A DNA stretch of 64,000 nt from Liolophura sinensis. Its lineage: Eukaryota > Mollusca > Polyplacophora > Chitonida > Chitonidae. The position numbers and the translations under genes were made by a program. The stretch's first letter is position 1. Every line of letters begins with the position of its first letter. Below, in pieces: positions 1 through 64,000 of the stretch. The notes beneath the pieces are model-generated. The model was given only the letters and a program-made list of their open reading frames with translations, made no database searches and was not told where the DNA came from. Where the stretch lies: NCBI RefSeq assembly GCF_032854445.1, contig NC_088302.1:35096191-35160190 (forward strand). The letters are read 5' to 3'.

Positions 1-375
1 TCTTGGTACTACCAGAACACTACGCAATACTACCCGTCCACCCCTGCCCACTACCCCCCTTCGCCTGACACCAGCTACGCCCCCTCAGGTGACGGAATTA
101 AGACTACTTACTGCTATCACGCTCTGCATGCTTCCCCTGCAGGTTACGGTAATGGCTGCCCCGTCCCAAGCACTGCAGTTCCATGCACCACTTCCGCCAA
201 CAACAACAGCTCTGGGGTTATCTACTTCACGCACCAACCTTACCCTGCACAGCCTGTGATGGGGTACAATTACGGTGTGCCGTACCCAGCCCAGCAGTCT
301 CAGGTGCCCGGCCCGCCCCAGCAAGCCCATTGTATCTCCCAATACACGGTATATGGACACTCCCAACCCCAATGA
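1..375 (+). CDS. C-terminal exon of an unidentified Tyr/Pro/Gln-rich protein (partial)
   Basis: Frame 1 is open from the first base for 124 codons and ends at TGA 373-375. The product is low complexity, rich in Tyr, Pro, Gln, Ser and Asn (for example YYQNTTQYYPSTP near the start and GYNYGVPYPAQQ near residue 90), with no membrane segment or catalytic motif. Such tails are common in RNA-binding and transcription-associated proteins, but I do not recognise the family. The start lies upstream of the window, and no splice acceptor is visible inside the frame. The gene faces EXOSC8 tail to tail. In human the tail-to-tail neighbour of EXOSC8 is, as I recall, SUPT20H, but I see no residues that establish that identity. 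ATG-initiated frames overlapping this stretch lack such composition and are probably shadows. Reasonably sure it is coding; unsure what it is. Confidence 0.55.
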   Translation, partial: SWYYQNTTQYYPSTPAHYPPSPDTSYAPSGDGIKTTYCYHALHASPAGYGNGCPVPSTAVPCTTSANNNSSGVIYFTHQPYPAQPVMGYNYGVPYPAQQSQVPGPPQQAHCISQYTVYGHSQPQ

Positions 376-3159
376 CCTTGCTGGTCAAGACACCTGTAGT
401 GCCCACTTACGAGTATACCTGCAAGAAACAACAGTTACTGGCATAAATATGCTCTTCCACCTGCTTATGGACTGTATAGGTCATTACTACGACATGTTTG
501 CTCTAGATGTACTTTTGCTGTAAGAGGATTAAGTACAATGGATGCATTCATTGACTTGTTGCTGCAAAAAGTATGTACTAACACATAAATGTTACTTCCA
601 ACTACATGCACGGTGTCATTAACATGTGTATGAGTGCATTTTGCAGCACAGTTTAAGTACTTTTTGCTACTGTTAGAAATTTTTTGGCATCTTTGTGGAT
701 TGTCCCAGTCAGAATCTCTTCAAGCAGTAGACAACCTTAACCAAAATGCTTCCTGAAATATTTTTGATGCATATAAAGAAACTTAAAATCATTGATTGTT
801 AAATGTACTCTTTGCCCTGTTAACTTTTGTGAAACCTTGTAGAATGTTGCCACCCAGTGTTTGCTGGGCAATTGCAGTGTTTTCTAACAAATAGTTACCC
901 TTTAATGCTTTTGGGTATTAACACTAACTGCTTTTTGGACAGCTTAGTGGACTAGTTGTTGGACACTTTAACTTGCTGAAATGTTTAAGTGTTGAAATGC
1001 TTTATAATATAGACATTCTCCCCCTTCCCCCATCACCCACCCACCCCCGCCCGTCAGATTAAATATTTGTTGTGTAGTCTTAGTATTTAATTATATTTGG
1101 TGATCTTAAAAACAAATCTTTCAAATTGTGAGTCTTTTTATAGGAAATCAAATAGCTCTTTGAGTGTTTGTTTTTTTCATGTTGTTTAAGTTTGTGTTGT
1201 TCATGGATATCTTCTGACAAAACTTGTTGATGAATTTTATGTTTTGTATTAATTTGTTGTGATAATTTTTTCCTGGTAGCCTTTTTTTTTTTTTTTTTTG
1301 CTCCTCTCACTTTGTTGTTTGTTGATTGAACTATCCTTTTTGGCCATACATTAGACACATAATACCATGCGAGCTTAGCCATTGTATTTATAATTTAAAA
1401 ATCTTTAATTACCCCTTCAAAGTATAATAATAATAATAATAATGTCTTGTTTCTAATATAAATATAGGTTAATAAGTCTACTTTTTTGACTGTACAGTTT
1501 TGAGTAACCACAAAACAGTTGTTAATGTAACATTTAGAAAGCTGTTAAGTTAAACAAGTAAGACTTGATTGTATGAGGTTAAAAAAAAGCACCGTTTGTG
1601 TACTATCAAAAAGTGTACTGAAAAACACCCACTTCGAAATTAACAATATTCAGACAACAGATGCCACCAACTTTTGTCCACTATGACCTATCAGGAACTG
1701 AGAGATTTCTTCACAGGCTGTCATCACATCAAAGTGATGTTTTGTTTCTTTAAAGAAAGTGCAGTACATAATAGACAATTTGATACGTCATTGAATCCGG
1801 CGATACTCTGAATTTCTCCAGATTTTCAGGCTATCAAATGATTTTCCACAGCTCCTTCACAATTTTGCCTGGACTTCATTGTTTGAAGTAAATTTCAAAG
1901 GGGTGTGGGATATTTAAAGTTTATTTTAAAAAAACCAATATAGATCACAAACAGCCTTACCATTGCATTACCTTTCCATTGCATTTTTTACAGTTTGTTG
2001 TTGATCCTTTCATGTTTAAAAACCTTTTGGAGCACTTTGGACCATTAATATGTACTCTATTATTAGCACAGAGTTCCTCATCCTGCACACATTGCATTAT
2101 ATAATATTTAATAATAACTATGATCAAGGCAAGGTAAAGAGCTATTGTACTTACTGTCACATACGTTTATTTATTTCTCAGTTGTTAGTTTACCTATGTA
2201 TTTTTCATTTATTGTTATGTTTAATTAGATTTTTCTATGTCTATTCCTATAGCTGACAATTTTGTACATTTCTATGCCATATGTTTTACATTTGTTTTCA
2301 TTCTTCCCACAAACTCGATGGCTGAATGAGAGAACCTGTTTGGTATCTTGTTAAGATTTATGCAGGTCATATTTTTTAATGTGCCATATTATGACCAATT
2401 TTTCTTTGTTTGTTTTTCTTTTAAATCCAATTTGTAAATGAGTTTTCCTAGATTGTTTTACTTATGATGCAAGTGCAGGGGAACAAAAAGCGTTAACAAA
2501 CACCAAATTTCTATGTTGGAAACTGGCTGTTGGAAAGAAATAGCTTGCGTGAACAAAACCAAATCCTTGTTATTCTTTTAAGCTTGAACTGGTGTATAGT
2601 ATGCTTTTAGGAGAGAGATTGTATTTTTCGAGAATTTAAACTCCCAAGCGTTAGAAAGTGCTTTAAAGCTATTGGTCAAACAGTGTTCCTTGTAAGTTTT
2701 ACAGATATGTGCAGCAGTTTTATAAGTACATTTGCCCTAAAGGTAAATAGTAGCCCCCGGTTCTAGAGTGGGCTTTCTTTGTGTGTGCCATCAGAATATC
2801 AAGCTTGTCACAGATAATATGAATATTGTTGTTTAAGATAATGTGTCATCTGTATATCATTACTTTTGTTTTTTTTAAATATACATGTTCAGTGATCCCT
2901 TTACCCTTTTGGATAACTTTAGCATTATAATTGTTTGGAAGAAGCATTTCACTACATCGTCAGTTTATTGCCTTTTATTTTCTCACACCTCTACAGCAAC
3001 AACACACCAGTGCCATACTGATGTGATTCTGATCTGTGGTGAAATGTGCAATGAACTTCACAGCTGTACTGTAAAAAAAGACATAAAAGAAAAGAAAAAA
3101 ACAAAAAAAAAAAAAGACTGTATTGATAACATGTGTCTCCAGCACTTTTCGTAAAACCA
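376..3159 (+). other. Probable 3' UTR and downstream flank
   Basis: After the TGA at 373 the sequence becomes T-rich with many stops in all frames, homopolymer runs and AT-rich elements (for example ATTTA-type motifs), typical of a long 3' UTR. I could not fix the polyadenylation site. No exon, RNA gene or recognisable transposon was seen. Confidence 0.4.
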
Positions 3160-3960
3160 TTTTGTAATGATTTTGACCACAGGTGAACAAGGTAACAAAC
3201 TTCATCTCCAAATTCAACACTGAAACAATACTTAATAATGTTGGTGTATGTAATAATGTAACCTGTCAAGCACTTTTGTTCACACTCTATTGTATGACCC
3301 TGACCTTAGGTGAACAATGTAACAAACTTCACCACCATCTACTGCAGAGAAATGAGGCGTGCGTGTACTAAGCCTCAAGCACTTTTGTTCACACTGTCTT
3401 GTATGATCCTGACATTAAGTGAACTCGGGTAACAAACTTCACCCCCATCTACTGCAGAGAAACGAGGCTTGCGTATACCAAGCCTCAAGCACTTTAGTTC
3501 ACACTGTCTTGTATGATCCTGACCTTAGGTGAACAATGTAACAAACTTCACCCCCATCTACTGCAGAGAGACAAGGCGTGTGTGTACTAAGCCTCAAGCA
3601 CTTTTGTTCACACTGTATTGTATGATCCTGACCTTAGGTGAACAGTGTAACAAACTTCACCCCCATCTACTGCAGAGAAACAAGGCGTGTGTTTACCAAG
3701 CCTCAAGCACTTTTGTTTACCAAGCCTCAAGCACTTTTGTTCACACTGTATTGTATGATCCTGACCTTAGGTTAACAATGTAACAAACTTCACCCCCATG
3801 TACTGCAGAGAAACAAGGTGTGTGTGTACCAAGCCTCAAGCACTTTTGTTCACACTGTATTGTATGATCCTGACCTTAGGTGAACAATGTAACAAACTTC
3901 ACCCCCATCTACTGCAGAGAAACAAGACGTTGCGTGTACCAAGCGTCAAGCACTTTTTGC
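3160..3960. repeat. ~109-bp tandem repeat array (about seven units)
   Basis: The landmark CACTTTTGTTCACAC and close variants recur near 3271, 3380, 3490, 3599, 3708, 3732, 3841 and 3951, giving spacings of 109-110 bp. There is one extra 24-bp internal duplication at about 3708-3731. The first unit (3160-3270) is diverged and the central units are nearly identical. Each unit carries GGTGAACAATGTAACAAACTTCACC and CTACTGCAGAGAAA blocks. Short frames in the array repeat the same peptide because the period is not a multiple of three; I do not regard them as genes. Confidence 0.9.
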
Positions 3961-4603
3961 AACCATTGTATCATGCAGCATCACTCAAGGCATCATCAAA
4001 GATATGGATGTTTGATCACTGATTTGGGTACCACATGTATCCTACCAAGTTGCTTACCTGTTACCTCCTGAATTATATCATTACTTAGATGTGCAGTATA
4101 TATCTTCATTCAAAAAGAAAGAAAAAAATAACCATTTTTGTTCTGAAATTCAAGCATTGTAACATGTTTTCTGGTGCAAACATCCAAGCTGGTACTACCT
4201 GCCTCAGGCCTTGTGGTTACTTAAAGCCTCATAAATTGTTATGATATGGTACTGATATTTAAGATGTATATGTCTTTTAAGTGCTGGAAAACTTATTGTT
4301 CTATCTTTCATCCTTGTTTGTGTCCCTTTTTGAAAATTTTTGAGATTTTAAAAGTTGTTTCAAAGGTGTTGGGTTTTAAATGTTTGTTTGAAACAAACTT
4401 TTATATTCATATATATAAATTTAAGGCTTTTGTGAGAATGTACATTCCATAGTCTTTGTGGATGCTTTGCCAAAAATGACAACAATCTCCCAAGGTAAAT
4501 TCCATCGTATTTGGAGATCACTTCACAGGTATCTGTTTGACAGATGATTTCTTTGATATTTGTATATTGTAGTTTATGGAGACATGAACATTATTACCAA
4601 ATT

Positions 4604-4690
4604 TTCTTTCCTTTAGGACTCATTATTACTAAATGTTCTTTCCTTTAGAACTCATTATTACTAAATGTTCTTTCCTTTAGGACTCAGTAA
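4604..4690. repeat. Short tandem triplication (~32 bp unit)
   Basis: TTCTTTCCTTTAG followed by (G/A)ACTCATTATTACTAAATG occurs about three times in succession, the last copy diverging after ACTCA. Confidence 0.75.
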
Positions 4691-5699
4691 TGAATCCTGA
4701 TTTATTGTTGGACATGCAAATGTCCATTATTGCTGACTGATTTGCATAAGACTTACAAACACGGCAACTGTGGCCAGGCAATGTCTTAAAAGACCTGCAA
4801 AGAAGTACATTTTTGCCATAATGATTTGTCTTTAAGACTCAAAAACAATCACATTGTTGCCCAATGTCCTCAGGTAGGGCTCAAAAAGATGTCTTGTTTT
4901 TTGTCAGGTGATGTCCTCTATGAGGTACAGAAACATGTCAGCAATGTGTTTACCAGATACATTCTTGGATATAAATGCCATAAATATTTGTATATGTTTT
5001 CCTCTGCCCCCTAATTATTTTTTCCTAGTAACACCCGCTTATGATTCTCAACCATACTCTCAGAAACTACCATAAAATGGTGTTTCTGCATTAGAGTGGA
5101 TATTTGTAGTCACCTTTGTATTGTTCCCCATTTCTTAAAAGACCATAGCAGATCTCTAAACGTTGTCAGACATCTTTAACCTTAAAACTGCTTCCATAAG
5201 TTGTGCAAATCATGGTTGTTTTGAAAATATTACGCACATAAATGCACAGCAAAATACTGACCAGCATTTTAAAAAAACAACCCGTTCCAGTTTTTCTCAA
5301 AATGACTATAACGGAAAATTGCAAAACACAAATATTCATTGTATGGTACCATCTGTAGTAAAAGAAGTAGTTATAACATCTACAAGATAGAAAATATTGT
5401 CAGACTGTCCAAAAAAAAAAATTGTGTTGCGTTAAAAAAAAAATAGTTTGAAAAAGTAAAAAAATGAATCTTCTTATTTATTTACTTATATGTTTTTTTT
5501 TTTACACTTCGTTGGTTTGGGAAAAGCTTTCAAAGGTGCCAGTACCAAATGTTCCTCTTGATGGTTGGACGATGGGATTTTATTGAGAGGTTTGGTTTCT
5601 CTAAAATTTCTTCCGCCCATAAACCTTGCTGACAATTGCCAAGGGAAGTGAAAAATTTGGCACTTGCTATTCAGTCGCAAGAACATGAGAGGTGCGATT

Positions 5700-5860
5700 T
5701 CAAACCCAGCCAGTTGCTTTAAGTGGGAAGGTCTCCCAGCAACCTGCGGATTGTCATGGGTTTCCTTCAGGCTGTGCCCCTGTTTCCTCCCACCATAATC
5801 CTGGCTGCCATCATATAATATTCTTGAGTACGGTGTAAAACACCAAAGAAATAAATAAAT
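5700..5860 (+). mobile_element. SINE family A, body and tail
   Basis: Contains the family-A body (GGGAAGGTCTCCCAGCAACC, then the TCCTCCCACCATAATCCTGG block), the conserved TTCTTGAGTACGGTGTAAAA block, and an AAATAAATAAAT tail at about 5850. The tRNA-like head is absent or unrecognisable. Confidence 0.8.
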
Positions 5861-5951
5861 CAAACCTAGCCTTGGACAGGGAAATTGCTGATTCACCCAC
5901 TTGCACTGCTAGTGATGCCTTGGTGAGACAGTATGCGGTTGACATGTGTAT

Positions 5952-6170
5952 TGGAGCCTCTGTGGTTCAGTCGTTCAGCGCGCTAGCGCAGCGTAATGAC
6001 CCAGAAGCCTCTCACCAATGTGGTCGCTGTGAGTTCAAGACCAGCTTATGCTGGCTTCCTCTCCAGCCATAGGTGGGGAGGTCTGCCAGCAACCTGTGGA
6101 TGGTTGTGGGTTTCGCCCGGGCTGTGCCTGATTTTCACCCACCATAATGCTTGGCCACCGTCGTATAAGT
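5952..6170 (+). mobile_element. SINE family A with tRNA-like head, 3' truncated
   Basis: Begins with the tRNA-like head (GGAGCCTCTGTGGTTCAGTC, then the CGCGCTAGCGCAGCGTAATG block). A-box-like TGGTTCAGTCGTT and B-box-like GTTCAAGACC are visible, followed by the body to GTCGTATAAGTT, where it stops before the usual AAATATTCTTGAGTAC block and tail. Confidence 0.8.
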
Positions 6171-8164
6171 TAAAAAAAAGAAAAAAAAATCATTTATATT
6201 ACATTTATTGAAAACTGGTCTTCCACCAATATGGTGTGCAGATCTGTGTTGCATGTGGGAAAGTTGATTAGGATAAGGCCTGGCACTTCGGTTTCTTTCA
6301 CCAGTAAAACTTATATAAAGTGAAAAGTTCTTAGGTATGGCATTGAGCAACAATCTAATGAGCCAATCATTCTTAGGTATGGTCTTGAGCTCCAGTCAAA
6401 TGTGGTAGTTGTAGAAATTAACCATTGTGGTATACGCATTGAGAGGACTACGACTGGTCACAACTGTCAGCTTGGATGCAGCAGTGTGACCTTTAGCATA
6501 TAATGTATCACAATTGACTCATCTGGGTGAAAGCTCAGGTAGACTGACGGAAAAATAGAACATCTTCAACTCCAAGCAAACTGCTCAGTCAGCAGCTGGT
6601 GATCGAAAGCCACTGTAATATCCAGCAGATAATCCAATTCTCCGGATTTCTTGTAATAATAACTATGATATAGGAAGTCAAATAAACTGCGTATTTGTCC
6701 TTTTCAAAGAAATATATTTTGGGGAGTTTTGATGCATCTTAATTTCTATACATGGACTACCTACATGCAGGCTACCATCCAGCCAGGTGTCATCTGGAAA
6801 ACTGAAAATTGGTACAAAACTTAAGACCTCAAACTGAAACCTTGCTAAATATGCAGACAAGTTTTTATACGATACATCGCTTCGCTAACAAGGTCGTTGT
6901 TCTGCACTGTATCTTAAGCCCGGAGAATAGTTTTCAACTAACCTACCATCTGCCCAGTTTATGGCACGCTTTTTTTTCTCTGTTTTGGTATTCTGGCTTA
7001 CACATAAAAAGAGATGGATGCCTGTAGCTTGAACACTGCATTTACTATTTCAGCAGATCTTGATATTACCATGTATAGCATGGTTTCTGCAGCTGTTCTC
7101 ACAAACCCACCAAGCCCTGACCGATCAAGGAGACCCTCAGAATGGTAGTGTATTACAACCATTACTATTACAGGAGTGCATTGATTTTCCTTGCAATTTT
7201 TGTTGTAAATTTGTCCAACTTTGAACTCAAAAATATATTTTCCTTAACTTTGGGTGGTACCATGTCATACCTTCCCAAGAAGCTTGCACTTTTCTCTACA
7301 GCAGATCACTAAATCAACCTAGCATGACCAACATTTTTTTTTAGCTGTGTTTACTGGAAGAGAGGCCAACAGTTTATTACCTTGGTCACCCCCAAGGAGG
7401 TGGGTAATAACACTGAGCAAAAATTTTTCAGTTCTATCCAAAGCAAACAAAATTGTGATATATTTTAACTAGATACAAAATAACAGAGTAGAAATTTATA
7501 GTGTATCAACAACCTAAAATGTCTGGCAGTATTATCCAATCAGTGCGCCATGCTTCAGTTCAGAGTCAAATCTTGGGCCCAATTGTTTGAATTGCGCATG
7601 TGCTATAAACCTTGACTCACAGTTGAAAATAAACACACGAGTACACGTAACTCTTGTGAGACACACAAAAAGTGGAATTTTCATAACATCTATACCAGGT
7701 ATGAACGCCACAAGGCAGGACTGATCACCGAGGTATAAAGTTTGAACAGATGGCATAAATCAAAATAATGATTTGCAGATCCAATAAAGTTGGATTTGGA
7801 TTTAGAATATTTGATTTGCAACACATGTACATGACCCCTTTCCATTATGCAGGACTACTGTATTACATCTCTAAAGATGAGCATTTTTAAAGTGACACTA
7901 AAGAGTTTGCGTGTGCTTCTGAATTTGTATTTTACGTACATGTATGAAACTTCAGCTGAAGTGGAGTGGTTCCACCAAAAAATTCCACCCGAAAAAAAAC
8001 AACAAAACTATTTTCAGTCGGTTGCACGTGGACCGTTTTCGGATGATCCTGAACGATCCTTTCTGTCCATGTACATTAATGACAGATGAATGGTCAGATG
8101 TAGAGTTTTCAGTGTTGAGTGAGGAAACGTCCCTTTTATACACCACTGATCAATCAAAGTTCAA

Positions 8165-8825
8165 TGATGAAAGGTAGACTCTGTACGAAGATGTTGATTG
8201 GTGGAAGGTCAGCTCTATAAACTGGTCACTGATGAAAGGCCACCTCTGTACAAAGATGTGGACTGATGGAAGGTTGCCTCTATAAACTGGTCACTGATGA
8301 AGGGCCACCTCTGTACAAAGATGTGGACTGATGGAAGGTTGCCTCTATAAACTGGTCACTGATGAAAGGCCACCTATGTACAAAGATGTGGACTGATGGA
8401 AGGTTGCCTCTATAAACTGGTCACTGATGAAAGGCCACCTCTGTACAAAGATGTGGACTGATGGAAGGTTGCCTCTATAAACTGGTCACTGATGAAAGGC
8501 CACCTCTGTACAAAGATGTGGACTGTTGGAAGGTTGCCTCTATAAACTGGTCACTGATGAAAGGCCACCTCTGTATAAAGATGTGGACTGTTGGAAGGTT
8601 GCCTCTATAAACTGGTCACTGATGAAAAGGTCACCTCTGTACAAATATGTTGACTGATGGAAGGTTGACTGATGGAAGGTTGCCTCTATAAACTGGTCAC
8701 TGATGAAAAGGTCACCTCTGTACAATATGTTGACTGATGGAGGGTTACCTCTATAAACTGGTTACTGATCAAAGGTCACCTCTGTATAAAGTTGCTGCCT
8801 GTTGGAAGGTTGCCTCTATTCACCC
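8165..8825. repeat. 65-bp minisatellite, about nine units
   Basis: TATAAACTGGTCACTGATGA recurs at 8281, 8346, 8411, 8476, 8541, 8606 and, after a 16-bp expansion, 8687 and 8752, a strict 65-bp period. Each unit holds two related half-units (GGTCACTGATGAAAGGCCACC and GGACTGATGGAAGGTTGCC), so the 65-mer looks like a dimer of an older ~32-bp motif shared with the next array. Confidence 0.92.
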
Positions 8826-9290
8826 AGTTACCCTGGTGACTGAGGGAAAATGGCTTTTTCTACAGGTTTTACACTGGTGACTGATGGGAGCTCATTTTAC
8901 ACCGGTCACAGATGAAAAGGTCACCCATTTGAAATTCACATTTGTACACTGGTAATGATGGAACCTCATCTTTTTACACAGTCTCATTTACACTAGTAAC
9001 TGAGGGAAGGTAACCTCTTTACACTGGTAACTGAGCTGGCTAAGGAGGGTCACTTGTAAATGTACTCAAGTCACTGACGGAAGGTGCCTCTTTATGCTGG
9101 TGACTGAGGGAAGGTCACCTCTTTATGCTGGTGAGTGAGCTAGCTGGGGAAGGTCACCTGTAAATGTACACAAGTCACTGAAGGAAGGTCACCTCTTTAG
9201 GCTGATGACAGTTAGCTAGGGAAGGTCACTTTTACATGTACGCAAGTCAAAGACGGAAGGTCACCTTTTCACACTGGTGACTGTGTCCTC
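8826..9290. repeat. Degenerate minisatellite reaching into the EXOSC8 terminal exon
   Basis: Imperfect copies of GGAAGGTCACCTCTTTACAC with TGGTGACTGAGG repeat through this stretch at about 26-100 bp spacings. The last recognisable copy (about 9257-9286) is the coding end and stop codon of EXOSC8 read on the minus strand. The array therefore occupies the EXOSC8 3' UTR. Confidence 0.75.
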
Positions 9291-12200
9291 TATTAGCTGA
9301 CTTATCTCTTGACACCTGAGGAAGGCTCGGTCAATGCACTGCTCTATTTTGTCCTCTGGGAGTGGATGGCCACCTGTAAAGCACAAACGTGTATTGACAG
9401 TTTAAAAACACCTGGACATAGATCAATAAGTCCATGAACACTATTGATTTACTAATGACAAAAACTTATTTTTCTGAACTGGAGCTTTCTCATGAATACA
9501 CATGATGTGATGACTTCAATCAGTACCTGAGGTTGAGTGCAAGGGTGTATGCTCAGTGAATATATTTCTTAACATGCTATTCACAAAATCGGGAGATTTA
9601 TCTATATTTACATTAATTTTCAAAATTCATGAGAAAACAAAATTTTCACACACATGCTTCATACATATAGCAAGACTTCAGATTGATCCACTCATGAAGT
9701 TATTTATTAAACATTTGATTTAATTTGTTAAAATTTATGCCAACAATTACCTTGATTATTCCACTGAAGTGTTGTAAAGGTAGTTAACACTGGATGAAAT
9801 TTGAAAACACTTTGAAAAGTAAAATATATTGTTCACGTAGGGGTTCATGTGGACTTCAAGGAAAATACAAAATCAGCTCTCCAGATCAGATAACATTTCT
9901 GTAATATGCCAAACCTATGTCGGTCGACGATTTAGGAGATTATGTGGAGTTTTCTTTTTTTCATTCAAACAGTGTAACCCAATATACATGCATACACGTG
10001 TAGGTGTATACAGAATGAAAGGGGTGGGAAGGGGTCGACATCTATATGGTAGGGCGACACCACTTTTATTTCCTGTTTTACGAGTGAGCCAATACTGAAA
10101 AATTTGAACTACACCCTTTTATTTTGTCTGATCTTAATGTTTTCTTACAATGTTCCTGTTTGTCAATGCTTTCCAATCATGTAAATATATCTTTACCAGG
10201 AACACCTGCTTTTCAGATTTTATTATTATTTTTTTTTTTTTTGCTCCTTCGACATTGAAAAAAAAATTCCCTCTGCCCATAAAACAAAAAGCTTAATTGG
10301 TGTGGCCTAGATGTAATATACAAATTTTAGAAGCAGTAGAATGGAGAGAAGCTGTTGTTGTCAGACCTGGTTTATGGACAGCACACAGTTTGTTTCCCAC
10401 GGTGACTATACTGAGCACTCCATAGGTCAAACTCTCCTCTTCATTTGTTGGATCTGCAATCACAATCTGACTGAAACAAAACAAAACAAAACAGATGTAA
10501 CAATTGTCAGCTCAATTTGTATATACTTGCCCAAAGTAAATACCACCATTCACCAGGTTCATGTACCAGACAAACCTCCCAACTTAAAAAAAAAAGTAAG
10601 AGCATGTAAAGAATTATTGGTAGATATTAAAATGTTGATCCATTTTCACTTTATTTTGCTTGCATTTTTTTTTTTGGTTTTAAAAGACAGTGTTTTCATA
10701 CGGTGATATATCTAGAATTGTCGTACCATTTTCATTTCAATTTTCGTATCATCATGAGGTGCCCATCAGAGCAGAGCGAACAACAGACAATACCTGCAGA
10801 CCTGGTGTTGATCATTGAAATGTAATACAGGCTTGTCATATTCAGTAAAAGAGAGACTGATAACTCTCAACGAAATGTGACCTTCGTATAAGTGAAATAT
10901 CCTTGAGCACAGTGTGAAACACCAATCAAATAAATAAATAAATAAATCTCACTGAAACGGTTCTGGGCACAGAGTGACAGGAGTCAAACTAACAGCTGTC
11001 TACCTGTCTGCGACTGGCTATTTTCACAAAAAACAAAAAAATTCCCAATAAGTCAATATCCATGTACGTCTAAGCTTGTGAAGTCTGTGTTTTTACTTGG
11101 CATTCCCATAATCAAAATGTTGTCACAAGACTTTGTCATTTTTGGCCCCAAAAAGTCAACACTGTTAGAACGTGATTGACAGACAAGGCTGTCATCAATG
11201 AATTTATCATATTTACATTTTCAATTGCGAAACCAAACATACCTTCAAAGTTGAAGAACGTGCTTCATAGCAAAAGCAAAATTAGCTCCGCAAAAATGCT
11301 TTTCGTAACACTTATTCACAACAGTCCAGAGTGAATGAATCAAAAACTGAAGTGTAACAAGGTAGACTGACATCGCCACTGTAGCGATGTTGATGGAAAA
11401 TAATTTCCCCAAACTGAAATTATATGTTTGCAAAATGTCACAATGCATGAAGATCGGCAGCGCTAGCAAAGATTACACACTTTCTCAAAGTCAGATTGAT
11501 GGCGACAGTCAACTTGATGGGGACAGGCAGATCCCTGTAGGTGACAGGTACAAAAAAAAAAAAAGGCGGCTTTAAAAAATATTTCTACCCCTGGAGTGAT
11601 ATTACCAAAAAGTTTATGTATAGACAGACAAATAACTGACAGGTTCATGAAAGGATACAAAAACTAGAATGTTTTTATGCCTGGTGATTTGACTTACTCT
11701 TCAAAAATGGAAAATGTTGTGGACACTGGACATGAATGGACACGAAGTTTCATCTTTTTATGTGCATCTGTCATGATCTGATCTGTTTCTTCATCAACCG
11801 TAACCAATGGCAACTCAGCTGTGAAAAAAGACAAAATAAATCTTGAAGTAAAAAATAGGTAACAAACTTAAAAATATTTTTTTCTGACAATATCAATATG
11901 TTATCTTTAGTAAAGCCACCATCAAGAGAGACATACCAAATAAAGAAAGTCATCAGTGATGAGCGTAACTGCCACAAGCCATCAGATAAGTGTACCAATA
12001 TACGGATAGTGCTTGATTATAATAATACCGAAATGTTTAATTAAAAACATTTATCCTGCATAATTATAAAATTTGTAACAGAAGATAAGTTACAAGACTT
12101 GTCAACAGATGAGCTATAAAAGTCTGTGAAAACTGACGGCAAACATCTCCACGGAATAAGGTAATGCAAGCTTGGCAGTAGCTAAAAGATTGTATGCAAA

Positions 12201-15200
12201 TTTCAGAATTAAACCAATTACACATTTTGAACACAGGATTTATCCAGTCACACACTAAACAGCTACCAGCCAGTCCATCACTCACTATTTTTGAGGGCAG
12301 CAACTAAAGCCAGGAGACAGGCATCAGAGATGTTTCCATCATAATCTAGGCACAGCATGTCACAGTACAGTACCCAAACCAGCTGGAAAAAAATATACAT
12401 GAGTGTTCAGTTTTATTTATTTACCTATTTGATTGGTGCTTTATGCCATACTCCTGAATTTTTTATTTTTTCGACAGCAATTTATGAATTTTATTCATTT
12501 AACTGATGTGATCAGTGTTTAACGATGTAATCCTAAGTATTTCAAGCATTCAATCACAGTCAGTTTTACGGCAGGGAACCGCAGTGCCCTTGGGTAAACC
12601 ACTGCCCTTTGCTAAATACCTGACACACCTCCTAAACCATGAAGCTGTATTTATAATTAAGCCCACACAAAATATAGTTTTGCTTAATGGGCAGAATGAC
12701 TCTTTTTTTTTTCCCCCAGCGGCCCAGTATAAATATAAAACTCACAAATCATCTATTTCATGGTCGTTGTCATATGACTGAAAAATTGTTGAGTACGACG
12801 TTAAACCCCAAGCACTCACACACTCTATTTCATGGGAAATGTGGTCAAGCAATTTTTCTTCTTAAATTCAGGTTTACTTGAAAAAAAAAAGACAGGAAAA
12901 CCATAAAAAATATCTGTCAGACAAACTAAAGAGGCAGATTTTAAATTTTATTCCAGTTTTGCATTTTTCAGTGTCAGCTCGCCCATAAAACCCACAATAA
13001 AATTGGTTTTGGATAATGTCAAAATAAGAAGAATGACAAATATTTATTTATCTCATACAAAGATGTGAATTAAAAAGTTTGCTTGATGTGACGTCAAGGT
13101 TTAATGTGTACAACAAACTTTTTTTGTAATTATTTCCTTTTTTTTTTTTTTTTTAATGTTGATTAACTCCATGCCCAGGAATGCTTCATTTATACAATGG
13201 CGTTCAGTTTGATCGGTGAAGAAAACCCATTTGTACTGAGAATCAATCGGAGATTTCTGGCCACACACATGTATGTACATTTATACAATGGCACTGAACA
13301 AAACCAGTTTGTATTAAGTCAACTGGAGATTTCCTGCCACACCCATGTCTGTACATATCTACAGAAAAAAAACACTAGAGGGGGGTGGGGATGACCAAGA
13401 GGGTAATGTTCTCTTTTTTGGGGGGGGGGGGGGGACAAATGCCCTACATTTTCAACAAGAGTCTTCATGGCAGCAGCTATGTTTTCAGATGGTTGTTTGA
13501 GTGGGCCACATTACACAGCTGCTCTTTGTAGTACATGCCACACTTATCTTATTGCATATACAACTGTTCACAATCTGTAGTCCATCCACCATTCTGACAG
13601 TATTGATCCAGTGCAGAGTGCTGTGCACGTTTTGTCCCATTCACAGAAAAACAAACACTTACCAAACACATGTGTGTATGTGTCCAGGTTGAGCTTACAA
13701 GATGTTTCCACACAACTGAACGATGATTGATTTGACATCTATAAGAAATGTTTACTATTCTTTGTTTAAATCAACTTAGTGTCCTGTATTACATACACAT
13801 TGATCATATGACAAATGTCAAATGTCTCAAAATGGCAGTATGAGATTTACAGCCACAGAATCCTGTGTATGTACTCTAAAGGACCTCAAACTTGGCCCGT
13901 AAAAGTGCTTTTTTAGAGGTAAATAAAGGTCACAACATATTATTTTTGGTGATGAAGCTTAGAATTTTACAGTAGAATATCATCCAATGTTTCAAACAAA
14001 CCTCAAAAGACCTTTCTTAAAACTCTCAGAATCAGGAAACATGGGCAAGTTAGTCTGTCATGGATAAAATTTATGGTCCTTCAGGGTATGTATGGTTTTA
14101 CGCCATACCTAAAAAAATTTACATGTGGAAGGTCTTGCAGCAGCCTGCAGATGGTCATGGGCTTTTCCCAGCTCTACCCGGTTTTCTCCCTCCATAATGC
14201 AGGCTAGAGTCATATAAGTGAAATATTCTTGCGTATTATGATTGGCATAAAACACCAATCAAATAAATAAATATCTAAATAAAAAATTATCAGTCATATG
14301 ACATGAAAAGGAGTCATCATTAGGTGTGTGTGCATATAATGATCCATGCTACCACCACTAAAGCATCATGCCAAAGACACTAGACACGAAACCCCACCCA
14401 GTCACGATATACTGACACCGGGTCACCTAGTCCCATTTCATTGCTCTAACCTCTCAGTGATAAGTGCAAAGGCAGCAACAAGTAAAGCATTTGAAGTCAT
14501 TGGCATGACCCGATTCGGGTCTGATTCCAGTTCTCTCGGCCTTAAGGCAGCCACTCTACCAGCAGGGCACTGATGTGGGCCAAATTTGAAATGCAAAAAA
14601 ACCTGCATGGTAATGATGTGTTTTGATAATTATCATGACCCTAATTGACTTCCTCTTTCATTCACATTCACACAATGATTTTCACAAAAATTTCAACTTG
14701 AATCACAACAGCCTTACTTTCTTTTAATAGTACATATATCTGAAAGCCTGACCTTAATGGCCTGTCTTTGGGAGCCTCTATGGCTCAGTTTGTTAGCGCC
14801 CCAGCGCAGCGTAATGACCCGGGAGCCTCTCGCCAATGTTGAGATACAAGGACTCACCTTTCCCTCTGCAATGAGCAGGTCTTCTCTGTCAACACATTTT
14901 GAGCTAAAAAAAAAAAACAAAGCACGCTGTACAATCAATCAGGTGTAATTACAATTTATGTATTTATTTGATTGATGTTTTACGCCGTACTCAAGAATAT
15001 TTCACTTCTACGATGGCGGCCAGCATTATAGTGGGAGGAAACTGGGCAGAGCCCAGGGGCAACCCATGACCATTCGCAGGTTGCTGGCAGACGTTACTAC
15101 AACAACAAAAAATCTCAAATTTACAGAATATTATGATAAGAAAATATGAGAGTTCTAGATTCATTTTTTACAATATTTACTTTACTTACTTAACGATGAC

Positions 15201-18200
15201 ATCATTCACAAACTGACTCATGACCTGTGCCTGCTCAGAAGGTGGGCCTGGTCTGAATGTGGCAGCACACAGGGGGGACAACTCTACATTGGGAACTGAA
15301 ACAAGTGAAAGTAGGGTGTGGCATTGTTTGGTCTTAGTAATAATGCATAATACATTCTTTACCACAACAACACTTGGTGATTAGCATAATTATTATATTA
15401 AATTCCACAACAGCTTTGTCAATTTGATCACAAGGAAATGGTTTTAGAATTATTCCCAACATCAAGGAAAAATGTCGTTGAACAAATAAGGCAGAATCTG
15501 GAGGTCTGTTTATTTATTTATTTGATTAATGTTTTATGCTGAACTTAAGAATATTTCACAGCGGCCAATGTTATGGTGGGAGGAAACCGAGCAGAGCCCA
15601 GGGGAAACCCACATACATCCGCATGTTGCTGGCAGATCTTCCAACGTACGCCCACTGGAGATTTAAGATTAAAATCACAACATTTACCTATGAATCCCAA
15701 CTTTGGTTCCTCAGCTTTGGGATTGGTAAGCTCCTGAAAGACAAGTCAAAATAACTTTCACGTACAAGCCAAAACTTACAAAATTGTGCAAAACTTTTAA
15801 CATTTCAAGGGCATTCAAAGTTTGTTGTTTTATCTTTTGGCTTACCTAAATCACAAAGAGAAAAAGATATTATCTTTCACAAAAATATTATCATAATGTT
15901 TTTGTGTTACACTCGCTGCTGAATTCTAATTTTAAATAGACTAGAAAATAAAGACTGTTGTACTTTTGCAGCAAAAAGCTGTGGCTCATACCCCAATTAT
16001 CAAAATTGGGCTCATATGCCAACATCAACTTTACCACAATTTTTAACACCTCTTATACATCCTGTATTTCCTGTTTCAGCTACCTAGAAGTGAGCGTGTC
16101 AACCTGCAGACGGCCGTGGGTTTTGACCAGGCTATGTCCGGTTTCCTACCAACATAAACCGTCATCGTGAGTGAACATGTGTAACTTACCGCCTTCACTC
16201 CGCATAGGACTGTTGTGTTTCCTAGCTTCACCAGAGCTGAACCCTCTGCCGTTCCAATGGAACCTTCAACATTAGGACATGCAACATAATATAGAAATAT
16301 GTTGCCCTCTCATGATTTATTCACTTGGTAGTGTTTTATGCTGTACTCAAGAGGTATTTCACTTAGAGTATGACAGCGGCCGGCACTATGGTGGGAGGAA
16401 ATCGAGAAGAGCTGGGGAGAAACCCTCGACCATCCACAGCTTGCTGGCAGACGAACCAATTTTGCATACACACTACTAGTAACATTCGATCACCATGGCA
16501 ACATAATACCTACAACACCAGGTGCCACAGTAGATCATGCCATACACGTAAATCTTTGTATACTTTGCAAAATGGACAAACAGTGCAAGATGGAACACTT
16601 CTGTTTCTTTACATCACAAATGAAGGTTTGGGTGAGACTAAGTGAGGGTTTTTGGATACTAACACAGTAAGAAGACATAATTTTACACACGGTAGGTTGG
16701 TGAGGGGCACCCATGAACTGACACGTTAAAGATTTGCAGAAAAGACACTAGCAATTAGTGTAAAACCATGTCCTCAGTCAGCTTTGCCTGCACCAATGTT
16801 AACCCATCAGGCTCTGAATTGCTGATTTGACTTATTGAAATCAAAATCTGTATCTTTTTCCTCTTTACAAGAGAAATTCTGTATCATGTAAACCAAGAAA
16901 TTTCTCTCTCTGATGATTAAAAGAAACCAGTCAGAAACAAAAAACAACAACTATAAACAAATGACGGAATTGTTTTACTTACCCACATTAAGAATGGTGT
17001 GTCTGACTTCACCCAACTCTCGTCCATCCGGCCGAACATCTTTTCTCCTGCAAAAAAAGGAACATAGAAATCTCTATTGAGATGTTAATCATGTAATTTA
17101 GTTTAGTTTGAATCTTTGGAAGCTGAATCTTTAGTAACTTCAATTTTTCCAATTTTTGGCCTGCTATTTTAAGCCAACATACATGTAGCAGGAATATTCA
17201 GTTTCTTTTTTCTCACACGGTTAGACCTTTTAATGAACAACATGCTCATATCTTTACCTTTTCAAAAAGCTTTGAAAGAAAAGTAATAGTGCTTTAAGCA
17301 CAACCAATTAGAAATTCTACAACCAGAAACTAAGCAATGTTGAGTAGTTTTCAATTTTTATTTAAAGTGAACATATACTCTGCCACTACATACACAGAGA
17401 AAAAATAATATAGGACACAGTTATCATAGAAAAGTATGTAAAAAATTCTATAAAGTTTTTGAAAGTCGAGAAGATGAAGTTTAGCATTGGGGACATGACA
17501 CTGACGAACAATTCACTCTGAGAAGCCATATCTAGAAGCCCTGATGGACCTGGCCAATCACTAGCGTGAAAGCGTCACAAATAATTGGCTGTCCAACGTC
17601 AAAAATCCTATAAGTTCTCGATTGTCAGCAGGTGTGGATAATGGATAGCTGGAGGAAACCATCTCAGGAGAATGGTCGCAGAAGTCAGTGAAGAAAATAA
17701 TAGTGACTTTGTATTATTTTTTCAGATTTATAATGAAAATATCTTCCCAAAATCTGAATGAAACAGTCTGTTATCAATGAGAAAGTCCTGCTATGTTCGG
17801 ATGAATTCCCTGAAGTCGGTACAGCAAGCTAGCCAAATGCTTACACCCATGCAGGATGAGCAAGACCACTAAAACATGACACTTGTGTCCACGAACATCT
17901 CCCTAAACGAGCGCAAAACTAAAAGAAAAAACACCGGCCCTTTGAACAGAGAACAGAGCTGATACTCTTTGGTTGGGTATACGCGTTTTTGTTCGTATTT
18001 TCTCATTGTCACATTGTTTATACCAAATGGTACGGGAGAGCTCCTAGGTTTTACAATGTCACTCTAGATAGCTATAAGATGGCAAAATGGCGTGACCAAA
18101 TGAGTGGGGATGTACTGATGACTGCTTGCTCTTTATTTTGTTAATACGTGGTGGAGAATTTTAAAAATATTTTTAGAACATTTCTGGAATACTACTTTTG

Positions 18201-20772
18201 TTAAGTACTTCAGCTCTAGTGGCTGACTTTATGTTCTCTTTATGTAAATAACCAGCAGCACCAGGTACATCAAGCACTCAAGAATATTTCACTTATACGA
18301 CAACTCCCAGCATTACGGTGGAAGGAAAACCGGGCAGAACCTGGAGGAAACCCATGACCATCCGCAGGTTGCTTAAAACTTTCAGATCATTCAAGATATT
18401 TGTAAAATAAACTCTGATCCATATATGAGCAGATGAACTCACCAAAAACTTTCTGTAATATTCAAGTGGCTGTGCAGTTCTGAAAAAAGAAATCAACAAA
18501 ACAGTGAAACAGGATTTTGATTACAATTGATAAGTTGGAGTAATTTGATTGATTGTTTGACTGATTGATTATTTAACACCATACTCAAGACTTTTTCATT
18601 AAAACTTATACAATACAATTCACTTTTGCAGATGGAGGTAAATTGATAAGATAATGTAGTGACTCCAGCAGGCTTACAAATTAGAGAACCAATTTATTTA
18701 CTCCGACTGTTGTGACAGAGGTCAGTTTCATCAGTTGGTTGCTTTCATCGGTTTTACAGGGTCTTAACATCACTTCTAACATCATCTCGGTCCTATCCAT
18801 GACCCCTTATAGAAGGCTAGATCCAATGTGCTGCCTCACTGGAAAACCATGCCAAAGACACAAGACACAACGTCTGGCATATTTCTATCATGTCGCCTGC
18901 CTTGATAAACTATGCTGAAGACTTAACTCAGCTGGACACTCTGTTGTTGGATTACATGCTTTGACAACTTAGAAACCAAAGATAATCTCAAAATCAATCT
19001 TCGGTTATCTGAAAGCCCCACAACTTCCGAGGTCTAGGCAGCTCCTTTGGCTGGGATGCTAGATTCGCTGCCTTAAGACCACAAAACTATATATGGCATA
19101 CTGCCAAAAGGGATCTAGGTGCGGGATTGGCTTTGCACACATTACCACGTGAGATCTGTAATACTGGAGCATAGACTGTGAACGAGAATTTCTGACTCAT
19201 GTGGTATGCCTGGCTGAGAAAAGCCAATAGTTCAGCTATAAACTTCAAATAACAGTGAAGAATGGTGTAAACCTTTTCTCAGTGGTGCAAAAGTTTTTTC
19301 CGCAGTGTAAACCTTTCCACCACAGAGAAAAGCTTTCTCCATAGCATTAACTTTTCCTCAACGGTGGAAAGGTTTTTTCTGTGGTCTAAAGCTTGGAAAA
19401 AAAGCCATGGAAACCCACATGAGATATTCACCACCTTTCATTTGACGAACATACACTTCCTGGGATGCCTGGGATTCATAATGATAATTAAACACTGTAA
19501 CTGAGTACAATATGTTACAAATTTCAAAATGGCTCTAAGGAGCTACCATAGAGAGGCCTGTTTATCACACCATCCTCCCATACTTTTAATTACTAAAAAC
19601 TGCCTAGAACTCATCTTCGGCTATCTGTCAGGCCAGAGCTTCTAGGGCCTAGAGCTAGGATAGTAGTTTTTCTACCCCTGGTTATGTCTCTTTACAGCCC
19701 TAGGCTATGTTTAGACTGATCTGGAATGAATGAATGAATGAATGCTTGGGGTTTAACATCATACTTAACAATTTTTCAGTCAATAGGGGTGTGTAATATA
19801 CTGTGTCTTCTTATACCAAGGTGAGTGCTGCCACCACTGAAATATCATTCCAGATATGACACCCGCCCAGTCACATTTTACTGACACCTGATCAACCAGT
19901 CCTGTTTCCTTGCTCTAACCTCTCAATACTGAGCCGCTAGGCGAGGCAGCAACAGGTACCATTTTTAAAGTCTTTGGTATTCCCGGGTCTGTCGACTTCG
20001 AGTGAGTGAGTGAGTGAGTGAGTGAGTGCTTGGGATTTAACGTCGTACTCAACAATTTTTCAGTCATACGACGACGAAGGAATCCTTAGGGTGCATGTAC
20101 ATGTAATGTGCCTTCTTGTTGCAGGACGGATTTCCACCATTCTTTTATTTAGTGCTGCTTCACTGAGACGACTTACCGAAGGCAAGTAAGCCGCCCCACC
20201 CGAGCCATTATACTGATACGGGTCAACCAGTCGTTGCACTATCCCCTTTCATGCTGAACGCTAAGCGAGGAAGTTACAACTTCCTCTTTTAAAGTCTTAG
20301 GTGTGACTCGATCAAGGATTGATCCTGGATCTACCAGTCCCGAAGCACCTGTCGACTTCGAGGCAGACGTTCTAACCATTAGGCCACCGAAGCGCGGTCC
20401 AGGACATATGTGGTCAAAAGATCACCAACCAAATTTTCGTAATCACTCTGGCTTATAGCTTTTTCGCCGTAGAAATGTATTTACTAAGTTTTGCAGGTTT
20501 GGGTATAGCTGGCCCAGCATAACATGTTTACACTAAATTCGCCTCTATAAATCTATGTCAAGCATTATTTCTGGTCCAGATTTCGCGACCTCGCAGACTG
20601 TTTAAACAGCAATTCAAAAAAAAAACACAGAAAGTCCCTGTGATGAACAATCATATGGTACGCGTCAAAAACAAGTGCCATGTTGATGACAGTTAAATAA
20701 ATAGCAGAAAAGACAACAAAAACAGTGGTTTAATTTCACTGCACGTATACTCACTTGAACTGGTCCGCCAAT
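9261..20772 (-). CDS. EXOSC8: Exosome complex component RRP43 (EXOSC8), 11 exons
   Basis: RNase-PH-fold subunit of the hexameric ring of the nuclear and cytoplasmic RNA exosome. Exons on the minus strand: 20772-20755, 18479-18443, 17047-16983, 16263-16190, 15733-15688, 15295-15190, 14903-14858, 12382-12286, 11818-11698, 10470-10367, 9373-9261; all junctions are AG/GT and phases agree from exon 4 on. Diagnostic stretches are [68 protein letters not shown] and [11 protein letters not shown], ending EDTVTSVKR. Order and spacing match human EXOSC8 as I recall it. Two lesions: the expected initiator reads ATTGGCG instead of ATGGCG (20772-20766), and exon 3 has AAAA where AAA restores frame (17042-17045). 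Both are one-base excesses; the rest is intact. I favour sequence error over a pseudogene. Confidence 0.9.
10884..10947 (+). mobile_element. SINE family A tail fragment
   Basis: TCGTATAAGTGAAATATCC, then TTGAGCACAGTGTGAAACACC and the CAATCAAATAAATAAATAAA tail, in the EXOSC8 intron between 10471 and 11697. Confidence 0.8.
12412..12460 (-). mobile_element. SINE family A tail fragment
   Basis: TTTATTTATTTACCTATTTG then ATTGGTGCTTTATGCCATAC, the complement of the family-A 3' end. Confidence 0.65.
12768..12832 (+). mobile_element. SINE family B 3' fragment
   Basis: Contains CATATGACTGAAAAATTGTT and GAGTACGACGTTAAACCCCA then AGCACTCACACAC, the complement of the family-B 3' end seen at 20001 and 46934. 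Confidence 0.7.
13420..13434. repeat. Poly-G tract
   Basis: Fifteen consecutive G after TTTTTT, in an EXOSC8 intron. Similar shorter tracts occur near 20977 and 60461-60473. Such runs are prone to sequencing length error. Confidence 0.9.
14121..14274 (+). mobile_element. SINE family A, body and tail
   Basis: Body begins ACATGTGGAAGGTCTTGCAG, passes through CCTCCATAATGCAGGC and ATATAAGTGAAATATTCTTG, and ends AACACCAATCAAATAAATAA. It sits in an EXOSC8 intron. Confidence 0.8.
14345..14580 (-). mobile_element. Old SINE family B-like copy with tRNA-like head
   Basis: Matches the interior of the family-B copy at 19727-20000 (CACCACTAAAGCATCATGCC, TACTGACACCGGGTCACC, TTGCTCTAACCTCTCAGTGA). At its right edge the minus strand reads a tRNA-like CTGGTAGAGTGGCTGCC, the expected Pol III head. 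Confidence 0.55.
14770..14842 (+). mobile_element. SINE family A head-only fragment beside an EXOSC8 splice donor
   Basis: GGGAGCCTCTATGGCTCAG then TTAGCGCCCCAGCGCAGCG and TAATGACCCGGGAGCCTCTC is the family-A tRNA-like head. The body is missing, and the fragment ends about 15 bp from the 5' splice site at 14857. Confidence 0.75.
14960..15094 (-). mobile_element. SINE family A
   Basis: Starts at the complement of the tail (TATTTATTTGATTGATG, TTTTACGCCGTACTCAAG), has GGCGGCCAGCATTATAGTGG and ends at CGCAGGTTGCTGGCAGACG. The head is missing. Confidence 0.85.
15510..15652 (-). mobile_element. SINE family A
   Basis: TTTATTTATTTATTTGATTA tail complement, AATGTTATGGTGGGAGGAAA body, ends GGCAGATCTTCCAACGTACG. 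It lies 36 bp beyond the end of EXOSC8 exon 15733-15688. Confidence 0.85.
16097..16172 (+). mobile_element. SINE family A body fragment
   Basis: CAACCTGCAGACGGCCGTGG, then GGTTTCCTACCAACATAAAC matches the family-A body. It ends 18 bp before EXOSC8 exon 16263-16190. Confidence 0.55.
16315..16455 (-). mobile_element. SINE family A
   Basis: Complement of tail and 3' block (TTTATTCACTTGGTAGTG, TACTCAAGAGGTATTTCAC), the body GGCACTATGGTGGGAGGAAA, ending at GCTTGCTGGCAGACG. Confidence 0.8.
18271..18374 (-). mobile_element. SINE family A partial copy
   Basis: AGCACTCAAGAATATTTCAC, CCAGCATTACGGTGGAAGG and CCATGACCATCCGCAGGTTG. No tail beyond the ACTCAAG block. Confidence 0.75.
19255..19400. repeat. 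Interspersed direct and inverted ~28-bp motif
   Basis: Variants of GTGTAAACCTTTCC recur at about 19266, 19302 and 19345, and the complement GGTGGAAAGGTTTTTTC is at about 19363. The stretch can fold as an imperfect hairpin (AACCTTTCCACCAC against GTGGAAAGGTT). No known element recognised. Confidence 0.5.
19727..20000 (-). mobile_element. SINE family B, older copy
   Basis: GAATGAATGAATGCTTGGGG tail complement, AACATCATACTTAACAATTT, then the shared interior (CCCAGTCACATTTTACTGAC). It stops at GTCTGTCGACTTCG, exactly where the copy at 20001 begins, so its tRNA-like head is missing. Confidence 0.8.
20001..20398 (-). mobile_element. SINE family B, full-length copy
   Basis: On the minus strand it starts with a tRNA-like head whose complement reads CTAACCATTAGGCCACCGAA near 20375-20394. 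It continues through a ~300-bp body and ends in a (CTCA)n tail, seen on the + strand as AGTGAGTGAGTGAGTGAGTG at 20001. The 3' core is TTTAACGTCGTACTCAACAA with TTTTTCAGTCATACGACGAC. It lies in EXOSC8 intron 1. Confidence 0.85.
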
Positions 20773-21717
20773 AGCGGTGGGTCTACTTAAATTTCTACGG
20801 AAGCGGACAACGGAGTTAATATCCTTCATTCATGCTGAGATTAAGAGACGTCTGTCTTAATCCCAGATTCATGAGCACTTTTTTAGAACAAAGATGGTCG
20901 AATGGTGATGGAAATAATGTAGTTCTTTACTTTCTACCTTTGTACATCTCCATTCATCAATCTGAATCATGCATGTGGGGGGGGGGGATGCAATTTGACA
21001 CCATACAATGTCTTCAACTTCAACACCGTCAGATTTGTGATGTGTTTGTTTTCACTTTCAAAAATGTTGTTATAAATACAGCAGTATGCATATAGAATTA
21101 ACAGAAACATATATTTTTCCTTATTTATTTAAAACAATGAAGTACACAAAGCCATCTGAAAAATATGCTTCACATAAAATCAATCAGCTGACTACAAACA
21201 GCTTGTTCACCAGCTAGTGCGCGGACTGTTGGTCAAGCAGGCGCCTGGATTAGCTGACAGCATGGAAGAGAGAGTGGGTGAGTGAGAGAGAGATTGAGTG
21301 CTTGAGGTTGAACGTCGTACTGAACAATTTTTCAGTTTTAATCCACTTTCTAAATGACATCTATACCTATCTAATTTTTCAGTCATATGACGACGAAGGA
21401 AACCAGTCGTTGCACTACTATCCCGCTTCATGCTGATCCCAGCATGGAAGAAGAATAGAATCTGTTCTACCTCCATGCTGACAGTAAACAAACCCACGTG
21501 GATGCCACATGGCGAGCAGTGAAGTCACCACACGGAAGTGTAAACGGGCTTCTCATTGGATTACTCTCTTTGACTGACCAACCGGAGCTCGCTTTACATC
21601 AACGGGCACCTGGAGAGAGCATCCGGCGGACATTCTGCAAGTTGATGCAAAGACTGATGAAAGTTAAATGATTCTAGTGTATTTAGTCGACGTTGTTTAG
21701 ATGGATTTGTGTTTTTC
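20773..21717. promoter_or_regulatory. Presumed bidirectional promoter of EXOSC8 and ALG5
   Basis: The divergent genes EXOSC8 (minus) and ALG5 (plus) have start regions about 0.95 kb apart with no other gene between, so their promoters must lie here. The spacer holds a G-tract near 20977 and a family-B SINE piece at 21278-21440. No TATA box could be assigned to either start, and transcription start sites are unknown. Confidence 0.6.
21278..21440 (-). mobile_element. Rearranged SINE family B fragment in the shared promoter region
   Basis: GTGAGTGAGAGAGAGATTGA tail complement, then GAACGTCGTACTGAACAATT; TTTTTCAGTCATATGACGAC occurs after an internal spacer, followed by AAACCAGTCGTTGCACTACT. The 3' core is thus interrupted and the head is absent. 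Confidence 0.65.
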
Positions 21718-24700
21718 ATGTTACTGGGATGGCTCCTGGCCTTCATTGTTATAGTAGCTGTCATTGTAAGTATACTTGAGTGTTGTATCTTAAAACACCG
21801 ATTGTTCACAGACAGCCTTTCGCTTGCACTCGCACCATCAAGCACAGTTTTAGTTGCGGCTGCATGCTGAAGCACAGCTTGAGAATTTTAACTTGAGGGT
21901 GTTGTCATGTGGTAAAGTGACGTTAATTCATTGAAGAAGAAGCTTTTGACAAGGAACACAGTTATCTCATTGACTAACAATATGGTTACCCTAGTCTTTA
22001 CAACTGCCTTCAAATTCAATTCATTATGCTCTTACATACCGGCACATTATTCTAACTGAATTATTCAATACCTGTACTGAATTATTGCAGATATTTTCAG
22101 GTGCAATGTACAGTGCATTCTGGTTAGGAATATGCCCTGAGGCTGAAGTACACTTCAGATGTATGTTATTCTGTACATATGTTAACTTACAATGAATTTG
22201 TCATTGAAATTATTCAGAATGAAACGATAACATACTGGTTTCGTGTGACTCTCCTTACACACTGTTCAGTGTTCAGAAAAACTTGATGATGATATCTTGT
22301 TTTCTTACTGGTTTGATTATTTTTTCATTTCATCTCTTTTTTTTCTTTTCTTTTTGTTGGACTAGAAACAGGCGTTCAAAGTGTGTTTGAATCCTGATTA
22401 TGAGCTTAGATTTTGCTTAAGCTAGCGTCTGTAAGAGTTTGAAGTATCACCTAAGTTTACTGATCTGTCATTTACCATAGGTTTCTCTTGTTTGCTCCAT
22501 CTGATAGTCACCATCCAATTGGAAATCCTTGAGTAGGCCTATTATGTTCACTTAAACCTAGGTTAGATACTGCCGGTTTTTTGCCTGGGTCATCCTGGGG
22601 ATGTTTAATGCTTTATGTTGGTGATAATATTCTTGAGGGTCTACCAGCAAACTGCAGATGGTTGTTGGTTTCCCCTTGGTTCTGCACTTTTTCCTCCCAT
22701 CATAGGCTGGGCCGTTGTTGTATCAGTGAAATATTCTTGAGTACGTCATATAAAACAGCTATCAAATCAATACATATATAAGTATTATTGAGTATAGTGC
22801 AAAGCATGGTCATCACTCAAACCTACCGAATGTATAGAATGTCTGATTTGAGTCTTTGTTTTATTTCAGGGCCTAGTCTCATTATACATAACATCAGTAC
22901 CATTTCCAAACCTGTCTAGGGAGGGACAGCGAGAAGTATTTCCTTGACCCTAGCTAAAGACGAGGAGCCAGTCCAAATTCCCCAGTCTTCACGACCCTGC
23001 CAGTGTGGACCTCTCTGTTATTGTACCAGCCTACAATGAGGAGGAAAGATGTAAGCTCATTATAATAGATATGATCCTTATGTTGAGCCACAGGAGAACA
23101 AGACAGGGCCCACTATAGACTGGTGTGGAATCCTAGTATAATAGTACAGGTTTGGGCTTTACTAGTTTGGGTCCACAAACAAGGAGGCTATAATAACAAA
23201 TTATAGACAGATTTTTAGAGGCAAACAAATGTCATAATGTATTGTTTTTGGTGCTGAAATTTGCATTTTTTCCACTAGGATATTGTCCTACTTTCCAAAA
23301 TAATTGCTAATATTGTATGGAATTGCACTTTAAAGGTTTTATTGGATTAGTGAGTGTGTAATGCCCTGTATGTATCATCTCTAGCATCGATGAGAAACAT
23401 TTTAACCAATGGAATGTTCTAACATCTTCGATTCAAATGCAGATTTTTGGCTTAGATCAGACTTTGTAAGGCATAGTGTTTTTTTTTTTTTTGTTTTTTT
23501 TTTGGAACGTCTGTATTAGGGGTATGGGGCCTTAACCTATTTAACAACTGTGATCAGTACGGATTGAAAGGTGAACAGTATGATATGAAAGTATGCATGA
23601 CAACTTGCTTTGTAGATTTAAGGTTAATAACACACAATGTCTCATCCATCTCACCTAGCAGGTCATTTAACCTTCTGTTTACAGTACCAGTAATGCTGGA
23701 TGAGGCTGCAGACTATTTAGAGGGCAGACAGGTATGATTGTATCTATATACCACAGGTGTTTTAGACTCTCATTAAAACTATGTTCGTTGGGTGTAACAC
23801 GATCAAATAAAAAATGTTTTTACCAGAATTTAACCGAAGTTTTCACTTTCCAAAGCACACAATGACCTTAAAATGATACCTTTGATCCAAGCACTGATAT
23901 TTTTTCTGATAAGAAATTAATATGAACTTCACCGAAAATACGTTGTTCAAAAGTGACACTATAAGATCAGTTGAAAAAAGCTAACTTTATGTGAAATACA
24001 TTACAGAAATTTTTGTTTATTTATACATGGTGTTCTAATATTAATATGAGCTTTCTAGAGCAACTGGTCCCATCATCAGGTATAATACTCACCTTTTGTT
24101 TTTATTTCTCTCTAAATATGCATTTCATTAAAATTCCTCTTTTTTTCATTAGCCTCAGTGAAGAAAAAGTAATCCTTACTGACCAACTGACTGCCCCTGT
24201 TGTTTTCCAATATGGTTGAGTTACACCCAACAAAACATGTTTTAAGGATGGCCTTAGATGGCCGGAACCTAGAGTACACATGTACTTGTTATGATGCTTG
24301 TTTCATAAATAAAACATGCATTCAAGCATCTCTTGATAGCAGAATGAAATTAATGTATAAGAAAAATATTCTCTTTTTTTTTTTTTGATTCCACACACTG
24401 GTGAATTGAAATCTTTTTTGAACAATTTGTAATAATGATAGATGCGTACACTTGATTGATGTTTTCAGCAACAAAACCGTTCCTTCACGTATGAAGTCAT
24501 AGTTGTAGATGATGGCAGTAAAGACAAGACCTCATCAGTAAGTATGGCCTTGTTCTCTTAGTTTGTTAGTCAAGTTCTTTTTTTATATAATATGTTTAAC
24601 AGTTTCTTGACGTTAGAACAGGTAGTGTCCTGTTTAATGAAAAGAGAACAAAGCTGAATGTGTGTGAAGCACTTTGATTTTTTTTTAAACTGTCTTGTCT

Positions 24701-27700
24701 AAAAGTTGAAATTAAAGTTTAGGCTGCATGGACAATACGTGTATTTGTATTGTTGTTTTGCTGACAACACATCATCAAACTTCTCTTTCATTCTGTAAAC
24801 CATATATCTTTTGTCAGAATACCTCTTTATATGTACAGTAGACTCTCTGTAAGCCGGCCGTACTCGGGACTGAACAAAAATGTCTGTTTAGACAAAATGT
24901 CCGTTTAGACAAAATGTCAGTGTGTTAAACATGGGCAAGCAGCCTACAACAACAACAACGTGTATTTTAGGTACATATAAGTTTAATTAAACTTCTTAAG
25001 GAGCACAGTGATACATAGCAACAAACTATGGAAAGAAGCTGATCTGTACTATACTTTAGTACATACGCATAATTACTTTACTAAAAATCGATCCAGGGTA
25101 GATTGTTGATACTTCATGCGCTGGCGGACCATCATCTCTTCAGTGATGGAGGTCAAGCATTCTTAAATTGCCTTTTCTTGTATTCGTCCAAATAAAAGTG
25201 TTTTCTTTCTAGGATGTCACTCACAGTTGAAGGGTCAACTGAAAACTTGTGAGCTAATTCAATTTGTTCAGGAATTTTTTGTAAGCTTGGATAAGTTGAA
25301 CTTTATCACTTAAGTTCATTTCAACACGGCGACACTTCGCTGGTCTACTGGCCATGGATGGATGTTGTCAGTGCAATAGCAGGGGAAACTGAGACGGCAA
25401 CTGTTCTTTGAGGCATTTTTACTCAGCCACTGACTCATCTTTCACTCACAGCGGTGACTGATTTCTGCAGGAGGTATGGTACAGTATCAAGACAGGATAT
25501 CACCCCCTGCTGAGTTCATCTAAGCAGATTACCTCCCTTCCCACTAATCAAAGCCGAACTCGGACTCCATCGGCCGTCTTGCGACAGGCTGTGTCCAATT
25601 AGACAAGACAGCTTAACCCTCACTGGAAATGTTTCTACTACAACCACTGTCAGTGTTCAGAATAGACAAGGGTTGTCAGTTTTGACCAGATGTCTGTTTA
25701 TTAAGATTTTGGTTTTGAGAGAGTCACCGTACATTACATAATGCATTTAGCATCAACTTTGTCAATAGCCAATATAAAAAGATTTTAATGTCCACCTTAA
25801 AATTTAAATATTTAAATGCATTTTATTTTAGTCCAGCAAGCTAGAAAAAATTTGTATTTCGCATGATAATGGTAACCTCTTTTCTGTTATCCTTTCCTTT
25901 ACATATTATATTGAGGTGTCATTTTAGACTGACACCTAACATGACATCATTGTGATAACTGGTAGTTGAAAATAAAAATGTCAGTCCTGCTAACAGCCTG
26001 TAATTGAGGCCTTTGTTGTGTAAGTGATGGTGTCTTGATTGGAGCCTGAAAACGCCAATCCAGTAATTAATTGTCAACTTCGGATCACCATTCTTCCTCT
26101 GAAAGTGTGAGAAACAAAAACTAAATAATGCATCTCATTTAACACTGATTCATTTGCGTTCACCTGAGTACCAATACCATGATATTTCGTGTATTATAGG
26201 TTGCTCTTGAATATTCAAAAAGTTTGGAACATCAAAAGTACGAGTCTTAACTTTAGCGAAGAATAGAGGAAAAGGAGGTGCTATCAGGCTGGTAAGTATG
26301 CTGTTAGCTGTGGGGTCAGTTCATTTATAAAATAAGGGACCAATGCGTTCGCTGTGAGTTCAAGTCCAGCTCATGCTGGCTTTCTCTCTGACCATACGTG
26401 GGAAGTTCTGCCAACAACCTGTGGATGGTCGTGGTTTTCCCCCGGGCTCTGCGCAGTTTCCACCCACCATAATGCTGTCCGCCGTCGTATAAGTGAAATA
26501 TTCTTGAGTATGGCGTAAAACACCAATCAAATAAATAAATAAATAAATATAAAATAGGGGGGCCTTCAGGACTGAGGAAGTTAACATGCCAGTGTGGCGC
26601 ACTGACCTTGGAGCCTCACACCAATGTGGTCACTGAGTTAAAGCCCAATAATGTTAGTTAAAGTATAAAATACACCACCAAGACACAAATTTTTCAATTA
26701 CATTTGTCTTTGTCTTGTTTATTTTTGAGCTTAAAACTTGCTATGTTTTTTAACTGTTAATTGTTGTTGACCAGAGTTTATATTTATTTTCTTATGCTTT
26801 TGTTCCATTGCTCGTAAAAAATCGGAATAGTGTAAAGTACTTTATATTCGCTGAATTAAGTTTCACGCATTTTCCCCAAATATATGTTCATGGGAAGTAA
26901 TTTTCGCGGATTTAAGGGAATACTAAAAACAGATCTTAAAATCTTTAAAATTTCCAAGGTATAATAAGGCTGAAATTATTCAAGCTTTGTGTCGCTAATC
27001 CTCTTGATCTTGAGATTAAAACAATGGGGGGTGGATTATCACTACTTGAGAAGATTACTTTCACACCTACCATGAGCAGTAATCAAACAGGTGTCACTTC
27101 TTTTCGAATCATTGATGAGCACTTAAACACCTGGCAAAGTGACCTGTCACCTTTTGAGCAGTTCAACGCAAAACATATGAATTCACCATTATTGGCCCCT
27201 GTCACTCATTCTTTATCAAGCAACACGGTAAGTTTTGCATTGTTTTCAGCTTTAATCGTCCTCTGTAGCAGGTCAGAAACCACAAACATTGCGTAGCTGT
27301 CAAACGGCCAATGTGTTGTTGTACACACTTCACACTGTGTTAGAAGCTCACTCATTGGACCACAGGAGAAAAACAGCCAATGGGATGGCGTGTATCAGAG
27401 CGACATTCATTTAAAGTCAGCACGTGCTGGTATCTACTTTTCTTTCACTTTACGGGCATAGCGAAGATTTATCAAACTAAAGACCAATAAACTCCTACTT
27501 TGTTTTATACTCACTTAGCCTTAGCACCAGGGTTTGTATATATTTAAACCATAATTTCCTCTTTCCCTCCCGTTAAAAAATGTAGGGCTTTCTTAGCGCA
27601 ACTCCTGTCACCCTGGCAAAGATTTCACTTCATTGTTACTACTACTTGCAGTATATAATTTAGTATTGGATATTTTTTTCGCTGGAAAAATTTTTCGCAG

Positions 27701-30113
27701 TAAATTATTGGCTGCAAAATCCGCGAAAATTAGTTCCACACAAAAATTATGTACTTCACGGTAGTTCTTCCTTAATTCCCAGACAAATGTTTCTGTTGAC
27801 AGGGTATGTTTGTAGCCAGGGGGAAGTCACTGTTGTTTGCTGACGCTGATGGAGCATCAAAGTTCAGTGATGTTGAAAAATTAGAAGCTGAGCTGCAGAA
27901 AATCAATAAAAATTCGGTAAGCTGTTTTTATTAGACCATACTTACAAGTATATAAGGTAACAAATCATGTTGTAAACATAAACATTGAATTTGTTGACAT
28001 TATTGCTTGGGATTGATTTTAGTTACTTTACCTCCTATGGTTGTATCATTGAAGAGTTCCATACTTTATTTTTCAGAACAACATGGCTGTTGTTTGTGGA
28101 TCACGGTCACACCTGAAAAAGGAATCTATAGCTCAGGTAAGTCAGGTGGCATAAGGTTAACATTTAAGTGATTAAAACACTAAGAAATGAAGTAATGTTT
28201 ATCAGACAGACAACTGAAAATTATACTCAAAAATACTGTCATGTTTGTTAACATTTTGTTAAGAGTGTTAAATGCATTAAATATTTGAATTCATTGGCTT
28301 ATTGAACGTCTGGTTATGTTTAGCTACAATTATGTCGGAAGAAATTTTTTTTGACTCTAAGCACAACTCTTAATGATGGAATAGCTTTAGCACAAATGAG
28401 TATAAAATTTGTTATATTGATGCTCACAAAATGTGAATAAAAAAAAAGAGGGGACATTACTTCAGAGTGCCCTGCCACTGATAGGTAGTATGGCTCATAA
28501 AACTCATCTTAGAATTCAAACATTTGAATGCATTGAAATACATTGTGGAAAATTCTGAAAATATGAGTACAAGTAACTAGATCTTCAACCTTTTAAACCA
28601 TTAAAGCACTTTGTACTAAAGTAATTTGTTTTTTTTTTGACAGCGTACTCTGTTCCGCACGATTTTGATGTATGGTTTTCACGTCCTGGTCTATATCCTC
28701 TGTGTGAGAGGGGTCAAGGACACACAGTGTGGCTTCAAACTGCTCACCCGTGAGGCAGCACTTCTCCTCTTCTCCAACATGCACGTAGAACGATGGTAAG
28801 ACACAAGCAGGTGGAAAAACTTCTACCTGATCCAGCATGTACCGTAATCTATTCCTAAATGTAATGAAAACTGAATTTGTTTTAATAAAGCACCACTAAA
28901 TATCAGAAATGGAGATTTTTTTTTTTTTTTACTCACAAAAATAGGTGTATGAGTGCATGAATCAAAAATGTGGACTTTTTTTTTGTCAGGGCGTTTGATG
29001 TTGACATGTTGTATCTGGCTCAGTACTTCCACATTCCTATTGGAGAAGTTTGTGTTTCATGGCAAGAAATTGAAGGTGAGTCAGTTCTCCACCCAGCTCT
29101 GTAATGTTTGTTTTCACAATGGACATTATCAGGTTTAGTTTAACGATTTTGACTGCGTAAGCTCAGTTGTATCAGTAGAAAGATGTAAAATGGGCTAAAC
29201 ACATGTAGTATCTTTCAAATCTTATAAATTCCATGTTCATTCCAATTTTCTATCAAAATGTGTAACTGTGTTAAAAGAAACAAACTTGCACTTTTCTCAT
29301 ATCGTCTTTTAAATTTCATTCTCACCCCAATTATGTACCAATTATGAAATTGTTATCTTTGTTTGCTTATCTTTATATACATGTATTATAAACTACTGTT
29401 GTCACTGTTATCAGACCTGTAGTTGTGTAAGTAGGCTTTTAGCATGTTCCGTCTGAGTACGAATGACCCATAAACCAAGTATGCAATATGGATCTGGAAA
29501 AAGTCCTAGGATGTTCTACTACAAAGTACCCAGTTTTTTTTTGGGAGTGATGATGAATTGAAGGTTGAAGCTGAGGTTTAACTTAATTTCCTGTTACAAC
29601 TGTGATTAAACTTCACAAGAGCCTGTACACATCACAGCGAAAGTTTATGATGATGAGAATCAATCGGACATTTGCCCTGCAATGCTTGTTGCTGGTGTAG
29701 TCATTTGTGAAGTGTTATGATTGTTAAAGACCTTTCATCTCACACCAGTATATACGTGTGTCACACACAGGATGTCAGTAACTTGCCAACTTGGTGGTTT
29801 ATATAGGGCACTCCAAGACAACAATCAAAGAAATAATTAAGTAAATACCTGAATTTTGTGTTTCAGGTTCCAAATGATACCTTTCTGGAGCTGGGCTCAG
29901 ATGGGGAAAGATTTACTGTTCATACGACTCCGCTACTTTATAGGGGCATGGAAAATCAGAGACACTGTCAAATCTCATAATGGTCATTCAGTTATGTATA
30001 AAACATGTATTCGTATATTTTTGAGAAAAAAAAAACACCACTTGATCAGATTCTTTTTTTCAAGTTTTATTGCGCATAACGTTAAAAAAAGGTTCATGTG
30101 TCTATTTAAATAA
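21718..30113 (+). CDS. ALG5: Dolichyl-phosphate beta-glucosyltransferase (ALG5), 10 exons
   Basis: ER-membrane GT2 enzyme making Dol-P-glucose from UDP-glucose for N-glycan precursor assembly. Exons: 21718-21765, 22870-23050, 23685-23731, 24469-24537, 26200-26291, 27803-27916, 28077-28136, 28644-28795, 28990-29075, 29867-30113; all have AG/GT borders. Exon 1 encodes a hydrophobic anchor (MLLGWLLAFIVIVAVI). GT-A signatures follow: VIVPAYNEEE, YEVIVVDDGSKD, NRGKGGAIR, the DAD metal motif at 27842-27850, DTQCGFKLLTREA, and PFWSWAQMGKDLLFIRLRY. Five one-base indels break the frame as written: excess G at 22923-22925, excess base near 22951-22955, excess C at 22980-22983, missing A at 26217-26221, missing base near 29872-29874. 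Correcting each restores the family sequence, so assembly error is the simpler reading. The C-terminal ~40 residues, rich in Lys and Phe, are probably not real. Confidence 0.9.
22637..22775 (+). mobile_element. SINE family A partial copy
   Basis: GGTCTACCAGCAAACTGCAG, TCCTCCCATCATAGGCTGGG, GTGAAATATTCTTGAGTACG, ending CAGCTATCAAATCAATAC. Located in ALG5 intron 1. Confidence 0.75.
24836..25729 (-). mobile_element. Pogo/Tigger-type DNA transposon, internally deleted (894 bp)
   Basis: Left end CAGTAGACTCTCTGTAAG and right end (complement) CGGTGACTCTCTCAAAAC are imperfect terminal inverted repeats, each flanked by TA (24834-24835 and 25730-25731), the target duplication expected of Tc1/mariner/pogo elements. 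It encloses a minus-strand remnant of a Tigger-like transposase N-terminus at 25153-25355. Direct repeats of GTCTGTTTAGACAAAATGT lie near the left end. The 894-bp length shows that most of a pogo-type transposase has been deleted. It sits in ALG5 intron 4. Confidence 0.75.
25153..25355 (-). pseudogene. Pogo/Tigger transposase N-terminal remnant
   Basis: From ATG at 25355 the minus strand encodes MASRPAKCRRVEMNLSDKVQ and continues LIQAYKK. After a one-base slip in an A-run it reads ELAHKFSVDPSTVSDILERK and HFYLDEYKK before a stop at 25153. The STVSDIL segment following a short helix is the helix-turn-helix signature of CENP-B/Tigger DNA-binding domains. The DDE catalytic region is absent, so the remnant cannot encode an active enzyme. 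Confidence 0.75.
26341..26548 (+). mobile_element. SINE family A without the first head segment
   Basis: Starts in the B-box region (CGCTGTGAGTTCAAGTCCAG), runs through body (CATACGTGGGAAGTTCTGCC; CACCCACCATAATGCTGTCC) and ends CACCAATCAAATAAATAAAT. A further head-like scrap (GACCTTGGAGCCTCACACC) lies at 26603-26640. Confidence 0.85.
26826..27765. mobile_element. Possible non-autonomous DNA element bounded by inverted repeats
   Basis: AATTTTCGCGGATTT with upstream TGGGAAGT (26889-26914) is matched in inverted orientation by AAATCCGCGAAAATTAGTTCC at about 27716-27737. Outside these, TGTAAAGTACTTTAT (26830) pairs roughly with ATTATGTACTTCACG (27747-27761). No transposase or clear target duplication seen. 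Located in ALG5 intron 5. Confidence 0.4.
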
Positions 30114-30118
30114 ATAAA
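30109..30118 (+). promoter_or_regulatory. Candidate ALG5 polyadenylation signals
   Basis: Two overlapping AATAAA hexamers (30109-30114 and 30113-30118) overlap the annotated stop. A signal this close to the stop supports the view that the true ALG5 stop lies upstream. Confidence 0.45.
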
Positions 30119-33100
30119 AATACTGTGGGTAAAAGAAGTGCTTATACTGAGGCTGAACTGTGCTGTCAGTATCAGCTCTTTGCGTGGTAAGGGTCAGTAC
30201 CTGATAAAGTGTACCGCTCTTTACTACACCAAGTAGAAATGAAAACTTTGTTTCATTAATGTATTATTTATGTCAAGGGATCAATTTATGTACATCAATC
30301 AATAATGATATACTTAATAGCAACATGACTTTGTAACGTCTGTCTGAAAATACCCATAAAATGTGCTTAATACTAATTATATAATTATATTATAATTATT
30401 ATCTGGGACTACTATATCTGTCACTAGTTTATTAGTCCCAGATATTATTTGCTCATAGCTCTGGTGGCCAAAGGATTGCTTTATGTCTAAACATGTTTGT
30501 GTATATTGAGAGTGGATCACATACTGGTGGCTCCAGCATTCAGATGAAAATCAAAACTGCAAACTGCATGAATACGTTTAAATTTGTATATATACAGTTA
30601 TTTATATAACGCTGAGCCGTTATGTGTATCTCATGAATTAAATCTTCACGGAGTTGACCGAAGTTCTAGTTTGATTTTTGTGTATGTAAGCTTGAGTTGT
30701 ACATCAAAGATGATGATGAGGAATTGTCATATACGTACTGTGGTCTCCTTGTGGCAGGTACTGTAGCCGCCTCTGAAGCATCACCACACAGATGTAGTAA
30801 CATTATACTGACACCATGCCAGTCTGTCCTGTTTCCTTACTTTAACCTCCAGGTGGTGAGAGGAAAACCGAAGCAGGAAAAAAGCACCGTCTCTGGTTTC
30901 ATATGTTTATATTTAACGTAAAAGAACAGTATCAAGTTAACCAGGCCAGTCTGAAGGGTGTGTAGATACAATGTACCTGAACAGTACTGGTAACCATTTG
31001 CATGTATTTACATGTAATTATGTAATTGTTTAACAATTTAAATTTTATTGTCTCCATTAATTATTTCACATTCATCGGCTGTTTGTGAGGATTTTATGTG
31101 TTTTTGTATATGCACCAAGCTGCGAAATTTGTATTTGTTTACATTGTGATAAACAAAAAATTATTTTACTGTTAATTTACACATTAGTTCAGTTTCACAC
31201 ACTGGCCAGAAGCCATCTTGTCTGTTCTCTTAAATGTAACCTTATATCCTGCGTTGTGAAAGTGGGCCCTGCTCTTGAAGCAAGTGATTAAGTTGTCCAA
31301 ACACATGTGTAGATCAGAGCACTGCTCATATAGCAGGCAGCTCAATTGGTGGAACATTTCCTTAATTTAAGGTCCTGTCTTTGAAGCCAGCCAACCATTT
31401 GGTGGAACACTTGTTTATAACTTTGGGCCCATTTAAGCTCATTGAGTTGGTAGAACATTTGTCTAAAGAAGACCTCTGCTCATGAAGAAAACTTTCCAGC
31501 TGGCAGAAAAAGTTTTGTAAAGTCCGCTAATTAGAACATTTGTGTAAATTAAGGTCCCTCTCTTGAAGCAAGCCAGCTAATTGATAGAACATTTTTGGAA
31601 ATTAGGGCCTGTCCTTGAAGCTAACAAACTATTTGGTAGAATCTTTGTCTAAATTAGGGCCCTGTCCTTGAAGCTAACAAGCTATTTGGTGGAATCTTTG
31701 TCTAAATTAGGGCCCTGTCCTTGAAGTTAACAAGCTGTTTGGTGAAATCTATCTAAATTATGGCCCTGTCCTGGAAGCTAACAAGCTATTTGGTGGAATC
31801 TTTGTCGAAGTTAGGGCCCTGGGCTTGAAGCAAAAAACATTAAATTGGTAGAACATTCGTCTTGTTTAGTTCCCTTTACGTGAAGCAAGCCAGCCATTTG
31901 CCAAAATTCATGCCCACAATGGCTAAAGTAGTCTTCTGAATAGTCATCTAGAATGACTGGCTCTTGGTCAATGAATTATCCGTGGATATCTTTCATTGGT
32001 AAATGTGTAAGCCTATATGTAGACCATTATTTAGAACCATGTAAGACACCAATCAAAAAAATCAAGACACAGCTGCTGCTGCTCAGAGTAACAAAAAAAC
32101 CAAAACCTTAAGAATCTGTTTAAAGTAAATATATAAACTTTACTTGGGTTGGTTTAACAGCTGCCAAATCTGGCAAGTACATGTATACACGAAGTAGAAA
32201 TACTGGTATAAAAATGACTCCACCAATAATACACTCACATTTCAGATGACATTCTACATACATGAATATATATTGGTCTAATTAATTCAGTACCCAGCGA
32301 CTGCTAGCAAGTATATTATGTATACACAGGGGAGATAACTCTGTCGCCCCAATCACATTAAAATTTGAACAGCTTACATGATAATGTCCATATAAAAGAT
32401 GCAGCTTTTCTTTATTGTTTCCAGTTATGCATATTATTACTGTCACATGGTCTAAATAAACTCTCACTCAATGCAATAACGATACAACTACTAACTGGAA
32501 TTTACTCTGATTAAGAGGAGTTTTAGTCCTGGCAGGTATATCACAAATTTGACTGAGCGATCGTGCATAGCTCTTGGAAGACCTGGTACAAGAACAGCTT
32601 GAATACAAGCATATATTCTCCTCGTTAAGAAACCGACTTCTGGTTATGTATCAATTCATCCCACTGATACTTCTACTTAAATCACAAATCTCTGAAGGCA
32701 CACAGGGAGGTTATGTATCGGTTTAAATATTGCACACTATACTGGCTTATAGAGGTTTTCAGACACTTTATATACGAAATGAATAAATGCAGCACAGACA
32801 AGGCACATTACTGTAATATTATTTCATTGAAATCGGATCCGCTGGACAGGTGTGGATGAATCAAAATGCCTCGAATTTTATTTCTCTCGCTATAAAATAT
32901 TTGATCATCATGCACCAAAATACTTCCGTACCAATATGCTCAACATCAAGTCTTATGCTGTCTGACTGGTTGCTTCAGGGATACCACGGTTGACAGTCTT
33001 GATATTTACTTAAAAAGTTCATTATGCAAAAACATTAAAAAAGTACAAGAATTAAGATTATGTTTTAAGAAACAGGTTCTTCCATAAACTGCTACCATCT

Positions 33101-33926
33101 GAGTGATTTTGAAAGAAAAATGGCACAGAAATGGTTCTCAAATGGTTTAAAAGCACCTAAAAACAATAACAAACTCTGGCTCTGTCTCAGTATTTTCAGA
33201 ACCACGAGCAACCAGCTGCGTGTTTAGCTGCGTAAACAACATACACTAAGCTACAAGTACAACCTGTTCAACCTAATTATAACAAGATCAGTCACATGCC
33301 CTTATTAACATGTAGTAGGGTGCTCAGATATGAATAAATAATTTGACCCCTGGACTACATGGCCACTGACTGTATAGCACTTACTATGCATATTAAATAT
33401 ACCTGTATCATCTTTAGTCCAAAACAGATTATCGCATTTAGAAGAGATACAGGTGTGAATTCATCAGTAAGGCAAAACTAAATAAGGCAAATTCCAGAAG
33501 GATATCCATAAGGATTAAATATTCATAAGAATGCGTTCTTTGTTGTGATTGTGACCCTTCTTAACTCTTCCATATTATAATGGTTATGATTTATCTTATT
33601 TGGCATGTTTAAAAGATGGCCAGAAAAAATTTGTGATCAAAAAATTTTAAAAAGATGTCCAGCATGTTTATGTCATTCATATACTGACCATTTATGAGAA
33701 GTTGAAAACTACATTTTCATCATGATGATATTCGAAAACTGGTTTTGATGTCAAGTTTGATTCGATGTGTTTCACCAGTTTCAAATCGAAGTTACCAGAA
33801 ATGATGAGTTGGAGAGATAAAAAGCGAACACGTATATGTTACACGATAAAAGCCCAAAGACTTGCTGAAATTGAGCAACCACCACACATCAGCATAAGAA
33901 AGTTCATGTAGGTACTAATCATCTAA
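30119..33926. other. Tail-to-tail spacer between ALG5 and ARHGAP6
   Basis: AT-rich DNA with no supported gene. It contains a family-B-like SINE scrap at about 30765-30850 (GCATCACCACACAGATG, TACTGACACCATGCCAGTC), the ~53-bp array at 31270-31890, and presumably the ARHGAP6 3' UTR in its right part. Confidence 0.5.
31270..31890. repeat. ~53-bp tandem repeat array, about ten diverged units
   Basis: CTTGAAGCTAACAAGCTATT then TGGTGGAATCTTTGTCTAAA and TTAGGGCCCTGTC recurs with TTGAAG landmarks near 31562, 31614, 31668, 31721, 31771 and 31824 (spacing 50-54). Older units extend left to about 31270. Central units are nearly identical and edge units diverged, as expected for unequal exchange. Confidence 0.85.
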
Positions 33927-34193
33927 CAGTGTCTCCTACTGCTACACCAGTGTCTCCAACTGCTACACCAGTGTCTCCAACTGCTACACCAGTGTCTCCT
34001 GCTGCTACACCAGTGTCTCCAACTGCTACACCAGTGTCTCCAACTGCTTCACCAGTGTCTCCTGCTGCTACACCAGTGTCTCCAACTGCTACACCAGTGT
34101 CTCCTGCATCTACACCAGTGTCTCCTACTGCTACACCAATGTCTCCTGCTGCTACACCAGTGTCTCCTACTGCTACACCAATGTCTCCTGCTG
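33927..34193 (-). repeat. 21-bp minisatellite built from the ARHGAP6 terminal codons
   Basis: Twelve full 21-bp units (33927-34178) plus a partial unit (34179-34193) run head to tail. On the minus strand the unit reads codons CAG CAG GAG ACA TTG GTG followed by TAG, which is exactly the ARHGAP6 ending Gln-Gln-Glu-Thr-Leu-Val-stop. Variants include CTG for TTG and CAG TAG for CAG CAG. The + strand is an open frame repeating SPTATPV only because the period is seven codons. Confidence 0.95.
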
Positions 34194-37100
34194 GTAAGAA
34201 TCATCGTTCTTATCTGCAGCCATTAGTTCCCAATTCCTCCACCTTTCTCGCTCACAGTCCAGATCAGAACTGTCACTACGCGAATCCTCAGAATTCCTCA
34301 CCCCTAGAGGACGTTGTCGAGAAGACAAGGGGCGCAGCTGGGATGAACTGGTAGATTTGGAGCCACTGTCTGATCGCTGTCGCCTCGGTGATGCCGAATC
34401 CCGATATGATGGCCGCGGAGATTCAGGTGGCTGAGTTCTGGGAGAGTTTGTGCTCGAGTTTCCTGAGCTACTTGACCCAGTGGTCATCAACCACTGTCCA
34501 GAACTATCTGACCCAACAGGGCTGGGCTCCTGCGATGTTAATGAACCCGAGCTCTTTCTCCGTCCCTCCAATGATGGCACGGTCAGTAAGTCATGAGAGT
34601 ACGGATCGGACCAGTAATTCTCTGACGAACCCACATGGCCAGTTTTTCCTCGGGCGTTAGTACTCGTTTTATCGTGAGACACTTTTAATTTGGGCATGCG
34701 TGGACTTCTCTGGGGCTTCAACACCCGGGAAGGAACACTGCTTGAGCTACTGTCCTCAGTCTGCATAGGATCACTGTCACTATGTAGTCGTGGCACTTCT
34801 AGCCGTTCACCTCCGGAGAAGTTCGCACTGTCTGCACTCTGAACCTGTCGCAGTGCAGCATGATTGGGTCGTCCCTGTGAGCGCCGACTGTCAAACATCG
34901 CCCGAGACCTCAGGCCCATGTCCATGTCAATCCCCGGGGAGTGAGGAAGAGAAGCAGTATCACTATCTTCAAACACACTGCTTGAGGTTGTGTCAGGGTC
35001 AGGCTCAATCCTGCAAACAACAACAACAATATATGAAAGCCTGAGGAATATCCTAAGTTTCACAATTAACAAACAAAGCAAGTCAATATTATATAAATTT
35101 ATAGTACTTATAAACGTATTTGAATATGTAATTCAGCACCAACCTCATTTGTTTTTTAAATATTAAATTTACAGATATCTTCCATATTCAAGAAATGTAC
35201 CAGAAGTGTTGACTATTTATCTTACAGGTACAGTTAAGGGAAAAAAATTATAGAACAACTTGATGTACAACAAAAAAACTGATATACATGTATACTTCAT
35301 TAAGTGCATCAATCTATATCTGATAAAAGACAGCTTTCAGAAGGGCACCTGCCACTTGCATTACCATGGTAGTGGCAGAAGCCAGGTAGTTTAAAAGAGA
35401 CAGTTCAGAGCAACCAAGACATAATGATTGTGAAATCCTTACCCATATTCAGAGGCCAGTTTCTTCAGGAGCATATCAGCCGTGTCTGGATCTGTCTCCA
35501 TTAACAACCTCACAATCTCATCTTGTAAGTCAGCTGGCACCTGAAGTAGAAACAAAGCACACTTAGAACATGTTGGTGATGCAAGCTTGATGTGAAATAC
35601 ATGTATATACAGTGTTGACTAAGTTCATGGGTACAAAAAACAAAACAAAAATGACACTGACTCTTAAAATGCTTGGGCTATGTTGAAAAACAGCAACTTT
35701 CGGGGGAGGAAAGCAGATCAAGGGGAATAACTTTTGTTCAAGTCGCACTAATGGGGATGACTTGCACTCAACGCTGACTCCAGGCAGAAAACCTGCTGGG
35801 AGGAAAACAGATGTGAAAACTGTTTTGGACATCGCTTTGGTAAGACTGGACATATTCCTTTCAAATTAAATAACTTAATCATACAACATCATGAAAGATT
35901 CAAGGATTTTTTAATAGTTTACTGGATGTTCACAGGGTGGGTAGATGGTGTGGATTATTTTCTCAAATCCCCATGAACACTTACATTGAACAGGTGTTTC
36001 ATGGAAGTCGATCATGTCCTCAAGGACAGCAATCACTTCACTCCTTTCCTCAGCCCGATCCATGTCCTCTACCACGAAGGACTTCTCACTCCCGACCTTG
36101 GCCTTGTGAAGGATGTTTGGTCCAAACAGCGTTGCCAGATTGTGAGAGTCCATCTTGTTGCCAGGCAACTGCAAAAGAGAAATGAAATCTTTACCCAGCG
36201 TTCTAAAGTTTTGGATTATATCATGTGCTTTGGTTCTTTTTAACTTATTCAATCAAATAGATATGATTTCAAACACTGAACTAATTTGATTGATTTTTTT
36301 TACTGGGGTTTCACACCATACTCTCTCTAGAATATTCCACTTTATTAATGGCCATCAGTTTTAGGACAAACTTTCCTGTATGTCTATATGCCAGTTTCCA
36401 GGTTCATGGGTGAAGAATGTAACAAAAATGTAACTTTCAGAACCACATATACTTGTTTTCTCACATCTCTAGTATATTTCAGTTTTCTTATAAACTTAAA
36501 GCATTAATTAAAGAAAAGAAAAAAAAACAGAAGAACTGTTCTTTTTCTTTAAAACTCAAGCAAAATCCTTTTTCTTACAGGTGTGACTGATAAAAAAAAA
36601 TCCTCAACGATTATGCAACTAATATAAACCTAAAGCCTTGGACTTTAAAATTTAGTGTTTTGCATCAGCATCCTCTTGAACGTGCTTTGTGCTTTGCTCC
36701 AAAAATATGTCAATCTCAGCATATTTGTCGTATGTGGGAAGGTCTGGCAGCAACCTGCGGATAGTCATGGGTTTCTCCCAGGTTTTGCCCGGTTTCCTCT
36801 CACCATAATGCTGGCCGTCGTCGTATAAGTGAAATATTCTTGAGTACAGCGTAAAACAGGCAATGAAATAAATAAATTAATAAATCAGACATCTTTCAAT
36901 TTTTCCAATGTACTTACAGTTAGATGTACATCCTAGGCAAGAAAATTCGAATATAACACAACTTTGGGCATTTAAAGGTACTCTATCTTTGTATGTTACA
37001 AAAGACGAGATAGACAAGTTAAAAAAGTACTGGTAATCAGAATTATATCAAGTCACGGATAGAGAATAAATTGTTGATTTACAAAAGGCAAAACCTTCAC

Positions 37101-40100
37101 GTTATTGACAGAATTATAAAGAAGGGACATTTCCTCAGAAGGAGACCCCACAAGATGTCTGACACACATGAACTGGAACACTTAAGTATCAGCAAATTTT
37201 ACTGCAATACAAAGCTGAAAATATTCACTTCACAGATGATCAAACTAGATTGTGGGAGATACCATCACTATTCAAAATTTACCCGTAGTTTTTCCCATAC
37301 ACTGCTAGATTTCTTCGTCATTAATCAACCAAATACCAACTCAAATTTTGTAAGTTAGCTGCTTGCTATTGATCCTCCAGCTTAATAGCTCGTGTTAACA
37401 ATGCGGAATTTCATGCATTTCTTTGACATCAAACATTTTATCATCACAGGCCTTTTTCAACTATGTTAATGTTGTCAATTAATCTGTGAATACTGTGTAA
37501 CATTCAGTGAAGCACTTTCACTGTAGGTTTCACGAGGCAGTCAAACCTCAAAGCAGTGTTCCAGAGGGAGATTATGCTAATCCACCTGATACTTGCTCTG
37601 ATAATGTTCATGCTTGGATGATCAGTATGCTTTGTATGATATCTCTGAGCTGCACAGTTCAATGTCACGGTGACTAAACACCACGGCCCACTATCGCAAA
37701 ACTTTAAAGTGAATTTTTAATAATTGTCTGCATAATTCACATTCACATAATTCATGTTATGGCCGTTTAACTGAGACAAATGTCAGTTCAAGAAAAAAGT
37801 TACAAGAAGTTTTATGCACAATGTTTCATGACAGAAGCTCCAGGGGTTCAAACCATACACCTTTTGTCATCAACATCACAACCGCCAGTATGTCTACATC
37901 AGTTCATCCTGACCTTCAAAATGCCACTGTTTTGGTTTTTTTATTTGTTTTCTATTGAATTTCTTTTTTGAAGGTTGTTTATTTTTGTTTCTATTTTTTC
38001 ATGTCTCTTCCTGCCTTTTTTTTTTAACTTAGCCTTATCCAAACACACACGCTGTCACAGGGGTCACTTAACCCTTCATTTTGCTGACATCAGTTGATTC
38101 AAACTTTATACATTCACGCACGCTGATACAGATCAGGGTGAGAATTCTTTTTTTATCTTCCTTGATCAAATGATTAGATACTTTACAGCTCTAGAATACA
38201 TGAAGACATGACGGATTATCTAGGTCATTAAAGATAAAGAACTGTCTCTAATCTCCCCTATTAATTTTGCCCTTTGACAGACATGCATTGAATTTTACAA
38301 GAAAATTAATTTCGTGGACAAATCTGCGATGGTTATCAGTATATTTGACTTATCCCATTACAAGATAATTATGTGTCCATGGATGTGAAAACACAGGGAT
38401 ATTGTTGGAGCCTCGCTGAACAAGCTCTTGTATCACACGGTGACTCTAACCTAGTACAGGAGCCAGTTGTTCGAAAGTACATTAAAAATTAAATTCAGTA
38501 TTAGCTGGAATAAAGCTCCATTTGAAATGTATTAAGATAACACTGATACATGTATTTAGTTTTAAGTCTGATGACAATTCTAATACATTTTTTAACAACT
38601 GCATTTTTGGTTGTCTGCTAAAGAAGAATCTTTTTAAAATGCATGCACCAAGTGCATACATGGTGATCTATCATCAAATTATTTATTTAGGGGAATATAA
38701 AGTCCTTCTTCAGTTATTCACTTACCCTAAAATACTATATATTTTGTCCATGACTAACTTGCCCATTTTTTCTTATTCCGAGAGTTCTCCTGATTTTAGT
38801 AAGGTGTTTTGAGGTTTGCTTGGAGCATGGGATGACATTTTACTAGAAAAGTGTAAATTTCAGCACCAAAATAATATTTTGTGACTTGTTTTTACCTCTA
38901 AAAATGCACTTTTGTGGGTGAAATTTTAAATCATTTAGGGTATGTCATGTAGATTACTGTACTTACATTATGTCATCATTATTTTCAGAACTATATGTAT
39001 GTGTAATGATGAAAGTTTTGAAGCGAGCCTTTCAGCTGATGTAGAACAAATTAAAGTGCCAAACAGATGTAGTTTAAATGTTGTATTTATTATTACCATG
39101 AAGGTGCCTCATCATAGCAGGCTAGCCCCAAAGCTAACATATTAACAGTGCTGCCTCACTGGAGCACCATGCTTTAGACACCATATATGACACCCCACTC
39201 AGCCATATTACACGTTCAGCCAACCAGTATCTGGCCTATCTGCTAATGCTGAGTGCCAATGAATCACAGTGAACGTCTTAAAATTTTTCAGTGCTTGACT
39301 CTTGCTGATTCTGTGAGCTCTGCCGATTTCCGAAACATGCTTAGAAGTTTGTTTGGAAGGAAGGATGAATTCGTACTGGGAAAAATGCATCTTTAAGCAC
39401 CAAAATTAATATTTCATGACATATATCTGCACATTAAAATGCATATTTCTTTGCACGGGAGGGAGGCAAAAGTTTAGATCATTCACCATAACTAGCATTT
39501 CAAAGTTTCCTGCTTACATTATGGATGTTCTAAACTCTCACAGCCAGTGGTGTGATTCTCACTGACTGATCAAATTATTTTCGGGACTTACCAGTTTGCC
39601 ATGCTCGTCGATGGTGTCGGTGGAATGTTCAACTACCTTGTTGAGGAATCGTAAGAGAGCCCAGAGGGTGTCTCTGTTTGGGACAGGAAGTAAGGCCACC
39701 AGCATCTTTACCGCTAAAGCTTGCTTGGTGCTCTCATATAGATCTACAAAGAAAATAGGAACAGACTAAGTTTTAAAGTGATAATTATTTTCCTTGGGGT
39801 TATTCTATCCACACTCTTAGCAAGCCAAAATAGCTTTACCTGAAACTAAAATAATTAAGGAGTACAACTTTCACATGAAGTGGGAAAGTTGGAGAATTTT
39901 GGTATTTAAAAAAAAAAATAATAATTCCTTAATTTTCTAGTCTAATCCTGAATTAAAAAGTCATGCGAAAACCAAGACGCAAATCAGAAGTCAAATGTAG
40001 GTACACATATACAAAATGCTACCCCTGTAAAGTTTATAAGTTAAATAAACTCACTTCTTGTGGCCACCAAAGGTGAGTAAAGGTCTCGGGTTAACAAAGG

Positions 40101-43100
40101 CTCAGGTAAATCCCTGAAATATTCCTTTAAGAGAGCAGCCACGTCATTGGGGTTGTGTTGTTCTCCTAACCTCACATCCTTCCCACAGTCAAACTCATCC
40201 CTCATCTGAAATCATACATATGCAACACGTTCATGAATATTCAAAAGTTCTAATGGATGGACGTGTTAAATGACAAAACTATACTTATAAACACTAAAAT
40301 GCATTGTTCAAGGCTTATCTACTCAGAGCATCAGTCTAATTGGCATGGTTTCTCTTGTACTCTTAACTGGTAACCCCTAGGTCTTTAAATCAGTCTTAAT
40401 TCAAAGCTTGACATTTAAAAGCGGGTAAGTAACAGATGTTGAGCAGTTATTGATTAATTACACCTGTCAGATAACTGTGGACATGGTAATTTATATATTT
40501 TTACTTTTTGATAATTTATTTTGTTACCTGTTTTGTTCTCTTCTTAGTGCTTCCCACTCTAAATATTCCCAAAGTCTGCAAACCTACAAAACAAAAGAAA
40601 CTCATAATTAAGAAAGAAAGAGATGATATATAGTGACACTTAATTGCATACAAGCAGTCCAGAGTTCAAATTTATCAAGCAACCTTTGTCATAAATTGCA
40701 ATTGCTTAAAGCGCTATTCTTAGAACAGGAAAGAACTCAAACTGCAGTTGGTAAATGTTCTTCAGCAAATAACGAGCATACAAATTTTAAACTTTCTTGG
40801 GAAAAACATTTTAATTGTAGTTTTGTTTGAATATTTGACTTAAGTCTTAAGACATTTGATAAATATGGGCTCTCAAAGCAACTAGGCAGAATTGGGTATA
40901 ATATTAAGTTTTTCAGACAAAAACTGCAAAATTCATTCAAAAGAAAACCAAATATAAACTTACATAAGCAACACAGAATTTTTGTGTTTGAACACTAAAA
41001 CTCTGGACAAAAATAGTTAAAAAAACTGTACTGTTTAAAAATATAGGCATGTGAACTTTTTGAACTTTTTAGCGACAACAAAAAAACTATGTAATCTATA
41101 TTGGTGTTCAATGCCATATATCTACCAGTACTCAAGAATTGTTCACTTATGTTATGACTCATATCCAGTGATTTAGCAGTATGGGCCTGCAAGGACCCTT
41201 TACTGCAATAAAGATATAGACAATATAAATAACAGTAGATGAAATATGACAGGTAAAGAAATAAGAGACACACAAAAACAAAGGCATGTGTACATAATCA
41301 ACACTGAATGTTGTATCAACAGCTACCCAGAATTTAGGCACATAAATAAGAGCCGAATGAACTGATAAAGTTCCAGACCACTGGGGTGTGTGGTGTCTTT
41401 ATTTCCATGGTTTTGACTACCCAGTGCCAGCTGGATCATTCCTTATTACTGCCAAAGGGTTACATAACAGGCCCTGGGAAACACACTAGTCTGTATGCCC
41501 CCAGACAGTCTAGCAAACTTCTGTATTTCACCCAAAATTTCGTCCATGGCTGAGTTACTCATTTAGCCTGTTTCTGAGAGTTTATTGATCTTAGAAAGAT
41601 GTTTTAAGATTTGTTTGGAAGGTATGATGATATTCTGTAGGAAAAATGGAAGATTCACCGCATTCTATGACTGTTATAGGTCGCCTAAAATGCATTTTTG
41701 CATTCGAATTTTTAGGACAGACGCGGTAAACGCTGGCTCTGACTACAGATCTGCTTGAAGTCCATGTTGATGAAACAGCAGTCAGAGGGATTTTTTGAAC
41801 ATCACTTTTACAGCTAAATGCCATGTGCTTCCTATCCACATTGCACCAAAGAACTGTTTGTTCTTGATTGCAAAGAAGCAAGACGAAGAGGCAAAAACTT
41901 GAATAAAACAACCAGAGAATTAATTATCTTTAAGAGAGATACTGTCAGTCGGCGCGTAAATCTTTGCACGTAATCGCTCTTTTTGTCTTTATCTAAAGCT
42001 GGATATTTATTTATTTACCTGGAGCTTGCCATATATCAAACTGGAGTCAGTCCCAATGTTTACGTTGTGTGTGCCAACGATGAGTTTCGGCATACATCCA
42101 ATCTGGTCTCGTTCACAAACAGCTAGGCTTTTCGAACATTGAACTTTTGACTTTATATATACTTCGAAATAGCTTCAAACAAGCGTCGACACCTTGCAGT
42201 TCTTACCTTGTACTTGTATCAAGGCTTTTTTACATCAAAGATGTGTCCAAACGTTTCAATATGTCTTGACTGAGCTTGATTTTGAGATGCGGCGGCTGTT
42301 GTTTGGCTCCGTTGTAAGAAACATTCAACATCAGAGCACACCATATGTCTAAAGGTTTAAGTGTCTAAAGTGGTTAAAACAGAATGTAAAAAGATCGACG
42401 CCATAGAGAATGTCCAAAAAGTAGCTTTCATCTACTTATAAAAGAAGTCATGTATATGTATGCGGGCCTATACCTTTCCCTACACCTGTTCACCCGATCC
42501 ACTTCACACATGCTGAGTAAACAGCTGAAAACGAAAGGAATTAAGTGCAGTTGTACTTATCCGGTATTCAGAAAATTGCCTATTGTGCATGCAAATTAGG
42601 TAAACTGAATACGTCACAAATGGACTACAGGGGCAATGCTAAACAGTCATCAAGCGAGTAGGCCTACAGCTCACCGTAAGTCTCTAGGTGTTTGAAACAT
42701 GTCTTGACGATCTGTGGCACCTGTGGGGCTGTCGTATTGAGGTGAAGGGGGGTTTCTTGATGACTGCTTAACGACAGTGACAGGGCGTCCAAGAGGCTTG
42801 AGTTGTACTTCCCGCTCTCAGATTCCGACAAGGAATCTGTACTTGCAGCTCGATTCTGAAAAGAAGGAAGGCATTAGACATTTGGATATCAACTGGAAAT
42901 CAGCTGCAAAGCTCCGTATAGATCCACAAAATCTGAACTGTTTCCCGGTAAGAAAAATATCCCTTGAAAGAAATTGAAGTCGCACAATCGTCTTGGGTCT
43001 TGGGACAATTCTTTGCACCTTTCTGGCTTCGTTCAAAACTGTTGATCGCTTTTCTCTCCGCGAATCCGTCAGAATTTCAAGCTTTAATTATTTTGTTAAC

Positions 43101-43218
43101 TCTTTCGCTTTTTTGTTGAACGGTAGAATTCCATATAGCATGCAATTATTGACTTGGAATGTCCATTATGAGTGACGATGGGTGTATGAATGTCTGGTAT
43201 AATGAAGGGACTTCTGTC

Positions 43219-43252
<34 letters not shown>

Positions 43253-46200
43253 TATATTTTTACACCTCACCTTATTCTGCTCCATACTCCTGCTATCTGA
43301 AATGTTGCCGTTGTGGTTGGCATTGTCTAGAGAGTTCACAGAAGAGTTACTGGATTTTCTGCAAGAGAGACCAAGAAACGAAAAGTTTCACCTGGGCAAT
43401 TACAAAGGTATGGATAGTACAAACAAATACTTAATCTTGTTTTAAATGGCAAAAATGCACTTTTTTTCACCTGTAAAGCTAAACATTTACCTATGGAACC
43501 ATTTGCTGTTCGTTTGAAATGAATCATTGGGGTTTAATGCCAAGGTATTTCATGGCTGTATTTCAACCCCATCATGACGAGTTGTTCTTACGTACACACT
43601 GTGCGCACGGTTGCGCTGTATGCACGGGTATGTACAGGTGTGCTGTATTCACGGGTGTGCTGTATGCACGGGTGCACGATGTATAGCACTTTACTTCCAT
43701 TTACGGATCTGTGGTAGTGTCAAAAAATAAATCGGAGCAGACTGTAACGAATTGCACCGCAACCTTATCAAACTTACCTTTGGTGCGGAGCTAGAGGAAT
43801 AGCGTCTGACCGCGACAACCTTCTCTTCTGTAATTCCAAATCATTGGCCACACATTTAGCTATAGGGATGCCAAAGACAAGACCCAGGGGACGACAGTCT
43901 GAAAGAAACGTTAAAGAGTTTGTGTAACTGTCCATTATCATTTATGAGAATTTCTTTGAACACCGGTGTCTGTAGTTGATATCCAGAAGAGTCATGATAA
44001 TTGATGCACACCTCCCCATATATTTCCAGTCAATTGCCATATTAGGACGGAAATATTGGTATCTGGTATTAGTCCGGTCTTACTAATGTAGGCACATACT
44101 ATTAATATTATATTCAAAGTTAAATTAATCGCATGCATAAATTACAGTGGTAAACGCGCCAAAGCCTAAGAGCAAGATTTACAAGCGAATTACAGGTGGT
44201 CAGCCAATGGCAGGTTGCCCAAGGCTCTCCGATAGGGAAAGCGAAATCATGTCAGGACTGCTATTTATATGCTAAGATTGTGGTATCTGATATAAGGCTT
44301 ATCCAATGTTTTAGCGACTTGCAGATGCTGGTGAAAATCTAACGCATCTACAAGATGTAATGATTAACCGTATACAGATGGCATATACGATCACGTTAGC
44401 ATTGTCAGTTAGATATTAGCGCAGAGGACCACCCCCGATAAACTAAAGACCAAAACGCTATACGCTTAGAATGAAAGATATAAAACAACACAAACACCTG
44501 TTCGTGATTGCTTTTACAGACACATTTATGATCGGTTAATAATTGATTCTAGGTACTTTTTGCATTTTTTTTTCTTCCAAGGGACAAATATTATAGAGAA
44601 TGTGAATGTTTGGTCTCTTCTTCATGAAACTTAACATAGAGACCTACATCCCGGACAGAATTAAGATTAACCATTTTACGACTTTTTTTTCTTATAGATG
44701 GAAAAGCTTCATTATGTTTTCAGTAGACATACAATACCAGTACATCAAGAAAAATTAACACAAATTGCAATGAAAGACTTTCTGATGTAAACAGAATTGA
44801 TTAAATATCAACAATTTGTAGTGACAAAAAAGGAGAGATGTTTCTTTGCAATAATAATCCTAATTTAATTAAACAACCAGCTGACGGTAACAAAGAAACA
44901 AAAACTGTCCTGGTACGCGAAACAAAAATATGGATAAGCATAATAATGTATGATGGCCGGTAGATGTATCAAAAGAAGTAGAAATGGAATTGATTGGTTC
45001 ATATAAATTAAAGCATTAGACATCAGAAGAGGAATGAAGAAACAAACGCTGATAAAATCAGCTATACATGACCGGTCAGATGTAGATAATAAACACACAT
45101 ATGTCTTGACAATATCTAATAAACCTCAACTGCATTAATCAGGGGATGCATTAGCAATTATTCAATTAAATCAATATAAATATGTAGATGTAGAGAAAGA
45201 GCCTGGGACCCGCTGGATGTAGGTGCGTTAGTGTACAAAGAGTTCACTTAACCTTGGCTCGTTCTGCGGCTCAAACATGAGAGAGTCGCAGCCAAAGTGC
45301 CTAAAACTACATTAGCTTTTTAGAAGATAAGCAAACTAAATTGGCAAGCAGATGGAACCACTTTGGTGAGATAGGCCCACCTGGTAATCATACAGCTCAG
45401 TCAACCTGTAAGCAGTGTACGAGTCTCACATGAGTTGCAGTTCAACAACGTCTTTTCCTGGTCAATGCTTTTTTCACTAAAAACACTCTCGGATCCACAG
45501 CCCAGTCTTCATGTGTAAATTGGCATGTCTTCTAAGCCGTTCACCCAGAACTAGAGAGGGAAATATCTTCTTACAAACACAAACATATTCTGTTCACCTA
45601 ATACATGTTGCGTGTGTTCTTTTGATAAACGTTGGCAACGCAGGAAAGGTTATAGGCTTACACGATGTGAGGTTTCTCGTGAAATTAGCCACTGTTAACT
45701 TCCATCATTGGACACAAAGTCTTCACATGACACAAAGCCATCTTTCGAAACTACACAGATTCCATGTCCAAAACATCAGTCATTTGTGAACGTTAAAATC
45801 AAAATGATTCTTTGGACTATCAAACATTCCTGTAAACAAAACCACAGAGTGAAATATCTTCTTCAAATGCTGTTCCCTGTTAAATTGTAATCCTGTTTAT
45901 TAGATTTAATTTTGCTTAATGACATTCTTTAGAATTTTCCACTAATACGGTGGCGGTTAGTTTCACTGCTGGATGAAACCCCAGTTTTCCGAGTAAACCA
46001 TCAAAATTGGTAAAGGTGCTAGCGAACTTTCCCACGTGTGGCGTACAGAAATGTATACCGTATCGTAATGTTGGAAGACAAATAGAGGGCGTACGCCTTA
46101 CTTCTTGGATAAAAAACATTATATCAAATTTGATACAAATTGTGTATTTTTAGAATGCTCAATTATTCATAGTGGAAACTATGTACAGAAGGCAAAATAT

Positions 46201-49200
46201 CTCTGGACCGCGCCCAGTGTTTATTAAATAATCCAAACATCAAAAGGTGAGTTTTGACAGGATCACCTGGTCCAGCCCATGTGTAACGGTACTGTAATCT
46301 AAAGGATTCGTGTAAAGCGTCGTGCATCTCTGCGAGCTGTCAGAAAGTCGCAACATCAGTCTAGCTTGTGTGGTACACCTTGTCATGAAGCCATTCTGGC
46401 AAAATCTGCGGAATGCTGGCTCAGAATTATGCTACCCATAAAAACTCTGTTAGTTCACATCCCACCGTCAGCTAACATTATTTACCGACATTCTAGAATT
46501 CCATAAGGAATGCGCTGCATGTATGATCTTCAGATGAAGATCGACAACAACAAAATGCAGCCCTGTTTTCTTTTCTTTTGGCATTGCCCTGTTTTATTCC
46601 CTCGGAAGAACTGTTACAGTTTCTCTCTGTTTAAAGTACCGTACAGTATAATGTTATCATATATACTAATAAACAATGAAAAATTTTGCATTGTTGCGTA
46701 ACAAACTTTTCCACCGTCAAAATACCACATGTATGGTTTCTAATTGTAAAGTATGCGCGCCTATGTCAATGTCAAATATGAAATAACTGGGCCTTTGCTG
46801 GTATCCAAAAACCATGCAAGCATGGCAGCTTAAGCGAGATAACTAAACGCCAAGGTACAAAAATCCTTTAAAATGAGCCATTTTATACATGAAAAAGTTG
46901 TTAAATGCATTAATTGCATCCGGCACCTTGTGAGTGAGTGAGTGAGTGCGTGGGGTTTAACGTCGTACTCAACAATTTTTCAGTCATATGACGACGAAGG
47001 AATCATTAGGGTGCATGTACGTGTAATGTGCCTCCTTGTTGCAGGACGGCACCTTGTGATCAGTCTTTAACCTATCCACATGTACAAGTGTTTTTTATGT
47101 ACTTATTTTCCTTGGCGTGTTCTAATGCCGTACTCAAGAAACTTTTCATGTACTCGATGGCGGTCATGTCAGTGGGTGGAAGAAAAGGGCGAAATGACGA
47201 AATAATTGCAGTCACCTTTTGTTTTGATGATTAAGAGCATGCGCTCCCAGTGCTTCCTAAAAACAAAAACAAACCTCACTAGCAAATATGTGCGCGAGTC
47301 ATTCCCAATGCCCTTTCAAAAAGAATACCTGCCAATTAAGTATAATAGGTAGTTGTTCTCAGCCTGTCTGCAAAGGATGGACAAACGGGTAAAGCGCACC
47401 CATGCACCTTCATTACTGCAACGACTTAACCCTGTAGCTATTTCCTCCGCTAATAGGCTACCCTTATTAAGGTGCAAGCATGTCTTGACAATGGAGAGAT
47501 GGATGGCTTTGTCTCAGAGGTAACATGTGTGAATACCTCTCCTCCAGTTCTAAACAGATGCTGTGAAGCAGGGAGGGGAAAGGAGTGTGCTGTACCAGCG
47601 AGTCAGGGCATTAAGCTGGGGGGTATACTGCAGAAATCGGTGCCAGAGACTCCGCCATGGCTCAAGACGGAACCTGGAGCAAGGCCAAGCACAGCAGAAA
47701 TCAACTTTTGACTGATAGTCAGAATGTCAGGCCGGGCAATCTCTACTATAAAACAGCTGGGTATACTATTTAACTGCAAGGAGAGCGAATGAAAACAAGC
47801 CCTAAATATAGATACCTGGCTAGTAACCCCCGAGGGTACTCTCGAAACTTATGTAATCTTTGTGGCCTCACAAATATAAATACATAAATATAAATATTTG
47901 CAAATGATATCAACTATATAAGAAGATGCTCTTAACGCTTGCTTCAGCAAATTCCGCCAAGGATATATGTTTAGTTTTACCGTTTCGTACGTAATGACAT
48001 CTTTCTAAATTTAAGGAAAGGGCACAGTGCTTGCCACTGACTGAGGGACTGCTGTGCTTTGTCCAGGTCATTAAACGTGTGCATAATGCATAAAATTTTG
48101 GAAATGTTGTAACAGCTCATTGGACACATGAGTCCAGTGTTGCCGAATAGCATTACGCCTTAAAATAAATGCGCGACGCAAAATACGTGTGTTCAGAAAA
48201 CATCCAGTTTACTTCATTGTTTGCTGTAAACAGTATTCGAAGTTTCATAAAATGATTTTCACTTTTTTGTAGATTTTTGTTGATGCAAAAACGTTTTAGA
48301 TGGTATATTATGAGGATCAGTTCTTGTCACTATGGTGAAGGCTGGCGCTGAACTCTTTGACACCAATCATAGGTCTGACGAAGCTTTAATGAACTGTTTG
48401 GAATACCAAATCAAATACCGTGAGAGAGTTTAAGAGGAAGAATGGTGATTATTCATGTTCTGACAGGTAGATGAAGGTATAGACAGGTGTCGCGGGTAAT
48501 ACAGACGAGCAATCTGTTGTTTTAACCCCAGTACATGTCATGGTACAGACCACGGATTGTTCTGGCAAAACCACCCACGGCGAGGCAAGACTTCTCAAGA
48601 CGACTCTAGCTGGTGTACTCATTGAGTTACTAGCGCATTATACTACTCTAACAGTTAGTGCAAACACCGATTGCGTACAGACACAGCAACTTCATATAAT
48701 AACACCATCTATACTACTACAGTTACTTTTATTTTTAGAATGCAGCATGATCATAAAAGTTAGCCTGTAGGCATACTAATCATGGTACAACTGGAATAGC
48801 TGGAATATGATAGTCCGTGGAACAAGTGCATGTGTTTAAGATTTAAGTCAACAGGTGCAATGTCTGCTTCATGTGCAGTGCGCACAGGCATTTGCAGGAT
48901 AACGGATAAAACAAGCAGGTAAAACAAGTGCACAGATGTACACAGAATGTGGCATTACATATTCTAGCTAAGGGCGCAGTGGTATGGGAGCGCAAATGAG
49001 CTTGTTAAAACGCTGCACTGAGGGCGCACATTTACCACACTGACAGAGCTGAGTAGAAACAGAGTTAGAAATAAGTAAAATCCCTGGAGGTAGAACATAG
49101 ATATTTCTATGTTGATGAACAATGCAGATATACGGTGGGGTAACCTCTGCAACATGAACAATGTAGATATACGCTGGGGTAACCTCTGCAGCATGAACAA

Positions 49201-50488
49201 TGCGGATATACGCTGGGGTAACCTCTGCAGCATAACCTATGCAGATATACGCTGGGGTAACCTCTGCAGCATGAACAATGCAGATATATGCTGGGGTAAC
49301 CTCTGCAGCATGAACAATGCAGATATACGCTGGGGTAACCTCTGCAGCATGGACAATGCAGATATACGCTGGGGTAACCTCCGCAGCATGAACAAATCCG
49401 TCAACTTCTGTCCAGCAGTATCATTGTCTTACCTCTCGAATCTTTGTCTTCATGGTTTTCCTTTAGGTTATCCAGCAATGTGCTAAGATTTGCAGAATGA
49501 GATTTACGCTTCAGCATTTTTAAAACTCTTTTCCCTCTTTTGACTTGAGTAGTTTCTGAAATGAGAAAACCGTTAATTTATTTATTTATTTGATTGGTGT
49601 TTTACGCCGTACTCAAGAATATCTCACTTATACGACGGCGGCCAGCATTATGGTGGGTGAAAACCGGGCACAGCCTGGGGAAAACCCACGACCATCCGCA
49701 GGTTGCTGCAGACCTTCCCACGTACGGCCGGAGAGGAAGCCAGCATGAGCTGGACTTGAACTCACAGCGACCGCACTGGTGAAAAGCTCCTGAGTCATTA
49801 CGCTGCGCTGGCGCGATAACCAACTGAGCCACGGAGGCCACTCGAAAAACCGTTGACATTTACATAAGGATCTGATTTTCATCTCAGCAGGTGATACCCT
49901 TATGTTACTTTATGGAAAGAAGAACTTTGCTTATTTCAGCAAACTTTAGTGAGACAGAAACAAAGCATGCACCAAATATTAGGTATATTTTATTCAGCCT
50001 ATTTTAAAAACATCATCACATCATCACTGGCATGCCCAGTAAGTAAAACATCACATCATGTTTGGGGAGAACGCCGTTGTCATTGGCCACCAGGAAAACC
50101 TTATCAATATTCAGGCTTGAATTAAAGATGAAGAAAATCAAGACTTAAATAAAGCAAATAGTGACTTCTGACGAAATAAAGGAAATAATGACTCAGGGAC
50201 TAACTAAAGTAAATCCTCGCTCACAGACTAAATAAAGCAAATACTGACTCCCAGACTAAATAAAGTAAATACTGACTCCGAGACTAAGTAAATAAATACT
50301 GACCTACAGACCAAATAAAGAAAATACTGACCTTTGGGCACACATATCTGGCATCCTAAGTTCATAGCCTGGAGCTTAGACAGGGCAATCTTCTGGAGGG
50401 CCAGTCGTTCCTTCTCCGAAAGCTGCAGCAAAGTTGTGCCCCTTAGGGTCACCCTCCGGCCACTCATACTACACCATGTGCACGACCC
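34173..50488 (-). CDS. ARHGAP6: Rho GTPase-activating protein, ARHGAP6-like, 11 downstream exons (5' partial)
   Basis: Stimulates GTP hydrolysis on a Rho-family GTPase (RhoA for the vertebrate protein). Exons: 50488-50332, 49555-49433, 43898-43778, 43358-43271, 42855-42675, 40583-40528, 40205-40055, 39743-39592, 36168-35985, 35533-35443 (or 35540-35443), 35010-34173; phases agree throughout. N-terminal block [14 protein letters not shown], then [14 protein letters not shown]. The RhoGAP domain spans 42720-35985, with arginine finger [10 protein letters not shown] (Arg at 40560-40558), [19 protein letters not shown], and [21 protein letters not shown] long Ser/Pro-rich tail ends [17 protein letters not shown] then ETLV, a class I PDZ ligand; the tail and the TWxSMSGR block match vertebrate ARHGAP6. 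The first exon at 50488 begins in mid-frame at an acceptor, so N-terminal coding is missing. Confidence 0.92.
36732..36885 (+). mobile_element. SINE family A, body and tail
   Basis: TATGTGGGAAGGTCTGGCAG, TTTCCTCTCACCATAATGCT, GTGAAATATTCTTGAGTACA, ending in AATGAAATAAATAAATTAAT. Located in the ARHGAP6 intron 36169-39591. Confidence 0.85.
39146..39265 (-). mobile_element. SINE family B-like fragment
   Basis: GTGCTGCCTCACTGGAGCAC, CACCCCACTCAGCCATATTA and AGCCAACCAGTATC match the family-B interior at 20150-20250. Both ends are lost. Confidence 0.5.
42019..42093 (-). CDS. Speculative alternative first exon in an ARHGAP6 intron
   Basis: On the minus strand ATG at 42093 opens 25 codons ([19 protein letters not shown], then IYGKLQ) ending exactly at a CAG|GTAAAT donor (42019/42018). 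The ending phase (0) does not fit the next ARHGAP6 exon 40583-40528 but would fit 40205-40055. No family recognised; it may be chance. Confidence 0.15.
43219..43258. repeat. (AT)n microsatellite
   Basis: About 20 AT dinucleotides with one AAAATAT interruption, 13 bp from the ARHGAP6 donor at 43270. Confidence 0.95.
43595..43685. repeat. Short GC-rich tandem repeat (~20 bp unit)
   Basis: GTGCTGTATGCACGGGTG and variants (GCGCTGTATGCACGGGTATG, GTGTGCTGTATTCACGGGTG) repeat about four times in an ARHGAP6 intron. Confidence 0.75.
46934..47046 (-). mobile_element. 5'-truncated SINE family B with 13-bp target duplication
   Basis: GTGAGTGAGTGCGTGGGG then TTTAACGTCGTACTCAACAA through TCCTTGTTGCAGGA is only the 3' ~113 bp of family B. 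It is flanked by perfect direct repeats CGGCACCTTGTGA at 46921-46933 and 47047-47059, the signature of target-primed insertion. Confidence 0.9.
49115..49395. repeat. 39-bp minisatellite, seven units, next to an ARHGAP6 exon
   Basis: ATGAACAATGCAGATATACG then CTGGGGTAACCTCTGCAGC repeats exactly seven times from 49115 to 49387 with few substitutions. The 39-bp period keeps a + strand frame of 125 codons open (units of 13 codons, [13 protein letters not shown]), but no upstream or downstream coding evidence supports a gene. The array ends about 40 bp from the end of ARHGAP6 exon 49555-49433. Confidence 0.92.
49575..49845 (-). mobile_element. Full-length SINE family A abutting an ARHGAP6 3' splice site
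   Basis: The minus strand has the tRNA-like head (the complement reads CTGCGCTGGCGCGATAACCA then ACTGAGCCACGGAGGCC), B box, body and a CAATCAAATAAATAAATAAA tail. Direct repeats AAAACCGTT at 49566-49574 and 49846-49854 fit a target duplication. It has the same orientation as ARHGAP6, and its tail lies only about 18 bp from the acceptor at 49556. Confidence 0.92.
50155..50331 (-). repeat. 28-bp minisatellite starting at an ARHGAP6 splice donor
   Basis: About six and a half 27-28 bp units run directly from the exon end at 50332. On the minus strand each unit begins with the 5' splice site sequence GTCAGTATTT or a variant (GTCATTATTT, GTCACTATTT) and continues CTTTATTTAGTCTG. Confidence 0.92.
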
Positions 50489-51187
50489 CTGAAACAAGAA
50501 CAAACTCTCGTAAAATAATCACAACCAGTTGAGAATAAAACAATCATTCCAAACTCTAAACAATTGTATGTATAGCTGACAATCATCCTAAGGCTTATGG
50601 AACCATACAGTTGTATTGCAACACCTCCTACATGCGCCTTCGCAAGAAGGTTACTTTCTAGGACGATTTTTATATTATTTTTATTTTATATTATAAGTGA
50701 AGAATTCAAAAGTTTTGGGCCAAAAAAAATATTTTTGCACGTGATCATAATTTAAATATTCGTTGAAAACATACGTATGTTTCCTTGACATCCCTGATAT
50801 ATTCGGACATTTATCTTCCTCAAGCTGGTCTGGAAAGGCAGGAATCAAAAGTGTAATTTTGCGGCTAGTTTTAGAACTGATTTTATTTGCCTTCATATTT
50901 AGCATTTCCGCGCAAGGTTATCTAGTACTAGGTTATAAGTTGACATGGTATGTCGTGACAAAAATGGTGATAGCTTCACAGTAAAACAACTTTACCTCGC
51001 ATCTGTATACATTTACATTCAACGCATGTGATAATAATCTGATTATATTGTGGGTGAGGGTATGGACTTAAGTGCGTCTTATAGGAGATTATCAGCTAAG
51101 ACAATCAGCAAATGATCTGACTAATAAACACTCAGATTATCTGTAATCCTTTCGAAAATAATCAATCACATGACCACATGATCGATC

Positions 51188-51213
51188 TATATATATATAT
51201 ATATATATATATT
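51188..51213. repeat. (TA)n microsatellite
   Basis: Uninterrupted TA run of about 13 repeats. Confidence 0.9.
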
Positions 51214-54192
51214 AAATATTGAGATCAGTATATGAGAAAAACATCCGTCAGCACTCCTGTCTAATCCAACCCCATACAAGTCACACAATCGGGATAAAGG
51301 TCAAGGAATAAAGCACTTTGATGTATGGATATTTTCTTAAATTAGAACCTGGACGCAATATCTTTTCGAAATACAGCAAACTGCAAAGTGGATATCGGCT
51401 ATTGAAAAGTATCATCTCCATGGATCTTTTGGGTCTGTTTTTTCGTTTGCACATCTATTTTTGTTGATATTTGCATCTTTACACGCAGCTCATCATCGGA
51501 TATAGTCAATGCTCTCGCCAATGTAAAGGTTTACTTAGCTGGTTTAAATCCAGATGCTTTTTTTTTCACCTCGAAACCTTTATCAAAAGATGGGGGTGTT
51601 GAGGGATGGTGTGGGGGCGAGGATGAAGTGTCCAGGGTTGACTCAAAATGTTACAGAGTTACAAATCACCAGGAAGATTAAATAAATATCTGTTTTTCGT
51701 TCTTTTGGTACGGAAAGTGAGGCATCTTCCACCCCCGTCCTTTGCAAAGGTTAGAGAGCCATTTTAAAAAGAGTCTTCAGTAAATGAATATGACTCGTAC
51801 CGTAAATCACCATTTTGCCCACAAACTAATCACCCTGCTGTTTGAACTCTAGCACGAAACGCAGTAACAAAAATAACGTGAAGTGATATGTTGCAGACTG
51901 CATGATAGATAATCACATAAAATATTATATGATTTTTCATTAATTTAGTATAGAGCAAGGTGATTACAGTTTGGTGAAAAATTCCACGAAATTCTAGGTT
52001 ATTTACACTGTGTATCATGGACATGGGATGATGCGCTGAAATTGTACTGAATGCAACCAGTTGAGGAATTTATTCAGTATTACTGGATCTTAAATCGTAA
52101 TTTTTTTTTTATAGATTTCTGTTATTTTTTGATGATATAAATAGTATGAATTAATTATGGGTCTATTATAAATGATGACCGCGTGATCTAAAACAAAATT
52201 CTTTAATATATATATACACACGTACAGAGAGAAAGAGAGAGATAAAGTGGTCATAATTGAGAGTTCGAACACGAAACATTTCAAAAGTGTCATCGTAATA
52301 AAATATCTCCAACTATGCAGAATAAGTCGTATATAAATAGGAGGGACATATATTTAGCATTTCGTGTCACATACCGTTAGGAATGATATTAAACTTTCTG
52401 GTCATTCGGAAAGCCTGTTTTATGACTTTTGTTTTTTCATCAAGGACAGGTATAGGCTGTATTATTGCTTTGATATCATGAACTAGCCGTTATGGCCTAT
52501 GGTCAGTGTACACAGGCCTGGCAGGTGCAAGCAGCTAAGAGTATACTGTGTTTGACCCAAAATTTCGTTTATGACTAAGTTGTACAGTTTGACAAAAATC
52601 AAATCTGATTTTGGTCAAATGTATACAACATGAACAATACGAGTTACAGCCCAGAAGTAATATTTTATGACCTTTATTTCTGTCTAAAAAGAAGCTTGGA
52701 GAGAGGGGGGGAGGGGCATTTTTTAGGTCAAGAGTGTGATACCTGAAGAACAATGAGAATCTAACCACGTACACGATACGGGCCATAAACCCCGCACAGG
52801 CGCCCAGTGAGATAATTTATTCAAAGCCAAAGGTTGAAGACAACTGCAGACAATAAATATGGTAATTATATTTTGGTAATTAATTACTTTTTTCCGACTT
52901 ACCGTGAATGTGGCCATGTGGAATCTAACACAGTGGTGACTGCTATATTATGGATATGTTTTGAACATTTACATATTCATATATGCATAGAATTAACAGA
53001 ATTAATGGTGGTTTGTTTCGGATAATTAAAGACCTTTGTTGATTTGTTGACCTTTATTATCATAGCGACATCAATACGACCGTGTTCATTCACAAATTTG
53101 GTCAACATCCTACACGACTGATTTATCCTCTACTTTTCCGCTTTCTCTGGAGCCTTTTGTATTGTAGTACAATAGGCTCTTGTGCATATTTCTTTCTTTG
53201 ATTAGTGTTCATCACGCTTTGTCCAACAACATACCATTTAGATGAAGGGGCTCATTATTTTGGATGGAACACGCGACATGGTCCAAATCTAGTGATGGAG
53301 AGCTGGATGCAGTCTACAGGCCACTTGAATGGCGATGGCCAGCAATAATTGTACCACACTATAAACCGACAGTTCTAATTTAAATGGCTAATTTAAACGC
53401 TATTTAGGCTGCTTTGAGTTTATGTGTAAAACTCTGACATACAAGATAATTCCACTGATAGGACGAATAAGGCAACGGACGTACTTAAGTGGGAAAAAAT
53501 CTCATGGAAACAAAGTCACACAGGATTAAAAATCTGATAATCAAAACTACACAAAACATTCAGATGAACGGACAGAGACTAGTATCGAACCCATTGCCTC
53601 ACTGATACATTTGTGAGTTCCACTGAACGAGTGCAAGCGAATTTGCGTATTTGGAGACAGATTCAGTAAAGGGCAAGACTCATGGGTTGCTTTGACTGAC
53701 GTATGCTTATGTACCATTCATTCACAATGAACTTTTTTAAAGGGGATTCACGACCTATTTTATAGGCCTTCGTAATTTTATAACTACAAGGTGACCCTGT
53801 TGAGGTAAAGGTTTCCTACCAAACGAACGCGAAGAGCTTGGGTTTCTCTCAGTGATGTGCAGGGTGAATTAATCTGTCCTGTCGTGTGCATGGTATGCTT
53901 GCGTGCTAACTTAAAAGCCTTTCTAAACTATGACATACCTGTTCTCTTAGTCAACACGGTGGTTCATTTAACAGGTTAGAATGACTCAAAGAGATCAGCA
54001 CAAAGCATGCGTGAACAAGGGAAATGAATTAAGCACACACACGCGTGACAAGTGTAACGTTAGACGCTTTATTAGAGATAGTATTGAATGCATAGTGAGA
54101 CTAGAGCTATCAGATTACAACCTTGGCATAAAGGAATCAAAACTACTTGAGGTCACGTTGTCTACAAATTATTTGAGAAATTATCCTTTATT

Positions 54193-54315
54193 GTTTCTTT
54201 ATTTGAGTTTTACGCCCTACTCAAGAATATTTCATATTATACGACGGTGGCCAGTATAATGGTGGGAGGAAACCGGACAGAGCCCTGAGGAAACCCAAGA
54301 TCATTCGCAGGTTAA
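54193..54315 (-). mobile_element. SINE family A partial copy
   Basis: TTTATTTGAGTTTTACGCCC, TACTCAAGAATATTTCATA, GGTGGCCAGTATAATGGTGG, ending at ATCATTCGCAGGTTA. Confidence 0.85.
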
Positions 54316-54494
54316 CTGTAAATGTATCCTTCAGCAAAATACTCAAAGTTAATTAATGCAATCCATATTTATTACAATCAATATTTACAAAGTGATTAGA
54401 TAACCAATCATAAGTCAATATTTTATACTCATTAGAGCTCTGAAGACGCAATGATTTCGGTTGCTGGCAAAGTCGACTTACGTAAAGATTTAAT

Positions 54495-54727
54495 TTTATT
54501 TATTTATTTACTTGATTGGTGTTTTACGCCGTACTTCAGAATATTTCACTTATACGACGGCGGCCAGCATTATGTTGGGAGGAAACCGGGCAGAGCCCTT
54601 CGGATGGTCGTGGGTAACCCCCGGGCTCTGCCCGTTTTCCTCCCACCATAATGCTGGCCGCAGTCGAATAACTGAAATATTCTTGAGTACAGCATAAAAC
54701 ACCAGACAAATAAACTAACAAATAAAT
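54495..54727. mobile_element. Head-to-head inverted pair of SINE family A 3' halves
   Basis: Left arm (54495-54598) is a minus-strand 3' half from its TTTATTTATTTA tail complement to CCGGGCAGAGCCC. The right arm (54605-54727) is a + strand 3' half from GGATGGTCGTGGGTAACC to the CAAATAAACTAACAAATAAA tail. The arms are long near-perfect complements with almost no loop, so RNA or single-stranded DNA would form a ~100-bp hairpin. Confidence 0.88.
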
Positions 54728-57684
54728 ATTATTGTGCTGTATATGATGACGTGTATGGTTCATATTGAATTGGTTTGTGACACATTTTTCACTATCAGTT
54801 ATAGCTCTCATGCCTGTAACTTTCCCATTGCAGACCATTGGTAATTTTCCCGTAACCAGCCCTGGTGGTGTGCATCAAGTATAAGGAAAAGCCCGATCAT
54901 GATAATCCGGTATTATCCTATAGATAATCCCCATGGCCACGTTGTTTATACATGCATCTATATTTAGGTTAAAGCAGAATCGCGTTAACGAAACCAAAAT
55001 GCTGTGGATGGAAAAAAACTGCAGCAATATATCACGGCATAAACATATATACAGTGTGCTAATGCGCATGCCTGCCAACAAGTCATTAGTGCCAAGTCGG
55101 TCATATTGTTTGGGGAATTACAGGCAGAAGTACACATTGTTCACATTGTTTAAAACTGGGTTAAACTATTCTATCCGTCGTCATTCACAATGATTTATAT
55201 AACACAAAAAACTCATGGTCATCTAAGGTAAACAATGCACTGCCTAAATGATGGGAAGTCGAGGAATAAAACTTATCCATGACAACCTAGGCTAAACATG
55301 ACACATGCAGAATAGACGCAAAAATACGTGATGTGGATAACTATAAAAATAGGAAATTATGTTTCTTGTTTTCTGGAATGTGTCACTGGTAGAGAAAGTG
55401 CCTACCTCTAACACATTGAAATAAGAACATTCACAAAGCCTCTTAACGGAGAAAACCACAGGTATTTCACAGGCATATGTAAAAGTGAGACGAGAAGTGG
55501 CTTTGTTGTAAATAAAAGAAAGCCAACTATCATGTCAGCGATTTTTATAAGATTCATTTTCTTCTAAGAAAAGATAATTCCATAGGCGATACACGGAAGA
55601 GCGGATTTCCTTATAACATATGTATCTAACAGGACATCTCTTGATTCTTTGTACAAAAGGGGACAAAAGATAAAATTGTAATTCCTGAAGTTTTCGCAAA
55701 AAAAAAAAAACCACTTTACTGACATTGTATGTTAATAAAGTCCTGACAATGAAATTGTGGATTTGAAACAAAAAAAAAAAAACGGTGGTAAAGGCGGAAG
55801 TAATGTCGTTATGTAGAAATAATGGAGGAAAAGCTAATAGAAAAGACTCGGGAAAAAATGTCAAAAATATCACTAACTAAATTGAAGTAATAAGTTAACA
55901 CAACCCTTACATTAGCATTAATAACACTGATGCAGATCTAATGTCACAAAAATGGGTTTCACATATTTAAGTACTTTTTCTTTCACCAGGTTAACGAGTT
56001 TTTTCTCGCATTATTAATCGAACTAGAACCAAAACATTGATGCAGCCAGCTTACATTGCAGGCCTATGACAACGCCTGCACGTGTATACACGAGAGTTCT
56101 TTAAATGACCCAAAACAGCTTGTGCCATTTGGCAGGAGTTGATGCAGACCAGGTGCACGGCGCTCATGTTGTAGGCTGTGTATAGGTTGCTGTAGTCGAC
56201 ACAGCCTGAACGTCGCCTGTAAACCTTTCTTTAAGGTTACCAGTAAGTGGTAAAACAAACAAGTGGTTAACAGAGAGTTAAAAACTGTCTACCTGGCTCA
56301 AACATAACCGATGCTTCAAAAAGCTGTTCAACATTTGCTATCCAAACAGCCGCCGGGTGTGTATGTGGAGTGTACACATGCTATATATGCATTTTGCATG
56401 CGAAGGTATTTACCGGTGCCATATATTCCCTTGTCAGATACACGCACATTGTCCACGAGAGTGCTAAACACGGGGGTATACAACGGATTAGACTATGCTC
56501 ACAACTGAAGAAAAACCTACAAACCTATCGTTCCGTTGTGCATGCAATCGTGCTTAAGAAACTTCTCTTAAGTGAATTCATTAAATACGTTATACGACTA
56601 AGTTGGAACTAGACACAATACAATAATGGCACTGCAATAATGGCAGTTGAAAACAGACACAATACAATACATTAATGGCGCTTCTAAAGTCAATCGCTGT
56701 GTAAATAACTATTGCAAAGATACTGTGACAGGTCCTGTGGGTTGGAGCTCTTAAAAGTCTCTGCCCAACCTCTTCATTTTGTTACCGGTGCAAACGAGGA
56801 GCTATTAAGGAAAAGTAGCCATTGAAACGTAGGGCAAGTTAAGTGTCTTTGGCATGTGAAGGGGTTGACACCATACGGTTTACCGTTGGGCACCTGTTGA
56901 TATAACTGAGGTTGAATAAACCTTGTCAGTCTTTCACTGCCTGTCAGCCTTATCCCATCTCAGGTTCAACCAGCCAAGCCTCCGTAACAAAACAGGTAAT
57001 AGTTCTTTGTGCGCCAATAAAGGCGGCTAAATGGAACGCAAATATTAGTGTTGGAGCTTTAACAGTATCAGTGTCAAGTGAGAATGTGGAAGGAAACAGA
57101 ACGGCATAAACACTGGATATACAAAGTTATTTCAAGTCAATGACTGCCACGGAGCCGTAAGGAATCTTGACAACAATCAAGTCGCAGGAATACAAATATA
57201 CAAATACAAGTAAAGTTCAACCGTGAGGGCAAAAGCGGAATTGTATTGTTACTCACAGGAACGTGGATAATTCGTCTCGATATCAACAAAATATCTCGAG
57301 TATAAGTCACTACTAGCCGACACGTGTTCCGCTGACCAATGTTTTCTAATGTGTAACAACATCAACATGCACTCTATACACAGATAGCTTTGTTATACGG
57401 CCAAACACCTATACATCACGCGTCGGACACAAGCTCTTTCATGTACCGTTAGTTTCAATCAGAGCAGGCAGGTGAAACCTGAAAATACATATCAGAAAAT
57501 TGCAGTTATCATCGCTGGACAAAATGTATACAGGCTCCGATCGGGACAGCTGATATCATTGTTATTGAGAACAGGTCGGAATTCTGCGCTTTGATCTTAA
57601 ATTCAGTTGGATAAAATGTTCAAACCATTTATACGGGTGACTGTAGTTACAATCAACTAATTCCCTACGTGATACATCTGTATG

Positions 57685-57688
<4 letters not shown>

Positions 57689-57728
<40 letters not shown>
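57689..57728. repeat. (TA)n microsatellite
   Basis: About 20 TA repeats preceded by TGTATGTATGTA. Confidence 0.95.
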
Positions 57729-57731
<3 letters not shown>

Positions 57732-60700
57732 CGGGTACTAGCCATGGGGATTGACCAAAAGCATCAATTACACCAAAAGCTATACTCATATTTATTACTT
57801 TAGCATCAATGAAAGTTTGCACAAAGATACTTCGTCCTTCCACAACAAAATTTATCGACAAAAATCTGCAGATCACATATGGCAATAAAATAAACAACGG
57901 CTTATCCCGCCAAAAAATATGTCATGTAAATATCTTCAGACATTAATGGGCAAAACGTCAGCTGGTCAGTGGTTTATATGTTTGATTGTCCACACAGACG
58001 AAACAGGTTAAGTTTTAAGTTTCAACGTGCAACAAAACAACTACATCTAGAAGTCCGCTGACGTATATACTCTGTACTTTTCCATACACGATCTGACATG
58101 TGCACATGTAACTGTATACTTGTAAATATAGATTATTCGCCGATCTCAGAAATCTAAAGCGGATTATGTTTCCTTGCGCAATACTAAGTTGACCATAAGC
58201 CACTAGGACGTGATCCGTCAACATCGATCGAATAGGAGCTTCTCGAGGCCAAAATTTCCTTCCAGGTAATCTTATCAAGACGGAAAGACAGTGTGAAGCA
58301 AGAGTTGGCATCAGTATGACATCCTAAAAGGAGCTTAAGTGAAAAATCACCGTTTTACGCTACATTTTGCAGTATTATATATGTACGTCCATATTGATGG
58401 TTTGCTTGAAAAACTTTTGGTGGCCATTTTGGAAGATGTTTCCATCGCATCCAGTGTTGAAACTACTCCAATCTAGCCTATAGCTGATAATCTCTTATAT
58501 ACAGCGATGGCCTCATCTGCATAGTAGCGATCTTGTTAAGTATATATATAGTATGACACAACACATTCATGGTGAATCTATACGATTATAATACGTAAAT
58601 CAAAGACTATACCTAAAGAATTTATAATAGGGATTTTCCGATAATTTTACTATATATCTTAAATTGATCACTCGTATGTATGCTTTGAGACACTCTCAGG
58701 GACTTTGTTTCCATCAGATGTCTATTTATAAAGACACACCTGAATGTGCACCTGCACTTATCACAGGTAACTTGTTAGAAGACACCGCGTATCTCTGCGG
58801 AGACCAACCCTCTATCTGCAGCATCCGTACCTGTATCGTTAATGGAGCAGAACTTACCCTGTGAGCTTTATGAATCATTAATATCAAACTTCCTCAACAA
58901 GGCGTAATGTATAAATTTGCTATTTATCAGACGTTTTTTGAGTTTAGCTTATAAACGACGCTTTTTGCTTAAATGTTCTCCAACCGAGATGAATCTGCAG
59001 TGTTGATATCTTTGTGATCAAGTAAATATGAATTCCCTGTGTACTTTACTGGAGAGATTTTGCAATTTCTACAATGTGACAACGATTTAGTTCCTGCATA
59101 TAGAGTAGGTCTTCATCCCAGTGTTCAAATTCCAGTGCAGAGTGCGAAATCCACATAATAAATCTTACAAATAAAAGCCATGCAAAAAGTGATAAGACAC
59201 AACGACTGTTCAGTTCAGGGAGGTGTTATCCATTTATAAATACTGCATGTACTGTCTACAACAACAGCTGCGCAACTAACAGGCTTGGGAAACGTGCCTC
59301 CGTCGGTGTTAAATCAGATTCGCGGTTAACCTTTAACCACCACAACGTATATTTGTAGCCAAACGTTAATCCAGTTCTACATATGAAAGACATGAATTTT
59401 AACGCAGAAACAATTTAATTTAAAGAAAGCTAGCTTGCATGGTTCAATATGTAATCCGTGTACCAATAAGGTATGTTTGGTATGCGTTCTTAATCAAAGT
59501 CTTGCCAGGATCTCTCCCGTTTGCATTAATATGGATACATCGCCACGTATTTGAACAAACAATGTTTACATTCTCTCGTACACCGCAAATCTTTGTGTTT
59601 CGTGAACAATGGTGAGGTAGGTATGCATATATACTGTATTCAGTTTTGTGGCGAAGCGTCCCGTTCGAGTTACTTGACCTAAATTCTCTAAGGTATAATT
59701 GTTACTTGAGGTTAGGTTAACATATCTGGGAGTGGGACGCATGATCCGGCCCACCTGGAGTTTAAAACAAAGCAAAAAGCACCCATTAACACCATTTTCT
59801 CCCCATGTATGTCAAAATGCTCGAATTTACCTGGATGCCCAGTTGTTGTCTTCCGACTGCACCCAAATCGGTGCCCAAGGGGGTCTTTTGTTCCGTTATG
59901 TCCGAACATGTGTTTGTCAATGTTATGTATATAAAGAGGTATCAACGTCCGCATTCCAACATGGTGGAGAAAGTTAATTTGTGACAAAAGTCTTAATCTA
60001 AATAAAGTGTAAATGTAACAAATGCCTTGATTAATATAACACAACTCTAAAGTGTGTTATCTTACAGCAAAGGCTTCCTTATTGTCAGCATCGTCAACAC
60101 AGAAATAACCGCGTCGGACTGACTGTAGTGTAGCGTATATCTACATCCCCGAATAAACACAAGGTAAATATTTTTGTACACATGGTAAGTATTACCTTAC
60201 CAGCCGATTGTCTATATATGACACCGGGCATTCCAGCTGTTATAGGCAAGAGTACAAGACAAATAACAGAAATCGTCGATCTCCAGCGTCTTCATATGAA
60301 GAATATATATCGACACTGTTCATCTAATATTTATCTAATCACCCCGAAATAGTTCAGTTTCGAAGATAAGCTGATATTTTGTGTCCTTTATCTGCCCTCG
60401 GTCCAGCCAGCCCGCAAGATCGTCTTCCACTTGAACTTTTGACAGTGGAGAGAGGGGCGGGTGGGGGGGGGGGGTAGAGAACATGAGCACAAAAGTACGA
60501 AAAATGTACACATGGATTGGTGTCGGGTATATGTATACTTAAAATATCTCGGCTATTATGTAACTCTTTCACCCGTGTAACTAAAACCACTTTATCTATG
60601 AACCCATCCGATTCTTACAAACACCACCAGACTATCCTGATAAGATCCAGTTCCAAAACTACGTCGTAAAATTTAACGATCGAATTAATTCGAACAAAAT

Positions 60701-61003
60701 CAGCAGTGACACGATGAGTTCGTTTACAAGTTGCTTATTAGGTCCTTCACGCAGCTATCGGATCACGAAGTCGTTTATCTAATTCATCCTTAGCTGGAAT
60801 GTTGCCGACTTGATTCGATATGTCCTAGGTAGTCTCGGCTTTTCAAGATTCCTTGTTTCAAAACTGCTTCTTTCTGGATTTTGTGTTCTAAGAATAGTTG
60901 CAGCATGCACTGTTCAAGTTGAAATGGTTTGTTTCAAAAATGATTGTTGCAACCTTGCGTGTTTCAGCACTGCTTGGTAAAGAATTGTTGATTTTACCAA
61001 ACT

Positions 61004-61142
61004 ATGGCGGCTATGGTACATAAATCGTCTTGCACCACTAGGTTCTGTTCAACCGTTACCAGTTCCGGCCCCTCCCCCACTCCCCCCTATTATCCATCCA
61101 CGAAAACATCCCGACAATTAGTGTCAACTCTTCAGCCCCAAG
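61004..61142 (+). CDS. Weak candidate first exon of a divergent + strand gene
   Basis: ATGGCGGCT at 61004 opens a Ser/Thr/Pro-rich frame (MAAMVHKSSCTTRFCS, later PTPPYYPSTKTSRQ) that reaches AAG|GTAAGG at 61142/61143 in phase 1. ATGGCG plus a near-consensus donor is what a first coding exon looks like, and the coding part contains a CCGGCCCCTCCCC patch. No homologue recognised, and no downstream exon was identified before 64000. The frame also continues past the donor to a stop at 61207. Confidence 0.22.
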
Positions 61143-64000
61143 GTAAGGACTCTGTTAAACCTTTTTGTACACAACGCGACCAAATCCATACTATTTCACA
61201 CCATTAGACGTAAATCTATACGATGTGTGGGGAGTACAAGTCTGTGGGAATAACCGCGACGCTCCCAAGTAAAGCTCTACCGAAGGCAAGGCTATACCTA
61301 TTGGCCAGGTCGGAGCAGATTCATTCTGTCCATTCTATTGTTAATAAGTTAGAAAGCAATTTTGCTCAAATAAATCATTCACTAGTTTTATGATCACTCC
61401 TGACTTGAAAATAACATACTTTTGGCAAAAAATCAACTCCCCAAGCCTTTACAGTATAACATTCCGAATCCCACGAGTGGACCATTTGAGTTTACCATGT
61501 TAAGTTCATCAGTGGATCTAAGCCTCTCGATGGAGAACATTTGAAACTTGCCACATTTGCTATGACTACAGGCGAAGACACACATATTAGAAATACTATA
61601 CACGAATCACGGTACAAAACATGATGGTTTTTTTTCTATTTGGTATGCATATTGCACCTTTAACAATAAATGTCAAAATACAAATCTTTAATGAATGAAA
61701 TCTTTAACAAATACATTAATGAATTATTATCCCATTCAACTTCACTCTGTATGCGACATTTTCGTCACTAACATTGACGAAATGCGATTTACAAGAGGCT
61801 AAATATTGACTACAATCAGTGTGGTTTAATGCATGAAAAGACAACATGGCCTCCGCCATTCACGGAGGCTGCGGACACGTTGACGACAACACATGCGTCA
61901 TCAGTACGACAGGCTCATCACTATTCCATTCAACGGTAGTTTTTTTTCTTCTTTTGTGATTCAAACGACACAAATATTCAGTAGAAAAAGTGAATGAACT
62001 AATCTGTTGTTAATGGGCATATACTGTAACAAGTGGACCATGGCAATGTAGGTCAGCCGGAAAACAGACAGTTTTCTGCAGTCCGGTCACTGTGTCGACG
62101 CTATGCAGAATAGTACATTTACATTGTGAGAGAAAAAACAAAAAAAAAAACGTGTTTTTCTCTGTAGGACATTTTGTTATTTTGACCAATAGCCACAACG
62201 ACGCTTGGAGACAGTAGCTGTCAGATCACAATGTCAGACCAGAAGGGATGGGCTGTATTGTCATCAGTACTGGGTTTACAATAAAGCGGACAGAGAGTGG
62301 GCGATGAGTTAACATCGAATTCTGGTTGTATCCATTGTTCTCAGAAAAAAATTGCCTAAACGGCAACAAGAGGCGTCATTTTGGACGCTTAGAAAGAGAT
62401 GCCAAACAACTAAATGGAATCGATTAAACTATTGCAGGTTAGGGAGGTGTGAGAAACGGCATCGCACTGGGTTGGCCGTGAAATAAAAAAGTAAAGCTTT
62501 TCTATCTAGTCATCTTGGGCTAGATAGATTCTGTGGGACGTCATTCAACACACTGAGAATATCTCAGATAATGTTGAACTTATTTCACACTTTTCTAATT
62601 TGGAGAAGCCTGAAGATGCACATTTAAAATAACACTGAAGTTACTCCCCCCCCCTTTTTTTTTCTTTGCTTCTTGTGTGCTTTTTGGACCAAATGGAGGC
62701 GTATATACTAAATAATATGCCATCTTCAAATTGGATAAAACAATGTTCTAAAGCTGTCCCCACGCACAAGACAATTCTTTTTCAGTGTAAACTTAATTAA
62801 TTTATATATATGGCCTTTTCAGTTCACCTTATTGTTTTCAATTTTAACATACTAACTTACACTGTTTATTTATGTATTCCAAGTTAATCTATATGTATGT
62901 AACCAATGTGAACCTTTTCTATCTTCAAACAAGCGACATCAAAAAAATTTCATCATTTTGTAAAGGGTGACAAACAAATCGATGTGGACATATACTTGCA
63001 ATTTTGTTATTTTCTAAATTAAGACAATATTATTTTTGGGAAAGGCGCTAAAATAAATTTGTCGTTTAATAAATAGGTTAAAAGGCTGGCCAGTGTGTCA
63101 TATGTCACATAACCACGGACGGTTTTAATGAAAACTCGTGACATCTGGACCGCTTTAATGACTGAAATGGCGACAGTCACCCGCACAACAGGTCAATAAT
63201 GAATATGACTATGGAGAACGAGCTTTTATTTTAGCTTGTTTACTAAAATATATACATATATCTGCATCATAATGAGTAGAATTGTGCAGACTAACACGTG
63301 CGAGGTTAACTTATAAACATGAGCAGACGATAGCGCGCGCTAATGGACGGCATGACTGGCGATTTCTATCAATTTCAGTTCCCACGTCATCTATTTCCTC
63401 ATCCCGTAAAATACATAGATAGGCTGATCGACGTCATCCTACTCGGTTTCACGATAGAAAGTGTGTAAATGAGAAACTTCGATATCGACTGATCAGTTTT
63501 CGATATAGGTCTACCACCTGCATGGTACGTTTTAATTGCGTCATTATATGCAAGCAGCTGAAACAGGATAATATGTTAGTTATCGGGAATCGCTTCAATG
63601 TTTAATATCTATAATTAGGGGAAATTCGTGAATATCTTCAAACGAAACTGTTCATTCAAAGTTCCATCGCCATTTCCAGGCGTTCTAATTGCGTCATTAT
63701 TGGTAAGCGTTCCCATCACGCTTACTGGAAGAACTCGGCAGATTTCCGGAGATATCGGCAAATATCGGATGACCGAAAGTCAGTGGGTGCATACTATCTA
63801 AACCGTATGCTTCCCAAGCTATAGAGGACTATCTGTTATGATAATGAATCATTCTAGTAATATTATCTACACCGACTGTATTTTATAATCGGAAGATTCT
63901 GGAAGGCAGGGAAAAAAAATCCTCGATAATAAATGATATTAATCATGATGTAGATTTAAAAAACCTTGTTTCAATCGACACAACATTAGGGTGCGAGAGA

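What the first reader, a model, noticed from the sequence alone, without database searches (positions are those of the whole stretch)
33927..34196. A stop-codon minisatellite: the last six codons plus stop of ARHGAP6 tandemly reiterated about 12 times
The coding end (Gln-Gln-Glu-Thr-Leu-Val-TAG, 34193-34173) is itself one 21-bp unit of the array that follows in the 3' UTR. The PDZ-ligand codons are thus the founder or a member of the repeat. Because the unit is seven codons and contains a stop, every copy restates an in-frame ETLV-stop. A mutation of the first stop, or readthrough, would extend the protein by another unit with a new ETLV terminus. Gain or loss of units therefore cannot easily destroy the PDZ ligand. 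This is an unusual, possibly self-buffering gene end.
Basis: seen in the sequence. Interest (0 to 1): 0.82.

Follow-up and report, generated by a model that had tools for sequence, protein, structure and literature searches.

The report
Gene-end repeat copied from coding tail

Summary
On the minus strand, 34193-33927, a 21-bp unit is repeated 12.7 times, and unit 1 is the coding end QQETLV-TAG. The gene encodes a RhoGAP (Pfam E 3.4e-43), most likely the ARHGAP6 orthologue. Its tail matches my recalled human ARHGAP6 tail, ETLV included, at 16 of 34 positions; passages in two papers fit. The PDZ ligand therefore looks older than the array, and the coding end was probably the founder. The assembly is the chiton Liolophura sinensis.

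The proposed mechanism is only partly right. Unit loss keeps ETLV in 223 of 252 modelled deletions. But loss or readthrough of the first stop gives ETLV-X-Q-stop, because the next unit reads CAG-TAG: 8 of 8 sense substitutions lose the ligand. Strictly, 9 of 13 units read xxETLV-stop.

Arrays are common here: 26 in 114 kb sampled, 11% of the bases. Best reading: an ordinary slippage or unequal-exchange minisatellite seeded on a coding end; tolerance of unit loss is a by-product. The exon D-E join is in frame only with a later, weaker-looking donor, so transcripts are needed.

The parts
34173..34193 (-). Unit 1 of the array = last six codons and stop of the gene (QQETLV-TAG); ends in ETLV, a class I PDZ-ligand type
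33927..34193 (-). 21-bp tandem array, 12.7 copies: 12 full units and a decayed 13th
   Evidence: TRF; unit tables
34167..34169 (-). TAG at codon 2 of unit 2: second in-frame stop, two codons after the first (TAG CAG TAG)
   Evidence: readthrough or stop loss would end in ETLV-X-Q, not in a new ETLV
34110..34193 (-). Units 1-4: an exact 42-bp dimer twice (ABAB); a recent-looking duplication that involves the coding copy or its neighbours
34173..35010 (-). Last coding exon F (838 bp), acceptor TTTGCAG; Ser/Pro-rich tail ending [26 protein letters not shown]
   Evidence: one match in own genome at E <= 0.01
35443..35540 (-). Exon E ([19 protein letters not shown]...), phase-compatible with F
35985..36168 (-). 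Exon D, end of RhoGAP domain, read to the donor T|GTAAGT; the join to E is then out of frame by one base. With the later donor CCA|GTAAAC (exon end 35923) it is in frame
39592..39743 (-). Exon C, RhoGAP domain
40055..40205 (-). Exon B, RhoGAP domain
40528..40583 (-). Exon A, start of RhoGAP domain ([18 protein letters not shown])
42675..42855 (-). Exon A0, leading into the RhoGAP domain (...[16 protein letters not shown])
32411..32882 (-). Two AATAAA hexamers (first base at 32882 and at 32416): candidate poly(A) signals, which would place the array in the 3' UTR
   Evidence: consensus match only

Best explanation
The array is a minisatellite that arose inside a gene. The conserved end of a chiton ARHGAP6 orthologue (QQETLV-stop) was duplicated in tandem by slippage or unequal exchange, and the copies now follow it downstream, probably in the 3' UTR. 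Shown: the array, its phase with the coding frame, the identical 42-bp blocks at units 1-2/3-4 and 8-9/11-12, and the abundance of such arrays in sampled parts of this genome. Inferred: that ETLV is ancestral, so that the coding copy is the founder; that the array is transcribed; and that only unit 1 is translated and kept by selection for PDZ binding. The unit is 21 bp (3n) and carries the stop, so loss of whole units leaves a working unit 1 in most cases. That is a passive consequence and protects only against a kind of mutation that the array itself makes likely. It does not protect against loss of the first stop in this allele.
For: TRF array and in-frame unit 1. RhoGAP domain at Pfam E 3.4e-43. 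102/193 identity to recalled human ARHGAP6 RhoGAP; best of the solved structures is ARHGAP7 at E 3.3e-17. Tail 16/34 identical to the recalled human tail, ETLV included. NET1 and ARHGAP6 share their last four residues (PMC3206016 passages), and FETLV with one mismatch finds NET1 and ARHGAP6 (PMC5031328 passages). Identical unit blocks 1-2/3-4 and 8-9/11-12. 26 arrays in 114 kb from 19 sampled places, 11% of bases; 8 in this window. The only other match in the own genome, a 21-bp array on C10 about 70% alike, is at the level chance predicts (0.8 expected).
Against: The human letters were typed from recall after I had seen the window, so orthology and the age of ETLV are not settled by tools. 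Unit 1's TTG is shared only with unit 3, so the coding copy may itself have taken part in recent exchange and is not demonstrably the oldest sequence. At the strong donor the D/E join is out of frame by one base and stops after ...PVQCAS; all seven exons join into one open frame of 573 residues only with a later donor, so a full-length product is not proven. No relatives of this genome and no transcripts could be searched. The genome search skips very common words and scored 2 candidates, so it does not exclude further copies.
Confidence: 0.8

Rival explanations
1. Self-buffering gene end: the array is kept by selection because every unit can serve as the coding end, a reservoir that re-seeds the PDZ ligand through unit loss, conversion or stop loss.
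For: 223 of 252 in-register deletions keep ETLV. Within units 1-12 the 12 bases coding ETLV vary at one site only (TTG/CTG, synonymous), while the other 9 bases vary at 5 sites. Units 1-2 are exactly repeated as 3-4.
Against: Stop loss loses the ligand in 8 of 8 sense changes. Units 2, 4 and 13 carry a stop before ETL. Without an array, this class of deletion would not arise. The 1/12 against 5/9 contrast rests on about six changes that were copied between units, so it is weak. Arrays are abundant in the sampled genome.
Confidence: 0.07
2. Tandem stop codons: the array is kept as a run of in-frame additional stops that limits readthrough (14 in-frame TAG in units 1-13, the second only two codons after the first).
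For: 14 TAGs counted, and TAG CAG TAG at the end. Additional stops are reported as maintained by selection in yeasts (PMC1088959 abstract) and enriched in many but not all single-celled eukaryotes (PMC6764699 abstract).
Against: One extra stop would do; twelve units are not needed. Extra stops follow automatically from copying a unit that contains TAG. Conservation between species was not tested.
Confidence: 0.06
3. The repeat came first: a satellite of other origin inserted at the gene end and supplied the stop and ETLV by chance.
For: A second 21-bp array exists on C10, with a unit matching at 16 of 21.
Against: The same tail ends human ARHGAP6 (recalled). About 0.8 such matches are expected by chance among the genome's arrays.
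Confidence: 0.04
4. The array codes in another frame or on the other strand (AVGDTGV, or mucin-like ATPVSPT), reached by alternative splicing, frameshift or an antisense gene.
For: Four of six frames are open through the whole array and a fifth is broken once (translations).
Against: 28% of 5,000 random 21-bp tandem units leave five or more frames open. I found no start, splice or domain evidence, but did not search for it beyond the listings.
Confidence: 0.02

Closest known systems
Minisatellites in genes and UTRs (coding VNTRs, 3' UTR VNTRs)
   Same: 21-bp unit, about 13 near-identical copies, duplications of 2-unit blocks, overlaps a gene
   Different: The unit straddles the stop codon and restates the coding end; polymorphism was not tested
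Tandem (additional) stop codons of yeasts and ciliates
   Same: An in-frame stop follows the first stop within a few codons
   Different: They arise here by repetition of a whole seven-codon unit; no evidence of selection
ARHGAP6 (Rho GTPase-activating protein 6), whose C-terminus was reported to bind MAGI1 PDZ domains (PMC3206016, passages)
   Same: RhoGAP domain, ERERW..WEL-like tail, ETLV end (human letters recalled)
   Different: Whether human ARHGAP6 has any repeat at its stop was not checked

Membership tests
ARHGAP6 orthologue | RhoGAP domain | tested here: met
   PF00620, E 3.4e-43 on the joined exons A0-D
ARHGAP6 orthologue | Closer to ARHGAP6 than to other RhoGAPs | tested here: inconclusive
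   102/193 to recalled human ARHGAP6; of 36 solved sequences matched, the best is ARHGAP7 at 66 bits and none is named ARHGAP6. Reference typed from recall; no tree made
ARHGAP6 orthologue | Conserved C-terminal ETLV PDZ ligand | tested here: inconclusive
   Present in the window; human end recalled; consistent with passages, which do not print the human peptide
ARHGAP6 orthologue | Intact open reading frame through domain and tail | tested here: inconclusive
   At the strong donor D to E is out of frame and stops after PVQCAS; with the later donor (exon end 35923) all seven exons give one open frame of 573 residues ending ETLV
Minisatellite | Head-to-tail repeat of a unit of roughly 10-100 bp, beyond chance | tested here: met
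   Score 429; 20 shuffles reach at most 63
Minisatellite | Copy number varies between individuals | not testable with these tools
   One assembly, no reads; no second haplotype among the matches
Selected additional stop codons | Second in-frame stop within a few codons | tested here: met
   TAG CAG TAG
Selected additional stop codons | Conserved across species | not testable with these tools
   No related genome can be searched here (one search states that G000 has no relatives)
   0 of 8 sense substitutions end in ETLV
   223 of 252 in-register deletions; the 29 failures are 4 each to units 2 and 4 and all 21 to unit 13

The most novel reading that the evidence does not exclude
The gene end is an evolving switch for PDZ binding. 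Unit exchange keeps regenerating a coding QQETLV-stop, while unit-2-type exchanges (ending ...SYQ-stop) or readthrough of UAG-CAG (ending ETLV-X-Q-stop) make ligand-free forms. Individuals, or transcripts of one individual, would then differ in whether this RhoGAP can be tethered by PDZ scaffolds.
Probability: 0.05. Interest if true: 0.65.

Novelty: new member of a known kind. Interest (0 to 1): 0.3.

Why it matters
It is a clean natural example of a minisatellite probably seeded by a conserved coding end, with the stop codon inside the unit. It gives a testable rule: a 3n-bp unit that carries the stop makes unit loss nearly harmless, but not stop loss. It also suggests that repeat turnover in array-rich genomes can reach functional C-terminal motifs. 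It does not change views of how such repeats work.

Tried and rejected
Repeat family of wider distribution: the array plus short flanks was searched in the own genome. The only other place is a 21-bp array on C10, about 70% alike (5 overlapping matches; 2 candidates scored). Unit against unit it matches at 16/21, where about 0.8 such matches are expected by chance among an estimated 5,300 period-21 arrays. That estimate rests on 1 of 26 sampled arrays having period 21. Rejected as related.

RNA structure of the array: z -5.74 against 200 dinucleotide shuffles, none as stable. But 34 of 300 arrays built from the same 12 units with their columns permuted fold as well or better, so the strong fold follows largely from repetition. 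Rejected as a signal.

Antisense or alternative-frame coding: open frames are common for random 21-bp units. Rejected for want of evidence.

Paralogous copy of the last exon without the array: none among the matches in the own genome at E <= 0.01 (7 candidates scored).

Literature: ten searches were answered. Four of them looked for a minisatellite or tandem repeat that contains a gene's own stop codon: 20 of 119 papers listed; 10 of 10; 3 of 3; 3 of 3. No listed title is plainly such a case; I saw listings only, and passages of PMC3152781 and PMC1273636, which report none there. The library holds open-licence PMC papers only, so absence from print is not claimed. Searches (human PETLV end; PDZ and readthrough) gave nothing that I used. 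Passages of PMC8428372 repeat the NET1/ARHGAP6 statement of PMC3206016, with other PDZ numbers.

Full report
What is there. On the minus strand of the window a 21-bp unit is repeated 12.7 times at 34193-33927 (TRF score 429). In 20 first-order Markov shuffles of the window no repeat of period 10 or more scored above 63. Unit 1 is CAG CAG GAG ACA TTG GTG TAG. It is in frame with a last exon at 35010-34173 that has a good acceptor and ends ...[26 protein letters not shown]-stop. The repeat does not extend upstream: the 21 bases before unit 1 match the 13 units at only 5-6 of 21.

What the gene is. Joined exons A0-D give a RhoGAP domain (PF00620, profile positions 1-146 of 148, E 3.4e-43). The recall was made after seeing the window, so it is a lead. 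Two papers, read as passages, agree with it. In one, NET1 and ARHGAP6 share their last four residues, and the ARHGAP6 C-terminus is reported to bind MAGI1 PDZ domains (PMC3206016). In the other, a search of human C-termini with FETLV, one mismatch allowed, returns NET1 and ARHGAP6 (PMC5031328). None of the 36 solved sequences listed is named ARHGAP6; the best is ARHGAP7.

Whose genome. Contig lengths of the held genome (among them 96,433,062; 37,343,639; 28,395,274; 27,489,247; 25,057,479; 19,479,325) and its 632 contigs equal those printed for a chiton assembly (PMC11068029 passages). That assembly was published as Liolophura japonica and corrected to L. sinensis (PMC12441733, whole text). 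The held total is 609,464,459 bases against 609,495,693 in print.

Which copy founded the array. If ETLV ends this protein in both chitons and vertebrates, the coding end is older than the array, and the array was copied from it. The alternative is that an unrelated satellite happened to bring the right codons in the right frame. The own-genome search gives no source: the only other match is a 21-bp array on C10 with a 16/21 unit match, about what chance predicts (0.8 expected). That search skips very common words and scored 2 candidates, so it is not proof of absence. The coding copy is not static. Units 1-2 and 3-4 are an identical 42-bp block, as are 8-9 and 11-12. Unit 1's TTG is shared only with unit 3, so exchange has recently included the coding copy or its neighbours.

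How it behaves. I modelled deletions in register between unit 1 and each of units 2-13 at 21 breakpoints: 223 of 252 keep a protein ending in ETLV. The 29 failures are 4 each with units 2 and 4, which carry TAG at codon 2, and all 21 with the decayed unit 13. Gains of units should leave unit 1 as it is (reasoned, not modelled). By contrast, 8 of 8 sense substitutions of the first TAG give ...ETLV-X-Q-stop, and the ninth (TAA) remains a stop. Readthrough would end the same way. The small deletions I tried in unit 1 give low-complexity tails of 47 (one base) or 90 (two bases) residues after the upstream context (4 cases).

Is the rest of the array constrained? In units 1-12 the twelve ETLV bases vary at one site, silently, while the other nine vary at five. 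This is in the direction of constraint. But the copies are not independent, about six changes underlie it, and I know of no way in which units 2-13 would be translated. I give it little weight. RNA folding looked strong (z -5.74), but 34 of 300 column-permuted arrays fold as well or better.

How ordinary it is. In 19 places of 6 kb across ten contigs I found 26 arrays of period 10 or more and score 100 or more, covering 12,501 of 114,000 bases. The window has 8, covering 2,763 of 64,000. The assembly paper predicts 28,010 protein-coding genes, so some arrays touching a stop codon are expected even if selection removes most (inference; not counted). That the period is a multiple of three needs no special cause (5 of 26 sampled arrays).

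Result against a complete gene. At the strong donor T|GTAAGT (exon end 35985) exon D leaves one base over, while exon E is open in phase 0; the literal join ends ...[11 protein letters not shown]-stop. There are two ways out. One is an extra base near the end of exon D: shifting the reading by one base there would give a human-like ETLFN (compared by eye with recalled letters), and HiFi coverage was 14X. The other is a later donor, CCA|GTAAAC (exon end 35923), with which all seven exons make one open frame of 573 residues ending ETLV. Transcripts would settle this; I could not search any. The 5' end of the gene was not modelled.

Verdict. This is a real and well-read observation, probably a minisatellite seeded on a conserved coding end and shaped by ordinary turnover. 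The buffering idea is half right (unit loss) and half wrong (stop loss). My literature searches for a gene whose array contains its own stop (listings only, open-licence PMC papers) showed no plain case.

Noticed in passing
window 35923-36168 and 35540 (minus strand, exons D and E): The join of RhoGAP exon D to exon E is out of frame by one base at the strong donor (35985); either an extra base in the assembly or allele, or use of the in-phase later donor (exon end 35923), which would add 21 residues absent from the recalled human protein.
   Followed up: partly
window 3266-3957, 4589-4686, 8161-8819, 8999-9266, 31532-31838, 49115-49395, 50141-50331: Seven other minisatellite arrays in the same 64 kb (basic periods 28 to 109, with higher-order forms); about 11% of 114 kb sampled elsewhere lies in such arrays.
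   Followed up: partly
L002 1070-1887 (G000 C10): A 39-copy 21-bp array (AGTTGTAGCTACAGGTGAAGC), 16/21 like the gene-end unit; consistent with chance. A 16-bp array and a 58-bp array lie within 0.8 kb of it.
   Followed up: partly
window 33875-34354 (+): A 159-codon open frame (stop to stop) runs antisense through the array with a mucin-like ATPVSPT repeat; expected from the unit's composition.
   Followed up: partly
window 49602-49859 (-), 54494-54697 (+), 54536-54874 (-); also 36649-36828 (+) and 49628-49909 (-): Related open frames (...HNAGR.RI.EIF..., and QQPAD..GF.PG.ARF..TIMLA.VV) recur on both strands in the listings, which suggests a dispersed repeat element.
   Followed up: no
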